Assembly (NCBI RefSeq): GCF_002310375.3
Contig: NZ_CP023315.3
Location: forward strand, 2,604,001 to 2,668,000
DNA length: 64,000 nt
Reading direction: 5' to 3'
Source of the DNA: Caulobacter vibrioides
Lineage (GTDB): Bacteria > Pseudomonadota > Alphaproteobacteria > Caulobacterales > Caulobacteraceae
Shown here: positions 1 through 64,000 of the stretch, piece after piece
Layout of the letters: every line of letters begins with the position of its first letter
How positions within the stretch are numbered: the first letter of the stretch is position 1
Program-made: the position numbers and the translations under genes
Notes under the pieces: model-generated
The model's database searches: none
The model's input: the letters and a program-made list of their open reading frames with translations, nothing else
What the model was told of the DNA's origin: nothing

Positions 1-29
1 TACTCAGTCGCCTGAAATCAATTTCTGTC

Positions 30-139
30 GTCATCCCGGCCGGAAGCCCGCTTGCGGGCTGGAGCGCCGGGACCCAGGGGCAACCGCACTGCGCCGGCCC
101 CTGGGTCCCGGATAGCCTCTACGAGGCTTCCGGGATGAC
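30..139. repeat. Intergenic palindromic repeat, GTCATCCCGG family
   Basis: The outer arms read GTCATCCCGG near 30 and CCGGGATGAC near 130. Inner arms pair GGGACCCAGGGGC with GCCCCTGGGTCCC. The whole could fold as a long stem or cruciform. It lies 3' of the glutathione S-transferase gene on the minus strand and could act as its transcript end. Bases 1-29 and 140-196 show nothing else. Confidence 0.75.
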
Positions 140-196
140 AAGCGGTTTAGTCTTTGAAGTATCGGAGCTTTCGTGTCCGCAATTGGGTCCGCCGCC

Positions 197-829
197 TTAA
201 GCGCCCAGCATCCGGCGTTCGCGCTTGATGATGTCCGCAAACGACGGCCGGGCCAGGATGGCGTCGGCATAGGCCTTGGACTTGGGCCACTTGGCGAAAT
301 CAAAGCCGGCGTGCTCCAGGTTCACGAAGGGGCTGGCCACGGCGATGTCGGCCAGGGTGAACCGGTCCTCGATCAGGAAGCCGCTGGCGGGGATCGCGTG
401 CTCCAGATAGTCGAGCACCGGCGGCATCGCGACGTTGATCCCCTTTTCGATCGCCCCTTCGTCAGGCTGGGCGCCCATGAAGCGCGGCCCCACCACGCGG
501 TTGAAGAAGATCGGGCCCGCAGCGCCGACAAAGATCGAGTCGGCGTACTCTTCGTACCAGACGGTCCGCGCGCGCGCCTTGGGCTCGGTCGGGATCAGGT
601 TCGGCTCGGGATGGGCCGCATCCAGATAGGTGATGATCGCCGAGGAGTCCGAGATCTTGAAATCGCCGTCCTGGAACCCGGGAATCTTGCCGAACGGGCT
701 GCAGGCGTCGAACTCGGTGTCGGGCTGGCCCAGCCGGACCACCTTGTTGTCGTACGCCAGACCCTTTTCGGTGGCGAACACCATGGTCTTGCGGACGAAC
801 GGCGAAAGCGACGAGCCGTAGATGAGCAT
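197..829 (-). CDS. Glutathione S-transferase family protein
   Basis: This 210-residue protein has the two-domain GST layout. An N-terminal thioredoxin-like fold (about 1-80) opens with MLIYGSSLSPFVRK, where a Ser near residue 7-10 could activate glutathione, and contains a DSSAIITYL segment matching the usual (E/D)SxAI glutathione-binding turn. An all-helical C-terminal domain follows (about 88-205). Cytosolic GSTs conjugate or reduce electrophiles with glutathione; the substrate cannot be told from sequence. The ATG at 829 is preceded by a GGGAG Shine-Dalgarno. It is a single gene; the DUF3253 gene upstream lies on the same strand about 73 bases away. Confidence 0.88.
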   Translation of the reverse strand: MLIYGSSLSPFVRKTMVFATEKGLAYDNKVVRLGQPDTEFDACSPFGKIPGFQDGDFKISDSSAIITYLDAAHPEPNLIPTEPKARARTVWYEEYADSIFVGAAGPIFFNRVVGPRFMGAQPDEGAIEKGINVAMPPVLDYLEHAIPASGFLIEDRFTLADIAVASPFVNLEHAGFDFAKWPKSKAYADAILARPSFADIIKRERRMLGA

Positions 830-902
830 CGATGGTCTCCCTGGTTTGGGAGACCATAGGCCATCGACTTAGTTTCTTTTCAAGACTAACTTGAGACCGC
901 GA

Positions 903-1190
903 CTATTCTTCTTCGCCGGCCGGCTCTTCGAAGCTGGTCGGGTCGCCTTCCAGGCGCAGACGGATGCGATAGACGCCGCGGAACTTCTCGGGATTGACCG
1001 GCTTGTTGTGGCGCAGGATCACCACCTTGCCCTCGCGCGCGAGTTCGATGGCGTTGGTGCGTACGTGGCCCAGTTGCTGCTGCCAGCGCTCGGGCTGGAT
1101 CGCCTTGGCGATGTTCATCGGGTCGATCGACTTGCCTTCGGGCAAGGCCGCCAGTTGGAACAGGATGGTGTCTTGGATCGGGGTGGTCAT
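903..1190 (-). CDS. DUF3253 domain protein
   Basis: A small (95-residue) acidic protein beginning MTTPIQDTILFQLAALPEGKS and ending in an EEPAGEEE tail. The stretch with MNIAKAIQPERW and HNKPVNPEKFRGVYRIRL matches my memory of the DUF3253 family, a winged-helix-like fold of unknown role. An in-frame ATG at 1202 would add four residues; I prefer 1190 because GGCGAGG lies just before it. It is divergent from the hotdog thioesterase at 1292, with about 100 bases of shared promoter region. No pathway can be assigned. Confidence 0.75.
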   Translation of the reverse strand: MTTPIQDTILFQLAALPEGKSIDPMNIAKAIQPERWQQQLGHVRTNAIELAREGKVVILRHNKPVNPEKFRGVYRIRLRLEGDPTSFEEPAGEEE

Positions 1191-1291
1191 ACGCCTCGCC
1201 ATGCCACGGATCGCGTCCGAACGCGAGGCGCGGCTTGCGCGCGCGAGACGACCGCTCTAACTGAACCCCGATAAGTTTCGGAGGGGACGGC

Positions 1292-1744
1292 ATGGACGGC
1301 GGGGCCGAGAGTTCCAGCAGCTCGCGATTGGTCGAGAGCGGTGAGTGGGCCGGTTGGCGCACCTGGCAAGGCATGGACCCGTTCGAGGACCAGTCCGGCC
1401 CCTTCTATTTCCGCGAGGATGAAACCGGCCGCGTCACCTGCGCCTTCCGCGCCGAGCCCAAGCACATGAACGGCGGCGGCTTCATGCACGGCGGCTGCAT
1501 GATGACCTTCGCCGACTTCTGCCTGTTCGCGATCGCCTGGCGTGACCTGGCCGGGAGCCACGCCGTCACCGTCAGCCTGAACGGCGAATTCGTCGGCCCG
1601 GCCCGTCCCGGCGACCTGGTCACGGCCACCGGCGAGGTCGTGCGCGCTGGCGGCGCCCTGCTGTTTGTGCGCGGCCTGATCTCGACCGGTTCCAGCCCGA
1701 TGCTGAACTTCTCGGGCGTGATCAAGCGGATCCGCTCGCGATAG
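1292..1744 (+). CDS. PaaI-type hotdog-fold thioesterase
   Basis: A 150-residue single hotdog domain. The segment KHMNGGGFMHGGCMMTFADF carries the HGG turn of PaaI/YbgC-like acyl-CoA thioesterases, followed by an acidic residue on the hotdog helix, and SLNGEFVGPARPGDLV is the typical central strand pair. Such enzymes hydrolyse acyl- or aryl-CoA in the cytoplasm; the acyl group is unknown here. The ATG has GGAGGGG eight bases upstream. It converges on the GST-like gene ending at 1749, leaving only 4 bases between stop codons. Confidence 0.85.
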   Translation: MDGGAESSSSSRLVESGEWAGWRTWQGMDPFEDQSGPFYFREDETGRVTCAFRAEPKHMNGGGFMHGGCMMTFADFCLFAIAWRDLAGSHAVTVSLNGEFVGPARPGDLVTATGEVVRAGGALLFVRGLISTGSSPMLNFSGVIKRIRSR

Positions 1745-1748
1745 CGCC

Positions 1749-2372
1749 TCAGGCGGTCATGCCCGCCGCAGCGGCGGGCCTGGCCAGCATGGCGTCCAGC
1801 CAGCGGTTGACGTGGACCCGTTCGGGATCCGGCCGCCACTTGATCATGCGTCCGAAATCCAGGCTCGTGACCGCGATGACATCGACGATCGTGATGCGGT
1901 CCGCCGCGATGAACGGGCTTTCGGCCAGGCGGTCATCGAGCACCCTCAGGCTCTTTCTGACGCTCTCGAGATTGTAGGCGGCCACTTCGGGGACCTGCGC
2001 CTCCAGCGCGGCCATGCCGGGATGGCTGTGACGCACGCCCTGCATCATCGGCGTGGCGACCATCATCTCGGTGCGCCGCAGCCACATCTCGATGATCGCC
2101 GTCTCCTTGGGGTCGCGCCCGAACATGTTCGGCTCGGGATAGACGCTTTCCAGATAGCGGCAGATGGCGACCGACTCGGTGATCACCGTCCCATCGTCCA
2201 GCTCCAGCGCGGGCACGTGGGCGAGACCCGCCTTGCCGCGATACTCCGGCGACCTGTGCTCGCCGCCCATGATCGACAGGCTGACGATCTCCACGTCGGA
2301 GATCCCCTTCTCGGCCATGAACCACCGCACACGGCGCGGATTGGGGGCCCGCAGGCAATCGTAGAGTTTCAT
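1749..2372 (-). CDS. Glutathione S-transferase family protein
   Basis: A 207-residue GST-like protein. The thioredoxin fold begins MKLYDCLRAPNPRRVRWFMA and includes ALELDDGTVITESVAICRYL, with the conserved cis-Pro region (HVPALE) and the TESVAI glutathione-binding turn. The C-terminal half is helical. The nearest families, from memory, are beta/theta-type and maleylacetoacetate isomerase-like enzymes, but no substrate is evident. The start has GGGGAGG upstream. Its 5' side leads into a cluster of palindromic repeats and a decayed DUF559 fragment. Confidence 0.87.
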   Translation of the reverse strand: MKLYDCLRAPNPRRVRWFMAEKGISDVEIVSLSIMGGEHRSPEYRGKAGLAHVPALELDDGTVITESVAICRYLESVYPEPNMFGRDPKETAIIEMWLRRTEMMVATPMMQGVRHSHPGMAALEAQVPEVAAYNLESVRKSLRVLDDRLAESPFIAADRITIVDVIAVTSLDFGRMIKWRPDPERVHVNRWLDAMLARPAAAAGMTA

Positions 2373-2403
2373 GGTCGTCCTCCCCTTTCGCCCACACTAA
2401 GAG

Positions 2404-2437
2404 CCCTTCCCCTCGATGGGGAAGGGTCGGGAGGGTT
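2404..2437. repeat. Palindromic repeat, CCTTCCCC/GGGGAAGG family, copy 1
   Basis: Hairpin CCCTTCCCC-TCGAT-GGGGAAGGG followed by TCGGGAGGG. Same orientation as copy 3; the tail has diverged from the TTGGGATGGGGTG tail of the other copies. It abuts the DUF559 remnant at 2440. Confidence 0.8.
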
Positions 2438-2439
2438 AA

Positions 2440-2490
2440 TCGCTGAGTCTCAGCCGCAAGACGCGCTCGGCCAGGAGGAGCTGATGGCCT
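2440..2490 (-). pseudogene. Remnant of a DUF559 gene 3' end
   Basis: On the minus strand this reads QLLLAERVLRLRLSD-stop, matching the C-terminal YLVAERVLAEIQQS of the intact DUF559 gene nearby. At DNA level GGCCGAGCGCGTCTTG is identical over 16 bases in both places, then the sequences drift and run into a copy of the same repeat. No start or core domain remains, so this is a decayed or recombined scrap of a second DUF559/repeat unit. The match is short, which limits certainty. Confidence 0.5.
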
Positions 2491-2514
2491 AGGCGCATGT
2501 GCCTGACACGATGT

Positions 2515-2551
2515 CACCCCATCCCAACCCTTCCCCATCAAAGGGGAAGGG
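2515..2551. repeat. Palindromic repeat, CCTTCCCC family, copy 2
   Basis: CACCCCATCCCAACCC tail followed by the TTCCCC-ATCAAA-GGGGAA hairpin. It is inverted relative to copy 3 and nearly identical to its reverse complement, so copies 2 and 3 form a larger inverted pair around 2552-2580. Confidence 0.85.
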
Positions 2552-2569
2552 AGCTTCCCTGCGCGGCCC

Positions 2570-3034
2570 TTACCTCAAAGCCCTTCCCCTTGATGGGGAA
2601 GGGTTGGGATGGGGTGATTGCTGAATTTCCGCCAAGACGCGCTCGGCCACGAGATACGGATTGCCGAACGCCTCACCGTCGCGGACACGCATGACGCGAT
2701 ACCCCTGGGACGCAAGCCAGGCGTCGCGCGCGGCGTCGTGCAGTTGAGCTTCAGGATGATCATGCCGGCCGCTGTCGACTTCGATGACGAGCCGTGAAGC
2801 GTGATGGACGAAGTCGACGACATAGCGCCCGATCGGCGCTTGGCGGCGGACGTGGAGGTCAAGAGCGCGAAGAGCCTTCCACAGGACCCTCTCGCTGACG
2901 GTCATCTCGTTCCGGAGACGACGGGCGCGTTTGACGACGCCAGGGGCATGTCGAGGCGTCGGTGTTCCTTCGGACACGCTGTCACCCCATCCCCTACCCT
3001 TCCCCATCAAAGGGGAAGGGAGGAAAAGGAGCAA
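2570..3034 (-). CDS. DUF559 (endonuclease-like) domain protein, flanked by repeats
   Basis: Up to 154 residues. The core (about residues 33-135) is a DUF559 domain, predicted from the family to have the PD-(D/E)XK nuclease fold of very-short-patch-repair enzymes: RARRLRNEMTVSERVLW, then IGRYVVDFVHHASRLVIEVD with the candidate Asp and Glu-x-Asp metal ligands, then GYRVMRV. Both ends are translated repeat DNA: PSPLMGKGRGWG at the N-terminus and SPHPNPSPSRGRA at the C-terminus. The longest frame starts at a TTG at 3034 with a poor ribosome site, so the true start is uncertain; an ATG or GTG inside or just after the repeat is equally possible. Function is unproven. Confidence 0.7.
   Translation of the reverse strand: MLLFLPSPLMGKGRGWGDSVSEGTPTPRHAPGVVKRARRLRNEMTVSERVLWKALRALDLHVRRQAPIGRYVVDFVHHASRLVIEVDSGRHDHPEAQLHDAARDAWLASQGYRVMRVRDGEAFGNPYLVAERVLAEIQQSPHPNPSPSRGRALR
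2581..2616. repeat. Palindromic repeat, CCTTCCCC family, copy 3
   Basis: CCCTTCCCC-TTGAT-GGGGAAGGG followed by TTGGGATGGGGTG. It overlaps the 3' end of the DUF559 gene and encodes that protein's C-terminal tail. Confidence 0.85.
2983..3020. repeat. Palindromic repeat, CCTTCCCC family, copy 4
   Basis: CACCCCATCCCCTACCC tail plus TTCCCC-ATCAAA-GGGGAA hairpin, same orientation as copy 2. It covers the 5' end of the DUF559 frame, so copies 3 and 4 bracket that gene as an inverted pair. It also sits just 3' of the nucleoside transporter gene. Confidence 0.85.
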
Positions 3035-3047
3035 CCTTTAGTTGACT

Positions 3048-4328
3048 CTAGAGCCCAAACAGGCTGCGCGGCATCAGGCCGACCAGCGAGGCGGTCAGGC
3101 AGGTGGCCAGGAAGCCGGCCATCATCGCCTTCCAGACCAGGCCCAGCACTTCCTGCCGGCGCTGGGGCACCAGCACCGAGAAGCCGGCGACGTTCATGCC
3201 CACCGAGCCGATGTTGGCGAAGCCGCACAGAGCGTAGGTCATGATCATCCGGGTACGCTCGTCCAGCAGGGCCTCGCCCACCTTGGACAGCTGGATGAAG
3301 GCGGTGAACTCGGTCAGGATCAGCTTCACGCCCAGCAGACCGCCGGCCGTGCCCGCTTCCTCCCACGGAATGCCCATGGACCAGGCCAGCGGCGCGAAGA
3401 CTACGCCCAGGCCGCGCGCGATGCTCAGCGGCTCGCCGCCCACCGGCGGGAAGGCGCCCAGGATCTTGTCGACCATGGTGGCCAGGGCCACGAAGACGAT
3501 CAGGGTGGCGCCGACGTTCAGGGCGATCTGCAGGCCGTCGGTGGTGCCCTTCATGACCGCGTCGATCGAGCTGCCGTAAGTCTTGTCCTCAGCCGCGAGG
3601 TCGAGATCGGCGCCCTTCTCCATCGGGTCGGACGGCACGATGATCCGGGCCAGTAGCACGCCGGCCGGGGCCGAGATGATCGAGGCGGTCAGCACGTGAG
3701 CGGCGGCGTTGGGCAGGACGTCGGCCAGGATGGTGGCGTAGGCGACCATGGTCGAGCCGGAGACGCAGGCCATGCCGACCGCGATCAGCATGAAAAGTTC
3801 CGAGCGGCTCAGCTTGTCGAGATAGGCGCGGATGAAGATCGGACCTTCGACCTGTCCCATGAAGATGGTGGCGGCGGTGGCCAGGGCCGGCGGGCCGCGC
3901 AGACCCAGCGTCTTCTGGAACACGAAGCCGAAGCCTTGGGCCAGCCACTTGAGGATCTTCCAGTGCCACAGCAGCGCCGACAGGGCGCAGACCACCAGGA
4001 TCACGGGCATGACGCGGAACGCGAAGATGAAGCCCGCGCCCGGATTGCTCACCGTATAGGGCTGGTCGCCGCCGGCCAGGAAGCCGAACACGAAGGCCGT
4101 ACCGGCTTGGGTCGAGGCGCCAAGGCCCTCGACAGCGCCGTTGACGCCACGCAGCATCTGCTGGGCTTGCGGCAGCCCGAACAGGACCAGCACCAGCATC
4201 ACCTGAATGACGACGGCGCCAATGGCCAGGACCCAGGGGAACCGCTTACGATTCTCGGAAACGAGCCAGCAGAGGCCTAGGGTGAGCGCCAGACCCGCCA
4301 GGGCCTGAACGTTCTCGGGACGGAACAT
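3048..4328 (-). CDS. Concentrative nucleoside transporter (CNT/NupC family)
   Basis: A 426-residue, very hydrophobic inner-membrane protein with about ten predicted helices. Starting at the ATG at 4328 (MFRPENVQALAGLAL) gives a helix-first protein; an upstream in-frame start would add 27 polar residues unlike the family. Recognisable CNT blocks are GDQPYTVSNPGAGFIFAFRV, the QVEGPIFIRAYL segment and the GSTMVAYA segment that line the nucleoside and Na+/H+ sites. Members import nucleosides with a cation gradient. It is divergent from the ABC export operon, with a 308-base gap holding a nested inverted repeat. Confidence 0.92.
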   Translation of the reverse strand: MFRPENVQALAGLALTLGLCWLVSENRKRFPWVLAIGAVVIQVMLVLVLFGLPQAQQMLRGVNGAVEGLGASTQAGTAFVFGFLAGGDQPYTVSNPGAGFIFAFRVMPVILVVCALSALLWHWKILKWLAQGFGFVFQKTLGLRGPPALATAATIFMGQVEGPIFIRAYLDKLSRSELFMLIAVGMACVSGSTMVAYATILADVLPNAAAHVLTASIISAPAGVLLARIIVPSDPMEKGADLDLAAEDKTYGSSIDAVMKGTTDGLQIALNVGATLIVFVALATMVDKILGAFPPVGGEPLSIARGLGVVFAPLAWSMGIPWEEAGTAGGLLGVKLILTEFTAFIQLSKVGEALLDERTRMIMTYALCGFANIGSVGMNVAGFSVLVPQRRQEVLGLVWKAMMAGFLATCLTASLVGLMPRSLFGL

Positions 4329-4413
4329 CAAGACGAAGACCTTACAATGAGGCGACGCCCCCGCGACGCCGACCAAGGGGCGAGATTGACACCAAGTCAG
4401 CCGTCGCACGCAA

Positions 4414-4453
4414 GCGCCTTGCGTAAGGAATGGTTAACCAGTCCGCAAGGCGC
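4414..4453. repeat. Nested inverted repeat in divergent promoter region
   Basis: Arms GCGCCTTGCG (4414-4423) and CGCAAGGCGC (4444-4453) are perfect complements; the 20-base loop contains TGGTTAACCA (4431-4440), itself a perfect palindrome. It lies between the CNT gene and the ABC export operon, so it may be an operator or a transcript hairpin. The rest of 4329-4636 shows no gene. Confidence 0.6.
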
Positions 4454-4636
4454 CTAAGTCATAAGCCTCTTACTGCCAGGGCGCCGTCCCGCCCGCTGGA
4501 TGGCTAAGACAGCCCTTCAACGCGACCCAGGCCGACTATTTCACCCCGGAAATGCGCCTTACCCCGATTTAACTTGGCCGCTCGGCGATCGGCGTTCATT
4601 GCTGCAACCGTCGATTGGGGGAGCACGAGTCCGCAA

Positions 4637-5845
4637 ATGTCGTTGGCCTTGGCCACACTTCTATACGAGTGGCGTCGTTACATGGCGGCTGTCGTCGCCC
4701 TGGCCTTTTCGGGCCTTCTGGTGCTGGCGCAGGTCGGCATGTTCGTCGGTATCGGCAAGGGCTTCACCGCTCAGATCGACCGCGCGCGCGCCGATGTCAT
4801 GGTGCTGGGCCCGGGCGCCAAGGCGCTGTTCGGCGGCGGTCAGTCGGGCCTGCCCCGGCGGATGATCCCGCTGGTCTACAGCCACCCCGAGGTCACCCAG
4901 GTCGCGCCGCTGGACGGCTCGGGCGGACGCTTCCAGAACATCCTGTCGCCCGAGGAACAGGCCAAGATCGAGGCCCGCACCAAGGCTGCGGCCAAGGGCG
5001 GCAAGTCGCCCCCGCCCGGCGGCGGCCGCAAGACCGAGTTCGTCAATGTCACGGTGATCGACGCGATCCCGGGCTATGTGACGGTCCCGACCGACTACAC
5101 CGATGAAATGATCGAGGCCCTGCGGCGTCCCTACGCCGTGGCCGTTGACGAAACCGCTCTCAAGCGCCTGGGCGTGAAGAAGGGCGACAAGGCCCTCTAT
5201 AACGGCAAGACCATCTATATCGCCGTGGTTACGCGCGGTTATCCGAACGTCATCCAGGCCACCCTGGTCATGTCGCGCGACACCCTGCGGATGCTGGGCG
5301 AAGCCGACACAGGCCAGCGCGTCGGCCCGCTGATGGTCGAGATCCAGGACCCGGCGCGCGCCGAGATCGTCGCCGCCCAGCTGAACAAGAAGGCCGACGG
5401 CAAGTTCCGCGCTTGGACCCGCCAGGAACTGGCCGACGCCAACTCCAGCGCCATGCTGGACGATCAGATCATCGGCATCATGCTGGGCTTCTCGGCGTTC
5501 CTGGGCCCGCTGATCGGCGTGGCCATCACCTGGCAGACCCTGCGCGGCGCGATCATGGCCAACATCAAGGAGTTCGCCTCTCTGCGCGCCCTGGGCGTGT
5601 CGATGGGCGACCTGCGCAACATCGTCATGGAGCTTTCCTTCTGGGTCGGGATCGTCGGCGTCTTCGCCGCAGGCCTGCTGACCTGGGGCGTGTCGCTGCT
5701 GGCGGCCATGGGCGGGGTGCCGATGTACTTCCCGCCGGTGCTGGTCGCCATCGTCGCCGGCTTCCTCGTCGCTATCGCCATGCTGTCGGGCTTCCTGTCG
5801 CTCGGCGTCCTCAAGAACAGCCAACCCGCGGATCTGCTGCGATGA
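4637..5845 (+). CDS. ABC exporter permease, FtsX/DevC-like
   Basis: A 402-residue inner-membrane protein. One N-terminal helix (about 17-39), a large periplasmic domain (about 40-275) and a C-terminal FtsX-type core of three helices (about 280-400) give the MacB/DevC topology. I chose the ATG giving MSLALATLLYEWRRYMAAV because the longer frame adds residues unlike the family; a GGGGGAG lies about 14 bases upstream, rather far. Its stop overlaps the ATPase start (ATGA), so the two are translationally coupled. With the following ATPase and HlyD-type protein it forms a DevBCA/MacAB-like export unit. The exported substrate is unknown. Confidence 0.88.
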   Translation: MSLALATLLYEWRRYMAAVVALAFSGLLVLAQVGMFVGIGKGFTAQIDRARADVMVLGPGAKALFGGGQSGLPRRMIPLVYSHPEVTQVAPLDGSGGRFQNILSPEEQAKIEARTKAAAKGGKSPPPGGGRKTEFVNVTVIDAIPGYVTVPTDYTDEMIEALRRPYAVAVDETALKRLGVKKGDKALYNGKTIYIAVVTRGYPNVIQATLVMSRDTLRMLGEADTGQRVGPLMVEIQDPARAEIVAAQLNKKADGKFRAWTRQELADANSSAMLDDQIIGIMLGFSAFLGPLIGVAITWQTLRGAIMANIKEFASLRALGVSMGDLRNIVMELSFWVGIVGVFAAGLLTWGVSLLAAMGGVPMYFPPVLVAIVAGFLVAIAMLSGFLSLGVLKNSQPADLLR

Positions 5846-6591
5846 CCCGTGACAACGCGCACAAGCGTGGCGAAACCGCCCTGGAAGCCCGTGGCCTGGT
5901 CAAGCGCTTCAAGACCGGCCGCTCGTATATCGAGGTGCTCAAGGGCATCGACTTTGACGCTAAGCACGGCGACGTGACGATGGTCATGGGTCCATCGGGC
6001 TCGGGCAAGTCGACCCTGGTCGCCGCTCTGTCGGGCCTCCTGAAGCCCGACGAAGGCAAGGTGTCGGCCCTGGAGGCCAAGGACCTTTGGGCCCTACCCA
6101 CCGGTAAGATCGACAAGTTCCGCCTGGACCACTGCGGCTTCATCTTCCAGGGCTTCAACCTGTTCCCGGCCCTGACGGCCAAGCAGCAGGTGATGACGGC
6201 GCTGAAGTACCAGGGCGCCAGCGCCGGCGAGCAGGCCCGTCGCGCTCAGGCGGCTCTGGAGTCGGTGGGCCTAGGCCCGCGCGTCAACCAGCGCCCGTCC
6301 GAGCTGTCGGGCGGTGAAAAGCAGCGCGTGGCCATCGCCCGGGCCCTGGCCAAGAACCCGAACCTGATCTTCGCCGACGAACCGACCTCGGCGTTGGACG
6401 GCGAGAACGGCCAGATCGTCATCCGCCTGCTTCGCGAGGCGGCGTCCGTTCGCGGCGCGGCGGTGATCTGCGTGACCCACGACCCGCGGCTCGAGGCCTA
6501 TGCCGACCGCGTCATCCACATCGAAGACGGCCGGATCCTGGACGACGTGCGTAGAACGCCCGACGCCAATCCCGCGCCGCTCAGCCACTGA
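5842..6591 (+). CDS. ABC exporter ATP-binding protein, LolD/DevA-like
   Basis: A 249-residue nucleotide-binding subunit. Walker A is GPSGSGKST (about 50-58), the Q-loop lies in GFIFQGFNLFPALT, the signature is LSGGEKQRVAIARALA, Walker B is LIFADEPTSALD, and the switch His is in CVTHDP. The N-terminal ten residues are a charged tail. It powers the permease encoded upstream by ATP hydrolysis at the cytoplasmic face. The ATG overlaps the permease stop codon; 20 bases separate it from the downstream HlyD gene. Confidence 0.93.
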   Translation: MTRDNAHKRGETALEARGLVKRFKTGRSYIEVLKGIDFDAKHGDVTMVMGPSGSGKSTLVAALSGLLKPDEGKVSALEAKDLWALPTGKIDKFRLDHCGFIFQGFNLFPALTAKQQVMTALKYQGASAGEQARRAQAALESVGLGPRVNQRPSELSGGEKQRVAIARALAKNPNLIFADEPTSALDGENGQIVIRLLREAASVRGAAVICVTHDPRLEAYADRVIHIEDGRILDDVRRTPDANPAPLSH

Positions 6592-6611
6592 TTTTCTGGG
6601 GGAATTTCGAC

Positions 6612-7616
6612 ATGCCCGGCTTTCTGCGCCGACCCGCCTTCTACATCGTCCTGGTCGTCGTGCTGCTGCTCGGCGGCGGCTTCTTCTACGCCAAGGGCCA
6701 ACAGGCCGAGAAAAAGAAGAAGCTTGAGGCCGCCGCCGCCCAAGAAGAGCCCTCCCCCTACGCGGCCATCGCCCAGGGCAAGGCCGACGTCGAGGGCGGT
6801 GTGATCCAGGTGGCCGCGCGCCGCCCGGGCATCGTCCGTGAAGTCTTCGTCCAGGAAGGCGACATCGTCACCAAGGGCCAGCCCCTGGCCAAGCAGGAGG
6901 ACGATGACGTTCGCCTCGCGGCGCAGACCGCGGCCGCGAACCTGGCCTCGGCCAAGGCTCAGCTGGCGCTCTATCAGGTGCAACTGCGCACGGCGCAGCG
7001 CGAGTTCAACCGCCTCCAAGGCCTGGCCGGCGCGAACTATGTCGCGGCCCAGAAGCTGGATAGCGCCCGCGACCAGATCGCCCAGGCGCAAGCCAATATC
7101 GGGACCCAACAGGCGCAGATCAGCGTCGCCTCCGCCCAGCTGGCCCAGGCCAACTACAACCAGGAACTGACGGTGATCCGCGCGCCGGCCGACGGCCGCA
7201 TCGCCCGCCGCCAGGCCAATCCGGGCTCGGGCGCCTCGACCCTGAACGTGACGGCCATGTTCGACCTCGAGCCGAACACCCAGCGCATCGCTCGCGCCGA
7301 GATCGTCGAGGCCGACATCCCGAACGTGACGATCGGCCAGGAGGTCGAGATCCAACCGGAAGGCAGCCCGGACAAGACCTATATCGGCAAGGTCCTGCGC
7401 CGCGCCGCCGTGTTCGGCGCCCGCAAGCTGGCCTCGGACGATCCCAGCCAGCGCAGCGACGAGCGCGTCGTCGAGGTGGTGGTCAGCGCCGACGGCGCCC
7501 CGCTGCTGGTCGGCCAACGCGTGCTGGTCAAGTTCATGAAGCCTGGCCAGAAGGCCGGCGTGAAGCGCGACAAGCCGACCCCGCCGGTCGCGGGCGGAGC
7601 CAAGAAGAAGGCGTAA
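6612..7616 (+). CDS. HlyD-type periplasmic adaptor (membrane fusion) protein
   Basis: 334 residues: a single N-terminal anchor helix (about 8-27), a Lys/Glu/Ala-rich stretch, a biotinyl-lipoyl-like half motif (about 50-90, PGIVREVFVQEGDIVTKGQP), an alanine/glutamine-rich coiled-coil hairpin (about 95-180), the second lipoyl half and a beta-barrel region ending in a Lys-rich tail. It would bridge the inner-membrane exporter to an outer-membrane channel; no TolC-like gene lies nearby, so a shared channel is likely. The start has GGGGGAA upstream. A strong terminator follows, making permease, ATPase and this gene one operon. Confidence 0.9.
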   Translation: MPGFLRRPAFYIVLVVVLLLGGGFFYAKGQQAEKKKKLEAAAAQEEPSPYAAIAQGKADVEGGVIQVAARRPGIVREVFVQEGDIVTKGQPLAKQEDDDVRLAAQTAAANLASAKAQLALYQVQLRTAQREFNRLQGLAGANYVAAQKLDSARDQIAQAQANIGTQQAQISVASAQLAQANYNQELTVIRAPADGRIARRQANPGSGASTLNVTAMFDLEPNTQRIARAEIVEADIPNVTIGQEVEIQPEGSPDKTYIGKVLRRAAVFGARKLASDDPSQRSDERVVEVVVSADGAPLLVGQRVLVKFMKPGQKAGVKRDKPTPPVAGGAKKKA

Positions 7617-7646
7617 GACCGCCTTCAGCCCACAACACCCTTTGAG

Positions 7647-7674
7647 CGCCGCGCGGATCCCCGCGCGGCGTTTT
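7647..7674 (+). terminator. Rho-independent terminator of ABC export operon
   Basis: Perfect 10-bp stem CGCCGCGCGG / CCGCGCGGCG with ATCC loop, followed by TTTTC. It lies 30 bases after the HlyD-type gene stop. Confidence 0.9.
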
Positions 7675-8008
7675 CATTTGGCGCACGGCAAGGCCGCCCT
7701 TGCCCTGGGCGGACGGATGAGCGCCCCGTCGTCATAGGGCCAAGCCCGCCATCGTAGATGGTCGACGCCCCCTCCGCAGACTCCCCAAAACACCTTGGTC
7801 TTGCTGGATGTTATGGAGACCACGCTCGCGCCAGAGCGGTTGTAGGATGCACTTTTCGACCATGGATCGAATAAGGATGCGTCGCGCCCAAGCTAAGTGT
7901 GATAAGCTGGTCTAATACACGCCGCCCTTCATTCGCGGCCTAGACCCAGACATTCTAAGCCAGGTACGGCTTTCTTCTCGCAAAGCCTCTGGTCGGCGAA
8001 GGACAGCT
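7675..8008. other. Gene-free interval upstream of histidine kinase
   Basis: 334 bases without a convincing gene. A short frame starting near 7757 has no ribosome site and no recognisable product. The last part must hold the kinase promoter; I see no clear consensus. Confidence 0.6.
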
Positions 8009-9070
8009 ATGGCTGGCCACCCCATTCTGCACGTCGATGCTGGACACGGTTTAGCCATGGCGATCATCGCCACGGCCGCCGAGCCAACCTTGCTGCTTGA
8101 TGACGACCTGGTCGTCATCGCCGCCAGCGACAGCTTCTGTCGGGCGTTCGACATCGATCCCGCCCACACGTCAGGCCTGCGCATCTCTGATCTTGGAGCC
8201 GGTGAATGGGATGCGCCACAGCTGAGGTCTCTGCTCAAGGCCACCGCGTCGGGCAGCGCCAAGATCCCCGGCTATGAGATGGACCTGACAGCCCCTGGCC
8301 GACCCATACGGCGACTGGTGCTCAACGCCGAAAAGCTCGTGTTTGGCGGGACACAGGACTTGCTGATCCTGGCCGTGGCCGACGTCACCGATCTTCGCCT
8401 CGCCGAAAAGGTCAAGGACGACCTGATCCGCGAAAAGGCGGCGATGCTGAAGGAACTGCAGCACCGGGTCGCCAACAGCCTGCAGATCATCGCCAGCGTG
8501 CTCTTGCAGAGCGCCCGCCGGGTGCAATCCGATGAAATCCGCCAGCACCTGCACAGCGCTCATCATCGGGTGATGTCGGTGGCCTCGGTCCAGCGTCAGC
8601 TGGCCACGACCGGCGAGGACGAGGTCAGGATCGGCGCCTACCTGACGGAGCTTTGCGACAGCATCGGCGCCTCGATGATCCGGGATCCCGCCCTGCTCAC
8701 CCTGAGCGTCGAGGCCGACGCCAGCGTGACCAATTCCGAAATCTCCGTCAGCCTCGGGCTCATCGTGACCGAACTGGTGATCAACGCGCTCAAGCACGCC
8801 TTTCCCGACGATCGGCCCGGAACGATCAAGGTCGCCTATCGGTCCCAAGGCGCGACCTGGCGCCTCTCCATCGCCGATGACGGCGTTGGGATGCCATCTG
8901 GAGACGTCGGCAAGCCCGGGCTCGGTACAAGCATCGTGCGGGCCTTGGCGGCGCAACTGAAAGCGGCCGTGAGCGTGACCGCCAACAACCCCGGCACGAT
9001 GGTCGTCATCGACCATGACGAACACGTCATCGCACCGACCGACAAGGCGGCGGTTCCCCTCTTGATCTAG
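8009..9070 (+). CDS. HisKA_2-type sensor histidine kinase with PAS-like domain
   Basis: 353 residues, no membrane segment. An N-terminal PAS-like region (about 15-125) is followed by a HisKA_2 dimerisation domain with ELQHRVANSLQIIASVLLQSARR, its phospho-accepting His near residue 152, and a HATPase domain with N box TELVINALKHAFPD, G1 box ADDGVGMP and GLGTSIVRALA. This architecture is shared by stress and light kinases such as LovK and PhyK in alphaproteobacteria. No response regulator is adjacent, so it is an orphan; its signal and partner are unknown. The ATG has AAGGA six bases upstream; a second ATG 48 bases later is possible. Confidence 0.88.
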   Translation: MAGHPILHVDAGHGLAMAIIATAAEPTLLLDDDLVVIAASDSFCRAFDIDPAHTSGLRISDLGAGEWDAPQLRSLLKATASGSAKIPGYEMDLTAPGRPIRRLVLNAEKLVFGGTQDLLILAVADVTDLRLAEKVKDDLIREKAAMLKELQHRVANSLQIIASVLLQSARRVQSDEIRQHLHSAHHRVMSVASVQRQLATTGEDEVRIGAYLTELCDSIGASMIRDPALLTLSVEADASVTNSEISVSLGLIVTELVINALKHAFPDDRPGTIKVAYRSQGATWRLSIADDGVGMPSGDVGKPGLGTSIVRALAAQLKAAVSVTANNPGTMVVIDHDEHVIAPTDKAAVPLLI

Positions 9071-9199
9071 CGAGTTCCGCCGCGCGGCCGACATGGAGCG
9101 CAGCCGTGAGGATCAACACAAGCCCCCTCCCCTTGACCTCCCCTCTCCCGCGCCGCACAAACGCGCCAAACCAAACACACGTTTGAGGGAGACTTCGGC

Positions 9200-10105
9200 A
9201 TGGCGGACATCCGCTTCGACGGCAAGGTGGCGATCGTGACGGGCGCCGGCGGCGGCCTTGGCCGACAGCACGCCCTGGAACTGGCGCGTCGCGGCGCCAA
9301 GGTCGTGGTCAACGACCTGGGCGGCTCGATGGACGGCTCGGGCGGTTCGTCCGAAGCGGCCCAGAAGGTGGTCGACGAGATCAAGGCCTTCGGCGGCGAA
9401 GCCATCGCCAACGGCTCTTCGGTCACCGACGACGCGGGCGTCGCCCTGATGATCAAGCAGGCCATGGACACCTGGGGCCGCATCGACATCCTGATCGCCA
9501 ACGCCGGCATCCTGCGCGACAAGACCCTGACCAAGATGGAGCTGGCCGACTTCGAGCTGGTCATGCAGGTCCACGTCTTCGGCACCTTTAAGCCGATCAA
9601 GGCCGTCTGGGACATCATGAAGGCCCAGAACTATGGCCGCATCGTCGTGACGACCTCGTCGTCGGGCATGTACGGCAACTTCGGCCAGAGCAACTACGGC
9701 GCGGCCAAGATGGCGGTGCTGGGTCTGATGAACACCCTCAAGCTCGAGGGCGCCAAGAACGACGTCAAGATCAACGCCATCAGCCCGGTCGCGGCCACCC
9801 GCATGACCGAAGGCCTGATGCCGCCCGAAGTGCTGGCCAAGCTGGCCCCGGAATATGTGACGCCGGGCGTCGTCTACCTGTGCTCGGACGAGGCTCCGAC
9901 CGGCGCGATCCTGACCGCCGGCGCCGGCGCCTTCGCCCTGTCGCGGATCTATGAGACCGAGGGCGTCTATCTGGGCGAAGGCGGCCTGTCGGCCGAGGAA
10001 GTCCGTGACAGCTGGGGTCAGATCACCGCTGAGGATGGCCAAAAGGCCTATTTCAACGGCGGCGAACAAGGTCAGAAGTTCTTCCGCAAGATGGCCGGCG
10101 GCTGA
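9200..10105 (+). CDS. Short-chain dehydrogenase, multifunctional beta-oxidation type
   Basis: 301 residues. Rossmann motif TGAGGGLG (about 14-21), NDLGG, NAGI(L), catalytic Ser in TSSSG and YxxxK in NYGAAK are all present. The ND(L)GG and RDKTLTKM blocks and C-terminal extension (about 245-301, with YETEGVYLGEGGLSAEEV) resemble the hydroxyacyl-CoA dehydrogenase part of peroxisomal multifunctional enzyme type 2. It probably oxidises a 3-hydroxyacyl-CoA or related alcohol with NAD(P). Start preceded by GAGGGAG. It is monocistronic with its own terminator. Confidence 0.88.
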   Translation: MADIRFDGKVAIVTGAGGGLGRQHALELARRGAKVVVNDLGGSMDGSGGSSEAAQKVVDEIKAFGGEAIANGSSVTDDAGVALMIKQAMDTWGRIDILIANAGILRDKTLTKMELADFELVMQVHVFGTFKPIKAVWDIMKAQNYGRIVVTTSSSGMYGNFGQSNYGAAKMAVLGLMNTLKLEGAKNDVKINAISPVAATRMTEGLMPPEVLAKLAPEYVTPGVVYLCSDEAPTGAILTAGAGAFALSRIYETEGVYLGEGGLSAEEVRDSWGQITAEDGQKAYFNGGEQGQKFFRKMAGG

Positions 10106-10173
10106 CGCGCCAGCAATAAAACAAAGATCAAAAAGCAACGTTCTATCAATATTCGACAGAACAGTGATTAATG

Positions 10174-10200
10174 CGGGGGCTTTCAGCCCCCGTTTCTTTT
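10174..10200 (+). terminator. Rho-independent terminator after SDR gene
   Basis: CGGGGGCT stem, TTC loop, AGCCCCCG, then TTTCTTTT. About 70 bases downstream of the SDR stop codon. Confidence 0.9.
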
Positions 10201-10268
10201 ACATAACTGACAAAATTCAGCACCAGCACCAATAATATCAACGCTATTTGACTGAATGGGTTACAGGC

Positions 10269-10285
10269 GGCGCTCCTCGAGCGCC
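10269..10285 (+). promoter_or_regulatory. Leader hairpin in porin 5' region
   Basis: GGCGCTC-CTC-GAGCGCC, a 7-bp stem with 3-base loop about 50 bases before the fadL-like ATG. GGCGCC just downstream could pair with either arm. It may stabilise or control the leader. Confidence 0.4.
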
Positions 10286-10335
10286 AACTGGCGCCCGGCG
10301 GACCTCCTCCTCCCCAAGAAGGTCGCTAGTCAAAG

Positions 10336-11634
10336 ATGTCTCTTACGCGTACCCGCCTCGCCGTCGGCGTGGCTTTCGTGGCGCTCGTCGCCGCTTCCCA
10401 GGCCTCCGCTTCGGCCTTCTATCTGCAGGAACAATCGGTCCGTGGCACGGGTCGCGCCTATTCGGGCGAAGTCGCTGACAAGGGCGTCGGCAGCCTGTGG
10501 TGGAACCCGGCCTCGATCGCCGGCATCGCCCGCAGCGAAGCCCATTTCGGCCTGAACCAGATCCTGGTGAACTCCAAGGTCACCAACACCGGCTCCAGCA
10601 TCACGCGCCCGGTTCCCCCGGCCGGTCTGACCACCGCGGTCGGCGGCGCCGACACCGCCTTCGACCCGATCAACAACGGCGTCGTGCCGAACTTCGGCGC
10701 CGCCTGGAAGATCAACGACAAGCTCTCGCTGGGCCTGTCGGTCGCCGCGCCCTACAACTTCACCACCGAGTACAGCGCCAACAGCTGGACCCGCTACGAC
10801 GCGCTGAAGTCGCAGCTGCGGACCGTCAATGTCGAGGGCGTGGTCGCCTATCGCGTCAACGACATGCTGGACCTGGGCCTGGGCGTGACGGCGATGTACG
10901 CCGACGCCGAGCTGACCAACGCCCTGCCCAACATCTCGCCGCTGCAAGCCGATGGCCTGCAATCGCTGAAGGGCGACGGCTTCGCCTATGGCTACAGCGT
11001 GGGCGCGCAACTGCACCCGTCCAAGAGCCTGACGATCGGCGCCAGCTATCGCAGCAAGCTCGAGCACAAGCTCGACGGCACGGTGAAGGTCTCGGGCCTG
11101 CTGGCCCCGATCCCCGCCGCCAACAACTTCACGGTCGACGGCCAGGCCAAGATCACCCTGCCCTGGATCGCCAACCTCGGCGCGCGCTGGGCGGTGAACG
11201 ACCAGTGGACCCTGAACGGTTCGGTCAGCCGCGTGGGCTGGAGCGAGTTCGACGCCATCCGCGTCAGCTTCGCCGGCGGCGGCTCGACCAGCCCCCAGGA
11301 CTATAAGGACGTCACCACCTACGCGGCCGGCGTCGACTACCAGGCCTCGCCTCGCCTGACCCTGCGGGCCGGCGTGCAGTACGACCCGACCCCGACCCCG
11401 GAGATCGGCCGCACCGCTCGCGTTCCGGACGGCGATCGCATGATGTACGCCACCGGCGCGACCTGGGCCGCGACCGAGACCCTGCAGCTCGACGCCGCGA
11501 TCAGCTACATCGCGTTCGACAAGAGCCAGATCAATCGCACCGATGTCACCGCGACCAGCTCGACCGTCCGCCTGCGCGGCGATGTCGAGGGTTCGGCCGT
11601 CGTGCTCGCGGCCGGCGCGCGCTTCAGCTTCTAA
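10336..11634 (+). CDS. FadL/TodX-family outer-membrane transport protein
   Basis: 432 residues. A signal peptide ends near residue 25 (VALVAASQASA then SAFYLQEQSV). The N-terminal plug has the family hallmark WWNPASIAGI; the rest alternates as amphipathic strands and ends in the aromatic residue Phe (GARFSF), as expected for a 14-strand barrel. FadL-type proteins let long-chain fatty acids or other hydrophobic molecules cross the outer membrane. It follows an SDR of beta-oxidation type but with a terminator between, so shared function is only suggestive. AAGAAGG lies upstream of the start. Confidence 0.9.
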   Translation: MSLTRTRLAVGVAFVALVAASQASASAFYLQEQSVRGTGRAYSGEVADKGVGSLWWNPASIAGIARSEAHFGLNQILVNSKVTNTGSSITRPVPPAGLTTAVGGADTAFDPINNGVVPNFGAAWKINDKLSLGLSVAAPYNFTTEYSANSWTRYDALKSQLRTVNVEGVVAYRVNDMLDLGLGVTAMYADAELTNALPNISPLQADGLQSLKGDGFAYGYSVGAQLHPSKSLTIGASYRSKLEHKLDGTVKVSGLLAPIPAANNFTVDGQAKITLPWIANLGARWAVNDQWTLNGSVSRVGWSEFDAIRVSFAGGGSTSPQDYKDVTTYAAGVDYQASPRLTLRAGVQYDPTPTPEIGRTARVPDGDRMMYATGATWAATETLQLDAAISYIAFDKSQINRTDVTATSSTVRLRGDVEGSAVVLAAGARFSF

Positions 11635-11658
11635 GGCTGAGAACAGGCCTAACTAAGA

Positions 11659-11689
11659 AGCCCGCCTGGAGCGATCCAGGCGGGCTTTT
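11659..11689 (+). terminator. Terminator after FadL-type gene
   Basis: AGCCCGCCTGG / CCAGGCGGGCT stem (11 bp), loop AGCGAT, then TTT. 25 bases after the stop codon. Confidence 0.92.
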
Positions 11690-11884
11690 CATTTAGCCAA
11701 TCGCGTTGGGTGTGGGCGCTCACGCGGATGGAAATCCTCGTCCTTCGACAGGCTCAGGATGAGGATTTTCTGCCAACCGAGGCCAACAGTCGTCCTCACC
11801 CTGAGCTTGTCGAAGGGCGAGGGCGTCTTCTCCGGGGCGATCAACACCCAATGTCAAAACAGCCTTTCATTTAGCCAATCGCGT
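11687..11884. repeat. Palindromic repeat between 20-bp direct repeats
   Basis: TTTCATTTAGCCAATCGCGT occurs identically at 11687-11706 and 11865-11884; the second copy contains the mrp stop codon. Between them lies an inverted repeat with arms TCCTTCGACAGGCTCAGG and CCTGAGCTTGTCGAAGG, a family I remember as common in alphaproteobacterial intergenic DNA. The flanking duplication looks like a trace of insertion. Confidence 0.75.
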
Positions 11885-12968
11885 CCCACAGCACCTTGGC
11901 GGCGCTGACAAAGACTTCCGCCGCCTGCCCCTTGGGCTCGCCGATCACCGCCGGGACGCCCTGGTCGCCGCCGAGGCGGACGGCGATCTCGATCGGCACC
12001 CGGCCCAGCAGCGGCACGTTCAGCCGCGCGGCCTCAGCCACGCCGCCGCCCTCGCCGAAGATCGGGATCGGGGCGCCCGTCGAAGGATCAGGGAAGAAGG
12101 CCATGTTCTCGATCAGCCCCAGGATCGGCGTCGCGGTCTTCTCGAACATCGAGGCGGCCCGGCGGGCATCGATCAGGGCGATCTCCTGCGGCGTGGTCAC
12201 CAGCACCGCGCCGTCGATCCGCAGCTTTTGAACGAGGGTTAACTGCACGTCGCCAGTGCCCGGCGGCAGGTCGACGACCAGCACGTCCAGGGGCTGCGCC
12301 TCCGAACCCCAGGCCACGTCGTGGATCATCTGGCGCACCGCTGACGAAGCCATCGGCCCGCGCCAGATCATCGCCTTGCCCTCGTCGACGATAAAGCCGA
12401 TCGACATCAGCTTGACGCCGTGCGCTTCCAGCGGCTGCAGCTTCTCGTTCTCGAACAGCGGATCGCCGTCGACGCCCATCATCTTGGGGGCCGAGGGGCC
12501 ATAGATGTCCGCATCCAGCAGGCCAACGCGCAGTCCCATCTGGGCGAAGGCTACGGCGAGATTGGTCGAGACGGTCGACTTGCCCACCCCGCCCTTGCCC
12601 GAGGCCACGGCGATGACGTGGCGGACGTGCTTGGGCTTTTCAGCCTCGGGCGGCGGGGCCATGCGGGCCTGGGGATCCTCGGAGATCTTGGCGCCCTTGC
12701 GGACCCGGGTCGCGCCCTCGGCGGCCTGGGCGGTCAGCACCACCTGGGCCTGCTCGACACCCGGCAAGGCGGCCAGAGCCTTCTCGGCCGCTTCACGAAC
12801 CGGGGCGTAGGACGCGACGACGCTGGCGGGGACCTCCAGCATGAAACCGGCGCGGCCGTTGCGGACGACGAGGCCCTGAACCAGACCCGCCGCCACCAAT
12901 CCCTGCCCGCTGGCCGGGTCGGCGATGCGGTCCAGCGCCGCGCGAGCGTCGTCGAGGGTTGCGGTCAC
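11871..12968 (-). CDS. Mrp/ApbC-family P-loop ATPase, Fe-S carrier type
   Basis: 365 residues. An N-terminal MIP18-like (DUF59) domain (about 5-85), a linker, then a ParA/MinD-type ATPase with deviant Walker A ASGKGGVGKST (about 122-132), switch DADIYGPSAPKMMG and DLPPGTGDVQLT. Mrp proteins load Fe-S clusters onto apoproteins. The CxxC pair usual in the ENM-x-x-IFG segment is absent: the sequence is ENMAFFPDPSTGAPIPIFGEGGG. From memory this loss is shared by other alphaproteobacterial Mrps. Start is GTG at 12968 with AGGAGGCC upstream. Confidence 0.92.
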   Translation of the reverse strand: MTATLDDARAALDRIADPASGQGLVAAGLVQGLVVRNGRAGFMLEVPASVVASYAPVREAAEKALAALPGVEQAQVVLTAQAAEGATRVRKGAKISEDPQARMAPPPEAEKPKHVRHVIAVASGKGGVGKSTVSTNLAVAFAQMGLRVGLLDADIYGPSAPKMMGVDGDPLFENEKLQPLEAHGVKLMSIGFIVDEGKAMIWRGPMASSAVRQMIHDVAWGSEAQPLDVLVVDLPPGTGDVQLTLVQKLRIDGAVLVTTPQEIALIDARRAASMFEKTATPILGLIENMAFFPDPSTGAPIPIFGEGGGVAEAARLNVPLLGRVPIEIAVRLGGDQGVPAVIGEPKGQAAEVFVSAAKVLWDAIG

Positions 12969-13035
12969 GGGCGAGGCCTCCTGTTGGGGGCCTCATATCC
13001 GCGCGCGGGCCAGGCATTTCAAGTGCGATAGGCGC

Positions 13036-13542
13036 CTATCGCTCGACCACCTTGCGCTGCATGGGCGCCAGCTTGGCCAGCAGCTTGTTCTGCATCGCGA
13101 AGGGCACGCCTTCCTTGTCCATCGCCCACTGCAGGTTCTCGACCAGGGCGTTGAAGTCCTTATTGGTGACGCCCATGTCCTTGTGAACAGCCGCCATGTC
13201 ACGGCCGGTATAGGTGCAGCCGCCGCCCAGCACGTAGCAGAACTGCTCGGTCAGGGTCCGCTTCAGGCGCGGTACGTCGGTGGTGGCGAAGATCTCCTTG
13301 ATCCTCGGGTCGGCGATGCTGCGGTCCACGAGGTCGGCGGCGATCCGCGCCAAGCCTTCCTTGCCGTTGAAGGCCTGGAAGGTCGCCGGATCAGACAGGG
13401 GCGCAGCGCCGGCGTTGGCGGGCGACTGCGTGTAGGGATCAACTGGCTTTTCACCGGGCGGCGTCGCGTCCTGGGCGAAGGCGCCCCCCGCGAGCAACAT
13501 GGTGGCGGCGCCGGCCAGGACGAAGGCTTTGACGGTCTTCAT
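13036..13542 (-). CDS. Secreted group 1 truncated hemoglobin
   Basis: 168 residues: signal peptide (1-23, ending GGAFA), a Pro-rich linker to about 52, then a trHbN-like globin. FNGKEGLARIAADLVDRSIADPRI matches helix B/C of the family, CTYTGRDMAAVHKDMGV carries the likely proximal heme ligand His120, and LVENLQWAMDKEGV is helix H. Truncated globins bind O2 or NO. Export is unusual because most bacterial globins are cytosolic. It follows the DUF3034 gene by 12 bases on the same strand, so the two form an operon divergent from the cupredoxin and GGDEF-EAL genes. Confidence 0.87.
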   Translation of the reverse strand: MKTVKAFVLAGAATMLLAGGAFAQDATPPGEKPVDPYTQSPANAGAAPLSDPATFQAFNGKEGLARIAADLVDRSIADPRIKEIFATTDVPRLKRTLTEQFCYVLGGGCTYTGRDMAAVHKDMGVTNKDFNALVENLQWAMDKEGVPFAMQNKLLAKLAPMQRKVVER

Positions 13543-13554
13543 GGTCGTTTCCCC

Positions 13555-14421
13555 TTAGAAGCCGGCCTGCAGCGACAGATACACGCCACGCTGGTTCTTG
13601 AAGGTGGCGATGTCGCCGAGGTCCACATAGGCGGCGGTCACCGACAGGTTCTTACTGATGGCGTAGGCGGCGAACAGGTCCATCCAGTCATCCTCCTTGG
13701 CGAACGCCAGGTTGCTGGGCTTGGTCCGATACTCGGCGCCGACCAAAAGCCGTTTACTCAGCAAGTAGCCCGCCGAGCCTTCGAACTGAGGCTTGTAGCC
13801 ATCGGTCCCGCCAAACCCGAGCAGCCCGGTCTGATTGGCCTTGGTCAGCCGCACCGCGCCGCTCAGCACCAGCGACTTGTCGAGCAGGATCTTGGTGGCG
13901 GCGACATAGTAGTCGACGCCGCTGTCGTTCTTGGCGCCGAGCGCCCGCACAAGGGCGTCCTGATTGTTGTCCTTGTACTGCGCGCCGACCGCGATCTGCG
14001 GCGCCCAGCGGTCCTGGTCATAGACCGCGTCGCCCATCACCCGCACCTTGGCGCCGATCACCGTCTGCTTGAACTTGAAGCCGCGCCCCAGGCCAAGCTT
14101 GGCGCCCGTCGCGCCGGTGTCGAACACCTGCTGGGTCGCTGACAGCTCGACGCGATCGCGATAGCCCACCGCCGCGCCAAACGCGCGGAGCTTGTAGTCG
14201 TCGACGCCGACGTGCGTGTAGTGAACCTCGCCGCCCACCCCGCGATTGGTCGCTCCGCCGGCGATCACCGCCCAGGTCGCCAAGCCGCCGCCCGCGCCGC
14301 CTTCCAGCGCGCTGACGCCGTGGGTCAGCAGAAGCTTGCCGCCGGTCTCGATTTCGCCAGCCACCGCCGCGCCCGCAAGCGCCGTGGCCAAGAGAAACGC
14401 CGCTGCTGAAACTGGCTTCAT
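13555..14421 (-). CDS. DUF3034 family outer-membrane beta-barrel protein
   Basis: 288 residues from the ATG at 14421, which has GGAGGGGG upstream; an in-frame start four codons earlier is less good. A signal peptide ends AGAAVA-GEIETGGKLLLTHGVSALEGGAGGGLATWAVI, the opening I associate with DUF3034. The rest is alternating amphipathic strands with terminal Phe (LSLQAGF), indicating an outer-membrane barrel. Function is not known. It is co-transcribed with the secreted globin and divergent (185-base gap) from the cupredoxin/GGDEF-EAL pair. Confidence 0.8.
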   Translation of the reverse strand: MKPVSAAAFLLATALAGAAVAGEIETGGKLLLTHGVSALEGGAGGGLATWAVIAGGATNRGVGGEVHYTHVGVDDYKLRAFGAAVGYRDRVELSATQQVFDTGATGAKLGLGRGFKFKQTVIGAKVRVMGDAVYDQDRWAPQIAVGAQYKDNNQDALVRALGAKNDSGVDYYVAATKILLDKSLVLSGAVRLTKANQTGLLGFGGTDGYKPQFEGSAGYLLSKRLLVGAEYRTKPSNLAFAKEDDWMDLFAAYAISKNLSVTAAYVDLGDIATFKNQRGVYLSLQAGF

Positions 14422-14606
14422 AGCCCCCTCCAAGAGAGCCGATCGCGAGTCCTACGCCCCGCATCGGACGTTCAGACCTTGTTATCCAAAGTTTTTACGG
14501 AAGGTTTCCGATGAGGGGTTCGGCATGAACTTTCTGGGCGAGACCGCTCCATCGAGAACATGTGCGTTAACGGCGATTTCACACGCCCTTTAGTAGAGAT
14601 ATACAC

Positions 14607-15227
14607 ATGAAACGCTTGGCGACGCTCCTCATCGCTATGTTCCTCGGCGGACACGCCTATGCGGGTGACCTCACGGTCTCCGTGCGCGGCGCTGATGGAA
14701 AACCCGTCCCGGACGCCGTCGTCATGGTCTATCCGAACGGCCAGCCCACCAAGGGGCCGATCAAGTTCCCGTGGGCCTATCGGGTCGCGCAGCAGAATAT
14801 CCAGTTCAGCCCGTTCATGCTGGTGGTTCCCGTCGGCGCGGACGTGCAGTTCCCGAACCTCGACAAGGTCAGGCACCACGTCTATTCGTTCTCGCCGGGC
14901 AACAAGTTCGAGATCAAGCTCTACGGCCAAGAAGAGAACCGGACGGCGAAGATGAGCGCGCCCGGCGTCGTGGCGATCGGCTGCAACATCCACGACAAGA
15001 TGGTCAGCTTCATCCGGGTGGTCGACACCGCCTATGCCGGGAAGACCGACGCGAACGGCGTGGTCACGGTCCGCGACGTTCCGGTCGGCGCCGTCACGGC
15101 CAAGGTCTGGCACCCCTATCTGCGCGGGATGAAGAACGAAAAGACCTTGGCGATCACCAGCGTCGGCGCGGGCGCCGCGCGCGAAGCGGTGACGGTCGAG
15201 CTGCGCCAGCCGTCGGGCCACCACTAG
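14607..15227 (+). CDS. Periplasmic cupredoxin-like protein ('methylamine utilization' annotated family)
   Basis: 206 residues. Signal peptide 1-19 (LIAMFLGGHAYA), an Ig/carboxypeptidase-regulatory-like strand set (20-60), then a plastocyanin-like fold with a plausible type 1 copper site: His90/His91 in KVRHHVYSF, Cys126, His129 and Met132 in GCNIHDKM. The spacing C-x2-H-x2-M fits a blue copper protein. Homologs are often labelled methylamine utilization proteins, but no mau genes are present here. It is 7 bases upstream of the GGDEF-EAL gene, so it may pass a redox signal to that sensor; this is inference. The ribosome site (AGAGAT) is weak. Confidence 0.8.
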   Translation: MKRLATLLIAMFLGGHAYAGDLTVSVRGADGKPVPDAVVMVYPNGQPTKGPIKFPWAYRVAQQNIQFSPFMLVVPVGADVQFPNLDKVRHHVYSFSPGNKFEIKLYGQEENRTAKMSAPGVVAIGCNIHDKMVSFIRVVDTAYAGKTDANGVVTVRDVPVGAVTAKVWHPYLRGMKNEKTLAITSVGAGAAREAVTVELRQPSGHH

Positions 15228-15234
15228 GTCGCCG

Positions 15235-17571
15235 ATGTTCAAGCGCCTCCAGACCAAGCTGACCGTCCTCTACGCCGGGCTTTTCGCCCTGGCGTTGAGC
15301 GTCGTGGCGGTGACGGTCTATGTGGCGATCGCCAGCAACGCCCAACGCGCCGTTCGCCAGGAGCTCGCCGCCACCGGAACGGTCTTCGACCGCATCTGGG
15401 CGCTCCGCACACAGCGCCTGCAGGACGGGGCCGAACTGCTTTCCCGGGACTTTGGCTTCCGCGCCGCGGTGGCCACCCATGACCGGGCGACCGTGGAGTC
15501 GGCCGTCACCAACCTGCGCCAGCGGCTCGGCCTGGACCTTGCGTTCACCGTCGGTGTGGATGGCGAGGTGGTCGGCCTCGACCCAAGCCGCCTGGATCTC
15601 GAAACCCTGTGGACCGCGCTGGACGCCGAGGACGGCGCGCAGGGCGTCTTCTCCATCGACGGCCAGCCCCACCAACTGATCTCCGCCCCCATCCTATCGC
15701 CCACCCTGACGGGTTGGGTGGTCTTCGCCGCCAAGCTCGACGAGCGCGAGATGCAGGCGCTGGAAAAGCTCTCGGCGATCGGTCTGGACGCGCAGGTGTT
15801 CACGCAACGCGGCGAAGCCTGGGTTTCCGCCGACCGCGCGCCCGCCGGCGGCGAATTGGCGGCGTTCGTGGCCAAGGCGATGCAGGAAAAGTCCCGCGCG
15901 CCGGCGATGCTCCGCGACGGCGGGGACAGCCTCGTGCTGGTGCAGCCGATCCGGGCGCTCGATCAGACGCGTGGCGCCGCGCTGGTGCTGCGCCATCCCA
16001 TGGCCTTGGCCATGGCCCCCTATCGCCCCCTGATGGCGGCCGTGATCATCGCTGGCCTCATTGGCGCAGCCCTGGTCGCCGCCGCCAGCTGGGCCCTGTC
16101 TCGCGGGCTCGCCAAACCGATCACCGCCCTGGACGAGGCCGCCCGCCGCCTGCAGCGCGGCGAGGACGTCTCGGTCGCGGTGACCACCGATGACGAGATC
16201 GGCCGGCTCGCCGAGAGCTTCAACCTGATGGCTGAAGAGATCCGCGAGCGGGAAGCGGATATGGTCCATCAGGCCCTGCACGACGCCGAGACCGGCCTGC
16301 CGAACCGGCGTGCGCTGGAACGCGCCATCCAGGATCGTCTCACCGGCCTCGCGGTCGGCGAGCAAGTCGTCATCGGAACGATCGGCCTTGATCGCTTCCC
16401 TCAGGTCCGGGCGGCGATCGGCTACGAGCTGGCGACCCAGCTGGTGGCTAAGCTGGGCCAGCGCATCGTGGACACCGTTCCGGGTCTGATCGTCGGACGC
16501 CTGACTACCTCGATCCTCTGCGTCGTCTCGACAACCACCGACATCGAGGATGTGCTTGCGCGCGCAGAGGCCTTGCTCCCCAGCCTCGAAGCGCCGCTGC
16601 AGATCGGCGGCGAACCGGTCGACGTGCACATCACCTTCGGCCTGGCCTCGGCCACGAACGCCGACATCGACGCATCGCGCTTGATCGAGCACGCCCTGAT
16701 CGGCTTGGACCAGGCGCGCGCGACCCACGGCAAGCTGATGGTCTTCGATCCCGTCGCCTATGGTGATCCGGCGTCGAACCTCTCGCTGATGAGCGAGATG
16801 CTGGAAGCGGTTCGGAACGGTGACCTCTTCCTCAACCACCAACCCAAGCTCGACCTCCGCTCTGGCCAGATCACCGGCGTCGAAGCGCTGGTGCGGTGGA
16901 ACCATCCGACACGCGGCTTCCTGCGCCCCGACCTCTTCGTCGGCATGGCCGAGGAGACCGGCCATATCCGCGCCCTGACCGACTATGTTCTGACCCAAGC
17001 CATCGAGGACCAGGCGCGTCTGCGCGCGGCCGGCCACGAGGTGCTGATGTCGGTGAACGTGTCGGGACGCCTCATCGATGACCAGGCCTTCGCCGAGCAC
17101 GCCATCGCACAGGTCGCAGCCGCCGGGGCGAACCTCTGCTTTGAGATCACCGAGACCGCCGTCATCGGCAATCCCGACATCGCTCTGGCGGTCCTGGCGC
17201 GTCTGGCCGAAGCCAATATCCGCGTCTCGATCGACGACTATGGCTCGGGGCTCTCGTCCCTGGCCTATCTCAAGCAGATCCGCGCCGACGAGCTGAAGAT
17301 CGACAAGATGTTCGTGACGGCGCTGGAGTCTGGCGGCACCGACGCGCTGCTGGTGAAGTCGACGGTCGACCTGGCCCACAGCCTGGGCATGAAGGTCACG
17401 GCCGAAGGCGTCGAGACCCGCGAAGTCATCGCCGCGCTACAGCTGATGGGCTGCGACCTCGCCCAAGGCTATCACGTCGCCAAGCCGCTGGCCGTCGACA
17501 AGCTGATCGAATTCCTCGACGCGTGGGCGATCGACCTGCCGGTCAAGACCGAGAGCCGCCTTAGCGCCTGA
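15235..17571 (+). CDS. Membrane GGDEF-EAL protein with HAMP, likely c-di-GMP phosphodiesterase
   Basis: 778 residues: helix 1 (about 10-32), a periplasmic sensor domain (about 33-262), helix 2 (about 263-287), HAMP (about 288-340), a GGDEF domain opening at HDAETGLPNRRALE, and a C-terminal EAL domain. The GGDEF active-site loop is GRLTTSILC near 420, so cyclase activity should be lost. The EAL domain keeps VEALVRWNHP near 547, FEITETAVIGN, DDYGSG near 667, the LKIDKMFV lysine and EGVET, so it should degrade c-di-GMP. It is coupled to the cupredoxin gene 7 bases upstream and converges on the HAD gene. Confidence 0.92.
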   Translation: MFKRLQTKLTVLYAGLFALALSVVAVTVYVAIASNAQRAVRQELAATGTVFDRIWALRTQRLQDGAELLSRDFGFRAAVATHDRATVESAVTNLRQRLGLDLAFTVGVDGEVVGLDPSRLDLETLWTALDAEDGAQGVFSIDGQPHQLISAPILSPTLTGWVVFAAKLDEREMQALEKLSAIGLDAQVFTQRGEAWVSADRAPAGGELAAFVAKAMQEKSRAPAMLRDGGDSLVLVQPIRALDQTRGAALVLRHPMALAMAPYRPLMAAVIIAGLIGAALVAAASWALSRGLAKPITALDEAARRLQRGEDVSVAVTTDDEIGRLAESFNLMAEEIREREADMVHQALHDAETGLPNRRALERAIQDRLTGLAVGEQVVIGTIGLDRFPQVRAAIGYELATQLVAKLGQRIVDTVPGLIVGRLTTSILCVVSTTTDIEDVLARAEALLPSLEAPLQIGGEPVDVHITFGLASATNADIDASRLIEHALIGLDQARATHGKLMVFDPVAYGDPASNLSLMSEMLEAVRNGDLFLNHQPKLDLRSGQITGVEALVRWNHPTRGFLRPDLFVGMAEETGHIRALTDYVLTQAIEDQARLRAAGHEVLMSVNVSGRLIDDQAFAEHAIAQVAAAGANLCFEITETAVIGNPDIALAVLARLAEANIRVSIDDYGSGLSSLAYLKQIRADELKIDKMFVTALESGGTDALLVKSTVDLAHSLGMKVTAEGVETREVIAALQLMGCDLAQGYHVAKPLAVDKLIEFLDAWAIDLPVKTESRLSA

Positions 17572-17577
17572 CCTTGA

Positions 17578-18243
17578 TCAGGCCGAGGCTTTCAAGAGGT
17601 CCAGCACGTGGTGCAGGCTGTCGGCGATATGCACGCACTTGTCGTGCATCTCCTCGTTCGGATCGAGGATGTCGGGCACCATCACCGTCATCATGCCGGC
17701 CGCATGGGCGGCGCGAACGCCGGGGTGGGAGTCCTCCAGCGCCAGGCAAGCGGCCGGATCGACGCCGATGCGGCGGGCGGCCTCCAGGTACGGGTCGGGA
17801 TGGGGTTTGTGGCGGACCACGTCGTGGTGCGCGACCACCGCATGGAAGCGCGGCAACAGATCAAAGCGGCCCAGATAGCGCTCCACCGCCGGCTTGCCGT
17901 TTGACGTCGCGATGCCGCGCGGCAGCCCAAGGTCGTCGAGGAAGTCGAGGATCTCGATGACGCCGGCCTTCAGCCGCGTCTCAGCCTCCAGCAGGTCCTC
18001 GACATCGGCCCAGACCCGCTCGAAATAGCTCTGAACCGGGAAGGTCTCGCCGAACAGCTCGCGCAGCATGACCCCGCATTCCGGCGTCGTCTTGCCCACC
18101 ATCGCCGCGTAGATCTCGCCGGTGAAGCCGATGCCGAACACCTGGCCGGCTTCGATCATGGCCGCGCGATAGACGATCTCGGTGTCCAGCAGCAGGCCAT
18201 CCATGTCGAAGACCACGCCCTCGACGCGGCGGGGAAAACTCAC
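17578..18243 (-). CDS. HAD-superfamily phosphatase, beta-phosphoglucomutase-like
   Basis: 221 residues. Motif I is VVFDMDGLLLDTE (nucleophile Asp near 12), motif II is IATSN, the Lys is in RHKPHPDPYLEAA and motif IV is ALEDSHPGV. A helical cap follows motif I (about 20-85). This is the subfamily of sugar-phosphate phosphatases and phosphomutases; substrate unknown. Its ATG overlaps the serB stop codon by 4 bases, so translation is probably coupled to serB. It is convergent with the GGDEF-EAL gene. Confidence 0.88.
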   Translation of the reverse strand: MSFPRRVEGVVFDMDGLLLDTEIVYRAAMIEAGQVFGIGFTGEIYAAMVGKTTPECGVMLRELFGETFPVQSYFERVWADVEDLLEAETRLKAGVIEILDFLDDLGLPRGIATSNGKPAVERYLGRFDLLPRFHAVVAHHDVVRHKPHPDPYLEAARRIGVDPAACLALEDSHPGVRAAHAAGMMTVMVPDILDPNEEMHDKCVHIADSLHHVLDLLKASA

Positions 18244-19118
18244 GCGTGGAACTCCTCGGCCTTATAGCCCTGGAAGTAGAGCAAGGTGGTCAGGTCGGTG
18301 TGATCGACCTTGGCGTCGGCCTGGGCCGCCACGATCGGCTTGGCGCGGTAGGCCACGCCCAGCCCCGACGCCTCGATCATCGCCAGGTCATTGGCGCCGT
18401 CGCCGACCGCCAGGGCGTCGGCGGGCGTCAGGCCAAGGGCGGCGGTCTCTTCGCGCAACGCGGCCAGCTTGGCCTCCTTGCCCAGGATCGGATCGCCGAC
18501 CGCGCCGGTCAGGACGCCGTCCAGCGCGATCAGGGTGTTGGCGCGGTTCAGGTGGAAACCGGCGGCCTCGGCCACCCGGCTGGTGAAGAAGGTGAACCCG
18601 CCCGAGACCAGCGCGCAGCGAGCGCCGTGCTTGGCCATGGTCCGCACCAGCGTCTCGGCGCCGGGATTGAGCTTCACCCGCTCGTCGTAACAGGCCTGCA
18701 GCGCCGAAACGCCCAGCCCCTTCAGCATGCCGACGCGCTCGCGCAGCGCGCCCTCGAAGGCCAGCTCGCCGCGCATGGCGCGCTCGGTGATCTCGGAGAC
18801 CTGCGCCTTCACCCCGGCGAAATCGGCCAGTTCGTCCAGGCACTCGACATTGATGATCGTGGAATCCATGTCCGCGATCAGCAGCCCCTTGCGGCGGTTG
18901 GCCGCCGGCTGGATCGCGAAGTCTACGGCAAGGTCCGCCAAGGCCGCCTTGACGGGCTCGGCATCGCCGCCCTCGACAAAGAAGTCCGTGGCCAGAGGCC
19001 CCAGACCTTCGCGGCGGCTGGACAGGGCCGCTTCGACGCGCGAAACGGCTTGTGCGTATGCGTCGGGGTTGCCCCCCACGACGGTGAGGACGGTCGGAAT
19101 GGTGGAGAGCTCGGACAT
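18240..19118 (-). CDS. serB: Phosphoserine phosphatase SerB
   Basis: 292 residues. An N-terminal ACT-like region (1-80) precedes a HAD core with motif [21 protein letters not shown], motif [12 protein letters not shown], a Lys in GKEAKLAAL and motif [14 protein letters not shown]. It dephosphorylates L-3-phosphoserine in the last step of serine synthesis. I start it at the ATG at 19118 ([16 protein letters not shown]); a longer in-frame reading would run into the miaA P-loop region and is not family-like. Its first 20 bases overlap the start of divergent miaA. Confidence 0.93.
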
Positions 19119-19992
19119 CGCGTCCCGCATCTGGCTGATCGCGGGCCCGACCGCAAGCGGCAAGTCCGCCCACGCCCTGGATTTGGCCGAGCGGATCGGT
19201 GGCGAGATCGTCAACGCCGACTCCATGCAGATCTATGCGGGCCTCCGCGTCCTCACGGCCGGCCCGTCACCGGAGGACACCGCGCGAGCGCCGCATCACC
19301 TGTTTCAGGTCGTGGACCCGGCCATCGGCTGGTCGGTTGGACGCTGGCTGGAGGCGGCCACCCAGGCGCTCGCTGAGATCCAGGCCCGGGGAAAGCCGGC
19401 GATCGTGGTCGGCGGCACCGGCCTCTATTTCCGCGCCCTGACCCACGGTCTCGCCGACGTGCCACCGGTGCCCGAAACCCAGCGCGAGATCTCCAGCCTG
19501 CTGTATGCGGCGCGGGGCGAGAGCGAGTTCCGAGAGATCCTCAAACCGCTCGACCCCGAGGCCGAGGCGCGGATCGAGACGGGCGACCGCCAGCGTCTGG
19601 TCCGGGCCCACGCCGTCGCCATCGCCACCGGCAAGTCGCTCACCGCCTGGCAGACCGACACCAAGCCCGCCCTCGTTCCAGGGTCCTGGACGGGCCTCAT
19701 CCTGGATCCGCCGAGAGCCGAGCTCTACGCGCGCTGCGACGCCCGCCTGTCGATCATGCTCGAACAGGGTGCGCTGGACGAGGTTCGCGCCGTGGAGGCC
19801 CGAGGCCTGGATCCCGCCCTGCCCGCCTTGAAGGCCGTCGGCTATCGTGAGTTCGCAGCCCACCTGCGGGGCGAGACCTCGCTGGACCAGGCCCTGGACG
19901 CCGCCCGCCAGGAGACCCGCCGCTACGCTAAGCGTCAGTTGACCTGGTTCCGCAACCAGACCCCGGACTGGGCGCGCCTTAGCGCTCCGTAA
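19099..19992 (+). CDS. miaA: tRNA dimethylallyltransferase MiaA
   Basis: 297 residues. P-loop [15 protein letters not shown] near 13-25, [19 protein letters not shown], and the C-terminal [10 protein letters not shown] and [14 protein letters not shown] blocks are diagnostic. MiaA adds a dimethylallyl group to A37 of tRNAs reading UNN codons. The start at 19099 ([17 protein letters not shown]) overlaps the 5' end of the oppositely oriented serB by 20 bases, so each gene's promoter must lie within the other. Ribosome site GAGGACGG is modest. Confidence 0.93.
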
Positions 19993-20066
19993 CCTCCTCT
20001 CGGCGACAGCCGGGTTTTCACGCCCACGCCCCGGCCCTATGGCGGGGCGGCACCAAGGAAGTCTCG

Positions 20067-20552
20067 ATGTCCGACCTGAACGCCCTCGCCGAACGTGTCG
20101 CCGCCCTGTTGATCGCTCGGGGCGAGACGATCGCCATCGCCGAGTCCTCGTCCGGCGGCCTGATCTCGGCCGCCCTGCTGGCGGTACCCGGCGCGTCGAA
20201 GTTCTATGTCGGCGGCGCCGTCGTCTATACGGCCCGGGCGCGCCTGACGCTGATGGACATTCCGCAGAAGGCCATGGACGGCCTTCGCTCGGCCAGCGAG
20301 CCCTACGCCGTCATGCTGGCCCGCGTGGCCCGAAAGAACCTGAAGGCGACCTGGGGTCTGTCGGAAACCGGCGCCGCCGGCCCTGACGGCAACCGCTACG
20401 GCGATGCGCCCGGCCATTGCTGCATGGCCGTCGTCGGCGAGGAGACCTCGGTCAGCGCCACGCTGGAGACCGGCAGCGCAGAGCGTGCGGCCAATATGCA
20501 GGCCTTCGCCGCCGCCGCGCTGGAGCTTCTGGCCCAGACCCTGGAAGCCTAG
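20067..20552 (+). CDS. pncC: Nicotinamide-nucleotide amidase (CinA C-terminal family)
   Basis: 161 residues, a stand-alone CinA C-terminal domain. AIAESSSGGLISAALLAVPGASKFYVGGAVVYT and WGLSETGAAGPDGNRYGDAPG are conserved family blocks; the active-site Ser and Lys region is in the first. The enzyme deamidates nicotinamide mononucleotide for NAD recycling. The N-terminal COG1058 domain of full CinA is absent, as in PncC. It lies between miaA and the ilvBN leader on the same strand. Confidence 0.85.
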   Translation: MSDLNALAERVAALLIARGETIAIAESSSGGLISAALLAVPGASKFYVGGAVVYTARARLTLMDIPQKAMDGLRSASEPYAVMLARVARKNLKATWGLSETGAAGPDGNRYGDAPGHCCMAVVGEETSVSATLETGSAERAANMQAFAAAALELLAQTLEA

Positions 20553-20795
20553 ACCTTCCGTCGAAGCCGTTGGGCCGGACAGATGGAGACTGGCGGCGAG
20601 AAATTCGCGCTGTCCGCATCATGGACGCGCCCGGTTTTGCCGAAGCGCGAGCTTCGTGGGTCAAACCTGCCCCTGTGAAAGCCCGCGCCGGTAAGGTCAC
20701 ACCGCCCCGCAAAGGCACAACCTTGCGGCAAAGAGCGCCTTGACGCCCCATCGCGCGCATGTCATCACACTTTCCGTAGCTTTGGAGCAAGACTC
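20553..20795. other. Region between pncC and the ilvBN leader peptide
   Basis: About 240 bases without a credible gene. It should contain the ilvBN promoter, but I cannot place the -35 and -10 elements confidently. Confidence 0.5.
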
Positions 20796-20843
20796 GTGCG
20801 CAAAACCATGATCGTACTTATGGAGCGGCCGTTCGCGGGGTGA
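20796..20843 (+). CDS. ilvL: ilvBN leader peptide
   Basis: GTG-started 15-codon frame MRKTMIVLMERPFAG, with GGAG nine bases upstream (20784-20787). It contains consecutive Ile-Val-Leu codons, the three end products of the pathway it precedes. Its stop codon overlaps one arm of a possible antiterminator. The order leader peptide, alternative hairpins, terminator, ilvB is classical attenuation, and attenuation of ilvBN has been reported for Caulobacter (from memory). Confidence 0.8.
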   Translation: MRKTMIVLMERPFAG

Positions 20844-20900
20844 CCTTGAAGTCACGTCGTAGCTCGGTCGCGCGCGCAAAGGTCCTTCGGGACCTTTTTT
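20842..20900 (+). promoter_or_regulatory. Transcription attenuator of ilvBN
   Basis: Terminator: AAAGGTCC (20878-20885), TTCG loop, GGACCTTT (20890-20897), within a T-rich run. Competing pair: GACCTT (20842-20847) can pair with AAGGTC (20879-20884), which would block the terminator. A third option, GTGAC/GTCAC at 20840-20855, would sequester the first arm. Ribosome stalling at Ile-Val-Leu codons would decide between them. Confidence 0.8.
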
Positions 20901-20947
20901 CTTTTCCAGCCTCCTCTTCCGCCTAATCCCCCCACCCGGATCGTCCC

Positions 20948-22753
20948 ATGACCGCCCACCAGACCATCGAGAGCCAGGCTCCCGCCGACACCGCCGATCG
21001 CGCCATGACCGGCGCCGAGATCGTCGTTCGGGGCCTCGTGGACCAAGGGGTCGAGGTCCTGTTCGGCTATCCGGGCGGCGCGGTCCTGCCGATCTATGAC
21101 GCGCTGTTCCACGAGCCGCGCCTGCAGCACATTCTCGTCCGTCACGAGCAGGGCGCGGCGCACGCGGCCGAGGGCTATGCGCGCTCGTCGGGCAAGCCGG
21201 GCGTCGTGCTGGTCACCTCGGGCCCGGGCGCGACCAACGCCATCACCGGCATCATGGACGCCCTGATGGACTCGATCCCGATGGTCGTCATCACCGGCCA
21301 GGTCCCCACCCACCTGATCGGCACCGACGCCTTCCAGGAAGCCGACACGGTCGGCATGACCCGCTCGTGCACCAAGCACAACTATCTGGTCAAAGACGTT
21401 CGTGACCTGCCGCAGATCATCCATGAGGCCTTCAAGATCGCCACCACCGGCCGCCCTGGCCCCGTGCTGATCGACATTCCGAAAGACGTCCAGTTCGCCA
21501 AGGGCGAGTACTTCGGTCCCGGCGAGGTCGCCTCGACCCACGCCTATGCGCCGCGCACCAAGGGCGACGCCGGCCGGATCGCCGATGCGGCCAAGATGAT
21601 CGCGCAGGCGCGCCGGCCGATCTTCTACACCGGCGGCGGCGTCATCAACGCTGGCCCCAAGGCCAGCGCGGCGCTGCGCGAGTTCGCCGCCCTGACGGGC
21701 GCGCCGGTCACCTCGACGCTGATGGGCCTGGGCGCTTTCCCGGCGGCGGATCCGGCGTGGCTGGGCATGCTGGGCATGCACGGCACGTTCGAGGCCAACA
21801 ACGCCATGCACGACTGCGACGTGATGATCTGCGTCGGCGCGCGGTTTGACGACCGGGTCACTGGGCGCCTCGACGCCTTCTCGCCGGGCAGCAAGAAGAT
21901 CCACATCGATATCGACCCGTCCTCGATCAACAAGAACGTCCGCGTGGACCTGCCCATCGTCGGCGACGCCGGTTCGGTCCTGGAAGACCTGATCGCCGCC
22001 TGGAAGGCCGCGAACCTGCAGCCCAACAAGGTCGCCCTGACCGACTGGTGGGCCCAGATCGATCAGTGGCGCGCCCGTCAGTGCCTGTCCTATCGCCGCT
22101 CAGACTCGGTCATCAAGCCGCAGTACGCCATCGAGCGCCTGTACGAGCTGACCAAGGACAAGGACGTCTACATCACCACCGAAGTCGGCCAGCACCAGAT
22201 GTGGGCCGCGCAGTTCTTCCGCTTCGAGGAGCCGAACCGCTGGATGACCTCTGGCGGGCTGGGCACCATGGGCTACGGCCTGCCCGCCGCCCTCGGCGTG
22301 CAGCTGGCTCACCCGGGCAGCCTGGTCGTCGACATCGCCGGCGAAGCCTCGATCCAGATGTGCATCCAGGAGCTGTCGACGGCGATCCAGTTCGATCTGC
22401 CGGTGAAGATCTTCATCCTGAACAACGAATGGATGGGCATGGTCCGCCAGTGGCAGCAGCTGCTGCACGGCGAGCGCTACAGCCACTCCTACTCCGACAG
22501 CCTGCCCGACTTCGTGAAACTGGCCGAGGCCTACGGCGCGGTCGGGATCCGTTGCGACAATCCCGCCGAGCTGGACGCCAAGATCCTGGAGATGATCAAC
22601 AGCGACAAGCCGGTGATCTTCGACTGCCGCGTCGAGAAGCACGAGAACTGCCTGCCGATGATCCCGTCAGGCAAGGCGCACAACGAGATGATCATGGGCG
22701 AGGTCGAAGACATCGGCAACGTCATCGGCGAGGACGGCGCGGGGCTGGTCTAA
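20948..22753 (+). CDS. ilvB: Acetolactate synthase large subunit
   Basis: 601 residues with the three ThDP-enzyme domains. N-terminal ThDP-binding part has FGYPGGAVLPIYDAL and the catalytic Glu in RHEQGAAHAAEGYARSSG; the middle domain has the FAD-region GMLGMHGTFEANNAMHDCDVMICVGARFDDRVTG; the C-terminal ThDP/Mg segment is DIAGEASIQMCIQEL...NNEWMGMVRQWQ. The enzyme makes acetolactate or acetohydroxybutyrate, committing pyruvate to Val, Leu and Ile. It is downstream of the attenuator and 43 bases upstream of the regulatory subunit gene. Confidence 0.97.
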   Translation: MTAHQTIESQAPADTADRAMTGAEIVVRGLVDQGVEVLFGYPGGAVLPIYDALFHEPRLQHILVRHEQGAAHAAEGYARSSGKPGVVLVTSGPGATNAITGIMDALMDSIPMVVITGQVPTHLIGTDAFQEADTVGMTRSCTKHNYLVKDVRDLPQIIHEAFKIATTGRPGPVLIDIPKDVQFAKGEYFGPGEVASTHAYAPRTKGDAGRIADAAKMIAQARRPIFYTGGGVINAGPKASAALREFAALTGAPVTSTLMGLGAFPAADPAWLGMLGMHGTFEANNAMHDCDVMICVGARFDDRVTGRLDAFSPGSKKIHIDIDPSSINKNVRVDLPIVGDAGSVLEDLIAAWKAANLQPNKVALTDWWAQIDQWRARQCLSYRRSDSVIKPQYAIERLYELTKDKDVYITTEVGQHQMWAAQFFRFEEPNRWMTSGGLGTMGYGLPAALGVQLAHPGSLVVDIAGEASIQMCIQELSTAIQFDLPVKIFILNNEWMGMVRQWQQLLHGERYSHSYSDSLPDFVKLAEAYGAVGIRCDNPAELDAKILEMINSDKPVIFDCRVEKHENCLPMIPSGKAHNEMIMGEVEDIGNVIGEDGAGLV

Positions 22754-22796
22754 AGACCCCTCGCCCTTCTGCAACCCTTTGGCTTAGAAGCGATCC

Positions 22797-23354
22797 ATGA
22801 CCGCCAACGTCCAACCCGCTCCCGCCTCGGCCTACGACCTTAGCCCCAAGGACCAGGCCGAACAGTCCGCCACCTTCGCCCTGCTCGTCGACAACGAGCC
22901 CGGCGTGCTGCATCGCGTGGTCGGCCTGTTCGCCGCGCGGGGCTACAACATCGAGAGCCTCACCGTCGCCGAGACGGACCGCAAGGCGCACACCAGCCGC
23001 ATCACGGTGGTGACGCGCGGCACCCGCCATGTGCTGGACCAGATCGAGGCTCAGCTGAACAAGGTGGTGAACGTCCGCCGCGTCCATGACGTGACCCGCG
23101 ATCCGAACGGCGTCGAGCGCGAGCTGGCCCTGGTGAAGGTGCGCGGTTCGGGCGTCGATCGCCTGGAAGCGCTGCGGATCGCCGAGATCTTCCGCGCCAA
23201 GCCGGTGGACACCACGCTGGAGAGCTTTGTGTTCGAGATCTCGGGCGCGCCGTCCAAGATCGACAAGTTCCTCGACCTGATGCGCCCGCTGGGCCTGGTG
23301 GAACTGTCCCGCACGGGCGTTCTGTCCATCGAGCGGGGCTTCGAAGGCATGTAG
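22797..23354 (+). CDS. ilvN: Acetolactate synthase small (regulatory) subunit
   Basis: 185 residues. An ACT domain (about 25-95: FALLVDNEPGVLHRVVGLFAARGYNIESLTVAETD) is followed by the C-terminal ALS small-subunit domain (VKVRGSGVDRLEALRIAEIFRAKPVD, FEISGAPSKIDKFLDLM). It binds the IlvB dimers, raises activity and confers valine feedback inhibition. Longer form, IlvH/IlvN type. Together with ilvB it forms the operon under the leader peptide. Confidence 0.95.
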   Translation: MTANVQPAPASAYDLSPKDQAEQSATFALLVDNEPGVLHRVVGLFAARGYNIESLTVAETDRKAHTSRITVVTRGTRHVLDQIEAQLNKVVNVRRVHDVTRDPNGVERELALVKVRGSGVDRLEALRIAEIFRAKPVDTTLESFVFEISGAPSKIDKFLDLMRPLGLVELSRTGVLSIERGFEGM

Positions 23355-23369
23355 CGCGGGCCGGCGGGT

Positions 23370-24293
23370 TTAAGCGCCCGCCGCCATCTGCTCCGGCTGC
23401 TCGCGCAGCCGCGCCACGTCTCTGAGCGGCGGCGCGCCGAAGAGACGCGCATACTCCCGACTGAACTGAGAGGGACTGTCGTAGCCGACCGCATGACCGG
23501 CGCTCGCCGCGTCGAGGCGCTGGACCAGGATCAGTCGCCGCGCCTCCTGCAGTCGAATCTGCTTCTGATACTGCAGCGGAGACAGGGACGTCACGGCCTT
23601 GAAGTGCTGGTGCAGGGCCGATGCGCTCATCCGCGCTTCCTCGGCGACGACGTCGATACTGAACGGCTGGTCGAAGTTGCGCTTGATCCAGCCGATGGCG
23701 CGGTTGATCTGACGAAGGCGGCTGTCGCGACGAGCGATCTGGGCCAGGCGCGGTCCTTGCGGTCCCGTCAGCAGCCGATAGACGATCTCGCGCTCGATCA
23801 GCGGGGCCATCACCGCCACATCGTCCGGTGTCTCCAGCAATCGCACCATGCGGCAGACGGCGTCGAACAGGGCTGGCGTCATCGCGCCCGCCGACATGCC
23901 GCCCACCAAGGGCGCCGCCGCGTCGAGCCGCGCGGCCAGGCCCGCCTCCATCATCATTTCGCTGATCAGGTTAGCGTCCAGAACGATGCGGAAGCTCAGA
24001 TACGGCTTCTCCGGCGAGGCCTCCACAACATGACCGACCACTGGCACGTCGATCGACGACAGGAAGAAATTGCGTTCGTCGTACTCGTGCACCGTGTCGC
24101 CCACGGCCACGCGCTTGCGCCCCTGGGCCAGGACGCAGAACGAGGGATCGTGCAGCCCGTGCGAAGGCTCGCTGGGCTGGCTCAGGCGATAGAGATTGAC
24201 CCTGGGGCAACAGGTTTCGACCGGGCCTTCGACCGGCGTGAATCGTTCAATCAGCGCCGCAAGCGTCTCGCGCGTGCTCATCCCGTTTTCCAT
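23370..24293 (-). CDS. AraC-family transcriptional regulator
   Basis: 307 residues. The N-terminal half is an AraC_N-type domain (YRLSQPSEPSHGLHDPSFCVLAQGRKRVAVGD). The C-terminal double helix-turn-helix (about 205-300) has RMSASALHQHFKAVTSLSPLQYQKQIRLQEARRLIL and VGYDSPSQFSREYARLFG. I start at ATG 24293; an ATG four codons later (MSTRETL) has a GGA spacing equally good. It is divergent from a small membrane protein and Atu4866-like gene, its most likely targets. The ilvN gene converges on it 15 bases away. Confidence 0.88.
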   Translation of the reverse strand: MENGMSTRETLAALIERFTPVEGPVETCCPRVNLYRLSQPSEPSHGLHDPSFCVLAQGRKRVAVGDTVHEYDERNFFLSSIDVPVVGHVVEASPEKPYLSFRIVLDANLISEMMMEAGLAARLDAAAPLVGGMSAGAMTPALFDAVCRMVRLLETPDDVAVMAPLIEREIVYRLLTGPQGPRLAQIARRDSRLRQINRAIGWIKRNFDQPFSIDVVAEEARMSASALHQHFKAVTSLSPLQYQKQIRLQEARRLILVQRLDAASAGHAVGYDSPSQFSREYARLFGAPPLRDVARLREQPEQMAAGA

Positions 24294-24467
24294 GACTTGC
24301 TCGTGATCTTCTCTAGGCGCTGTTGCCCCTGTCGTCACGCGCGTCGCCATGCTTGCGGAGCATCGTGCAATCAAGTCGGAGCATCGATCTACGGCGAGGA
24401 CCGTGGGGCGCCCCATAGTGGCGCTGTTCCGCTCCTGATGCGGCAACTCCCAAAATCAGAGCTCGTG

Positions 24468-24620
24468 ATGAGACGATACACGCCCCGCCGCGGCGTGACG
24501 GCTCCGCGTTGGTTCGTCGCCGCCCTCGTGGGCGCGACCGCCGCGCTGACCGCCGCGACCGCCGTGCTCCCCAACGCCGCGCCGACCCAAGCCACCGCGA
24601 CCTGGAGGACCGCGCCGTGA
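24468..24620 (+). CDS. Small single-helix membrane protein
   Basis: 50 residues: basic start MRRYTPRRGVTAPRW, one hydrophobic Ala-rich helix (FVAALVGATAALTAATAVL) and a short polar tail. Its TGA overlaps the ATG of the next gene (TGATG), suggesting coupling. No family recognised. Codon composition is like the neighbours, and the operon arrangement opposite an AraC regulator supports it being real. Confidence 0.5.
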   Translation: MRRYTPRRGVTAPRWFVAALVGATAALTAATAVLPNAAPTQATATWRTAP

Positions 24621-24856
24621 TGATGACCGCCGTCGTTCCCCACCGGCCGGTCTCCGGCGTCTGGACCTCGCCCGACGGCCGCGTCTCGCTGGAGCTCCGC
24701 GCCGACGGACGCTTCGTGGAGACCCGCGCCGACCTGGCTGACGCCTTCACCGGCGTCTACGTCCTGGTCGGCGAAACCCTGAAATTGTTCGAGGATCACG
24801 GCGCGGTCATCAGCGGCAAGCTGGTCGACGGACGCCTCAGCCTGGGGACACCTTAG
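24620..24856 (+). CDS. Atu4866-like domain protein
   Basis: 78 residues from ATG 24620 (alternatives GTG 24617, ATG 24623), with GGAGG at about 24604. The sequence VSGVWTSPDGRVSLELRADGRFVETRADLADAFTGVYVLVGETLKLFEDHGAVISGKLVDGRLSLG matches my memory of the Atu4866 beta-barrel family (shown in pieces: GVWTSPDGR, FTGVYVLVG, GKLVDGRL). No enzymatic function is known. It overlaps the upstream membrane peptide gene and is divergent from the AraC regulator, a pairing seen in other proteobacteria as far as I recall. Confidence 0.65.
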   Translation: MMTAVVPHRPVSGVWTSPDGRVSLELRADGRFVETRADLADAFTGVYVLVGETLKLFEDHGAVISGKLVDGRLSLGTP

Positions 24857-24894
24857 GACAAGCCCTTCCCTCACCGCCCCTGCCCCCCTATATT

Positions 24895-25223
24895 GGGAGC
24901 GTCCGGCTTCGGCCGAACTATGGGGATAAACGCGCACGTAATAAGCGGACTGGACCCGGGTGCGATTCCCGGCGGCTCCACCAAATCTCTCCCAAGTTAT
25001 CATGGGACTGCATGGGGCCGATCAGCATCGACAGACGTGTAAAGGTGTATGCTTTCTCTCGGCTTGGCCCACCGTTTCGGGCCTTTATCTAAATGCGAAC
25101 GATAACTTCGCTGAAGAGTTCGCTGTCGCTGCGTAATGCGGCGCCGGTGAATTCGCCTCTTAAGTCCTAGGGGTTCAGATCCCTAGGCGGGGCCCGGAGG
25201 GAGCCTGCCAACAGAATCCCTCC
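24895..25223 (+). ncRNA. ssrA: tmRNA, two-piece (circularly permuted) form
   Basis: The acceptor piece comes first: T-arm CCGGG-TGCGATT-CCCGG (24956-24972) and 3' end GGCTCC-ACCA (24974-24983). The coding piece starts near 25014 with GGGGCC, which pairs with GGCTCC to complete the acceptor stem across the excised loop. The tag frame is at 25095-25136: ANDNFAEEFAVAA then TAA. A hairpin CCTAGGGG/CCCTAGG (about 25166-25188) follows, and GGAGGGA/TCCCTCC (25196-25223) may end the transcript. A TATATT lies at about 24887. Outer ends are approximate. It rescues stalled ribosomes and tags products for ClpXP. Confidence 0.93.
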
Positions 25224-25330
25224 ACCTCCACGTGACATCGAAAGGGATTCCTATCGACGCCCGCTTTGCGCGTGGCCAACGACGCGCTAGGCTCGGAATC
25301 TCGTTTTCAGTTCGAAGTTTCACGCCGCGC

Positions 25331-25819
25331 ATGTCCCAGACCGAACCGCCCGAAGACCTCATGCAATACGAGGCCATGGCCCAAGACGCCCTTCGCGGCG
25401 TGGTCAAGGCGGCGCTCAAGAAGGCCGCCGCGCCCGGTGGCCTCCCCGAGCCCCACCACCTCTACATCACCTTCAAGACCAAGGCGCCGGGCGTATCTGG
25501 TCCGCAGGATCTGCTGTCGAAGTATCCGGACGAGATGACCATCGTCCTGCAGCACCAGTACTGGGACCTGGCGCCGGGCGAGACCTTCTTCTCGGTCACC
25601 CTGAAGTTCGGCGGCCAGCCCAAGCGCCTGTCGGTGCCCTACGCGGCCCTGACCCGCTTCTATGACCCGTCGGTCCAGTTCGCCCTGCAGTTCTCGGCGC
25701 CGGAAGTCATCGAGGACGAGCCTGAGCCGGATCCCGAACCCGAGGACAAGGCGACCAGCGCCGCGTCGGGCGAAGAGGGTCCCAAGATCGTTTCCCTGGA
25801 CCAGTTCCGAAAAAAATGA
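25331..25819 (+). CDS. sspB: SspB-alpha adaptor for ClpXP
   Basis: 162 residues. The substrate-binding domain (about 8-125) has LPEPHHLYITFKTKAPGVSGPQDLLSKYPDEMTIVLQ-type family blocks (HHLYITF, YPDEMTIVLQHQYWDL, FSVTLKFGG). An acidic linker with repeated Glu-Pro/Asp-Pro follows, then the C-terminal ClpX-docking peptide KIVSLDQFRKK. SspB tethers ssrA-tagged proteins to ClpXP. The ATG at 25331 fits the family; a longer frame starts inside the tmRNA downstream region. The gene directly follows ssrA, the RNA that makes its substrate, and overlaps the thioesterase gene (ATGA). Confidence 0.95.
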   Translation: MSQTEPPEDLMQYEAMAQDALRGVVKAALKKAAAPGGLPEPHHLYITFKTKAPGVSGPQDLLSKYPDEMTIVLQHQYWDLAPGETFFSVTLKFGGQPKRLSVPYAALTRFYDPSVQFALQFSAPEVIEDEPEPDPEPEDKATSAASGEEGPKIVSLDQFRKK

Positions 25820-26289
25820 GCGACATCGCCTCGGACGCACCGGAAACCCTGACGGACGAGGCGATCCTCGAGCGCTTCCGCGCGTCCAAGCGACAGCCGA
25901 CCGGATCGCAGACGCTCGGCTTCGAGTTGCTGGCCGTCCGCCAGGCCCAGCGTGAGGTCGAGGTCGGTTTCACCGCCCGCGCTGACCTGCTCTGCAACCC
26001 GATGGGTCAGATCCAGGGCGGCTATGTCTGCGCCATGCTGGACGAGTGCATGTCGGTGGCCGGCATGGTCACGTCCGGCATGACCCATGTGGTTCCGACC
26101 CTGGAGATGAAGACCAGCTTCCTGCGTCCCGCCATGCCGGGGTCGCTTCGCGGCGTCGGCCGAGTCGTGAAGTGGGGGCGCACCATCTGCTTCATGGAAG
26201 GCGAGCTGTACGACGCCGAGGGCCGGCTTTTGGCCAAGTCCACCGGCACGGCGATCCCGACCCCCTTCGCGAACTTCAAGAAGACGTAG
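25816..26289 (+). CDS. PaaI-family hotdog thioesterase
   Basis: 157 residues, single hotdog fold. CNPMGQIQGGYVCAMLDECMSVAG carries the QGG (in place of HGG) turn and a downstream acidic residue on the central helix; VPTLEMKTSFLRPAMPGSLRGVGRVVKWGRTICFMEGELYDAEGRLLAKSTGT is the typical strand pattern (MKTSFLRPAMPG, GRLLAKSTGTA). Likely hydrolyses acyl-CoA; substrate unknown. ATG overlaps the sspB stop, so it is the second gene of an sspB operon, with the C13 peptidase-like gene 7 bases further on. Confidence 0.87.
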   Translation: MSDIASDAPETLTDEAILERFRASKRQPTGSQTLGFELLAVRQAQREVEVGFTARADLLCNPMGQIQGGYVCAMLDECMSVAGMVTSGMTHVVPTLEMKTSFLRPAMPGSLRGVGRVVKWGRTICFMEGELYDAEGRLLAKSTGTAIPTPFANFKKT

Positions 26290-26296
26290 GCGGGCG

Positions 26297-27070
26297 ATGC
26301 GGAGAGCGGCGGCGGTCATCGGACTTCTGGTTTTGCTCTTCTCGCCTGCCACGGCGGCCCTCGCCGGCGGGCCGTTCTCGAATTGGAGCGCGGTCGTCGT
26401 CGCCGGCGACTTCCGCGCACAATCGGGCGGCCCCACCGAAGCCTTCGACAACGCCCGTCGCGACGTCAGCAAGGCCCTGGCGGCCATGGGCTTCGAGACC
26501 TCGGCGATCCAGCAGTTCTCCGTCCGCCCCGAGCGCTATCCGGCGGACGCGCCCGGGCGCGCCGAAGCGCGGGCAATCTACGACGCGCTTCGGACCAAGG
26601 CCCAGACCGCCAAGTCGGGCTGTCTCTTCTACATCAGCACCCACGGTAGCCCCGAGGGGGTGATTCTCGGCCAGCAGCTGCTTCGCCCCCACCTTCTGGC
26701 GGCGATGCTGAACGACGCCTGCCCCGCGCGGCCCAGCGTCGTGGTGATTTCCGCCTGTTTTTCGGGCGTCTTCATTCCGCCCCTGCAGAGGCCGGACCGG
26801 CTGATCCTGACGGCGGCGCGCCCTGATCGCGCCTCGTTCGGGTGTGGCGAGAGCGATACGTATCCGTTCTTCGACGCCTGCTTCCTGTCCGCCGCGCCTA
26901 GCGCCAAGGACTTCGCCACCTTGGGCGCGGGGGTCCAGGCCTGCGTCGCGCGCAAGGAAAAGGAGACCGGCGCAGAACCGGCTTCCGAGCCTCAGATCTG
27001 GGTCGGCCCGGCGCTTCGGCCGATGCTGCCGCTCTATGCCTTCAACCGAACGCAGACAAAGGCGCCTTGA
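26297..27070 (+). CDS. Secreted legumain-like (peptidase C13, clan CD) protein
   Basis: 257 residues. Signal peptide (MRRAAAVIGLLVLLFS... ending ALA near 23), then a caspase-like core. The His of FYISTHGSPEGV and Cys of VVISACFSGVF are in the order and spacing of the clan CD catalytic dyad, each after a hydrophobic strand. GGPTEAFDNARRDVSKAL resembles the N-terminal C13 region. Prokaryotic members are poorly characterised; cleavage after Asn/Asp is known for eukaryotic legumain only. It lies between the thioesterase and a class C serine hydrolase, all on the plus strand. Confidence 0.78.
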   Translation: MRRAAAVIGLLVLLFSPATAALAGGPFSNWSAVVVAGDFRAQSGGPTEAFDNARRDVSKALAAMGFETSAIQQFSVRPERYPADAPGRAEARAIYDALRTKAQTAKSGCLFYISTHGSPEGVILGQQLLRPHLLAAMLNDACPARPSVVVISACFSGVFIPPLQRPDRLILTAARPDRASFGCGESDTYPFFDACFLSAAPSAKDFATLGAGVQACVARKEKETGAEPASEPQIWVGPALRPMLPLYAFNRTQTKAP

Positions 27071-27148
27071 ACCGGCGATCGGGTTTGACCCCAGCAGCCA
27101 GCACGCTACACAAACCCTAGAAGTTTCCGCTTCACCCAGGGGACATCG

Positions 27149-29287
27149 TTGACGTCGCGCGTTTCGCCCGCGGCCGCCTTCATGGCGGTCATGCTCGCAC
27201 TTTGGTCCGCCGCTGGATCGGAGGCGCGAGCTCAAGACGCCGTGGCCAGCGCGCCCGCGTCGACGACGGCGCAGCCGGAGACCTCCGTCCGCCCGTATTC
27301 AAGCCTGCGCCAGCGACGCGCGCGTCCGCAGCGCCCCGTAGCGACCGCGCCGGCGGCGCGCCCGGCGCCCGTCGTGGCTGCAGCGCCGCCGCCCGTGACG
27401 CCACCCACGCCGGGGATCACGCCCCTGCCGCGTCCCGAACTGGAGGCCTTCGTGGACGGGGTGGTGCAGCGCGCCATGACCCGCGACCACATCGCCGGCG
27501 TGACCCTGTCGGTGGTGCAGAACGGACAAGTCGTGCTCAAGAAGGGCTACGGCTTCGCCAACCTCGGACAGCGCAAGCGAGTCGATCCCGACAAGACCCT
27601 GTTCCGGGTCGCCTCGATCTCGAAGACGTTCACCTGGATCACCCTGATGAACGAGATCGAGGCTGGTCGCATGCGCCTCGATGGTCCGGTCAATCTCTAC
27701 CTGCCTGAACCGCTGCAGGTGAAAGACCAGGGCAAGAAGACACAGGTCCGTCTGCGTGACCTGATGACCCACACGGCCGGGTTCGAGGACCGGGCCTTGG
27801 GCCAGCTCTTTGAGCGGGATCCGAACCGCGTTCGCCCCCTCACCGACTATCTGCGGCAGGAAAGACCGCGCCGCGTCCGCGAGCCCGGCCTGATGCCCAG
27901 CTACTCCAACTACGGCGCCGCCCTGGCGGGCGCTGCGGTGTCCAACGTCACGGGCAAGCCGTTCGAGCAACTGGTCAGTGAAGAGATCATCCTGCCCGCC
28001 GGCATGACGCGCACGACGTTCCGGGAAGCACGCCCCTGGCGCGACGACCTGCCCGCGCCGATGGCTGAAACTCTGGCCGCCGATCTCTCCGACGCTTACT
28101 CGTGGACCGCCATGGGCTGGAAGACCCAGCCGCGCGAGTTCATGGGACAGGTCGCGCCCGCAGCCTCGGCCTCAAGCACCGCAAGCGATATGGCGCGCTA
28201 CATGACCCTGCTGCTGAATGGCGGCACGATCGAGGGGCGAACCATCTTCTCGCCGAAGACCGCGCAAGCCTTCCGCACGCCGATGTATCGTCCATCGCCC
28301 GACGCGGCGGGTTGGAACGCGGGCTTTCAGGACATGCCCCTGCCTGGCGGCCGCCGCGGCTTCGGCCACCAGGGCGCGACGCTGTACTTCCATTCCAACC
28401 TGGTGCTCGTGCCCGAGCTGGGTCTTGGGATCTTCGTGTCGGTCAACACCGACAGCGGCGCCCACCTGCCCGCCACCCTGCCCTCGACGATCGTCGAGCA
28501 CTTCTACGCCCCCGCGCCGGCCGTACCCGCCGTCAGCGCCCTGAGCTACGAGCAGGCCAGGGCCTTCGAGGGCGACTACCTGACCAGCCGGCGGTCGTAT
28601 GGCGGGCTGGAAGGCTTCACTAATCGGCTGATCGGCCGCGCCCAGGTTCGCGCCACGCCAGACGGCCGGCTTTCGGTGACCGACGGCGGCTTCACCTCGC
28701 TCTACAACGGCGCCGCCCGCCCCGGCGTCTTCAAGGCCGTGGACGGCCCCCTGACCCTGGTCTTCGACACCAACGGGGATCGTCCGTCGCGCTTCTATGC
28801 GGCGCGAGGTTTCGCCACCTACGAACGCATCGGTTTCTTGAGGTCAGCCTCGCTGCTGTCCTGGACCGTGACGATCGCGGGCCTTGCCTGCGTGGCCACG
28901 ATCCTCGGCGCGCTGTTCCGCAATCGCCGCGAGGCGCGACAGACCCCGATCCAGGCCCGCGCTGGACAGATGCAGGTCATGCAGGCTGTCCTTTGGCTGA
29001 TCTCCGCCAGTTGCATGGGCGTGTTCGCGGCGAAGGCGGCCGATCAGACCAACGTCTTCTTTGGCTGGCCGAGCGGCTGGCTGCTCAGCGGCTCGGCCTG
29101 CGCGCTGGTGGCGGCCGCGCTGGGGGTGCTGACACTGGGCCTTCTGCCGATGGTCTGGCGCGGCGGTCGTCGCGTCGACAGCTGGAGCGACGGCCGCAAG
29201 GTCGCCTTCACGTTCACCGCCCTGCTGCTGGGGTTCCTGAGCGTGCTCCTGGGCCTTTGGGGATATCTGCTGCCCTGGATGAGCTGA
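27149..29287 (+). CDS. Beta-lactamase class C family serine hydrolase with C-terminal membrane helices
   Basis: 712 residues. Signal peptide, Pro/Ala/Arg-rich linker (about 30-95), then a beta-lactamase/D-Ala-D-Ala-carboxypeptidase-type domain (about 95-450): SxxK in VASISKTF, YxN in SYSNYGAAL, HQG (in place of KTG) in GFGHQGATL. An extra beta domain follows, then about four membrane helices (about 560-705). The start is TTG with AGGGGA seven bases upstream; ATGs at 27182 and 27194 are alternatives. Such proteins may be peptidases or esterases at the cell surface; beta-lactamase activity is not implied. Confidence 0.85.
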   Translation: MTSRVSPAAAFMAVMLALWSAAGSEARAQDAVASAPASTTAQPETSVRPYSSLRQRRARPQRPVATAPAARPAPVVAAAPPPVTPPTPGITPLPRPELEAFVDGVVQRAMTRDHIAGVTLSVVQNGQVVLKKGYGFANLGQRKRVDPDKTLFRVASISKTFTWITLMNEIEAGRMRLDGPVNLYLPEPLQVKDQGKKTQVRLRDLMTHTAGFEDRALGQLFERDPNRVRPLTDYLRQERPRRVREPGLMPSYSNYGAALAGAAVSNVTGKPFEQLVSEEIILPAGMTRTTFREARPWRDDLPAPMAETLAADLSDAYSWTAMGWKTQPREFMGQVAPAASASSTASDMARYMTLLLNGGTIEGRTIFSPKTAQAFRTPMYRPSPDAAGWNAGFQDMPLPGGRRGFGHQGATLYFHSNLVLVPELGLGIFVSVNTDSGAHLPATLPSTIVEHFYAPAPAVPAVSALSYEQARAFEGDYLTSRRSYGGLEGFTNRLIGRAQVRATPDGRLSVTDGGFTSLYNGAARPGVFKAVDGPLTLVFDTNGDRPSRFYAARGFATYERIGFLRSASLLSWTVTIAGLACVATILGALFRNRREARQTPIQARAGQMQVMQAVLWLISASCMGVFAAKAADQTNVFFGWPSGWLLSGSACALVAAALGVLTLGLLPMVWRGGRRVDSWSDGRKVAFTFTALLLGFLSVLLGLWGYLLPWMS

Positions 29288-29356
29288 TCCCTCCTTTTTC
29301 CCTCCGGCGCCGACCTTGCAAATCGGTGTTCGGGGAGACGAGAAAGGAGACGCGAC

Positions 29357-29743
29357 GTGTCAAAACTGGACGGTCTGGCGTTTGGGGGAACAGGGCTTGC
29401 GGCCTGGTCGGCGGCCACCCTGTTTTACGCGGCTTTCGGCGGGGGAGTTCTCGAAAGCGCCTTCTGGTTCTACGCACTGAACGCGTTCGCGGCCGCAGCG
29501 GCCGTTACGTTCGCCTTCCAGGCGGTGGCGCGGCTGACGCATACGCCGCGCCGCCGCCGCTTGTTTCCGATGCTGATGTTCTCGACACCAGGCCTCGTCG
29601 CCGGCGCGCTCGTCGTGTCGCGGTATGGCGAAGTGATGCCGACCACCGATCCTGTCAGCGTCGGCCGCTACGGCGCCTTCCTGGTGGTGCTGTACGTGGC
29701 CGTGGCCGCGTCAATCTTCGAGCGTGCGCCGCATAAGGCTTGA
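29357..29743 (+). CDS. DUF5367-like four-helix membrane protein
   Basis: 128 residues with four predicted membrane helices (about 8-30, 35-58, 70-90, 100-122). GTG start with AAAGGAG eight bases upstream. The layout and FPMLMFSTPGLVAGALVV segment resemble DUF5367 from memory; function unknown. Its last 33 bases overlap, antisense, the 3' end of the rusA-like gene. Confidence 0.65.
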   Translation: MSKLDGLAFGGTGLAAWSAATLFYAAFGGGVLESAFWFYALNAFAAAAAVTFAFQAVARLTHTPRRRRLFPMLMFSTPGLVAGALVVSRYGEVMPTTDPVSVGRYGAFLVVLYVAVAASIFERAPHKA

Positions 29744-30100
29744 GTTGAGCTTCCGCACCTGGATGACGATCCGCTCGCGATCGCCCGGCCGTCGCTCGAC
29801 CAGCAGCCGGGCGACCTGGGCGTCATCGTGGAAGGCGTAGCCCTTGATCGCGTCCAGCAGGGCCTTGGCCAAGTTGTCGAGGTCCATCCACGGCGGCTCG
29901 CCGACATACTCCATGCCGATTTCGACGCTGAACTCGCCCCAGGCCGGACGCGAGCCGCGCCAGGACTTGCGGAAGAACTCATAGATCAGCGGCTTGTAGT
30001 ACTTGCCCTGGGTGGTGAGGCCGTCGACGACGAGGGTCAGTTCACCGCCTGCCTCGCGGGCGCGGACCTTGCCGTGGTGGGTCCAGTTGTTTTCGGACAA
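29711..30100 (-). CDS. rusA: RusA-family crossover-junction endodeoxyribonuclease
   Basis: 129 residues. The RusA active-site block is clear: PPWMDLDNLAKALLDAIKGYAFHDDAQVARL, giving three acidic residues (DLDN and HDD) that bind metal and cut Holliday junctions. RusA proteins are usually encoded by prophages, but no other phage gene is near. It lies 4 bases downstream of the HGSNAT-like gene on the same strand and overlaps the 3' end of the DUF5367 gene. Confidence 0.85.
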   Translation of the reverse strand: MSENNWTHHGKVRAREAGGELTLVVDGLTTQGKYYKPLIYEFFRKSWRGSRPAWGEFSVEIGMEYVGEPPWMDLDNLAKALLDAIKGYAFHDDAQVARLLVERRPGDRERIVIQVRKLNSSLMRRTLED

Positions 30101-30104
30101 GCGT

Positions 30105-31274
30105 TCAAAGCCTCAGATGGATCCCGCGGCGGTGCAGGGGGATCAGGATCGCGGTGATCAGGCCAAGAACCAGAACCGCGCAGGCAAGGGAAGCCAGATA
30201 AGGATCGGCGATCACCTTCTGCATCAGGACGAATCCTAAGGCTTGCGGCGTGGCGTTGGCGCCTGGGAATATCGCCATGGCCCCGAACACGCTCAGGAGC
30301 TGGGAAAGGACGAAGGCCAGGATGGCGTTGCCCCCCAGCACCTTGAAGACGAAGCCCACATCCAGACCACGGGGGGCGCGAGACAGCTGCGCCAGACCCA
30401 CGAACGCCACTGTCGAAATCCCACTGCTCAGCAGGGCGAAGCTGGGTGTCCAGATGCGCTTGTTAATCGGCATCAGCGGATCCAAAGCCAGACCGACGAT
30501 GATCAGCGCGACGCCCAGCGTCAGAGCCGGCGCGAGCTTTGAACCGCCCCGTTGTGCGCTTCCGGCCACCAGCCGCGCGATGATCACGCCGACCAGCACG
30601 TTCACGGTCGCGGGGAAGGTCGAGAGCAGCCCTTCCGGGTCATAGGTGACGCCAACGCCTTCGGTCACACCAAGGGACCAAAGGTGCGCGACGCCAAACA
30701 CCTGGCGATCGATGAACGCGGGCAGCGCGCCGTGGGAGTCCAGCCGGCCAGCCCCGAACCCCGGCGTCGGGACCAGGGCCAAAAGCGCCCAATAGCCCGC
30801 CAGCAAAACTGTCGCCGCGATCGCCGCCGCCGTCAGGTTGATACGCAGGCGCCCGTCCTCGCCGGTCCTGGCCGTCAGGACGGCGATCGCGGTCGCCAGG
30901 GCGTAACACAGGCCTATCCGTTGGAGGATTCCCGGGATTCGCAGATGCGCCAGATCGAAGGTCGGCAGCGCATTCAGGAATAGGCCGAGCAGGACCAGAA
31001 GCGCCGTGCGGCGGGCCACCTTCAACGCCAGCCCGCCGCTCTGGCGCTCCGCAGGCTTTAGACGGGGAACGGTCAGCCCGATCGCCATGCCCACGCAGTA
31101 CAGGAACGTCGGAAACACCAGATCCGCCGGCGTCCAGCCCATCCAGGGCGCGTGCTGCAGCGCGCCATAGGTCATCACCCAGGAGCCGGGACTGACCACC
31201 ATGACCATGCCAGCCACGGCCAAGCCGCGCAAAAAGTCTAACGCTATAACGCGCTCACCAACCTGACTCTCCAC
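30105..31274 (-). CDS. HGSNAT/YeiB-like multispan acyltransferase (DUF1624/DUF5009 type)
   Basis: 389 residues with about eleven membrane helices. It opens with ERVIALDFLRGLAVAGMVMV (the D-x-x-RG start of this superfamily) and has PWMGWTPADLVFPTFLYCVGMAIGL, LRIPGILQRIGLCYALA and YDPEGLLSTFPATVNVLVGV, blocks shared with heparan-alpha-glucosaminide N-acetyltransferase and bacterial NagX. It probably moves an acetyl group across or onto a glycan at the inner membrane. GTG start at 31274, GGAG upstream. Confidence 0.83.
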   Translation of the reverse strand: MESQVGERVIALDFLRGLAVAGMVMVVSPGSWVMTYGALQHAPWMGWTPADLVFPTFLYCVGMAIGLTVPRLKPAERQSGGLALKVARRTALLVLLGLFLNALPTFDLAHLRIPGILQRIGLCYALATAIAVLTARTGEDGRLRINLTAAAIAATVLLAGYWALLALVPTPGFGAGRLDSHGALPAFIDRQVFGVAHLWSLGVTEGVGVTYDPEGLLSTFPATVNVLVGVIIARLVAGSAQRGGSKLAPALTLGVALIIVGLALDPLMPINKRIWTPSFALLSSGISTVAFVGLAQLSRAPRGLDVGFVFKVLGGNAILAFVLSQLLSVFGAMAIFPGANATPQALGFVLMQKVIADPYLASLACAVLVLGLITAILIPLHRRGIHLRL

Positions 31275-31331
31275 CCGTCGCTCTCCGGCCTACTTTTCCA
31301 GATACGAGATGGCGACAGGTTGACAGCGGTG

Positions 31332-31877
31332 TCAATCTTCACCGCCAAGCATAGCGGCAAGCTTGAGCACCGTATTCCAGTTGCGCGTCGTCCCGACGGG
31401 CGAACGCTTGGTCTTCTTCCAATCACGATCCAGCACCGAGTCGGCCATGCTGATCGGGAAATCCAAGTAGAGTTCGCGGGCGCCGACCGTGAACCGTTCC
31501 GGCCCGGTGATCGCCGCCCTCAAGACCGCCTCGTCTTCGTCGGGCAGCGGCGACTTGAGGAAGTTGACGATCACATGGCTCGGATGGTCGAGGGCTTCGG
31601 CCTTGAAGGGGTTGCCATCGATGATCGCTCTGAGTTCAGCGGGCGATCTCACCATGAAATCCGTCCGCAGTCCGATCCGAGCCTCCAAGGCGTCCTCCAG
31701 CGCATGTTCCAGCACCGCGCCGCCCTCGTGCTCGCCCCACAGCACGAGGTTGCCGCTGGCGAGATAGGTCTTGGCGGACTTGAACCCCGTGTCCTGGGCG
31801 ACACCCAGCAGGTCCTCCTTGAGCACCTTGCGCTTGCCGGTGTTGATCGAACGGGGCAGCGCCACATAAGGGCTCAT
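31332..31877 (-). CDS. DUF1697 family protein
   Basis: 181 residues. YVALPRSINTGKRKVLKEDLLGVAQDTGFKSAKTYLASGNLV is the hallmark N-terminal part of DUF1697 (RSINTG, LASGNLV), and TTRNWNTVLKLAAM is the conserved end. Small cytosolic protein of unknown function. Single gene, divergent from fumC by 87 bases. Confidence 0.87.
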   Translation of the reverse strand: MSPYVALPRSINTGKRKVLKEDLLGVAQDTGFKSAKTYLASGNLVLWGEHEGGAVLEHALEDALEARIGLRTDFMVRSPAELRAIIDGNPFKAEALDHPSHVIVNFLKSPLPDEDEAVLRAAITGPERFTVGARELYLDFPISMADSVLDRDWKKTKRSPVGTTRNWNTVLKLAAMLGGED

Positions 31878-31964
31878 GCAAGGGTCTCCTTCGCGCGTGC
31901 GAACATTGCCCTAAGGCCGCTCAAGGTCTAGACCGCGCTCGACCGTTTTTGGGAGACACGCCGC

Positions 31965-33356
31965 ATGACCGCCACGCGTATCGAGACCGACACCTTTGGC
32001 CCGATCGAAGTCGCCGCCGACCGCTATTGGGGCGCGCAAGCCCAGCGTAGCCTGGGCAACTTCAAGATCGGCTGGGAAAAGCAGCCCCTGCCCGTCGTCC
32101 GCGCCCTGGGCATCGTCAAGCGCGCCGCCGCCGAGGCCAACCTGGCGCTTGGCAAGCTGGACCCGAAGATCGCCGAGACGATCATCGCCGCCGCCAACGA
32201 AGTCATCGAAGGCAAGCTGAACGACCACTTCCCGCTGGTCGTCTGGCAGACCGGCTCGGGCACCCAGTCGAACATGAACGCCAACGAGGTGATCTCGAAC
32301 CGCGCCATCGAGATGCTGGGCGGCGAGATGGGCAGCAAGAAGCCTGTCCACCCCAACGACCACGTCAATATGAGCCAGTCGTCGAACGACACCTTCCCGA
32401 CGGCCATGCACATCGCCTGCGCCGAGCAGGTGGTCCACGACCTGATCCCGGCCCTCAAGCACCTCCACAAGGCCCTGGCCGCCAAGGCCGCCGAGTGGAA
32501 GGACATCATCAAGATCGGCCGCACCCACACCCAGGACGCCACCCCGCTGACGCTGGGCCAGGAGTTCGGTGGCTACGCCCAGCAGATCGAGAACGGCATC
32601 GCCCGTATCGAGATGACCCTGCCGATGCTGATGCAGCTGGCCCAGGGCGGCACCGCCGTCGGCACCGGCCTGAACGCCCCCGTTGGCTTCGCCGAGAAGG
32701 TCGCCGAGCAGATCGCCGGCATCACGGGCCTGGCCTTCACCACCGCCCCGAACAAGTTCGAGGCCCTGGCCGCCCATGACGCCATGGTCTTCACCCACGG
32801 CGCCATCAACACGGTCGCCGCTTCGCTGTTCAAGATCGCTAACGACATCCGCTTCCTGGGCTCTGGCCCGCGCGCCGGCCTTGGCGAGCTTTCCCTGCCG
32901 GAAAACGAGCCCGGCTCGTCGATCATGCCGGGCAAGGTCAATCCGACCCAGTCCGAAGCCCTGACCCAGGTCTGCGCCCAGGTGTTCGGCAACCACTCGA
33001 CCCTGACCTTCGCCGGCAGCCAGGGCCACTTCGAGCTGAACGTCTTCAACCCGGTGATGGCCTACAACTTCCTGCAGTCGGTTCGTCTGGTCGCCGACGC
33101 CGCGATCAGCTTCACCGACAACTGCGTGGTCGGCATCGAGCCGCGCGTCGACAACATCAAGAAGGGCGTCGAGAACAGCCTGATGCTGGTCACGGCCCTG
33201 AACGGCAAGCTGGGCTATGACGCCTGCGCCAAGATCGCCAAGACCGCGCACAAGAACGGCACCACCCTGCGCGAGGAGGCCGTCGGCGGCGGCTATCTGA
33301 CGAACGAAGAGTTCGACCAGTACGTCCGCCCGGAAAACATGATCTCGCCGGGCTGA
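31965..33356 (+). CDS. fumC: Class II fumarate hydratase
   Basis: 463 residues, the normal length. The superfamily signature [19 protein letters not shown] is intact, with [38 protein letters not shown] and [16 protein letters not shown] covering the other active-site loops. FumC is the oxygen-stable, Fe-S-free enzyme converting fumarate to malate in the TCA cycle. Start ATG with GGGAGAC upstream. A GNAT acetyltransferase gene follows after 7 bases. Confidence 0.97.
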
Positions 33357-33363
33357 ACCTGAC

Positions 33364-33801
33364 GTGCTCCAGCTCGTCCGCATCTTCGACGAGCTGCCGG
33401 ACGGCTTTGGCGACCTGGTCGCCGAAGCCTCCGGCGAAGGCGTGCGCAACATGGCCCTGCTGGCTGAGCGCTGGCGGGCCGGCCCACAGTTTCAGGAGGA
33501 TGGCGAGACCCTGCTCGCCGCCTTCCTGGCGGGAGAGCTGGCCGGGATCGGCGCCATGACGTCTGAACCTGCTGCAGCCGAGCCCGCCCGGCGTCTACGC
33601 CGCTTCTACGTCCGTCCTGATATGCGGCGACGCGGGGTCGCCACCGCCCTCGCCTCGGCCCTGATCCACGAAGGCTTCGACAGCGTCCGCTTGCTGACGG
33701 TCAATGCCCGCGCCTCGGACGCCGCCGCGCCGTTCTGGGAGGCGCAGGGCTTCATGAGGGACGCGAGCGGCCCTTGGACACACGTGCTACGACACCCATA
33801 A
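33364..33801 (+). CDS. GNAT-family N-acetyltransferase
   Basis: 145 residues. The acetyl-CoA binding motif A is RRFYVRPDMRRRGVATALASALIHEGF; PFWEAQGFMRDASGPWTHVL is the C-terminal strand pair. Target unknown. GTG start 7 bases after fumC, so probably co-transcribed with it. Confidence 0.85.
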   Translation: MLQLVRIFDELPDGFGDLVAEASGEGVRNMALLAERWRAGPQFQEDGETLLAAFLAGELAGIGAMTSEPAAAEPARRLRRFYVRPDMRRRGVATALASALIHEGFDSVRLLTVNARASDAAAPFWEAQGFMRDASGPWTHVLRHP

Positions 33802-33876
33802 CATATTTTCTATTTTAGATTGATTTTCCGCCGCAACTCGCCAGAGTGATCGCATGCTGTGAGATCAAGGCGCGCG

Positions 33877-34137
33877 ATGTTAGTTTCCCGTCCCATGGAC
33901 GTCCCTGACCTCGACCAAGGCATTGACCCGGAACTGCTAGCCCAGGCTGAGCGGCTCGGGATCTCGGTCGTCGGCATGAACGAGACCCGACTGCGCCTGC
34001 ATCTCCAGAAGGTCGATCCCGCCGACGGCGAGGAACGCGCGCGGCGCTGGGCGGAAGAGAACGCCGAAGCGATCAGGGAACATAACGAGCGTATCGCGCA
34101 ACGTGGTCTGATTTCGGACCATTTCAGGCGTTGGTAA
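33877..34137 (+). CDS. ccdA: CcdA-family antitoxin
   Basis: 86 residues from ATG 33877 (AAGG seven bases upstream); ATG 33895 is an alternative. The C-terminal RARRWAEENAEAIREHNERIAQRGLISDHFRRW is the toxin-wrapping tail of CcdA (shown by RRWAEENAEAI, HNERI, GLISD). The N-terminal part would be the ribbon-helix-helix DNA-binding domain that autorepresses the operon. Toxin gene follows with no gap. Confidence 0.87.
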   Translation: MLVSRPMDVPDLDQGIDPELLAQAERLGISVVGMNETRLRLHLQKVDPADGEERARRWAEENAEAIREHNERIAQRGLISDHFRRW

Positions 34138-34446
34138 TTGCGCCAGTTCGATGTCTATCAGAACCCATCCGCTGAAGCTCGCAGCCTAGCCCCCTACCTC
34201 GTTGTCATCTCCTCGCATCACCTGCGAGGGCTATCAGAAGTCATTGTCGCGCCCGCCGTCAATGACGCGACCCGTTTGGTCTGCGAACTGGAGATTGAGG
34301 TCGAGATCCAAGGCGAGCCGCTGGCTCTGCTTATCAGCGAGCTCTTTAGCCTGACAGCGACCACTCTCCGTCGTCGCGCCTGCAGCCTCTCTCAACGCGA
34401 AGACGCCATCCGCCGCGCGCTGGAGAGACTGTTCACCGGCTTCTAG
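34138..34446 (+). CDS. ccdB: CcdB-family toxin (gyrase poison)
   Basis: 102 residues. It begins MRQFDVYQNPS and has APYLVVISSHHLRGLSEVIVAPAV and PLALLISELFSL, matching CcdB; the C-terminal QREDAIRRALERLFTGF ends with the region that contacts GyrA in plasmid CcdB, though the family's terminal W-G-x-I is replaced. The start codon is TTG immediately after the antitoxin stop codon, which would keep toxin below antitoxin. Converges on yccF with no gap. Confidence 0.87.
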   Translation: MRQFDVYQNPSAEARSLAPYLVVISSHHLRGLSEVIVAPAVNDATRLVCELEIEVEIQGEPLALLISELFSLTATTLRRRACSLSQREDAIRRALERLFTGF

Positions 34447-34845
34447 CTACCGCTTGACCACCGCAACGCCGATCGGCGCCAGCGCGATGCGGGCCAGTTG
34501 CAGGTCCTTGATGGCGAAGGGGATGCCGATGATGGTGATCGCCTCGGCCACCGCCACCAGCAGGTGGCTCAGGGCCAGCCACCAGCCGGCGAGCAGGAAC
34601 CAGATCACGTTCAGCAGGGTTCCGATCGGGCCCGTGCCGATGTCTTCCTGACCCGTGATAATCTCGCGGCTGACGATCTCCTTGCCGAACGGCCAGAAGG
34701 CGAAGCCGGCGATGCGCCACGCCGCGCCGGCGTAGGGCAAGCCCACGATCGTGATCGCCAGGAAGACGCCGGCCAACAGCCAGCCCAAGCCGGTGATCAG
34801 GCCGCCGAAGATGAGCCAGAGAACGTTCAGGATGAAGCGGATCAT
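34447..34845 (-). CDS. YccF-like inner-membrane protein (DUF307)
   Basis: 132 residues from ATG 34845 (MIRFILNVLWLIFGG). Two tandem YccF units: LITGLGWLLAGVFLAITIVGLPYAGAAWRIA (helices about 5-45) and WWLALSHLLVAVAEAITIIGIPFAIKDLQLARIA (about 70-115), each with the G-(I/L)-P-x-A turn. Function unknown. Its stop codon abuts the ccdB stop codon. Confidence 0.9.
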   Translation of the reverse strand: MIRFILNVLWLIFGGLITGLGWLLAGVFLAITIVGLPYAGAAWRIAGFAFWPFGKEIVSREIITGQEDIGTGPIGTLLNVIWFLLAGWWLALSHLLVAVAEAITIIGIPFAIKDLQLARIALAPIGVAVVKR

Positions 34846-34933
34846 GTGTTGCCCCAAAGAGAGACCCTAGAGGTGGCTCCACAAGGCGTCGCTGTGAAGG
34901 GCTTTCAGCGCGGATTACGCCGAATTCACCGCT

Positions 34934-35524
34934 CTACTTCAAGAGTTGCCAGCGGCGCGCCCAACGGCTCTTGCCCACGGGGGCCAGCGCCAGCAAGTAG
35001 ATCCCGGCGTAGACGATTGATCCGGCGACGATCAGCGCCCACGACCAAGGCCCGGGCATTTGGAGGGTTGGCGCGGTCGTCACCCAGTCGTGGCGCGGCG
35101 AGTTGAACTCCAGCCACAGACCGCCGACCCAGAGCACCGAGAACAGCGTCACCACAGGATAGCGCAGCGCCGGGTGACGCTGGATCAGCAGGAAGGTCTG
35201 CAGCAAGGCCATCGCGACAAACGCGGCGAAGCCCGCGAGCCAGGGCTGCCAGGCGCCGCTCAGGAACCGCGCGACGCGCAGGCCCGCCCAGCCTGGCGCC
35301 CACAGCACCGGACCCAGCAGCAGCAAGACGCAAAGCGTGACCAACAACACGCCCAGGCCCCCGCCAATCACCTTGCCGGCCGCTTCTCCCGCCTCGTGCG
35401 GTCGGATGTTGGGATCACCCGCCGGGTTTTCAGGCGAGGTGGCGATCACGGTCTGCAGGCGCGGCAGCTTCTCGCCCGGCTTCAGCGGCGGAAGTCCGCC
35501 CATCATGGACTTCCCAGCGGCCAT
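34934..35524 (-). CDS. Uncharacterised four-helix membrane protein
   Basis: 196 residues. A polar N-terminal 45 residues (Pro/Glu-rich) precede about four helices (about 53-78, 90-112, 120-138, 160-183). I do not recognise a family. It begins immediately after the polyprenyl synthase gene's stop on the same strand (stop at 35525, start at 35524), so the two are probably co-transcribed; a role at the membrane with prenyl chains is only a guess. Confidence 0.7.
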   Translation of the reverse strand: MAAGKSMMGGLPPLKPGEKLPRLQTVIATSPENPAGDPNIRPHEAGEAAGKVIGGGLGVLLVTLCVLLLLGPVLWAPGWAGLRVARFLSGAWQPWLAGFAAFVAMALLQTFLLIQRHPALRYPVVTLFSVLWVGGLWLEFNSPRHDWVTTAPTLQMPGPWSWALIVAGSIVYAGIYLLALAPVGKSRWARRWQLLK

Positions 35525-36541
35525 CTAGGCGCGGCGGCTGACCGCAAAGTCAGCCAGCTCATCAAGCGCTTCACGCCAGTCGTTGGCAGGGAACATCGCC
35601 AGGGCGGTCTTGGCCTTGTCCGCGTACTCCGCGGCGAGATCCAGCGTCGCGTCCAGCGCGCCCGTGCCGATGATCAACTCGCGGGCGCGGCGGAAGTCCG
35701 CCTCGGTCTGTTCACGGCGACCGATGGCGCGTTCCCAGAACTCGGCCTCGCGCGGACCCGATCGGGCGATCGCCAGCAGCAGCGGCAGGGTCGCCTTGCC
35801 TTCGCGGAAGTCGTCGCCGGCGTTCTTGCCCAGGGTTTCGGTCGCGCCGCCATAGTCGAGCGCGTCGTCAGCCAGCTGGAACGCCAGGCCCAGGTTCAAG
35901 CCATAGTCCCGCAGCGCCTGCGACTGTGCCGCGTCAACGCCGGCCGAAACCGCCCCGGCCTCCGAGGCCGCGGCGAACAGCTCGGCCGTCTTGGCCTGGA
36001 TGATCTCGAGATAGATAGCCTGCGAAAGGTTCAGGTCGTGGCTGCGCATCAGCTGCAGGACCTCGCCCTCGGCGATGACGCGGCTGGCGCGGGCCAGGAT
36101 CTCCAGCGCCTTCATCGAATTGGTCTCGACCATCAGCTCGAACGCGCGGGCGAACAGGAAGTCGCCGACCAGCACGCTCTGCGCGCCGCCCCAGATCAGG
36201 TGCGCGGCGACCTTGCCACGGCGCAGCTGGCTGCCGTCGACGACGTCATCGTGCAGCAGGGTGGCGGTATGGATGAACTCGACGGCGGCGGCGAGCTTCT
36301 GGAAATGGTCGTTGTCGGCGCCGGCAAGGCGCGCGGCGGCCACGGTCATCAGCGGGCGCAGGCGCTTACCGCCGGCGGCGATCAGGTGCTCGGCCAGGGC
36401 GGGGATGATCGCCACATCGCTCTGCATGCGATCGGTGATCAGGCGGTTGACGCCCGCCATGTCGGCCTCGGCGAGGCGCACGAGACGATCCACCGATCCC
36501 GACGTCCGGGGCAGGGTCGCTGCGGCTACGTCCAAAACCAT
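35525..36541 (-). CDS. ispB: Polyprenyl diphosphate synthase (octaprenyl/decaprenyl type)
   Basis: 338 residues. First Asp-rich motif LLHDDVVDGSQLRRG (DDVVD about 98-102), GGKRLRPLM substrate-binding block, and second Asp-rich motif LAFQLADDALDY, all intact. It extends isoprenoid chains by trans-condensation of IPP; in Caulobacter the product should be the ubiquinone-10 tail, but chain length cannot be read here. Start ATG 36541 with AAGGAG seven bases upstream. Divergent from the TrmN6-like gene. Confidence 0.93.
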   Translation of the reverse strand: MVLDVAAATLPRTSGSVDRLVRLAEADMAGVNRLITDRMQSDVAIIPALAEHLIAAGGKRLRPLMTVAAARLAGADNDHFQKLAAAVEFIHTATLLHDDVVDGSQLRRGKVAAHLIWGGAQSVLVGDFLFARAFELMVETNSMKALEILARASRVIAEGEVLQLMRSHDLNLSQAIYLEIIQAKTAELFAAASEAGAVSAGVDAAQSQALRDYGLNLGLAFQLADDALDYGGATETLGKNAGDDFREGKATLPLLLAIARSGPREAEFWERAIGRREQTEADFRRARELIIGTGALDATLDLAAEYADKAKTALAMFPANDWREALDELADFAVSRRA

Positions 36542-36633
36542 GCTCTCCTTAAAGCGGCCCCCCACGAACCATTGCGAGGGACAATGGTTGCGGGATAGGT
36601 CAGGGTCAAGGCGAGCACAAGGCCTCACTAGCA

Positions 36634-37377
36634 TTGAACGACTTAGGTGTGACCGAGGATCGGGTTCTTGGCGGCCGGGTAAGGCTCCGTCAGGCGCCGG
36701 ATGGATACAGGCCCGGCATGGACGCGGCGCTGCTGGCGGCGACCTGCGACGCCCTCCCCGGCCAGCGCGTGCTGGAGCCGGGCTGCGGCGTCGGGGGCGC
36801 GTTGCTGGCGGCGGCGACTCGCCGGTCGGATGCGCTGTTCCAAGGCGTCGAGCGTGATGACGCCGCCGCCGCGCTGGTCGCCGAGAACGTTGCGTTGAAC
36901 GGACTGGCGGCGCGGGTCAGCGTCATGAAGGGCGACGTCGAGGCGGGCTTTCGCGCCCTTGACCTGCCGGTCTTCGACGCCGTGATGGCCAATCCGCCCT
37001 ATTTCGACGATCCGAGCGCCCTGCGCGCGCCCTCGCCCGCCAAGAGCGGGGCCTGGATGGCGGACGGTGGTCTGGTGGCCTGGACGACCTTTTGCCTGAA
37101 GGCGGTCCGCGAGGGCGGAACGATCACCCTGATCCATCGCGCCGACCGTCTGGCCGACATCCTGTCGCTGCTGGCGCCCAAGGCCGGATCGTTCCGAATC
37201 CGCCCCGTGGCCCCGTTCGCCGATGCGCCGGCCAAGCGCGTGATCGTGCGCGCGATCAAGACGGGCAAGGCGCCGCTGGCGCTTCTGTCGCCGCTGGTCA
37301 TGCACGATCGCGACGGTGGAAAACACACAGCGCAGGCCGAAGCCATTCTTCGCGGTGAGGCGGACCTGCCTTGGTGA
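36634..37377 (+). CDS. tRNA1(Val) adenine-N6 methyltransferase-like (YfiC/TrmN6 family)
   Basis: 247 residues. DRVLGGRVRLRQAPDGYRPGMDAALLA is the family's N-terminal block, LEPGCGVGGALLA binds SAM and MANPPYFDDPS is the NPPY catalytic motif for N6-adenine methylation. RNA target is inferred from family. Start TTG 36634 with AAGG upstream; GTG 36649 is the alternative. Divergent from ispB, 92 bases apart. Confidence 0.87.
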   Translation: MNDLGVTEDRVLGGRVRLRQAPDGYRPGMDAALLAATCDALPGQRVLEPGCGVGGALLAAATRRSDALFQGVERDDAAAALVAENVALNGLAARVSVMKGDVEAGFRALDLPVFDAVMANPPYFDDPSALRAPSPAKSGAWMADGGLVAWTTFCLKAVREGGTITLIHRADRLADILSLLAPKAGSFRIRPVAPFADAPAKRVIVRAIKTGKAPLALLSPLVMHDRDGGKHTAQAEAILRGEADLPW

Positions 37378-37390
37378 GTCCGCCGCAGGA

Positions 37391-37768
37391 TCAGGGGCGC
37401 GACTTGCTGGGCGGCACGGTCTCCGCGCCCGTCCGGGCCTGGATAGACTTCAGATAGGCGACGATGGCGGTGACGTCATCCGGAGGGAAGGTCCACTCGG
37501 GCATCGGGCCATGGCCGACGGTCAGCCCCTCCGCCAGCCCTTCGGCGAGCGCCTCGACGTCGTATCGGTCCTGCAACTGGCGGAACCGAGGCGCCGTGGG
37601 GTTCGGGCTGTCGCCAGTGGTCCCCACCGCGTGACAGGCCGCGCAATTGCGGGTGACGATCACCTTGCCCCGCGCGATCGGATCCTGGTCCGGCGCCGCC
37701 TGGCTCGCCGTCGCCATGGCCAGCAAGGCGGCCACCACCACGACGCTCCGCTGGATCTCGATACGCAT
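37391..37768 (-). CDS. Small class I c-type cytochrome
   Basis: 125 residues. Signal peptide (about 1-24, ending ASQAA), heme site CAACH (42-46) and sixth ligand Met89 in GHGPMPEWTF. One heme, periplasmic, electron carrier or oxidase partner; partner unknown. ATG 37768 preceded by GGAGGGG. Convergent with the TrmN6-like gene. Confidence 0.9.
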   Translation of the reverse strand: MRIEIQRSVVVVAALLAMATASQAAPDQDPIARGKVIVTRNCAACHAVGTTGDSPNPTAPRFRQLQDRYDVEALAEGLAEGLTVGHGPMPEWTFPPDDVTAIVAYLKSIQARTGAETVPPSKSRP

Positions 37769-37845
37769 AGGCCGCCCCTCCAACCTGGAAGGCCAAGATG
37801 CGGCCAGCCAGTCCGTTCACCTTGACGCAGATCAAGTCAAACGCG

Positions 37846-38406
37846 CTATTCCGCGTAAAGAGCCAGCGCCTCCAGGCAAAGTTCCAGGCCGGTGAGGTCT
37901 CTCAGCGGATCATCGGTGACGATCACGAACAGGCGGCGCGCCTCCCCCCACAGCATCACGGTCTCGGGCAGGCCATGGTCCTCGATCGTGCAGCCGTCGG
38001 GGTCCCGCCAGACGCGATTCTCGTCGAGGATCGCCCCCAGGTCCGCGTCGACCCGCGCGACGTACTCGGCGCCCAGTTCGCTGGTCACGTTCATGTAGGC
38101 GAAGGTCGGCTTGCCGAGCCCCGCCAGCACCCCGGCCTCGAACACGGTCGCGGTGTCGGCCGTGGGCCCCCGGAATGGGGTGAGATTGATGACGCCCGCG
38201 TCGGCTTGGCGCAATTGCGCCATGCGCGCGGCGTAGAACTGTCTAGCCTCCAGTTCATCGCCCGCGTCGCCCACCGGCATGCGGGCGGGGACCAGGGCCT
38301 CGAGCCCGGCCTCCAGGCACAGCGCCCGCTGACGCGAGGCCTGGATATCGGAATCGGGGAGCCAGGCCTCGGGGCCGGCCAGCCATAGGGAACGAACAGG
38401 TTTCAT
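37846..38406 (-). CDS. Nucleoside 2-deoxyribosyltransferase family protein
   Basis: 186 residues. SLWLAGPEAWLPD, NLTPFRGPTADTATVFEAGVLAGLGKPTFAYMN are hallmarks of this family: the F-R-G-P-x-x-D-x-x-T-x-x-E-x-G block contains the nucleophile Glu. It would exchange nucleobases between deoxynucleosides or hydrolyse the bond. The segment 37769-37845 upstream of the cytochrome shows nothing special. Confidence 0.83.
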   Translation of the reverse strand: MKPVRSLWLAGPEAWLPDSDIQASRQRALCLEAGLEALVPARMPVGDAGDELEARQFYAARMAQLRQADAGVINLTPFRGPTADTATVFEAGVLAGLGKPTFAYMNVTSELGAEYVARVDADLGAILDENRVWRDPDGCTIEDHGLPETVMLWGEARRLFVIVTDDPLRDLTGLELCLEALALYAE

Positions 38407-38474
38407 AGACCTTAGGTCTGGTCCCTATGGTCAGGTGTCAATGCTGGGCCTGAAGTTAGGCCGTCGGAGACCGA

Positions 38475-39272
38475 ATGCGGACGATCGCGCGTAGAAGCTT
38501 GCTGACCGCCGGCCTGGCCCTGGCCGCCTCCCCGGCCCTGGCCGCGCCGGCCGCGCCCTGGATCGCCTACGAACGGCGCCTGCGCGCGCTGCTGTCCGAT
38601 CCACCCGGCGGTGACTTCGACCCCGCGTTCGAAGAGACCTTGCTCGACCTCAACAACCTCTATCGCGGTCGCCAGGGTCCAGCCCCGCTGGCCTGGGACG
38701 AGGGTCTGCGTCTGGCCGCCCGCGCCCACGCCGCCGACATCGCGGTGACCGGCGTCTTCGAGCATCTGACGCGAGAGGGTTTCTCTCCAGCCGGACGCGT
38801 GGGCCTGTTCGCGCGCGATCTAGTCGGCGCACCCGGCGAGAACATCGCCATGCGCCGCAACGCCGCCAGCGCCGTCACCTACGACCAGATCATGAACCAG
38901 TGGAAGACCAGCCCCGGCCACCGCGCCAATCTCCTGGCGCCCGGCTTCACCCATGTCGGCTACGGTGTCTTCAGGCAGGGGCCGCGTGTCATCGCCGTCG
39001 GCGCCTACGCCGAGGTCAGCGCACGGCTGGCAGGCCCCGCGCCCCTGCGCGTGCGCTCGACCGACGAGATCGCCCGCGCCCTGTCCTATGCGACGCCGAC
39101 GATCCGCCAGTTCTCGATCTCGGAACCCGGCGGCGAAGTGCTGACCGCGACCTATCTGGAGGATCGCGCGGCGCCGACGCTGAGCGCCGGCGCCTGGCAG
39201 CTGCGCCCGCACCTGTCGACAGGCGAGCGCCGCTACCAGGTGGCCTGGGGTCCCGTATTCGTGCTGGGCTAG
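38475..39272 (+). CDS. CAP/SCP (PR-1) domain secreted protein
   Basis: 265 residues. N-terminal IARRSLLTAGLALAASPALA looks like a Tat signal (twin Arg then S-L-L). The CAP domain spans about 55-185: LNNLYRGRQGPAPLAWDEGLRLAARAHAADI, EHLTREG (His and Glu of the cavity), GENIA, WKTSPGHRANLLAPGFTHVGYG. A C-terminal beta part follows. CAP proteins act outside the cytoplasm, with unknown chemistry in bacteria. Converges on the YceI gene with a 2-base gap. Confidence 0.88.
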   Translation: MRTIARRSLLTAGLALAASPALAAPAAPWIAYERRLRALLSDPPGGDFDPAFEETLLDLNNLYRGRQGPAPLAWDEGLRLAARAHAADIAVTGVFEHLTREGFSPAGRVGLFARDLVGAPGENIAMRRNAASAVTYDQIMNQWKTSPGHRANLLAPGFTHVGYGVFRQGPRVIAVGAYAEVSARLAGPAPLRVRSTDEIARALSYATPTIRQFSISEPGGEVLTATYLEDRAAPTLSAGAWQLRPHLSTGERRYQVAWGPVFVLG

Positions 39273-39274
39273 CC

Positions 39275-39853
39275 CTACTGAGCCACCGCCAAGGCCTCGA
39301 TGCGGATGTTCACCGCATCCCCGATCGCGCCCGCCCCGATGGTGTGGCCGAACGCCTTGCGGCTGATCTGGCCAGTGATGGTGAAGCCGGCCTGCTTCTT
39401 CTGATTGTTGCCGACGCCCATCTTGTTCAGCTTGACGTCCAGGGTGACGGGCTGGGTCACACCCATCACGGTCATGTCGCCCGTGACCTTGGCGGTCGTG
39501 TCACCCGTCTTCTCGACCTTGGTCGACTTGAAGGTCATGGTCGGGTTCTTGGCGGCGTTCAGCCAGCGCTCGGCCTTCAGGTGCTCATCACGCGCGGTGT
39601 TGGCGGTGAGAATGCTGCCGACCGCAACGGTGGCCTCGACGCGCGACTTCTCCGGCGCAGCCTCGTCCAGCCAGATCGTGCCTTCCGACTGGGCGAAGAG
39701 GCCCAGGATCGAGGTAAACCCCATCCGGTCGATCGAGAAGAAGGTCTCGGTATGCGACGAGTCCAGCTTGTAGGCGACTTCTTCGGCGAAGGCCGGGGCG
39801 GCGGCGACCGACAGGGCCGCGCCGGCGATCATGGCGGCGAGCAGGCGTTTCAT
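39275..39853 (-). CDS. YceI-family periplasmic protein
   Basis: 192 residues. Signal peptide (about 1-23, ending APAFA), then a lipocalin-like barrel: YKLDSSHTETFFSIDRMGFTSILGLF is the family's opening, followed by FKSTKVEKTGDTTAKVTGDMTVMGVTQPVTLDV-type blocks (TGDMTVMGVTQPV). Members bind isoprenoid quinones or similar lipids. Single gene. Confidence 0.92.
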   Translation of the reverse strand: MKRLLAAMIAGAALSVAAAPAFAEEVAYKLDSSHTETFFSIDRMGFTSILGLFAQSEGTIWLDEAAPEKSRVEATVAVGSILTANTARDEHLKAERWLNAAKNPTMTFKSTKVEKTGDTTAKVTGDMTVMGVTQPVTLDVKLNKMGVGNNQKKQAGFTITGQISRKAFGHTIGAGAIGDAVNIRIEALAVAQ

Positions 39854-39953
39854 GGAGCGTCTCCTTCGTCATTCCCAAGCGGGACCAGCAGCAAGCTTCC
39901 CGTGCGCGGATCAACCACGCAACCCACAAACGCCCGCCCAGCGCTCGCCGGCC

Positions 39954-40430
39954 TCAGGCCACCCGTTCCGACAGAAGCTCATCCAGTTGCTCGAACTGCA
40001 CCGGCAGGCCGGCCGCAGATCCCTGAAGCGCCTCGTCGCAGGCCGCCTTGCTGGGATAGAGCTCGCTGAGCGTCAGGAAGGTCTTGCCGGCCCGATCCTC
40101 GAACGTGACCGTCGTTACGGTGATCTCGCCGCTCTCCTCATTGGTCCAGACGATCCGCGAGGGCGGCGTCACGTCAGTGTACTTGCCGTAGAACGCCATG
40201 GCGTTGGCCGCGTCGAGGCCGAACTCCAGGCGATAGCCGCCCCCCGTGCGCACATCCATCTCACAGGCTCGCAAAGGCACGCCAAGCGCCTTGGGAACCC
40301 ACCAGCGCTGGAAAAGCTCGGCTTTCGACCAGGCTTCGAAGACGACATCGACCGGGGCGTCGAACAGGCGGGTCACCACCAGTTCGCGCTCGGACGTTCG
40401 CGCCACCACGGTTTCATTCTTTCCGGCCAT
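39954..40430 (-). CDS. SRPBCC/AHSA1 domain protein
   Basis: 158 residues. RELVVTRLFDAPVDVVFEAWSKAELFQRWW is the standard AHSA1 opening, with GGGYRLEFGLDAANAMAFYGKYTDVTPPSRIVWT following. A hydrophobic-cavity protein of unknown ligand. Its ATG lies 17 bases inside the end of the ArsR-type gene, so it is translated from the same operon; ArsR-SRPBCC pairs are common. Confidence 0.87.
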   Translation of the reverse strand: MAGKNETVVARTSERELVVTRLFDAPVDVVFEAWSKAELFQRWWVPKALGVPLRACEMDVRTGGGYRLEFGLDAANAMAFYGKYTDVTPPSRIVWTNEESGEITVTTVTFEDRAGKTFLTLSELYPSKAACDEALQGSAAGLPVQFEQLDELLSERVA

Positions 40431-40773
40431 TTTGGTCGTCCCTCTGCTTCAAATCCTCGATGATCTCTTCCAGCGCGTCGAACCGCAGCGCCCAGCGCTG
40501 GCGATACCGCTCGATCCACGCCGCCTCGGCCTCTAGCCCGCCATCCTGCAGACGGCAGACCCTGACCCGTCCAACCTTCTGAGTGGTCACCAGCCCCGCC
40601 GCTTCCAGCAGGCTGACGTGCTTCTTCATGCCCGTGAGGGTCATGCCGAACCGCTCGGCCAGATCGGTGATCGAGGCCTCCCCCTGCCCCAGATGCTCCA
40701 GCACGCCCCGGCGCGTCGGATCCGACAGGGCGGCGAAGGAGACATCGAGGCGGGCGGCGCTTTGCTGAACCAT
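40414..40773 (-). CDS. ArsR-family transcriptional regulator
   Basis: 119 residues. Winged helix: FAALSDPTRRGVLEHLGQGEASITDLAERFGMTLTGMKKHVSLLEAAGLVTTQKVGRVRVCRL (blocks DPTRRGVLEHL, MTLTGMKKHVSLLE). No metal-binding CxC is present, so it belongs with the non-metal ArsR regulators paired with SRPBCC proteins. Probably controls its own operon. Confidence 0.88.
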   Translation of the reverse strand: MVQQSAARLDVSFAALSDPTRRGVLEHLGQGEASITDLAERFGMTLTGMKKHVSLLEAAGLVTTQKVGRVRVCRLQDGGLEAEAAWIERYRQRWALRFDALEEIIEDLKQRDDQNGRKE

Positions 40774-40814
40774 TCGGTTCAGTATGCACGCGGACGGCGT
40801 TTGCGCAAGCCGCC

Positions 40815-40850
40815 AAACGAAAAGCCCCCGGCCTGGGAGGACCGGGGGCT
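40815..40850 (-). terminator. ilvC terminator
   Basis: On the minus strand AGCCCCCGG / CCGGGGGCT, 9-bp stem, followed by TTTCGTTT. It is 28 bases after the ilvC stop. Confidence 0.88.
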
Positions 40851-40877
40851 TCGTGGGATCAGCTTGGGTGCTGAAGC

Positions 40878-41987
<1,110 letters not shown>

Positions 41988-42121
41988 TCAAGGCGAAGCC
42001 GACAGAACGCAGAAATGCGACAACCTTCGCCGCCCCTTTTACGCGCTCACGAAGAACCGCGCTATGCGGCGCCGCATGCAGCGCCCTTTCGCAAACGCGA
42101 AATTTCACGCCGCCAGGCCCG

Positions 42122-42160
42122 CCAAACGAAGAGGGGCGGAAGCTGTCGCCTCCGCCCCGG
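42122..42160 (-). terminator. Terminator after RcnB-like gene
   Basis: Minus-strand stem TCCGCCCC / GGGGCGGA (42133-42158) followed by CTCTTCGTTT. About 20 bases after the stop codon. Confidence 0.75.
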
Positions 42161-42179
42161 GGTCTTCAGTGAGCCGCCG

Positions 42180-43106
42180 TCACCAGAACAGGTCGTAGTA
42201 GACGCTCAGAATCTGGCCGCTCCAGACGTCGACCAGCACCGCGTTGTCACCGACCCGGATCCACTCGCAGCCGATCGGCGGCTGCGGCAGGTCATAGCGC
42301 CAGTAGTCCAGATAGTACGACGGCGTGTACCAGCCGTACGGGAGGTAGTCGCCAAACGACCAGGCGCGGGCGTACCAGCCGCTGGGATAGCGGTAGGCCG
42401 GGGCGCGATAGCGCTGAACCGACCGGAAGCTCGGGCGATAGTAGCCGCGATCATAGTAAGACCGCCCACGATCGCGATCGCGGTACTGGCCATAGCCCGA
42501 CCGGCGATCGTCGCGATCCCAGCCCCCCCGATCCCAACCGCCGCGATTGTCCCAGCGGTTGTTGTCACGGCCACGATCGCGCCCTTTGTCGTCGTTGCGG
42601 TCCCCGCGATTGTTGTTGTCGCGGTTCCAGCCGCCACGGTCGCGGTTGTTGTCGTCTCCTCGGTTCCAGCCGCTGCCGCCACCCGCGCCGGGCGGTGTCT
42701 GCGGCTGGGGCTGGGGTTGGGGCTGAGGCTGGGGTTGAGGACGATCGCCGCCACGGTTCCAGCCGCCGTCCGGGCGCCCGCCACGATCGCCGCGCTCTCC
42801 GCGCTCTCCGCGATCGCCACGATTCCAGCCGCCGCCTTGCTCCTGCTGTTGCGGTTGAGGCTGGGCTTGCGGTTGCGGACGGTCGCCGCCTCGGTTCCAG
42901 CCGCCTTGGCCGCCACGATCACCGCGTTCGCCCCCTGGCCGACCACCCCGATCGCCGCGATCAGCTCGCTCACCGCGCGGGCCACCGTCGCGCTGCTCGC
43001 GCTGGACCTCCTGCTGCTGGGCGACCACCGCCCCGGCGGCGGCGGCCTCCGCGGCCGCGCCTCCGATCAGCGAGAGCATCATCGCGGTCGTGATCAGACG
43101 TTTCAT
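42180..43106 (-). CDS. RcnB-like periplasmic protein with long Arg/Gly/Asn/Gln-Pro low-complexity insert
   Basis: 308 residues. Signal peptide (about 1-24), then some 190 residues of low complexity: repeated GGWNRG(G)DR units, RGDRGER runs and an alternating PQ tract, then Tyr/Arg-rich YRSP-type stretches. The C-terminal 45 residues (GCEWIRVGDNAVLVDVWSGQILSVYYDLFW, in pieces CEWIRVGDNAVLVDV and GQILSVYY) match the RcnB domain, linked in E. coli to Ni/Co homeostasis. The metal role is not shown here. ATG 43106 fits the signal peptide. Confidence 0.8.
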   Translation of the reverse strand: MKRLITTAMMLSLIGGAAAEAAAAGAVVAQQQEVQREQRDGGPRGERADRGDRGGRPGGERGDRGGQGGWNRGGDRPQPQAQPQPQQQEQGGGWNRGDRGERGERGDRGGRPDGGWNRGGDRPQPQPQPQPQPQPQTPPGAGGGSGWNRGDDNNRDRGGWNRDNNNRGDRNDDKGRDRGRDNNRWDNRGGWDRGGWDRDDRRSGYGQYRDRDRGRSYYDRGYYRPSFRSVQRYRAPAYRYPSGWYARAWSFGDYLPYGWYTPSYYLDYWRYDLPQPPIGCEWIRVGDNAVLVDVWSGQILSVYYDLFW

Positions 43107-43200
43107 TTCCTGCTCCGAAGGGCCTTGAAGCGCGGCCCGGGCTTGTCCCTTGATAACAGCATCGGACTCGCCGGATGAACCGAGCTTGAACGGAGCCAGG

Positions 43201-43761
43201 ATGAGCGCGCACCCCAACGATATCGTCGGCTTCTGGCGCAATGCCGGCCCCGGCAAGTGGTTCGCCAAGGACCAGGCCTTCGACGCCGCGATCGCCTTGA
43301 AGTTTGAGCAGACCCACTATCGCGCCTCGATGCGCCGGTACGACGCCTGGAATCAGACGCCTGAGGGCGCTCTGGCCTTGCTGATCCTGCTCGATCAGTT
43401 CCCGCGCAACATGTACCGGGGCACGCCCCACGCCTTCGCAACCGACCCGTTGGCGCGGATGTTCGCCCGCCAGGCCATCGCCGCCGGCCATGACCAGGAC
43501 CCCGTCCTGCCCCTGGAGCTTCGGCGATTCTTCTACCTGCCCTTCGAGCATTCGGAGTCGCTGGTCGATCAGGAGTTCAGCGTCCAGCTGTTCGCCACGC
43601 TGCAGGCCGACACCGGCGACGAGGAATCGATGAAGTACGCCCTCATCCATCGCGACGTCATCGCCCGTTTCGGGCGCTTCCCCCATCGTAACCCCAGCCT
43701 CGGGCGCGAGACGACCGAGGCCGAGCAGGCGTTCCTCGACGAGGGCGGCTTCGCGGGGTGA
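43201..43761 (+). CDS. DUF924 family protein
   Basis: 186 residues. [24 protein letters not shown] and [28 protein letters not shown] are the conserved blocks of DUF924; later [11 protein letters not shown] and [15 protein letters not shown]. All-helical TPR-like fold of unknown function. It precedes thyA by 100 bases on the same strand. Confidence 0.9.
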
Positions 43762-43861
43762 GCCACGCCTGTCGCTTGCCGCCGGAAAAGTCCGCCCGCG
43801 CTGTGGACAGGCCAAGGCGCCGCAGTGTTCAAGGCGGCGATTCGCGGCCAAAGTAGCGACC

Positions 43862-44701
43862 ATGAGCACCGCCGTCCTCGACGCCCCCAAAGCCGACGCC
43901 AACCACCCCGAGCGGCAGTACCTGAACCTGCTGGCCGACATCCTGGAGAGCGGCGTCCAGCGTGGCGACCGCACGGGCACGGGGACGCTGGGCGTGTTCG
44001 GCCGCCAGATCCGCTTTGACCTGGCCAAGGGCTTCCCGGTCCTGACCACCAAGAAGCTACACCTGCGCTCGATCATCATCGAACTGCTGTGGTTTCTGAA
44101 GGGCGACACCAACATCGCCTATCTCAAGGACAACGGCGTGCGCATCTGGGACGAGTGGGCCGACGAGAACGGCGACCTGGGCCCCGTCTATGGCAAGCAG
44201 TGGCGCTCATGGGCCACGCCGGATGGCCGGGTGATCGACCAGATCTCGGCCGTGGTCGAGAACCTGAAGACCAACCCCAACAGCCGCCGCCACATCGTCA
44301 CGGCCTGGAACCCGGCCGACGTCGATGACATGGCCCTGCCGCCCTGCCACTGTCTGTTCCAGTTCTTCGTCGCGGATGGGAAACTGAGCTGCCAGCTCTA
44401 CCAGCGTAGCGCCGACGTGTTCCTAGGGGTGCCGTTCAACATCGCCAGCTACGCCCTGCTGACCGTCATGGTCGCCAAGGTCGTGGGCCTGGAGCCCGGC
44501 GAGTTCGTCCACACCTTCGGCGACGCCCACCTCTATCTGAACCACCTGGATCAAGCCCGCGAGCAACTGACCCGTGAGCCGTTCGACTTCCCGACCCTGA
44601 AGATCGCCGACAAGCGCGACCTGTTCGCCTTCGAGTACGAAGACTTCGCGCTGGAGGGCTACCAGGCCCACCCGCACATCAAGGCCGAGGTTTCGGTCTA
44701 G
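43862..44701 (+). CDS. thyA: Thymidylate synthase
   Basis: 279 residues. The catalytic Cys162 is in [38 protein letters not shown], the Arg pair in [11 protein letters not shown] and [18 protein letters not shown] complete the active site. It methylates dUMP with methylene-THF, yielding dihydrofolate that FolA, encoded 1.1 kb away, recycles. The stop overlaps by 4 bases the 3' end of the oppositely oriented MDR gene. Confidence 0.97.
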
Positions 44702-45720
44702 GGTTTCAACACGATCTTGCCGGCCAGCTGCGCCGACTGCAGCAGGGCCTGAGCCTCGCCGGCTTCGCTGAGCGGCAGGACCTTGGCGATCTTGGGCTGG
44801 ATCGCGCCGTCGGCGATCAAGCCCAGCACCTTGGCCAGATCCTCGCGATAGGGCCCGGGGCGCGCGTTGCGCCACGACGTGACGTTGTAGCCCACCACGC
44901 CCCGGCTGCCGCTGAACAGCTTCAACGCCGACAGGCGGTCAGACAGCAGCATCTTGATCATGGCGGCGGGACGCGCCTTGCCGCCCTTGGTCGCGTCGTA
45001 GCCGCCGTACAGGACCGCCGTGCCGCCATCGCGCAACGCGGCCATCGAGGCGGTCTTGAGGTGCGGGCCGCCCACATGGTCGAACGCCGCGACCACGCCG
45101 CCGCCGGAGATCGCCAGCGCCCGCTCGGCGACGGCTTCGGCGCGATAGTCGATATGGATCCCGCCCTTGGCCTCGACCTCGGCCTTCTTGCCGGCCGACG
45201 CCGTCCCAATGGCCCGCACGCCGCTGAGGCGCGCCAGATCCAGCAGCAGGCCGCCGACGCCGCCGGCCGCCCCGTGGATCAAGACCCATTCTCCCGCCGT
45301 CGAGCCCGCGACCCGATGGAACATCTGCCAGGCCGTCAGCCCGTTCAGCACGCCCGCGACCAGGGCCTCGGCCAGCGCGCCCTCGGGCGCGGCCACCAGG
45401 TAGCGGGCTTCGATATTGCGGCGCGAGGCGTAGGAGCCCGTCACCGTCAGGGCGGCGACACGCTGGCCAACCGCGAAGCCTTGGACATCGGGACCCAGGG
45501 CCTCGATCCGGCCAACGAAGTCATAGCCAGGCGTCACCGGGGCCTTCACGCCCGGATAAAGACCGGTGCGCATCACGATGTCGGCGAAGGCGACGCCGGC
45601 GGCCTCGATCGCCACCCGCGCCTCACCGGGACCCGGCGGTGGCAGGACGATCTCGCGCCCTTTCAGCACCTCGACGCCGCCCGTCCGGGCCATGTGCATC
45701 TCGAACGCCGTTCCAGACAT
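44698..45720 (-). CDS. Medium-chain (quinone-oxidoreductase-like) dehydrogenase
   Basis: 340 residues. GroES-like domain with [22 protein letters not shown] and [13 protein letters not shown], then a Rossmann domain with [19 protein letters not shown]. Lacks the Zn-binding Cys cluster of classical alcohol dehydrogenases, so it is of the zinc-independent quinone reductase type, NAD(P)H dependent. Substrate unknown. Sits between thyA and folA but on the other strand. Confidence 0.88.
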
Positions 45721-45822
45721 CGCGCGCCTCCCCGATCATTGTTCTTCGGTCGGCAGAGTTATCGACGTTCAGGTTTGGATCAAGGCATGGCGTACCGCGC
45801 CGACGCTCGCTAATCAGGGGGC

Positions 45823-46338
45823 ATGAGCATGCCCACCCTCGCCATTGTCGTCGCCCGCGCCGCCAATGGGGTGATCGGTCGCGATGGCGACCTGCCCTGG
45901 CGCCTGAAATCGGATCTGGCCCTGTTCAAGGCCAACACCCTGTTCAAGCCCATCATCATGGGCCGCAAGACCTGGGACAGCCTGCCACGCAAGCCCCTGC
46001 CCGGTCGGACCAATATCGTGCTGTCCCGCGACCAGAGCTTCGAGCCCGAGGGCGCGGTGGCCTGCGAGACCTGGATGGAGGCGTTCGAGATCGCGCGCGA
46101 ACAGGCCGCCGATGACGGCGCCGACGAGGTCTGCGTGATCGGCGGCAGCGCGTTGTTCGAGCTGGCCCTGCCCAAGGCCAAGCGCCTCTACCTCACCGAG
46201 GTGGCCGCCGAGGTCGAGGGCGACGTGCGCTTCCCCGACTTCGACGAGAGCCTCTGGACCGAGACCCGGCGCGAAGCGCATCCCGCCGGCGAAGGCGATG
46301 ACCACGCCTTCGTGTTCAGGGTGCTGGAACGGCGTTAA
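45823..46338 (+). CDS. folA: Dihydrofolate reductase
   Basis: 171 residues. AANGVIGRDGDLPWRLKSDLALFK holds the Met20-loop Trp and the catalytic Asp; IIMGRKTWDSLPRKPLPGRTNIVLSR and VIGGSALFELAL bind NADPH. Reduces dihydrofolate to THF. Two possible starts, ATG 45823 and ATG 45829; the GGGGG ribosome site is better spaced for the latter, giving MPTLAIVVA. Function pairs with nearby thyA. Confidence 0.95.
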   Translation: MSMPTLAIVVARAANGVIGRDGDLPWRLKSDLALFKANTLFKPIIMGRKTWDSLPRKPLPGRTNIVLSRDQSFEPEGAVACETWMEAFEIAREQAADDGADEVCVIGGSALFELALPKAKRLYLTEVAAEVEGDVRFPDFDESLWTETRREAHPAGEGDDHAFVFRVLERR

Positions 46339-46342
46339 GGCG

Positions 46343-46402
46343 CTTTTCGAGCGAAGCGGACCCGGTTCGCGTGAAGAAAAATGCGCCAAAACAAAAGACT
46401 AG
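46343..46402. repeat. Intergenic element, GAGCGAAGCGGACCCGGTTCGCG type
   Basis: Just after folA: CTTTTCGAGCGAAGCGGACC, then GGTTCGCGTGAAGAAAAATGCGCCAAAAC. It resembles an intergenic repeat I remember as common in alphaproteobacteria. GCGAAGCGGACCCGGTTCGC can form a hairpin. Confidence 0.5.
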
Positions 46403-46438
46403 AGCCCACGGCCTGACGCAGTCAGGTCGTGACAGGCG

Positions 46439-46903
46439 CTAGTTCGGCGCTGAGGCCGCCGGCAGCGGCCGGGGCTTGCGCTCCAGATCGGCCCGCTTGC
46501 GCGTCTTGAGCACATCGCCGGTGCACGGACGGAAGACGACCTCGACCTCGCCGCCCTTGCCAGGCTCAGGCAGGGCGTAGCCGGCGGGTCCGATCCGATG
46601 AGCCGTAATCACGACGTTGTCGTGGTCGTCACGGCTCCAACCGGTGCGGAACTGGACCGCGGTGTCGCCGTAGCGCTTGCTCAGCTTGCGATCGAAAGCC
46701 TTGTGGATCGCGCTGTCCAGCACCGGCTTCCAAGCCTCGTCCTTCATGGCCGGACAGCTCGGGCGCGTCGGCATCACCGCCATCTTCTTGGCGGGCTTGG
46801 GCGCCGACACCATGGCGGGCTTGTGCGGCACGAAGGGAACCTTGATCCCACACCCGGCCACCACCAGGCCCATCGCCGCAGCCGCCAGAACAGATGAGCG
46901 CAT
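46439..46903 (-). CDS. Uncharacterised lipoprotein
   Basis: 154 residues. MRSSVLAAAAMGLVVAGC is a lipoprotein signal with lipobox VAGC (Cys18). The rest has a Lys/Pro-rich linker, two further Cys (PSCPAMKDEAW and FRPCTGD) that could form a disulfide, and no recognised domain. Divergent from the SMP-30-like gene by about 135 bases. Confidence 0.75.
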   Translation of the reverse strand: MRSSVLAAAAMGLVVAGCGIKVPFVPHKPAMVSAPKPAKKMAVMPTRPSCPAMKDEAWKPVLDSAIHKAFDRKLSKRYGDTAVQFRTGWSRDDHDNVVITAHRIGPAGYALPEPGKGGEVEVVFRPCTGDVLKTRKRADLERKPRPLPAASAPN

Positions 46904-47038
46904 AACAGAATCCCTTGCACGCCAGTCGGCCCCCGACTCACCGCGAATATGCGCGGCGCGCAAGTCACCCTGGCCAGATTCAAACGCACGTTTATAGTCA
47001 GCGCCATCGCCCGTCAGAGGCGCGCAGGGAGACGTGAC

Positions 47039-47950
47039 ATGGATATCCAGCTGGTGGCCGAAGGCCTGCAGTTCCCCGAGGGCCCGATCGCCATGGCCGA
47101 TGGCTCGGTGATCCTCACGGAGATCCAGGGGCAGCGCCTGACCCGCGTCTGGCCCGACGGGCGCAAGGAGACCGTGGCCGAGACGGGCGGCGGTCCCAAC
47201 GGCGCGGCGATCGGCCCGGACGGCGCGATCTATGTCACCAACAACGGCGGCAGCTTCCAGTTCTTTGAGGCCAACGGCCTGAACATTCCCGGTCCCACGC
47301 CCCCGACCCACACGGGCGGCGCCATTCAGCGCGTGGACCTGAAGACGGGCGCGATCACGACGCTCTACACCGAATGCGACGGCAAGCCGCTGGTCGGACC
47401 AAACGACCTGGTCTTCGACAAGCAGGGCGGTTTCTGGTTCACCGACCATGGCTGTTCGACGCCGGACGGCCGCAAGTATGGCGCGCTGTACTACGCCCTG
47501 CCCGACGGCTCGAAGATCACCCGCTGGCGCGATCACTTCGTCTCGCCCAACGGCGTGGGCCTCTCGCCCGACGAGAAGACCGTCTACATGGCCGACACCA
47601 TGCTGGGGCGGCTGTGGTCCTTCGACGTCGCCGCGCCGGGCGTGCTGGCGGACGCCGTCCCGCTGCTTCCGGGCAACGTGGTGTGCAACCTGCCGGGCTA
47701 TCAATTGCTGGACAGCCTCGCGGTCGAGGCGGACGGCAAGGTCTGCGTGGCGACGATCATCAATGGCGGCGTCACCGCCTTCGCGCCGGACGGCTCCACC
47801 GAGCACTACGCCTTCCCGGACGTGATCGTGACCAACATCTGCTTCGGCGGCGCGGACATGCGCGACGCCTGGATCACCGCGTCGGGCACCGGCAAGCTCT
47901 ACAAGGCGCGCTGGCCCCGCCCGGGCCTGAAGCTCAACTTCAACGCCTGA
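47039..47950 (+). CDS. SMP-30/gluconolactonase/LRE family protein
   Basis: 303 residues. Six-bladed propeller with metal ligands expected at EGP (LQFPEGPIAMADGS), NDLVFDKQGGFWFTDHG, and SPNGVGLSPDEKTVYMAD. Members hydrolyse sugar lactones with a divalent metal. ATG 47039 with GGAGA upstream was chosen over a longer frame extending into the divergent promoter. Substrate unknown. Confidence 0.9.
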   Translation: MDIQLVAEGLQFPEGPIAMADGSVILTEIQGQRLTRVWPDGRKETVAETGGGPNGAAIGPDGAIYVTNNGGSFQFFEANGLNIPGPTPPTHTGGAIQRVDLKTGAITTLYTECDGKPLVGPNDLVFDKQGGFWFTDHGCSTPDGRKYGALYYALPDGSKITRWRDHFVSPNGVGLSPDEKTVYMADTMLGRLWSFDVAAPGVLADAVPLLPGNVVCNLPGYQLLDSLAVEADGKVCVATIINGGVTAFAPDGSTEHYAFPDVIVTNICFGGADMRDAWITASGTGKLYKARWPRPGLKLNFNA

Positions 47951-47956
47951 GCCGGT

Positions 47957-48043
47957 CTATTCCTCCCGCAGGAACGAGCCGGCGATCAACAGGGCCACGG
48001 CCAGCACGGCCAGAAGGCCCGACACATAGGGCAACCAGGACAT
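47957..48043 (-). CDS. 28-residue single-helix membrane protein
   Basis: MSWLPYVSGLLAVLAVALLI then AGSFLREE: one transmembrane helix and a charged C-terminus. A near-perfect Shine-Dalgarno, GGGAGGTGA, ends about five bases before the ATG. It lies 71 bases downstream of the OYE gene on the same strand. It resembles in size KdpF/CydX-type subunits but I do not recognise it as either. Confidence 0.6.
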   Translation of the reverse strand: MSWLPYVSGLLAVLAVALLIAGSFLREE

Positions 48044-48047
48044 CGTT

Positions 48048-48068
48048 CACCTCCCAAGAGCGGAGGTG
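48048..48068 (-). promoter_or_regulatory. Hairpin sequestering the small gene's ribosome site
   Basis: In the minus-strand transcript CACCTCC (48068-48062) pairs perfectly with GGAGGTG (48054-48048), the Shine-Dalgarno of the 28-residue gene, across a 7-base loop. It could gate translation. Confidence 0.5.
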
Positions 48069-48114
48069 ACGATGCGCCGGGGCCGCCCGCGCGGACAGCC
48101 CCGGAACAAGGGGG

Positions 48115-49206
<1,092 letters not shown>

Positions 49207-49367
49207 GAGGGCTCCAGGGGAGAGAAAATTACGATCAAAATTCAAACACGCGTTCGAGAGCGAAGCCAAGGCAGAAAAACTGCAACGGCTACGGTTCCGC
49301 GCGTGAAGGCTTGCGCCGGCGCGTTGGCGACGCGAGAACCGGCGCGACGGAGATGGGAGCGCGGACG

Positions 49368-49793
49368 ATGGGCGGCAAGCCGGCGAACTGGTGGATCATG
49401 CTGGCGGCGGGCGTTTTCGCCGCCGTGTTCCTGCTGAACGACTTCATGGACCATGGCCACGCGATCCTGGCGCACGCGGGACCCAAGGGCCTGCTGACCT
49501 CCCCGACCATTCACCACAAGATTGGTGAGGCCTTGATCGGCGTGATCCTGTTCATGACCGCCCTGATGCGACCGATCTGGACGCCGGAACGCCTGATCGC
49601 CAACCTCAAGGCTTCGTATCCGCTGATGCTGGTCGGCGCGGCGTTGAACGCCCTGGCGTGGTTCGGCAGCGGTCTGCCGGCCACGGACTTCAACAAGATC
49701 TGGTTCCTGCTGATGGTGGCCATCGGCGCGGGCGGGCCGCCCTTGCTGATCCGCTGGCTTGGCAAGTCGAAGAGGACTCAGGCCGAAACCTGA
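49368..49793 (+). CDS. Uncharacterised membrane protein
   Basis: 141 residues from ATG 49368, with GGAG ten bases upstream; ATG 49353 and TTG 49311 are alternatives. Four predicted helices (about 8-27, 55-75, 88-108, 112-132). HGHAILAH and HHKIGEA near the first loop are His-rich. No family recognised. Converges on the acyl-CoA dehydrogenase gene. Confidence 0.65.
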   Translation: MGGKPANWWIMLAAGVFAAVFLLNDFMDHGHAILAHAGPKGLLTSPTIHHKIGEALIGVILFMTALMRPIWTPERLIANLKASYPLMLVGAALNALAWFGSGLPATDFNKIWFLLMVAIGAGGPPLLIRWLGKSKRTQAET

Positions 49794-49810
49794 GTCCTCC
49801 TGAAGACGCC

Positions 49811-51022
49811 CTAGAGACCCAGAACCATCTTGGCCATGATGTTGCGCTGGATCTCGTTGGAGCCGGCGTAGATCGAGGCCTTGCGATAGTTGAAATAGGC
49901 CGGCGCGGCCGGCGCGGCGTAGTCGGGACCCGCACGGCCATCGTTGGCGGGCGACCAGGTGTCACGCACGAACGGCGTGGCGTAGTTGCCCACCGCCTCG
50001 AGCGTCAGCTCGGTGATCGCCTGCTGATGCTCTGAGCCGACGCATTTGAGCATCGACGAGGCCGGGCCGATATTCTTGCCCGCGCCGCGCCCCGAGAAGA
50101 TCCGCAGTTCGGAGGCGTTGAGCGCCTCGACCTGGATCTCGAGGTTGGCGATCTTGCTGCGGAAATCCGGATCGTCGATCAGGCGTCCGCCATCGTCGGC
50201 CCGCTCCAGGGCCGCGATGCGCTTGACCTTCTTGAGCATGTTCATCAGGCCGGGCGCATAGGCGTTGCCGCGTTCGAACTCGAGCAGGTACTTGGCGTAG
50301 GTCCAGCCCTTGTTCTCTTCGCCGATGCGATTGGCGACCGGCACGCGGACATTGTCGAAGAAGACCTGATTGATCTCCTGCTCGTTGTCCGGCGGGCCGT
50401 CCAGGGTCGGCAGCGGCTTGATCTGGATGCCGGGCGTGTCCATCCGCAACAGCAGGAACGAGATGCCCTCCTGCGGCTTGCCCTCGGTCGAGGTGCGAAC
50501 CAGGCAGAACATCCAGTCGGCCCACTGGGCGTGTGTGGTCCAGATCTTGGAGCCGTTCAGCACGTAATCGTCGCCGTCACGCACCGCCCGCATCTGCAGG
50601 CTGGCCAGGTCCGAGCCCGAACCCGGCTCCGAATAGCCCTGGCACCACCAGATGTCGGAGTTGAGGATCGGCGGCAGATGTTGAGCCTTCTGCGCGTCCG
50701 AGCCGAACGCCATGATCACAGGAGCGACCATCTTCAGGCCCATCGGCGACGAGGTCGGCACACCGGCAAGGCTCATCTCCATATTGAAGATGTAGCGCTG
50801 CGAGGCGGTGAAGCCTGCGCCGCCCAGCTCGACGGGCCAGTCCGGCGCCGCCCAGCCGCGCTCGGCCAGCTTCTTCTGCCACTTCACCTGACCGGCCTTG
50901 TCCAGATAGCCGTTCTTTGACTGGCTCATCTGCCGGCGCAGATCATCGTCATAGGCGGTGGCGATCCAGTCGCGCACCTCCTGCTGGAAGGCCAGGTCCT
51001 CGGCCGAGAACGCCAGATCCAT
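49811..51022 (-). CDS. Acyl-CoA dehydrogenase family protein
   Basis: 403 residues. N-terminal helical domain, then WWCQGYSEPGSGSDLASLQMRA (FAD/substrate signature) and DYVLNGSKIWTTHAQWADWMF, and a C-terminal helical domain ending YAGSNEIQRNIMAKMVLGL, the usual FAD-binding end. It introduces a 2,3-double bond into an acyl-CoA; the long N-terminus and C-terminus suit the FadE-type subgroup acting on unusual or steroid acyl chains, which is only a suggestion. Follows the monooxygenase-like gene by 6 bases. Confidence 0.93.
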   Translation of the reverse strand: MDLAFSAEDLAFQQEVRDWIATAYDDDLRRQMSQSKNGYLDKAGQVKWQKKLAERGWAAPDWPVELGGAGFTASQRYIFNMEMSLAGVPTSSPMGLKMVAPVIMAFGSDAQKAQHLPPILNSDIWWCQGYSEPGSGSDLASLQMRAVRDGDDYVLNGSKIWTTHAQWADWMFCLVRTSTEGKPQEGISFLLLRMDTPGIQIKPLPTLDGPPDNEQEINQVFFDNVRVPVANRIGEENKGWTYAKYLLEFERGNAYAPGLMNMLKKVKRIAALERADDGGRLIDDPDFRSKIANLEIQVEALNASELRIFSGRGAGKNIGPASSMLKCVGSEHQQAITELTLEAVGNYATPFVRDTWSPANDGRAGPDYAAPAAPAYFNYRKASIYAGSNEIQRNIMAKMVLGL

Positions 51023-51028
51023 CGCGCC

Positions 51029-51319
51029 CTACTCCACTGCGTCGAGATATTCGATGACGGGGGCCCCCGCCATGGTCGGGCCCATGGCCGCGCCGGCGGC
51101 CTTGAAATAGTCGGTGCCGCCATGGTGCTTCAGCGCATCCATCGAGGCGTAGAGCTCCAGCACCTTGTAGACGCCCTCTTCGGTCTTGGAGCGCGTGAGT
51201 TGGTACATCAGGCAGCCGGGTTCATTGGCCTTCACCTTGGCGGCCAGATCCAGGAACACCGTCTCGAACTCCGCCGCCTTGGCGGGCTGCACCTTCAAGG
51301 TCGCGACAACGCCGATCAT
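51029..51319 (-). CDS. ABM-domain (putative quinol monooxygenase) protein
   Basis: 96 residues. MIGVVATLKVQPAKAAEFETVFLDLAAKVKANEPGCLMYQLTRSKTEEGVYKVLELY is the complete ABM ferredoxin-like fold (blocks VATLKVQPAK, EPGCLMYQL, YASMDALKHH). Similar to YgiN. Probably co-transcribed with the acyl-CoA dehydrogenase gene 6 bases downstream. Confidence 0.88.
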   Translation of the reverse strand: MIGVVATLKVQPAKAAEFETVFLDLAAKVKANEPGCLMYQLTRSKTEEGVYKVLELYASMDALKHHGGTDYFKAAGAAMGPTMAGAPVIEYLDAVE

Positions 51320-51440
51320 GTCTTCCTCCCAACAATTGTTTGAATGGCAGGATGAGCGAGCGCGCGGCGCACGGCAAGGGCGACGTGAGGGAAGTTGAAG
51401 GACCTTGGCCGAGCGAAGGGCCGATCAGGCGCGATGCGCC

Positions 51441-51713
51441 CTATGAGCGCTCGTTCCAGCCGTAAGCGACCCAGGAATGGCCGCCGACATTGCGGGCCTC
51501 GATCAGGCCATCGTCGGCGGGCGTCTTGGCGACCTTGCGGCCCCGGAAGGCGAAGGCGGCCAGACCGAACAAGGCGCTGCCGATGAATCCGACCACCACG
51601 ACGGTCGCCGCGAAGATCACCGCCAACACCGCCCCGACGACCACCGCGACCGACGTCGCCAGAGCGCCGGCAAGCCAGGCCAGGTTTCGCAAGGGCGAAG
51701 CGATGGTGCTCAT
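51441..51713 (-). CDS. Small two-helix membrane protein
   Basis: 90 residues from ATG 51713 (AAAGGA upstream). Two hydrophobic helices separated by a short turn (about 12-34 and 36-56), then a polar tail ending SWVAYGWNERS. No family recognised. A longer in-frame extension is unlikely. The preceding 51320-51440 has nothing evident. Confidence 0.65.
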   Translation of the reverse strand: MSTIASPLRNLAWLAGALATSVAVVVGAVLAVIFAATVVVVGFIGSALFGLAAFAFRGRKVAKTPADDGLIEARNVGGHSWVAYGWNERS

Positions 51714-51842
51714 CTGGGTCCTTTCGTCGGCGCTTATGATCAAGCAGGTTGGTTCATAAGCGCTGAACGTCAACTGAACACCCCCACGTGGAGGATGAAA
51801 AGCCTTTTTCGATCATCAGCGACGGGACGGATTGTCTCGCCT

Positions 51843-51891
51843 AGAGCGCGACACCAAGCGTGGGAAAAGGCTTCGGTGTCAGTCGCGCTCT
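51843..51891. repeat. Imperfect inverted repeat, AGAGCGCGACACC type
   Basis: AGAGCGCGACACC (51843-51855) and GGTGTC-AGTC-GCGCTCT (51875-51891) pair apart from a four-base insert. Lies between the two-helix protein gene and the DnaJ-like gene; likely an intergenic repeat or transcript hairpin. Confidence 0.6.
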
Positions 51892-51911
51892 AACTCGATT
51901 GTACATCGCCT

Positions 51912-52607
51912 TTAGCCGGCGACGGCCAGTCCAAGCTCCCGCCGCTCGCGCATCACCGTCGAGAAGGCCGCGTTGATGGTGGCGGCCTTGGCTTCGGCGA
52001 CCGCGATGAACTCGGTGGGCAGCCCACGGGCGCGCGCACGGTCGGGGTGAGCGCTGGACAACGCCGTCTTCCAGGCCGAGCGCACGGTGGCGTCGTCAGC
52101 GTCCGGCGGCACCTCCAGGATGGCGTAGGGATCGTTGGCGTCGACACCCAGATGGGTGGCGCGAAGGCGGCGGAACGCCAGCGGCGACATGCCGAACAGA
52201 TTCGACACGCGCTCCAGGTAGTCGAGTTCGTCTTGCGACACCAAGCCATCGGACTTGGCGATGTGGAACAGGCCGTCGACCACGTCCTCAAGCAACTGCG
52301 GGCAGCTGGAGTAACGCTTGGCCAGACGTTTGGCGTAGCTCTCGAAACCATGCGTGGTCTGGCGCGCCAGGTCGTACAGGCGGTGAATGTTCGGCTCGGA
52401 GGCGGGGTCGGGCTGAAACACCTCGCTGAAGGCGGCGAACTCGCCGCCATCGGCGCGACCATCGACCTTGGCCAGCTTGGCGCCCAGCGCCGTCACCGCC
52501 GTCGAGAATGCTGGATCCTCACCCGGCAAACCGCCCGGACATTCGGTGCAGTCAGCCAGGTCCAGGCGCCGGGCGGCGATGCTCGCGATGTTGCGCCAGA
52601 AGGACAT
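51912..52607 (-). CDS. DjlA-like co-chaperone (TerB + J domain)
   Basis: 231 residues from ATG 52607 (MSFWRNIASIAARRL). A TerB-like helical domain (about 35-145, with LLEDVVDGLFHIAKSDGLVSQDELDYL) is followed by a C-terminal J domain (about 160-228) with DPYAILEVPPDADDATVRSAWK and the HPD motif in SSAHPDRARA. It would stimulate DnaK ATPase. The N-terminal membrane helix of E. coli DjlA is missing, so this form appears soluble. Confidence 0.9.
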   Translation of the reverse strand: MSFWRNIASIAARRLDLADCTECPGGLPGEDPAFSTAVTALGAKLAKVDGRADGGEFAAFSEVFQPDPASEPNIHRLYDLARQTTHGFESYAKRLAKRYSSCPQLLEDVVDGLFHIAKSDGLVSQDELDYLERVSNLFGMSPLAFRRLRATHLGVDANDPYAILEVPPDADDATVRSAWKTALSSAHPDRARARGLPTEFIAVAEAKAATINAAFSTVMRERRELGLAVAG

Positions 52608-52881
52608 GGCTCGCCTCGAAACCAGCAACGGATAAGAGAGATACGCACGACGAAGCGACCGGATCACCTCTTTCGGTGCTTCTAACACAATGAGAATGAT
52701 CGTTCACATGACTTTAGTGCAATGCGGCGAATGCCCACGCCGACGGCGCCCAGGAGCTGAACGCCGTCTCGCGCATTGTGGATGCGCTCGACGATAAAGC
52801 TGCGTCGCCACGCAACGGTCCCAATCCGGACCGAAATGCTCTATCGACGACATCGGATCACTAAAAAGGACCTCCGCCCGC

Positions 52882-53667
52882 ATGGCGAACGCCCTCTTCC
52901 TCGCCCTGGCCCTGCTGGCCCAAGACGGCCAAGCGAGCCCCCAAAGCCCCAACGCGCCGCCGTCGGACGAGTATGGCTATGTCGCCTGGTGCTACGGCGC
53001 GCTTGGCGGCTACGCCTCGCTCTACGATCAGGTGATGCCGGAGGTGACACGGATCGAGAAGGCGTTCCCGGGCCCGGACGGCGTGGCGGCGTCGCTGAAG
53101 ACCTATCCTGAGCTGCGGGCGCAAGCCCAGAAGGACCTGAAGATCTTCGCCTCGGCGATCACGGCGGCCGAGAAGGCCAGCCCCCGCCCGATCTCCGAAT
53201 ATGGCGGCTCGCAGGTGAAGCGTGGCGCGGCCATCTGGCAAGGCGCCGGTTCGGTCGACAAGGCGCGTCTGGCGCAGATGTGGATGAGCTGGAGCCCGCC
53301 GGGCGACTGCGAGAAGCGCGCCAAGACGCTGGAGATGAAGTCCTCGATCCTGGGTCGCGCCCTGAACTTCAACGCGGCCTCGGCGACAACCCAAGCGCCC
53401 GCTACACCGGAGCCGACGCCCGCGCCAGCGCCCGCGGAGACGCCGGTCGCGGAGACGCCTCAGGCCCAGGCCGCGCCCGCCACGCCTGCGAAAGCGCCGA
53501 CCCAGCCCGCCCAGGCCCGGAAGCTGAGCAAGGCCCCAAGCGCGAAGGCGGCGCCTGTGGCCGCTAACGAGATCATCATCGACCCCGCCAACCCCAAGCC
53601 CTGCGCCGGCAGCCTCGCGCCCGCCAAGCGCGACGGCAAGGACGTGTTGATCTGCAAGGCTGACTGA
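52882..53667 (+). CDS. Uncharacterised secreted protein with Ala/Pro-rich linker
   Basis: 261 residues. A short hydrophobic start (MANALFLALALLAQDG) suggests export, then a folded region (about 28-165) with two Cys (VAWCYGALG and PGDCEKRA), an Ala/Pro/Thr-rich linker (about 170-230) and a Cys-containing end (NPKPCAG, LICKAD). No family recognised. AAGGA lies about 11 bases before the start. The 193 bases upstream hold no other gene. Confidence 0.7.
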   Translation: MANALFLALALLAQDGQASPQSPNAPPSDEYGYVAWCYGALGGYASLYDQVMPEVTRIEKAFPGPDGVAASLKTYPELRAQAQKDLKIFASAITAAEKASPRPISEYGGSQVKRGAAIWQGAGSVDKARLAQMWMSWSPPGDCEKRAKTLEMKSSILGRALNFNAASATTQAPATPEPTPAPAPAETPVAETPQAQAAPATPAKAPTQPAQARKLSKAPSAKAAPVAANEIIIDPANPKPCAGSLAPAKRDGKDVLICKAD

Positions 53668-53680
53668 AGTCCGCCTCCCC

Positions 53681-55129
53681 TCACGGGGAGGAGGGCAAGG
53701 TCCCGCTTTCCGCCAAGGCCTTGAACCAGCCGTAGGAGGCCTTCGGAATCCTGCGGCCGCTCGCGGCTTCCATGGTCGTGAGGCCAAATTTCGAGGTGTA
53801 GCCGAGGTCCCACTCGAAATTGTCGATCAGGGTCCACTCGAAGTAACCGCGGATATCGCAGCCCGCCTCGCGGGCGGCCAGCACCGCCTCCAGATGGCGC
53901 CGCAGATACTTAATGCGGAAAATGTCATCCAGAAGCGCTGGCCCGCTGCTGAACGGGTCCGAGCATCCGTTCTCGGTCACCAGCATCTTGGGCGCGCCAT
54001 ACTCGCGACGCACGCGATCCAGAACCTCGAACAGGCCAGACGGATCGATATGGCGCCCGAACGCGTCCTGCTCCGCGCCAGCAGGCGAGTCGGCGGCGGC
54101 GATCTTGCTCGGCGCCGACAGGTCCAGCCGCACATAGGCCGGGGCGTAGTAGTTCACCCCCAGGAAATCGATAGGCTGACGGGTGATCTTCAGGTCGCCG
54201 TCCCGGACAACGCCCTTGAGCGGTTCGTCCATCGCCTTCGGGTAGGTTCCCTTGAACAGCGGGTCGAGCCAGGCGAGGTTCCAGATTTCGTCCAGCCCAT
54301 CGGACGCCAGACGGTTCCAGAACGCCAACGGCCCACCCGCCGGCCGACACGGCTGCAGCGCCATCGTGGTGCCCACTGAAAGGTCGCTGCGCGCCGCCCG
54401 CAGCGCCTGGATCGCCAACCCTTGACCCAGGTTCATGTGGTGCGTGACCGGTCCCAGCAGCGCGGCGTCCTTGAGGCCCGGCGCGTGCTCGCCCAGCACA
54501 TGCCCGAACACGGTGTGGACCGCCGCCTCGTTCAGGATGATGTAATTCTTCAGCCGGTCGCCCATCTTGTCGACCACGGCGCGCGCATAGTCCGCCAGAC
54601 GCAGGGCGGTGTCGCGATTGGCCCAGCCGCCCTTCTCCTGCAAGCCTTGCGGCAGATCCCAGTGAAAGAGTGTGGCGTAGGGCGTGATCCCCTTGGCCAG
54701 CAGGGCGTCGACCAGTCTTGAGTAATGATCCAGCCCGGCCGCATTCACCGCCCCTGCCCCGCTCGGCAGAATCCGGGACCAGCTCATCGAGAAGCGGTAG
54801 GCGCTCAGGCCGGCGCCGGCGATCAGGTCGACATCGTCCTGGTAGCGTCGGTAGCTGTCGGTGGCGTCCGCAGCGGTATCGCCATTCTTGACGTGGCCTG
54901 GAATTCTCTCGAACACGTCCCAGATGCTGGGCCCGCGCCCGTCGGCGGTTTGCGAGCCTTCGGTCTGGAAAGCGGCCGTCGCCACACCCCAGACAAAGTC
55001 CTTCGGAAACTGCCGCCCCTTGGGGGTCAGGTCCGTTTCGCCCGGCCCCTCGCACGCCGATAGCCCCAGAGTCGCGCCGCCCAGGGCCAATGTCCCCAGC
55101 GCGCGTCGGCTGACGCCTGAGCGATCCAT
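53681..55129 (-). CDS. Family GH1 beta-glycosidase with Tat-lipoprotein signal
   Basis: 482 residues. MDRSGVSRRALGTLALGG with lipobox LSAC (Cys26) combines a twin-Arg start and lipidation site. The GH1 barrel has FVWGVATAAFQTEGSQTADGRG, acid/base Glu in YIILNEAAVH (NEA rather than the usual NEP), FLGVNYYAP, and nucleophile Glu in MLVTENGCSDPF, then FEWTLIDNFEWDLGYTSKFGL. It should cleave beta-glucosides or related sugars in the periplasm after folding in the cytoplasm. Downstream of metH-C across a palindrome; transcription with it is uncertain. Confidence 0.9.
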   Translation of the reverse strand: MDRSGVSRRALGTLALGGATLGLSACEGPGETDLTPKGRQFPKDFVWGVATAAFQTEGSQTADGRGPSIWDVFERIPGHVKNGDTAADATDSYRRYQDDVDLIAGAGLSAYRFSMSWSRILPSGAGAVNAAGLDHYSRLVDALLAKGITPYATLFHWDLPQGLQEKGGWANRDTALRLADYARAVVDKMGDRLKNYIILNEAAVHTVFGHVLGEHAPGLKDAALLGPVTHHMNLGQGLAIQALRAARSDLSVGTTMALQPCRPAGGPLAFWNRLASDGLDEIWNLAWLDPLFKGTYPKAMDEPLKGVVRDGDLKITRQPIDFLGVNYYAPAYVRLDLSAPSKIAAADSPAGAEQDAFGRHIDPSGLFEVLDRVRREYGAPKMLVTENGCSDPFSSGPALLDDIFRIKYLRRHLEAVLAAREAGCDIRGYFEWTLIDNFEWDLGYTSKFGLTTMEAASGRRIPKASYGWFKALAESGTLPSSP

Positions 55130-55187
55130 GTCGTCCCCTCCCGTTACGCCTTGGGAGGAGGATGCGTTGGGATATCGCGGTTCGCAA

Positions 55188-55303
55188 TCCTTCCCCTAGC
55201 GGGGGAGGTGTCGGCTCGAAGAGACGACGGAGGGGGAAGAGGCAAGCTGAGCAGGACTCCCCCCTCCGGCCTTCGGCCGCCTCCCCCACGGGGGGAGGAT
55301 TTT
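55188..55303. repeat. Palindromic repeat, CCTCCCC/GGGGAGG family
   Basis: CTTCCCCTAGCGGGGGAGGTGTCGG near the left, GGCCTTCGGCC and CCTCCCCCACGGGGGGAGG on the right, with further ACGACGGAGGGGG inside. It fills the junction between metH-C and the GH1 gene. Confidence 0.75.
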
Positions 55304-55309
55304 CTGTCC

Positions 55310-57997
<2,688 letters not shown>

Positions 57998-58020
57998 TTC
58001 AGGATCCAATAGCAGTCATC

Positions 58021-58167
58021 CCTTCTCCCCTTGCGGGAGAAGGTGGCCCGCGAAGCGGGTCGGATGAGGGGTTGAAGAACGTCGCCGCCGCGAGACAGCG
58101 GTTGAAGGGCCAGCGAGACCCCTCATCCGTCGCCTTCGGCGACACCTTCTCCCGCAAGGGGAGAAGG
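58021..58167. repeat. Palindromic repeat at the metH split point
   Basis: Perfect 25-bp inverted arms at 58021-58045 and 58143-58167; each starts or ends CCTTCTCCC/GGGAGAAGG. Inner arms GGATGAGGGGT and ACCCCTCATCC also pair. It fills the gap between the two metH genes and lies where a single-chain MetH has its linker. Confidence 0.9.
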
Positions 58168-58186
58168 AGAATTGAAGTCACAGACA

Positions 58187-59263
58187 CTAAGCCAACTCGA
58201 ACGGTTCAAGCCCCGCCAGGCGCATGGCCTTGGGGCGCTCGGGGATCTGGCGCGGCGTCACGCCGCGTACTTCGTCGGCGACGTGGCGGATGTGGTCCGG
58301 CGTCGTGCCGCAGCAGCCGCCCAGGATGTTGACCAGGCCGTCCTTGGCCCATTCGTGCAGAGCGTGGCCGGTCTCGTGCGGCTCCTCGTCGTACTGGCCC
58401 ATGGCGTTGGGCAGGCCGGCGTTCGGATAGGCCGCGACCAGGGTGTCGGCGATACGGGCCATCTCGGCGATGTGCGGGCGCATCAAGTCCGCGCCCAGGG
58501 CGCAGTTGAAGCCCACCGCGAATGGCTTGGCGTGCTTGACGCTGTTCCAGAAGGCTTCGGCCGTCTGGCCCGACAGGGTGCGACCCGAGCGGTCGGTGAT
58601 GGTGCCGCTGATCCAGATCGGCAGCTCCTCGTGGCCCTCGTCGCGCCAGTCCAGGATCGCCTTGATGGCGGCCTTGCAGTTCAGGGTGTCGGTGATCGTC
58701 TCGATCAGGAAGAGGTCGACCCCGCCCTGGTAGAGGGCGTCCACCTGCTGGCGATAGGCCGCGTAGACCTGGTCGAAGGTCACCTTGCGCGCGCCCGGAT
58801 CGTTCACGTCCGACGACATCGACAGCATGACGTTCAGCGGCCCCATCGAGCCAGCGATGAACTTCGGGCGGTCGGGATTCTGCGCGTTCCAGCGGTCGGC
58901 CACCGAGCGGCCGATCTTGGCGCCTTCCAGGTTGATGTCCCAGACATCCTGTTCACCCAGGTGATAGTCGGCCTGGGCGATGGTGGTGCCCGAGAAGGTG
59001 TTGGTCTCGGAGATATCGGCGCCGGCGCTGAAATAGGCGTCGTGCAGCTCGGCCACGAGATCGGGCCGCGTCAGGCAAAGGATGTCGTTGTTGCCCTTCA
59101 TCTGGCCGTTGTAGGCGGCGAAGCGTTCGGCGCGGTAGTCAGCCTCGGTCAGGCCCTTCTTCTGGAACATCACGCCCCAGGAGCCGTCGAGAATGAGAAT
59201 GCGCTCCTTGGCGGCGGCCTTCAGGGCGGCGACGCGGTTGGAACGGATCGTGAGATCGGTCAT
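58187..59263 (-). CDS. metH: Methionine synthase, N-terminal polypeptide (homocysteine S-methyltransferase domain)
   Basis: 358 residues. RILILDGSWGVMFQKKGLTEADYR, ETNTFSGTTIAQADY, and the zinc ligands in VGFNCALGAD and NILGGCCGTTPDHI define a homocysteine-methyltransferase domain. The final RPKAMRLAGLEPFELA equals the linker that leads straight into the folate domain in one-chain MetH. ATG 59263 has CCGGAG eight bases upstream; a longer frame gives MRPGVPP and lacks a ribosome site. Confidence 0.95.
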   Translation of the reverse strand: MTDLTIRSNRVAALKAAAKERILILDGSWGVMFQKKGLTEADYRAERFAAYNGQMKGNNDILCLTRPDLVAELHDAYFSAGADISETNTFSGTTIAQADYHLGEQDVWDINLEGAKIGRSVADRWNAQNPDRPKFIAGSMGPLNVMLSMSSDVNDPGARKVTFDQVYAAYRQQVDALYQGGVDLFLIETITDTLNCKAAIKAILDWRDEGHEELPIWISGTITDRSGRTLSGQTAEAFWNSVKHAKPFAVGFNCALGADLMRPHIAEMARIADTLVAAYPNAGLPNAMGQYDEEPHETGHALHEWAKDGLVNILGGCCGTTPDHIRHVADEVRGVTPRQIPERPKAMRLAGLEPFELA

Positions 59264-59284
59264 GGGCGGAACTCCGGGGCGCAA

Positions 59285-59418
59285 GCGCCCCCTCCGTCAC
59301 GCTGCGTATTCGCAGCGCGCCACCTCCACCGCTGGGCGGGTGAGGAGGAAGTTGCAGCATCCTCCCCCGTGTAACGGGGGAGGTGGATCGGCGCGTCGCG
59401 ACGAGACGGAGGGGGCGC
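59285..59418. repeat. Palindromic repeat, GCGCCCCCTCCG family, copy 1
   Basis: Arms GCGCCCCCTCCGTC (59285-59298) and GACGGAGGGGGCGC (59405-59418). The core shares GGGTGAGGAGGAA, CATCCTC and GGGGGAGGTGGATCGGCGCG with copy 2 at 60279. Sits between the metallo-beta-lactamase and metH-N genes. Confidence 0.92.
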
Positions 59419-59420
59419 TC

Positions 59421-60278
59421 TCATCGCGCCCCCCCCGCGGCCTGCTGGCGCGCGAGCTCCTTGTTGAAGGCGGCTTCGGAAGCGTCGACGAACCGGGCAA
59501 GCTCGCCTGGGTCGACAAAGGCGTTGGGATCGCCGCGCAGCTGCTTCTGGCGCTTGGCCAGCAGGTTGCCCTGCTCTTCGTGGGCGGGCAGCATCACGTC
59601 GGTGGGGATGGCGCGCAGCTTGGCGAAGCTGGCGCGATAGTCGACGACGATGGTCCGGTGGGTCTTGTTGCCCACGAGCACGTTACCAGCGACCGATAGC
59701 GAGCACGGGAAGGTCACGTTCAGCGGTCGCCCCTTCTCGACCACCGCTGTCGTCCAGCTGGTGCAGCCGATGGTGTGGCCGGGCGTCAGGTGGGACACCA
59801 TGGCGATCTCGCCCAGTTTCAGCTTGGTCTGGTCGCCAAAGCTCCTGTCGGGCTTGGCCGCCGGCATCGGCGTTGGGCCATAGATGTTGTCGCCGATGTG
59901 GTGGCCCGCCGCCATGGCCGGCGCGTCGCCGCGCGAGATCCACAGCTTGGCGCCCGTATCGGCCTTCAACTGCGCCAGACCGCCCGCGTGGTCGTAGTGG
60001 GCATGGGTGTTGATCAGGATCTTCACATCGGCCAGCTGGAAGCCCAGCGCCGTGATGTTGCGCTCGACCAGCTTGCCCGTCTCGGCGTTGGGGCCGCCGT
60101 CCAGCAGCACATGCCCCGCCGACGAGGTGATCAGCCAGGACGAGATGCCCTCGGTCCCGACGTAGTAGATGTTACCGACCACGCGATAGGGCTTGGTCGG
60201 CTTGGTCCAGTTGGCCGGCATCTCGTCGGCGTGGGCCGCCGGGGCCAGGGCGAAAAACAGCGCCGCCAGAGCGGCCAC
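59421..60278 (-). CDS. Subclass B3 metallo-beta-lactamase, CAU-1/Mbl1b-like
   Basis: 285 residues if started at GTG 60278, which has GGAGG seven bases upstream and yields a 17-residue signal (AALAALFFALAPAAHA). Zn1/Zn2 ligands HAHYDH (His92, His94, Asp96, His97), His168 in LTPGHT and His233 in LPAHEE are the B3 set. B3 enzymes hydrolyse most beta-lactams in the periplasm; CAU-1 is known from C. crescentus. An ATG at 60425, overlapping the metF stop, would instead translate 49 residues of palindromic repeat before the signal peptide, which I consider unlikely. Confidence 0.88.
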   Translation of the reverse strand: MAALAALFFALAPAAHADEMPANWTKPTKPYRVVGNIYYVGTEGISSWLITSSAGHVLLDGGPNAETGKLVERNITALGFQLADVKILINTHAHYDHAGGLAQLKADTGAKLWISRGDAPAMAAGHHIGDNIYGPTPMPAAKPDRSFGDQTKLKLGEIAMVSHLTPGHTIGCTSWTTAVVEKGRPLNVTFPCSLSVAGNVLVGNKTHRTIVVDYRASFAKLRAIPTDVMLPAHEEQGNLLAKRQKQLRGDPNAFVDPGELARFVDASEAAFNKELARQQAAGGAR

Positions 60279-60414
60279 AGCGCCCCCTCCGACACGATGC
60301 TTCGCATCGCGCCACCTCCCCCGCTTTGCGGGTGAGGAGGAAGATAGCGCATCCTCACCCGTGCAACGGGGGAGGTGGATCGGCGCGGATACGCGACGAG
60401 ACGGAGGGGGCGCT
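60279..60414. repeat. Palindromic repeat, GCGCCCCCTCCG family, copy 2
   Basis: Arms AGCGCCCCCTCCG (60279-60291) and CGGAGGGGGCGCT (60402-60414). It occupies the whole metF/beta-lactamase junction, and its left arm, read on the minus strand, is the Shine-Dalgarno of the beta-lactamase gene. Confidence 0.92.
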
Positions 60415-60421
60415 AGCGGCG

Positions 60422-61366
60422 TCATGCGGCGACCTCCGACGCGGCGGGCGAGACCTCGCGCACGCCCAGCACCCGGCAGATGGCGTAGACCAGATCGGCC
60501 CGGTTCAGGGTGTAGAAGTGGAAGTCCTCGAAACCCTGCTCCTGCAGCTTGGCGCACATCTCGGCGGCCACCGAACAGGCGATCAAGCGGCGGGTCTCGG
60601 CGTCGTGCTCCAGGCCGTCGAACAGGTTGCCCAGCCAGGACGGGATCGCCGTCTGGCAGGCGGCGGCCATCTTCTTCAGACCGACGAAGTTGGTGACCGG
60701 CATGATGCCCGGCACGATGGGAATGGTGATGCCCGCCGCGCGCACCTTGTCGACGAAGCGCAGGAACGCGTCGAGGTCGAAGAAGAACTGGCTGATGCCC
60801 AGGGTCGCGCCGGCGTCGACCTTCTGCTTCAAGACGTCGATGTCGTGCTCCAGCGAGGGGCTCTCGGGATGCTTCTCGGGATAGACCCCGACCAGCACCT
60901 CGAACGGCGCGATCGCGCGCACGGCCTTGGTCAGCTCGGTGGCGTTGGCGTAGCCGTCGGCGCGCGGCACATAGACCCCGCCGATGCCGCCCTCGCCGGG
61001 CGGCGGATCGCCCCGCAGCGAGACGATGTGGCGGACCCCGGTCTCCCAGTATTCGCGGATGACCTCATCGACCTCGTCGCGGCTGGCGCCGACGCAGGTC
61101 AGGTGCGCCGCCGGCTTGAGGCTGGTCTCGTCCAGGATGCGCTTGACGGTGCGGTGCGTGCGCTCGCGCGTGGAGCCGCCCGCGCCATAGGTCACGGACA
61201 CAAACGCGGGATCCAGCGGGGCCAGGCGCGTGATCGCCGCCCACAGGCTTTCCTCCATCTGCGGCGTCTTGGGCGGGAAGAACTCGAACGACACGCGGGG
61301 ACGGCCGGTCCGCTCGCCGGCGCGCGCCACGGGGCCAATCACCCGACGGGTAGGCGGAAGGGTCAT
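60422..61366 (-). CDS. metF: Methylenetetrahydrofolate reductase
   Basis: 314 residues, an (alpha/beta)8 flavoprotein. RVSFEFFPPKTPQMEESLW, FVSVTYGAGGSTRERTHRTV, HLTCVGASRDEV, LRGDPP and QFFFDLDAFLRFVDKVRAAGI are canonical. It makes the 5-methyl-THF used by MetH. ATG overlaps the sahR-like stop (ATGA), so the pair is translationally coupled. The N-terminus is about 15 residues longer than E. coli MetF. Confidence 0.96.
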   Translation of the reverse strand: MTLPPTRRVIGPVARAGERTGRPRVSFEFFPPKTPQMEESLWAAITRLAPLDPAFVSVTYGAGGSTRERTHRTVKRILDETSLKPAAHLTCVGASRDEVDEVIREYWETGVRHIVSLRGDPPPGEGGIGGVYVPRADGYANATELTKAVRAIAPFEVLVGVYPEKHPESPSLEHDIDVLKQKVDAGATLGISQFFFDLDAFLRFVDKVRAAGITIPIVPGIMPVTNFVGLKKMAAACQTAIPSWLGNLFDGLEHDAETRRLIACSVAAEMCAKLQEQGFEDFHFYTLNRADLVYAICRVLGVREVSPAASEVAA

Positions 61367-62340
61367 GCGGCGCTCCTTTCGAGGGATGCCTTGCTGGGAC
61401 GGCGTGCGGTCCAGATCTTGACGGTCAGCCCCTCGGCCGTCGCCGGCGGCAGGGCGATATTGCTTTCCAGCGAAAGGCCCGCGACCTGTAGCCAGGCGAC
61501 GATCTCGGCGTCGTCAAAGCCCAGCCGGCGGTGCTGGTGAACCTCGCGCAGGAACTCGTGATCATGCGGCGCGAAGTCGGCGATCAGCAGCAGCCCGCCC
61601 GGCGTCACCAGACGCGCGGCCTCAGCCACCGCCGTGGCGGGATCGGTCAGATAGTGCAGCACCTGGTGCACAGTGACGAGATCGGCGCAGCCGCCCGGCA
61701 AGCCGGTGCGGAAGATGTCGCCGTGGCGCAGCTCGCACGCGACCAGGCCCGCCTTGGCCACCTCGTCACGGGCGATGTTCAGCATCTGCTGCGACAGATC
61801 CAGACCCAGCGCGTTGGCGGCGCGCTTGCCCAGCAGGGTCAGCATGCGCCCCGCGCCGGCGCCCAGGTCGACCATCTCGTCGAAGGGACCTTCGCCGGTG
61901 GCCCGCAGGATCGCCGCCTCGACCTCGGCCTCGTCGACATAGAGCGAGCGGATCTCGTTCCAGCGCGCGGCGTTGCGGGCGAAATAGGCCTGGGCGTCGG
62001 TCGAGCGCTCGGCCCGCACGGCCGTCAGCTTGTCGGCGTCAGCCTGGATCGTCTCGTCGCCCTCGTCGATCAGGTCCAGCGCCTGCTCGACCAGCAAACG
62101 GCCTGGCGACTTGGCGGCCAGGCGATAGAACACCCAGGCGCCGTCCGGGAAGCGTTCCACAAGGCCGGCCTCGGCCAGCAGCTTCAGGTGGCGCGACACG
62201 CGCGGCTGGCTCTGGTCGAGGATCCGGCACAGCTCCAGAACCGACAGCTCCTCGGCCGCCAGCAACGCCAAAAGCCGCAGGCGCGTGGACTCGCCGGCGG
62301 CGCGCAGCACCTCGACAACCTGTTCGGCGGTAAGCTTCAT
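61363..62340 (-). CDS. ArsR-type regulator fused to SAM-dependent methyltransferase domain (SahR-like)
   Basis: 325 residues. N-terminal winged helix (about 1-85: VLRAAGESTRLRLLALLAAEELSVLELCRILDQSQPRVSRHLKLL), then a class I methyltransferase domain (about 115-310: MVDLGAGAGRMLTLLGKRAANALGLDLS, VHQVLHYLTDPATAVAEAARLVTPGGLLLIADF). This fusion, heading metF-metH, matches SahR, the S-adenosylhomocysteine-responsive repressor of SAM-cycle genes described in proteobacteria. A perfect palindrome ends 2 bases from its ATG. No Shine-Dalgarno is present, so it may be leaderless. Confidence 0.87.
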   Translation of the reverse strand: MKLTAEQVVEVLRAAGESTRLRLLALLAAEELSVLELCRILDQSQPRVSRHLKLLAEAGLVERFPDGAWVFYRLAAKSPGRLLVEQALDLIDEGDETIQADADKLTAVRAERSTDAQAYFARNAARWNEIRSLYVDEAEVEAAILRATGEGPFDEMVDLGAGAGRMLTLLGKRAANALGLDLSQQMLNIARDEVAKAGLVACELRHGDIFRTGLPGGCADLVTVHQVLHYLTDPATAVAEAARLVTPGGLLLIADFAPHDHEFLREVHQHRRLGFDDAEIVAWLQVAGLSLESNIALPPATAEGLTVKIWTARRPSKASLERSAA

Positions 62341-62342
62341 AG

Positions 62343-62366
62343 GGATATAAAGATATCTTTATATCC
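62343..62366 (-). promoter_or_regulatory. Probable SahR-type operator
   Basis: Perfect 24-bp palindrome; each half is GGATATAAAGAT / ATCTTTATATCC. It starts 2 bases upstream of the sahR-like ATG. Expected to bind the ArsR-like domain and repress the met operon. The central AAAGATATCTTT agrees with my memory of the SahR motif. Confidence 0.85.
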
Positions 62367-62383
62367 GATTTGGCAAGAGAAAC

Positions 62384-62761
62384 TTATGTCTCGGAGTCGC
62401 CTTTCAGGGGCTCCCAAAGCTCAATCTTCACCCCGGCGGGGTCCATGAGCCAGGCGAACCGGCCCATGCCGTCTTCGTCCTGACGCCCCACGGGCTCGAC
62501 GCCCTCGGCGGCCGCCTTGGCCAGGACGCCATCCATATCATCGACAATGAAATTGATCATGAACGGCGCGGTCGACGGCGCGAAGTATTGGGTGTCGGCG
62601 GCGAAGGGCGACCAGGTCGTCGAGGTTGACCTGGGATGCTCGAACATCGCCCCGCCCCAGTCATGGATCTCAAAGCCTAACACACGCGCGTACCAGTCGC
62701 GGACAGCCTTGGGATTCTCGGCCTTGTAGAAGACACCGCCTACGCCCAGCACCTTGGCCAT
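62384..62761 (-). CDS. VOC (glyoxalase/dioxygenase-fold) protein
   Basis: 125 residues. Two betaalphabetabetabeta modules: VGGVFYKAENPKAVRDWYARVLGFEIHDWGGAMFEH and INFIVDDMDGVLAKAAAEGVEPVG, DGMGRFAWLMDPAGVKIELWEP (Glu ligand). Metal and substrate unknown. ATG is 1 base from the HxlR-gene stop, same operon. Confidence 0.87.
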   Translation of the reverse strand: MAKVLGVGGVFYKAENPKAVRDWYARVLGFEIHDWGGAMFEHPRSTSTTWSPFAADTQYFAPSTAPFMINFIVDDMDGVLAKAAAEGVEPVGRQDEDGMGRFAWLMDPAGVKIELWEPLKGDSET

Positions 62762-62762
62762 G

Positions 62763-63116
62763 TCACGTCTCCAGCGCGTTCGCCCAATCCTCGGACCACC
62801 TTAGCAGAGGCCAAAGCGCGACGATCAAGTCTCCGCCGCGGGGGCTCAGGCGATAGCCGCCCTCCGCCGCGACGATGTCGGCCGCGCGCAGTTCGGTCAG
62901 GCGCGTGTTCAGCGTGCCGGGCGGCAGTTCGGCCGCGGCCTGGAGCGCCCGAAAGGTCAGCACCCTCCCTTCGCGAAGCTCCCAGACGATCCGCAAGGCG
63001 CCGCGACGCCCCAGCAGATCAAGAGCCGCCATGATCGGCCTGCCGGTGTCCGACCCGCGAACGGCCCCGCCCGGAAGGGGCGCTTCATTTTTTGTAGCGT
63101 TTTCGCGATCCTGCAT
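62763..63116 (-). CDS. HxlR-family winged-helix regulator
   Basis: 117 residues. IMAALDLLGRRGALRIVWELREGRVLTFRALQAAAELPPGTLNTRLTELRAADIV is the HxlR fold (blocks RRGALRIVWEL, LNTRLTEL), then GGYRLSPRGGDLIVALWPL. It is divergent from the carboxymuconolactone decarboxylase-like gene across a 31-base gap with a palindrome. Confidence 0.86.
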   Translation of the reverse strand: MQDRENATKNEAPLPGGAVRGSDTGRPIMAALDLLGRRGALRIVWELREGRVLTFRALQAAAELPPGTLNTRLTELRAADIVAAEGGYRLSPRGGDLIVALWPLLRWSEDWANALET

Positions 63117-63118
63117 GA

Positions 63119-63131
63119 TACAAATTTTGTA
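63119..63131. promoter_or_regulatory. Probable HxlR operator in divergent promoter
   Basis: TACAAA-T-TTTGTA, a perfect 13-base palindrome located between the two divergent starts (3 bases from the HxlR ATG, 16 from the other). A further TTTGTAGC occurs at about 63090, possibly a second half-site. Confidence 0.7.
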
Positions 63132-63147
63132 GCATGGAGGATTTCAG

Positions 63148-63690
63148 ATGTCGCCCAGGATCGATCCCGCAAAACCGCCCTACCCGCCCGCCATCGCCAA
63201 GATGCTGGAACGCCTGAAGACGCCGGGCGAGGAACCGCTGTCGCTATTCCGGACCCTGGCCCGCGACGAGCGGCTCTTCGCGCGCTTCACCGGCGGCGGC
63301 CTGCTGGACCCGGGCCACCTGTCGCTGCGAGACCGTGAAATCGTCATCCACCGCATCTGCGCGCTCAACGGCTGCGGCTACGAGTGGGGCGTCCACGCGG
63401 CGATCTTCGCCCCGGCGGCGGGGCTGGACGCCGAACGCCTCGCCGCAACCCTCGCCCCCGGGATCGCCGACTGCTGGAGCGCGGGCGAGGCGTTACTGAT
63501 CGCCTTTTGCGACGCGGTGAATACGCGGGCCGACATCAACGACACGCTCTGGGCCCGCATCGCCGAAGCCTACAGCGCAGAAGCCCGGATCGAGCTGATG
63601 ATGCTGGCGGGCTTCTATCGGACCGTCAGCCTGCTGGCGAACGGCCTCAGGCTAGAGCCCGAGGCGTTCGCCGTTCCATTTCCGGCCTAA
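63148..63690 (+). CDS. Carboxymuconolactone decarboxylase (AhpD-like fold) family protein
   Basis: 180 residues, all-helical. LLDPGHLSLRDREIVIHRICALNGCGYEWGVHAAIFAPAAGLD is the CMD domain. The AhpD-type CxxC pair is incomplete: one Cys in NGCGYEWGVH, so this is the decarboxylase/peroxidase-like form rather than a disulfide reductase. Its promoter is shared with the HxlR regulator, its probable controller. ATG preceded by GGAGG. Confidence 0.87.
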   Translation: MSPRIDPAKPPYPPAIAKMLERLKTPGEEPLSLFRTLARDERLFARFTGGGLLDPGHLSLRDREIVIHRICALNGCGYEWGVHAAIFAPAAGLDAERLAATLAPGIADCWSAGEALLIAFCDAVNTRADINDTLWARIAEAYSAEARIELMMLAGFYRTVSLLANGLRLEPEAFAVPFPA

Positions 63691-64000
63691 GCCGCCACCG
63701 GCGTCGCCAGCGGCTCGCCATGGAAGTACCGGCGCAGGTTCTCCAGGGTCAGGCTGACCATGGCCGGAAGGCTGTCCAGGGTGGCGCCGGCGGTGTGCGG
63801 CGTCAGCACGGTGCGCGGAACATCGGTCCACCGCGCAGCCGGCGTCGGCTCGGTCTCGAACACATCCAGCGCGGCCATGCCAAGCGCCCCAGACTTCAAG
63901 GCCTCGATCAGCGCGTCCTCATCGATCAGCGACCCGCGCGCGACATTGACGATCAAGCCCTGCGGCCCAACGGCTTCGATCACCGCCTTGTTGATCAGGT
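63687..64000 (-). CDS. D-2-hydroxyacid dehydrogenase, C-terminal part (runs off window)
   Basis: The reading frame continues past 64000, so only about 104 C-terminal residues are seen. LINKAVIEAVGPQGLIVNVARGSLIDEDALIEALKSGALGMAALDVFETEP holds the catalytic Arg (VNVARGS) and Glu (ETEP) and TVLTPHTAGAT the catalytic His, as in GyaR/SerA-type NAD(P)H enzymes. The gene overlaps the CMD-like gene's 3' end by 4 bases. Confidence 0.9.
   Translation of the reverse strand, partial: LINKAVIEAVGPQGLIVNVARGSLIDEDALIEALKSGALGMAALDVFETEPTPAARWTDVPRTVLTPHTAGATLDSLPAMVSLTLENLRRYFHGEPLATPVAA

Follow-up and report, generated by a model that had tools for sequence, protein, structure and literature searches.

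We analysed a cluster of four genes in a 64,000-nucleotide stretch of Caulobacter vibrioides DNA (hereafter, the window). Open reading frames and Pfam matches confirmed all four at the positions given by an earlier, sequence-only reading of the window (Table 1), as well as the coupling of the cupredoxin gene to the receptor gene across a gap of 7 bases (15228-15234). An alternative TTG start at 14433 is possible for the DUF3034 gene. Three of the four proteins, i.e., the globin, the DUF3034 protein and the cupredoxin, carry Sec-type export signals in their sequences. Mrp/ApbC and HAD hydrolase genes lie next to the cluster, and on this local context we rejected the reading of the cupredoxin as a "methylamine utilization protein", an automatic name that is misleading. 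In the divergent intergenic region, the block TTTAC-N-GA-N-GGTTTCC was conserved in the three closest relatives alone, and a shared regulatory motif of the divergent promoter was rejected; a search of 59 divergent regions revealed no FNR/DNR-type or EcfG-type sites beyond the control.

Table 1 Features of the cluster, with positions in the window
Feature	Position	Strand	Evidence
Exported group-1-like truncated globin, 168 aa	13036..13542	-	Pfam Bac_globin E 9e-11; signal peptide by sequence
DUF3034 protein, 288 aa, exported, probable outer-membrane beta-barrel	13555..14421	-	PF11231 324 bits
Divergent intergenic region, DUF3034/cupredoxin gene	14422..14606	.	
Exported cupredoxin-like protein, 206 aa	14607..15227	+	Type-1 copper ligand set; profile match to cupredoxins
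Membrane receptor, 778 aa: TM, dCache_3/CHASE4 (periplasmic), TM, HAMP, degenerate GGDEF, intact EAL	15235..17571	+	Pfam; TM segments

The globin showed both the family match and the proximal His F8 of group 1 truncated globins, and its Sec-type signal peptide (site ..AFA/QD) bore out the earlier description of a secreted truncated globin. It aligned with Mycobacterium tuberculosis HbN over 109 residues without gaps and with the proximal His in the same place (His120, a His in 75/75 orthologues). It differs from HbN in being exported, in having a Cys102/Cys109 pair (followed through the 75 orthologues) and in its apolar distal pocket, with Val72 at B10, Leu93 at E7 and Leu97 at E11. Position B10 was Val, Leu, Ile or Met in 73 of the 75 orthologues and E11 was Leu, Ile or Phe in all of them; since Tyr B10 and Gln E11 are absent, an HbN-type (NO dioxygenase) identity was rejected. 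We are aware of no established role of such exported truncated globins. Two orphan globins encoded without DUF3034 (L233 and L234) resembled exported lipoproteins and had neither cupredoxin nor receptor nearby.

The DUF3034 protein matched PF11231 with 324.4 bits, against a curated cut-off of 25, and we know of no function assigned to this family. It is a probable outer-membrane beta-barrel, with a Sec-type signal and a C-terminal Phe that is the last residue in at least 90% of 56 orthologues; its strand alternation (z = 1.6) is by itself not decisive for a barrel. Comparison of its profile with solved structures gave merely weak matches, to unrelated proteins.

Aligned with solved cupredoxins, the third protein presented the His-Cys-His-Met ligand pattern predicted to bind type-1 copper. 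His90/91, Cys126, His129 and Met132 had been put forward as metal residues; His90, Cys126, His129 and Met132 were invariant in 119/119 orthologues, whereas His91 was kept in 95/119, and the ligand set is therefore H90, C126, H129 and M132. A profile comparison with solved structures gave a match to the copper nitrite reductase cupredoxin domain at E 3e-6 and a weak one to amicyanin. The type-1 copper pattern is common to these proteins and the C-x2-H-x2-M spacing is that of amicyanin, but here the cupredoxin is probably inserted in a CarboxypepD_reg-like domain (matched in 66 of 70 family members) and its likely partner is a signalling receptor, not a dehydrogenase or reductase.

In the receptor, the dCache_3/CHASE4 matches exceeded their curated cut-offs (34.8 vs 25.7 and 30.4 vs 26.2). 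The only resemblance of the periplasmic part to a solved structure was a weak one, to the HAMP region of NarQ. The periplasmic domain, at about residues 37-262, had no Cys or His conserved among orthologues, consistent with a receptor that reads a protein. The GGDEF motif is TTSIL (residues 424-428), so that the GG[DE]EF signature of diguanylate cyclases is absent from this protein, and the EAL residues E550, N608, E637, D667, D668, K688, E724 and Q744 were invariant in 99/99 orthologues. A degenerate GGDEF with an intact EAL, as earlier described, thus holds for this protein, but the degeneracy is not a family trait since it occurs in some lineages only and 42/100 orthologues have the canonical motif. 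In LapD-type inside-out receptors a catalytically dead EAL binds c-di-GMP. The layout here is alike (TM, periplasmic domain, TM, HAMP and GGDEF-EAL with degenerate GGDEF), but the conserved active site argues for enzymatic function, not for a receptor that binds c-di-GMP, and a LapD-type identity was rejected.

The co-occurrence of the four families was surveyed in 397 genomes of the phylum, taking genes within 3 kb as linked. DUF3034 was present in 46 genomes belonging to 15 families, accompanied by the exported globin in 46/46 and by the cupredoxin in 45/46 (G306 was the sole genome with DUF3034 and globin without it); overall, 64 of the 397 genomes had the cupredoxin. The set was linked in 40 of the 46 DUF3034 genomes and the association held in 14 of the 15 families. 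Gene order differed between lineages while the set stayed together in several orders, and on a Caballeronia replicon all four genes formed a single overlapping operon. Chance adjacency falls far short of accounting for the cluster, the co-occurrence extends well beyond close relatives, and the four genes almost certainly constitute a functional unit.

At 104 of 122 cupredoxin loci the receptor gene was adjacent and co-directional. Cupredoxins without an adjacent receptor were seen at L184, L191, L192, L196 and L202, and DUF3034-globin pairs apart from any cupredoxin at L193, L197, L199, L200 and L217. At four loci (L032, L033, L191 and L192) an EAL receptor was absent while DUF3034, globin and cupredoxin were all there, directly linking the globin and the cupredoxin to each other. 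Beside the cupredoxin, the same dCache-HAMP sensor part was joined to four outputs: EAL, nucleotide cyclase, histidine kinase and Ser/Thr kinase. DUF3034 with globin was found at 75 loci vs 29 with another probable outer-membrane barrel and 2 with both, Porin_5 proteins lay beside Ser/Thr-kinase versions, and 16/122 cupredoxin loci had no evident barrel. Judged by these gene sets, the front end takes at least two alternative forms, DUF3034 with globin and the other barrel, and these are nearly mutually exclusive. In one version a di-haem CCP_MauG protein was located between cupredoxin and kinase, so that the haem/copper pairing recurs. Cupredoxin distances tracked those of the sensor part, at a partial r of 0.79, but not those of the EAL (partial -0.05), although sensor distances also tracked DUF3034 and globin and similar evolutionary rates can inflate such correlations. 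No copper efflux or homeostasis gene recurred among the neighbours of the surveyed loci. The idea of the four genes as one system therefore stands as a unit beyond close relatives, but its core is the cupredoxin and the dCache-HAMP receptor rather than all four genes, with front end and output replaceable.

Globin-coupled sensors (DosC/DgcO and HemAT type) have a cytoplasmic globin domain fused to the output enzyme. They also tie a haem globin to c-di-GMP turnover, but the globin here is a separate, exported, truncated protein, and we rejected this identity. The NspS-MbaA polyamine receptor of Vibrio cholerae and Sinorhizobium meliloti, as described in two papers (PMC8967002, PMC9993111), pairs an exported periplasmic protein with a membrane c-di-GMP modulator. 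By comparison, the cluster is alike in its exported partner, whose gene adjoins the receptor gene here too, and differs in that the partner is a cupredoxin and not polyamine-binding, in the added globin and probable outer-membrane barrel, and in the swapping of outputs by the receptor family. There was no Pfam match to the spermidine-binding-protein family at the cluster, and the NspS-MbaA type was rejected for want of a periplasmic polyamine-binding partner. Open-access full text gave nothing on the cluster for cupredoxin or methylamine utilization protein with EAL or diguanylate, nor for truncated haemoglobin with c-di-GMP or EAL, and named DUF3034 once in each of two unrelated papers; no paper on a cluster of such composition was found there, in agreement with the sequence-only reading, which knew of no described system of this kind.

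The four genes may encode a trans-envelope signalling unit made of an outer-membrane barrel/haem protein, a periplasmic cupredoxin and an inner-membrane receptor. The cupredoxin, which is probably the receptor's partner, would be dedicated to the dCache-HAMP protein through a presumed contact; the redox state of the copper, or the metallation of the cupredoxin, would determine how active the cytoplasmic EAL phosphodiesterase is. The globin and the DUF3034 protein, in its putative barrel role, would form the front end, where NO acting at the haem, or another redox change, would be relayed to the cupredoxin by a postulated exchange with the globin, then to the receptor, and would alter c-di-GMP breakdown. 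NO is favoured over O2 on account of the apolar distal pocket, a preference resting on three globin positions only. The signal is the least certain part, and a redox or NO signal via the globin is a tentative suggestion that may well be wrong. We give a unit with a cupredoxin-gated receptor answering a redox or gas signal, predicted from sequence, a probability of about 0.45.

The cupredoxin could instead be a partner that reports copper or silver availability to the receptor as loaded vs empty, with globin and DUF3034 serving a separate co-regulated function, e.g., in dealing with NO or haem at the envelope. Invariant copper ligands and the frequent globin-free cupredoxin-receptor pairs, at 29 loci accompanied by the other barrel, would fit such a reporter, but the constancy of globin and cupredoxin in DUF3034 genomes (46/46 and 45/46), the direct link between the two at the four loci without EAL receptor and the absence of a recurring copper gene nearby make it unlikely. 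Somewhat more doubtful is a receptor that monitors the outer membrane, where a surface event would alter the barrel (DUF3034 or its substitute) and the cupredoxin with its CarboxypepD_reg-like part would be mainly a mechanical link, copper merely stabilising it. Most versions do have a barrel-type protein, the two unrelated barrels nearly exclude each other and Porin_5 proteins accompany the Ser/Thr-kinase versions; four metal ligands kept in 119/119 orthologues, however, exceed the needs of a scaffold, the DUF3034 version always adds an exported haem protein, and 16/122 versions have no evident barrel.

Cupredoxins are commonly electron donors to haem enzymes, and a CCP_MauG protein adjoins the cupredoxin in L203, both of which would suit a redox or NO detoxification unit of globin and copper electron donor, with the EAL gene as an operon passenger. 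We consider this very improbable: cupredoxin-receptor pairs without globin are common, receptors with swapped outputs remain beside the cupredoxin, and neither Tyr B10 nor Gln E11, found in HbN and characteristic of known NO dioxygenase globins, is present in the globin. A neighbourhood due to chance or inheritance, with no functional linkage, has a negligible probability; flanking genes are common to close relatives, but the association holds through 14 families and the overlapping Caballeronia operon, and the reshuffled gene orders already refute it.

The near-absolute gene association connects a copper protein and a c-di-GMP phosphodiesterase with both DUF3034 and an exported globin, so that all these proteins can be tested together. 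The cluster points to what may be a previously undescribed envelope-spanning redox or gas sensor controlling bacterial lifestyle. It could even belong to a widespread, undescribed class of trans-envelope redox systems, in which a type-1 copper protein, its state changed by an outer-membrane protein and an exported haem protein, serves in the periplasm as ligand to a family of inner-membrane receptors whose outputs can be exchanged (c-di-GMP phosphodiesterase, nucleotide cyclase, histidine kinase or Ser/Thr kinase), the apolar-pocket globin here reporting NO and altering c-di-GMP breakdown; we regard this extension as speculative and rather unlikely in full. If true, blue copper proteins would be signalling ligands, beyond their role as electron carriers, and bacteria would own a modular route by which outer-membrane or periplasmic redox information is passed to several signalling outputs.

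All four genes of the sequence-only reading were present as described at 13036-17571, with a gap of seven bases between the cupredoxin and receptor genes and TTSIL where the GGDEF motif was expected in the receptor. The genome is complete (4.14 Mb) and gave 11 EAL matches; Caulobacterales were the closest named relatives at the four-gene locus. A second truncated globin in this genome had no evident export signal, was closest to group-2 globins and kept an FYD motif at the B10 position.

Coordinates of the four-gene set in the window and of features in loci from other genomes (L numbers; positions within each locus)
Locus	Feature	Position	Strand	Remarks
Window	Truncated globin, 168 aa	13036-13542	-	Sec-type signal sequence at start
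Window	DUF3034 protein	13555-14421	-	Sec-type signal sequence at start
Window	Cupredoxin-like protein, 206 aa	14607-15227	+	Sec-type signal sequence at start; divergent from DUF3034/globin
Window	Receptor, 778 aa	15235-17571	+	Two TM, periplasmic dCache_3/CHASE4, HAMP, GGDEF domain, full EAL domain
L048	Second barrel-type protein	10972-12231
L119	DUF4394 gene	7039-7980		Directly upstream of cupredoxin gene
L218	DUF4394 gene	5243-6136		Directly upstream of cupredoxin gene
L222	DUF4394 gene	5003-5953		Directly upstream of cupredoxin gene
L203	Gene run	2721-7329		Cupredoxin, di-haem cytochrome c peroxidase/MauG protein, hybrid histidine kinase
L095	Gene row, Asticcacaulis	5928-9850		FeoB-like gene, cupredoxin, second barrel
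L118	Gene row, Asticcacaulis	5880-9796		FeoB-like gene, cupredoxin, second barrel
L187	dCache-HAMP receptor	7814-10420		C-terminal Ser/Thr protein kinase
L207	dCache-HAMP receptor	4529-7225		C-terminal Ser/Thr protein kinase
L233	Orphan globin	5558-6154		Lipoprotein-type signal
L234	Orphan globin	5749-6195		Lipoprotein-type signal

Of 397 genomes drawn from across the phylum, 46 in 15 families had DUF3034 and 64 had a strong match to the cupredoxin family. The two occurred together in 45 genomes against ~7 expected (Fisher p 7e-43, shared ancestry ignored), an overlap seen in 14 of the 15 families. Forty of the 46 DUF3034 genomes had a cupredoxin no more than 3 kb from DUF3034. Strong matches (124 bits or more) to a globin profile built from these loci came from 48 genomes, including all 46 with DUF3034; below them were one second copy at 103 bits and globins at 91 bits or less, and on this score gap the exported globin is a distinct lineage tied to DUF3034. 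The two orphan globins belong to the same lineage, and neither DUF3034 nor cupredoxin was found near them at those loci.

The set stays together although its order varies (arrowheads give direction): most alphaproteobacterial loci have globin< DUF3034< cupredoxin> receptor>; L086, L110 and four further genomes have cupredoxin> receptor> DUF3034> globin>, and two more share that order with an extra receptor upstream; Methylovorus has DUF3034< globin> cupredoxin> receptor>; and a Caballeronia grimmiae replicon carries DUF3034> globin> cupredoxin> EAL>, a single overlapping operon. Co-occurrence, the test proposed in the sequence-only reading, was thus borne out, 45 of 46 DUF3034 genomes having the cupredoxin and the set being intact across gene orders. 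The four-gene set is almost certainly a functional unit (probability about 0.95).

Among the cupredoxin residues named earlier (His90/91, Cys126, His129, Met132), H90, C126, H129 and M132 were invariant in 119 orthologues, and H91 varied. The family profile picked up a copper nitrite reductase at its cupredoxin domain (E 3e-6) and gave a weak match to amicyanin, with the ligands aligned. CarboxypepD_reg was recognised in 66 of 70 family members; in the window protein this match is the segment C-terminal to the cupredoxin part, and the first ~25 mature residues resemble the start of that domain. This arrangement suggests a cupredoxin inserted within a CarboxypepD_reg domain.

A co-directional receptor of the dCache-HAMP sensor family adjoins the cupredoxin in 104 of 122 cupredoxin loci, and these two proteins are the core of the system. 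Several lineages retain the dCache-HAMP part with the output swapped for an adenylate/guanylate cyclase (L037, L206), a histidine or hybrid kinase (L076, L203, L215) or a Ser/Thr kinase (L187, L207), the last an unusual architecture; in L205 a further kinase is close to the cupredoxin. The EAL domain had rightly been called intact: the catalytic residues examined were kept in 99/99 orthologues and one further position in 97/99, so that phosphodiesterase activity is likely the conserved output. The degenerate GGDEF motif holds for the window receptor but not family-wide (canonical in 42 orthologues, near-canonical in 11, degenerate in 47). No conserved Cys or His was found in the periplasmic domain on orthologue comparison, and its probable input is therefore a partner protein, not metal or haem. 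The cupredoxin's evolutionary distances correlated with those of the sensor part (r 0.83; partial correlation 0.79) but not with those of the EAL in the same polypeptide (partial -0.05), a correlation that is supportive only, as rate differences may contribute. We consider it probable that the cupredoxin is the receptor's partner.

Where DUF3034 is missing, cupredoxin loci often encode an unrelated exported protein of ~410-425 aa that has features of a barrel; its gene usually comes next after that of the receptor. This family of 32 ORFs, probable outer-membrane barrels, takes DUF3034's place beside the cupredoxin-receptor pair; most members have no good Pfam or NCBIfam model, single ones matching BBP2 (above cut-off) or Porin_4 (below cut-off). 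The 122 loci had DUF3034 only (75), the second protein only (29), both (2, one being two modules side by side) or neither (16), a near-exclusivity with Fisher p 2e-14 (shared ancestry ignored). Porin_5-type barrels stand beside the cupredoxin and Ser/Thr-kinase receptors of L187 and L207, and a DUF4394 protein, possibly a third front end, occurs in L119 and L218 (Pfam) and a Comamonas plasmid (annotation). What recurs is a front end that is exported or in the outer membrane, the cupredoxin, and a receptor in the inner membrane. In two Asticcacaulis species the gene row lacks a receptor. In L203 a di-haem CCP_MauG protein lies between cupredoxin and kinase; the cupredoxin's haem partner can be other than a globin.

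The proximal His of the exported globin was present in 75/75 sequences. C102 and C109 were both present in 69 and both absent in 7, a pattern that fits a disulphide, as expected in an exported protein. B10 was aliphatic in 73/75 (Tyr in HbN of Mycobacterium tuberculosis) and E11 was Leu, Ile or Phe (Gln in HbN). Apolar distal pockets of haem sensors bind O2 weakly and NO well, and from its pocket the exported globin would do likewise. The cupredoxin would most likely dock on the receptor's dCache domain, its state setting the output; in the window version a haem event at the globin would be passed on to the cupredoxin and c-di-GMP breakdown would be altered. That the signal is redox or NO is a tentative, reasoned guess. 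The main rivals of this mechanism are copper sensing, with the globin co-regulated, and a relay of barrel status.

A globin-coupled sensor was rejected since the globin is not fused to the output, and a LapD-type receptor since the EAL is intact. In NspS-MbaA (PMC8967002, PMC9993111) a c-di-GMP enzyme of the membrane is under the control of an exported protein; the four-gene system shares this logic but differs in its partner family, a cupredoxin, and falls outside NspS-MbaA. We group it with systems in which a periplasmic partner is paired with a membrane signalling receptor; confirmation of the copper and haem steps would justify a separate class.
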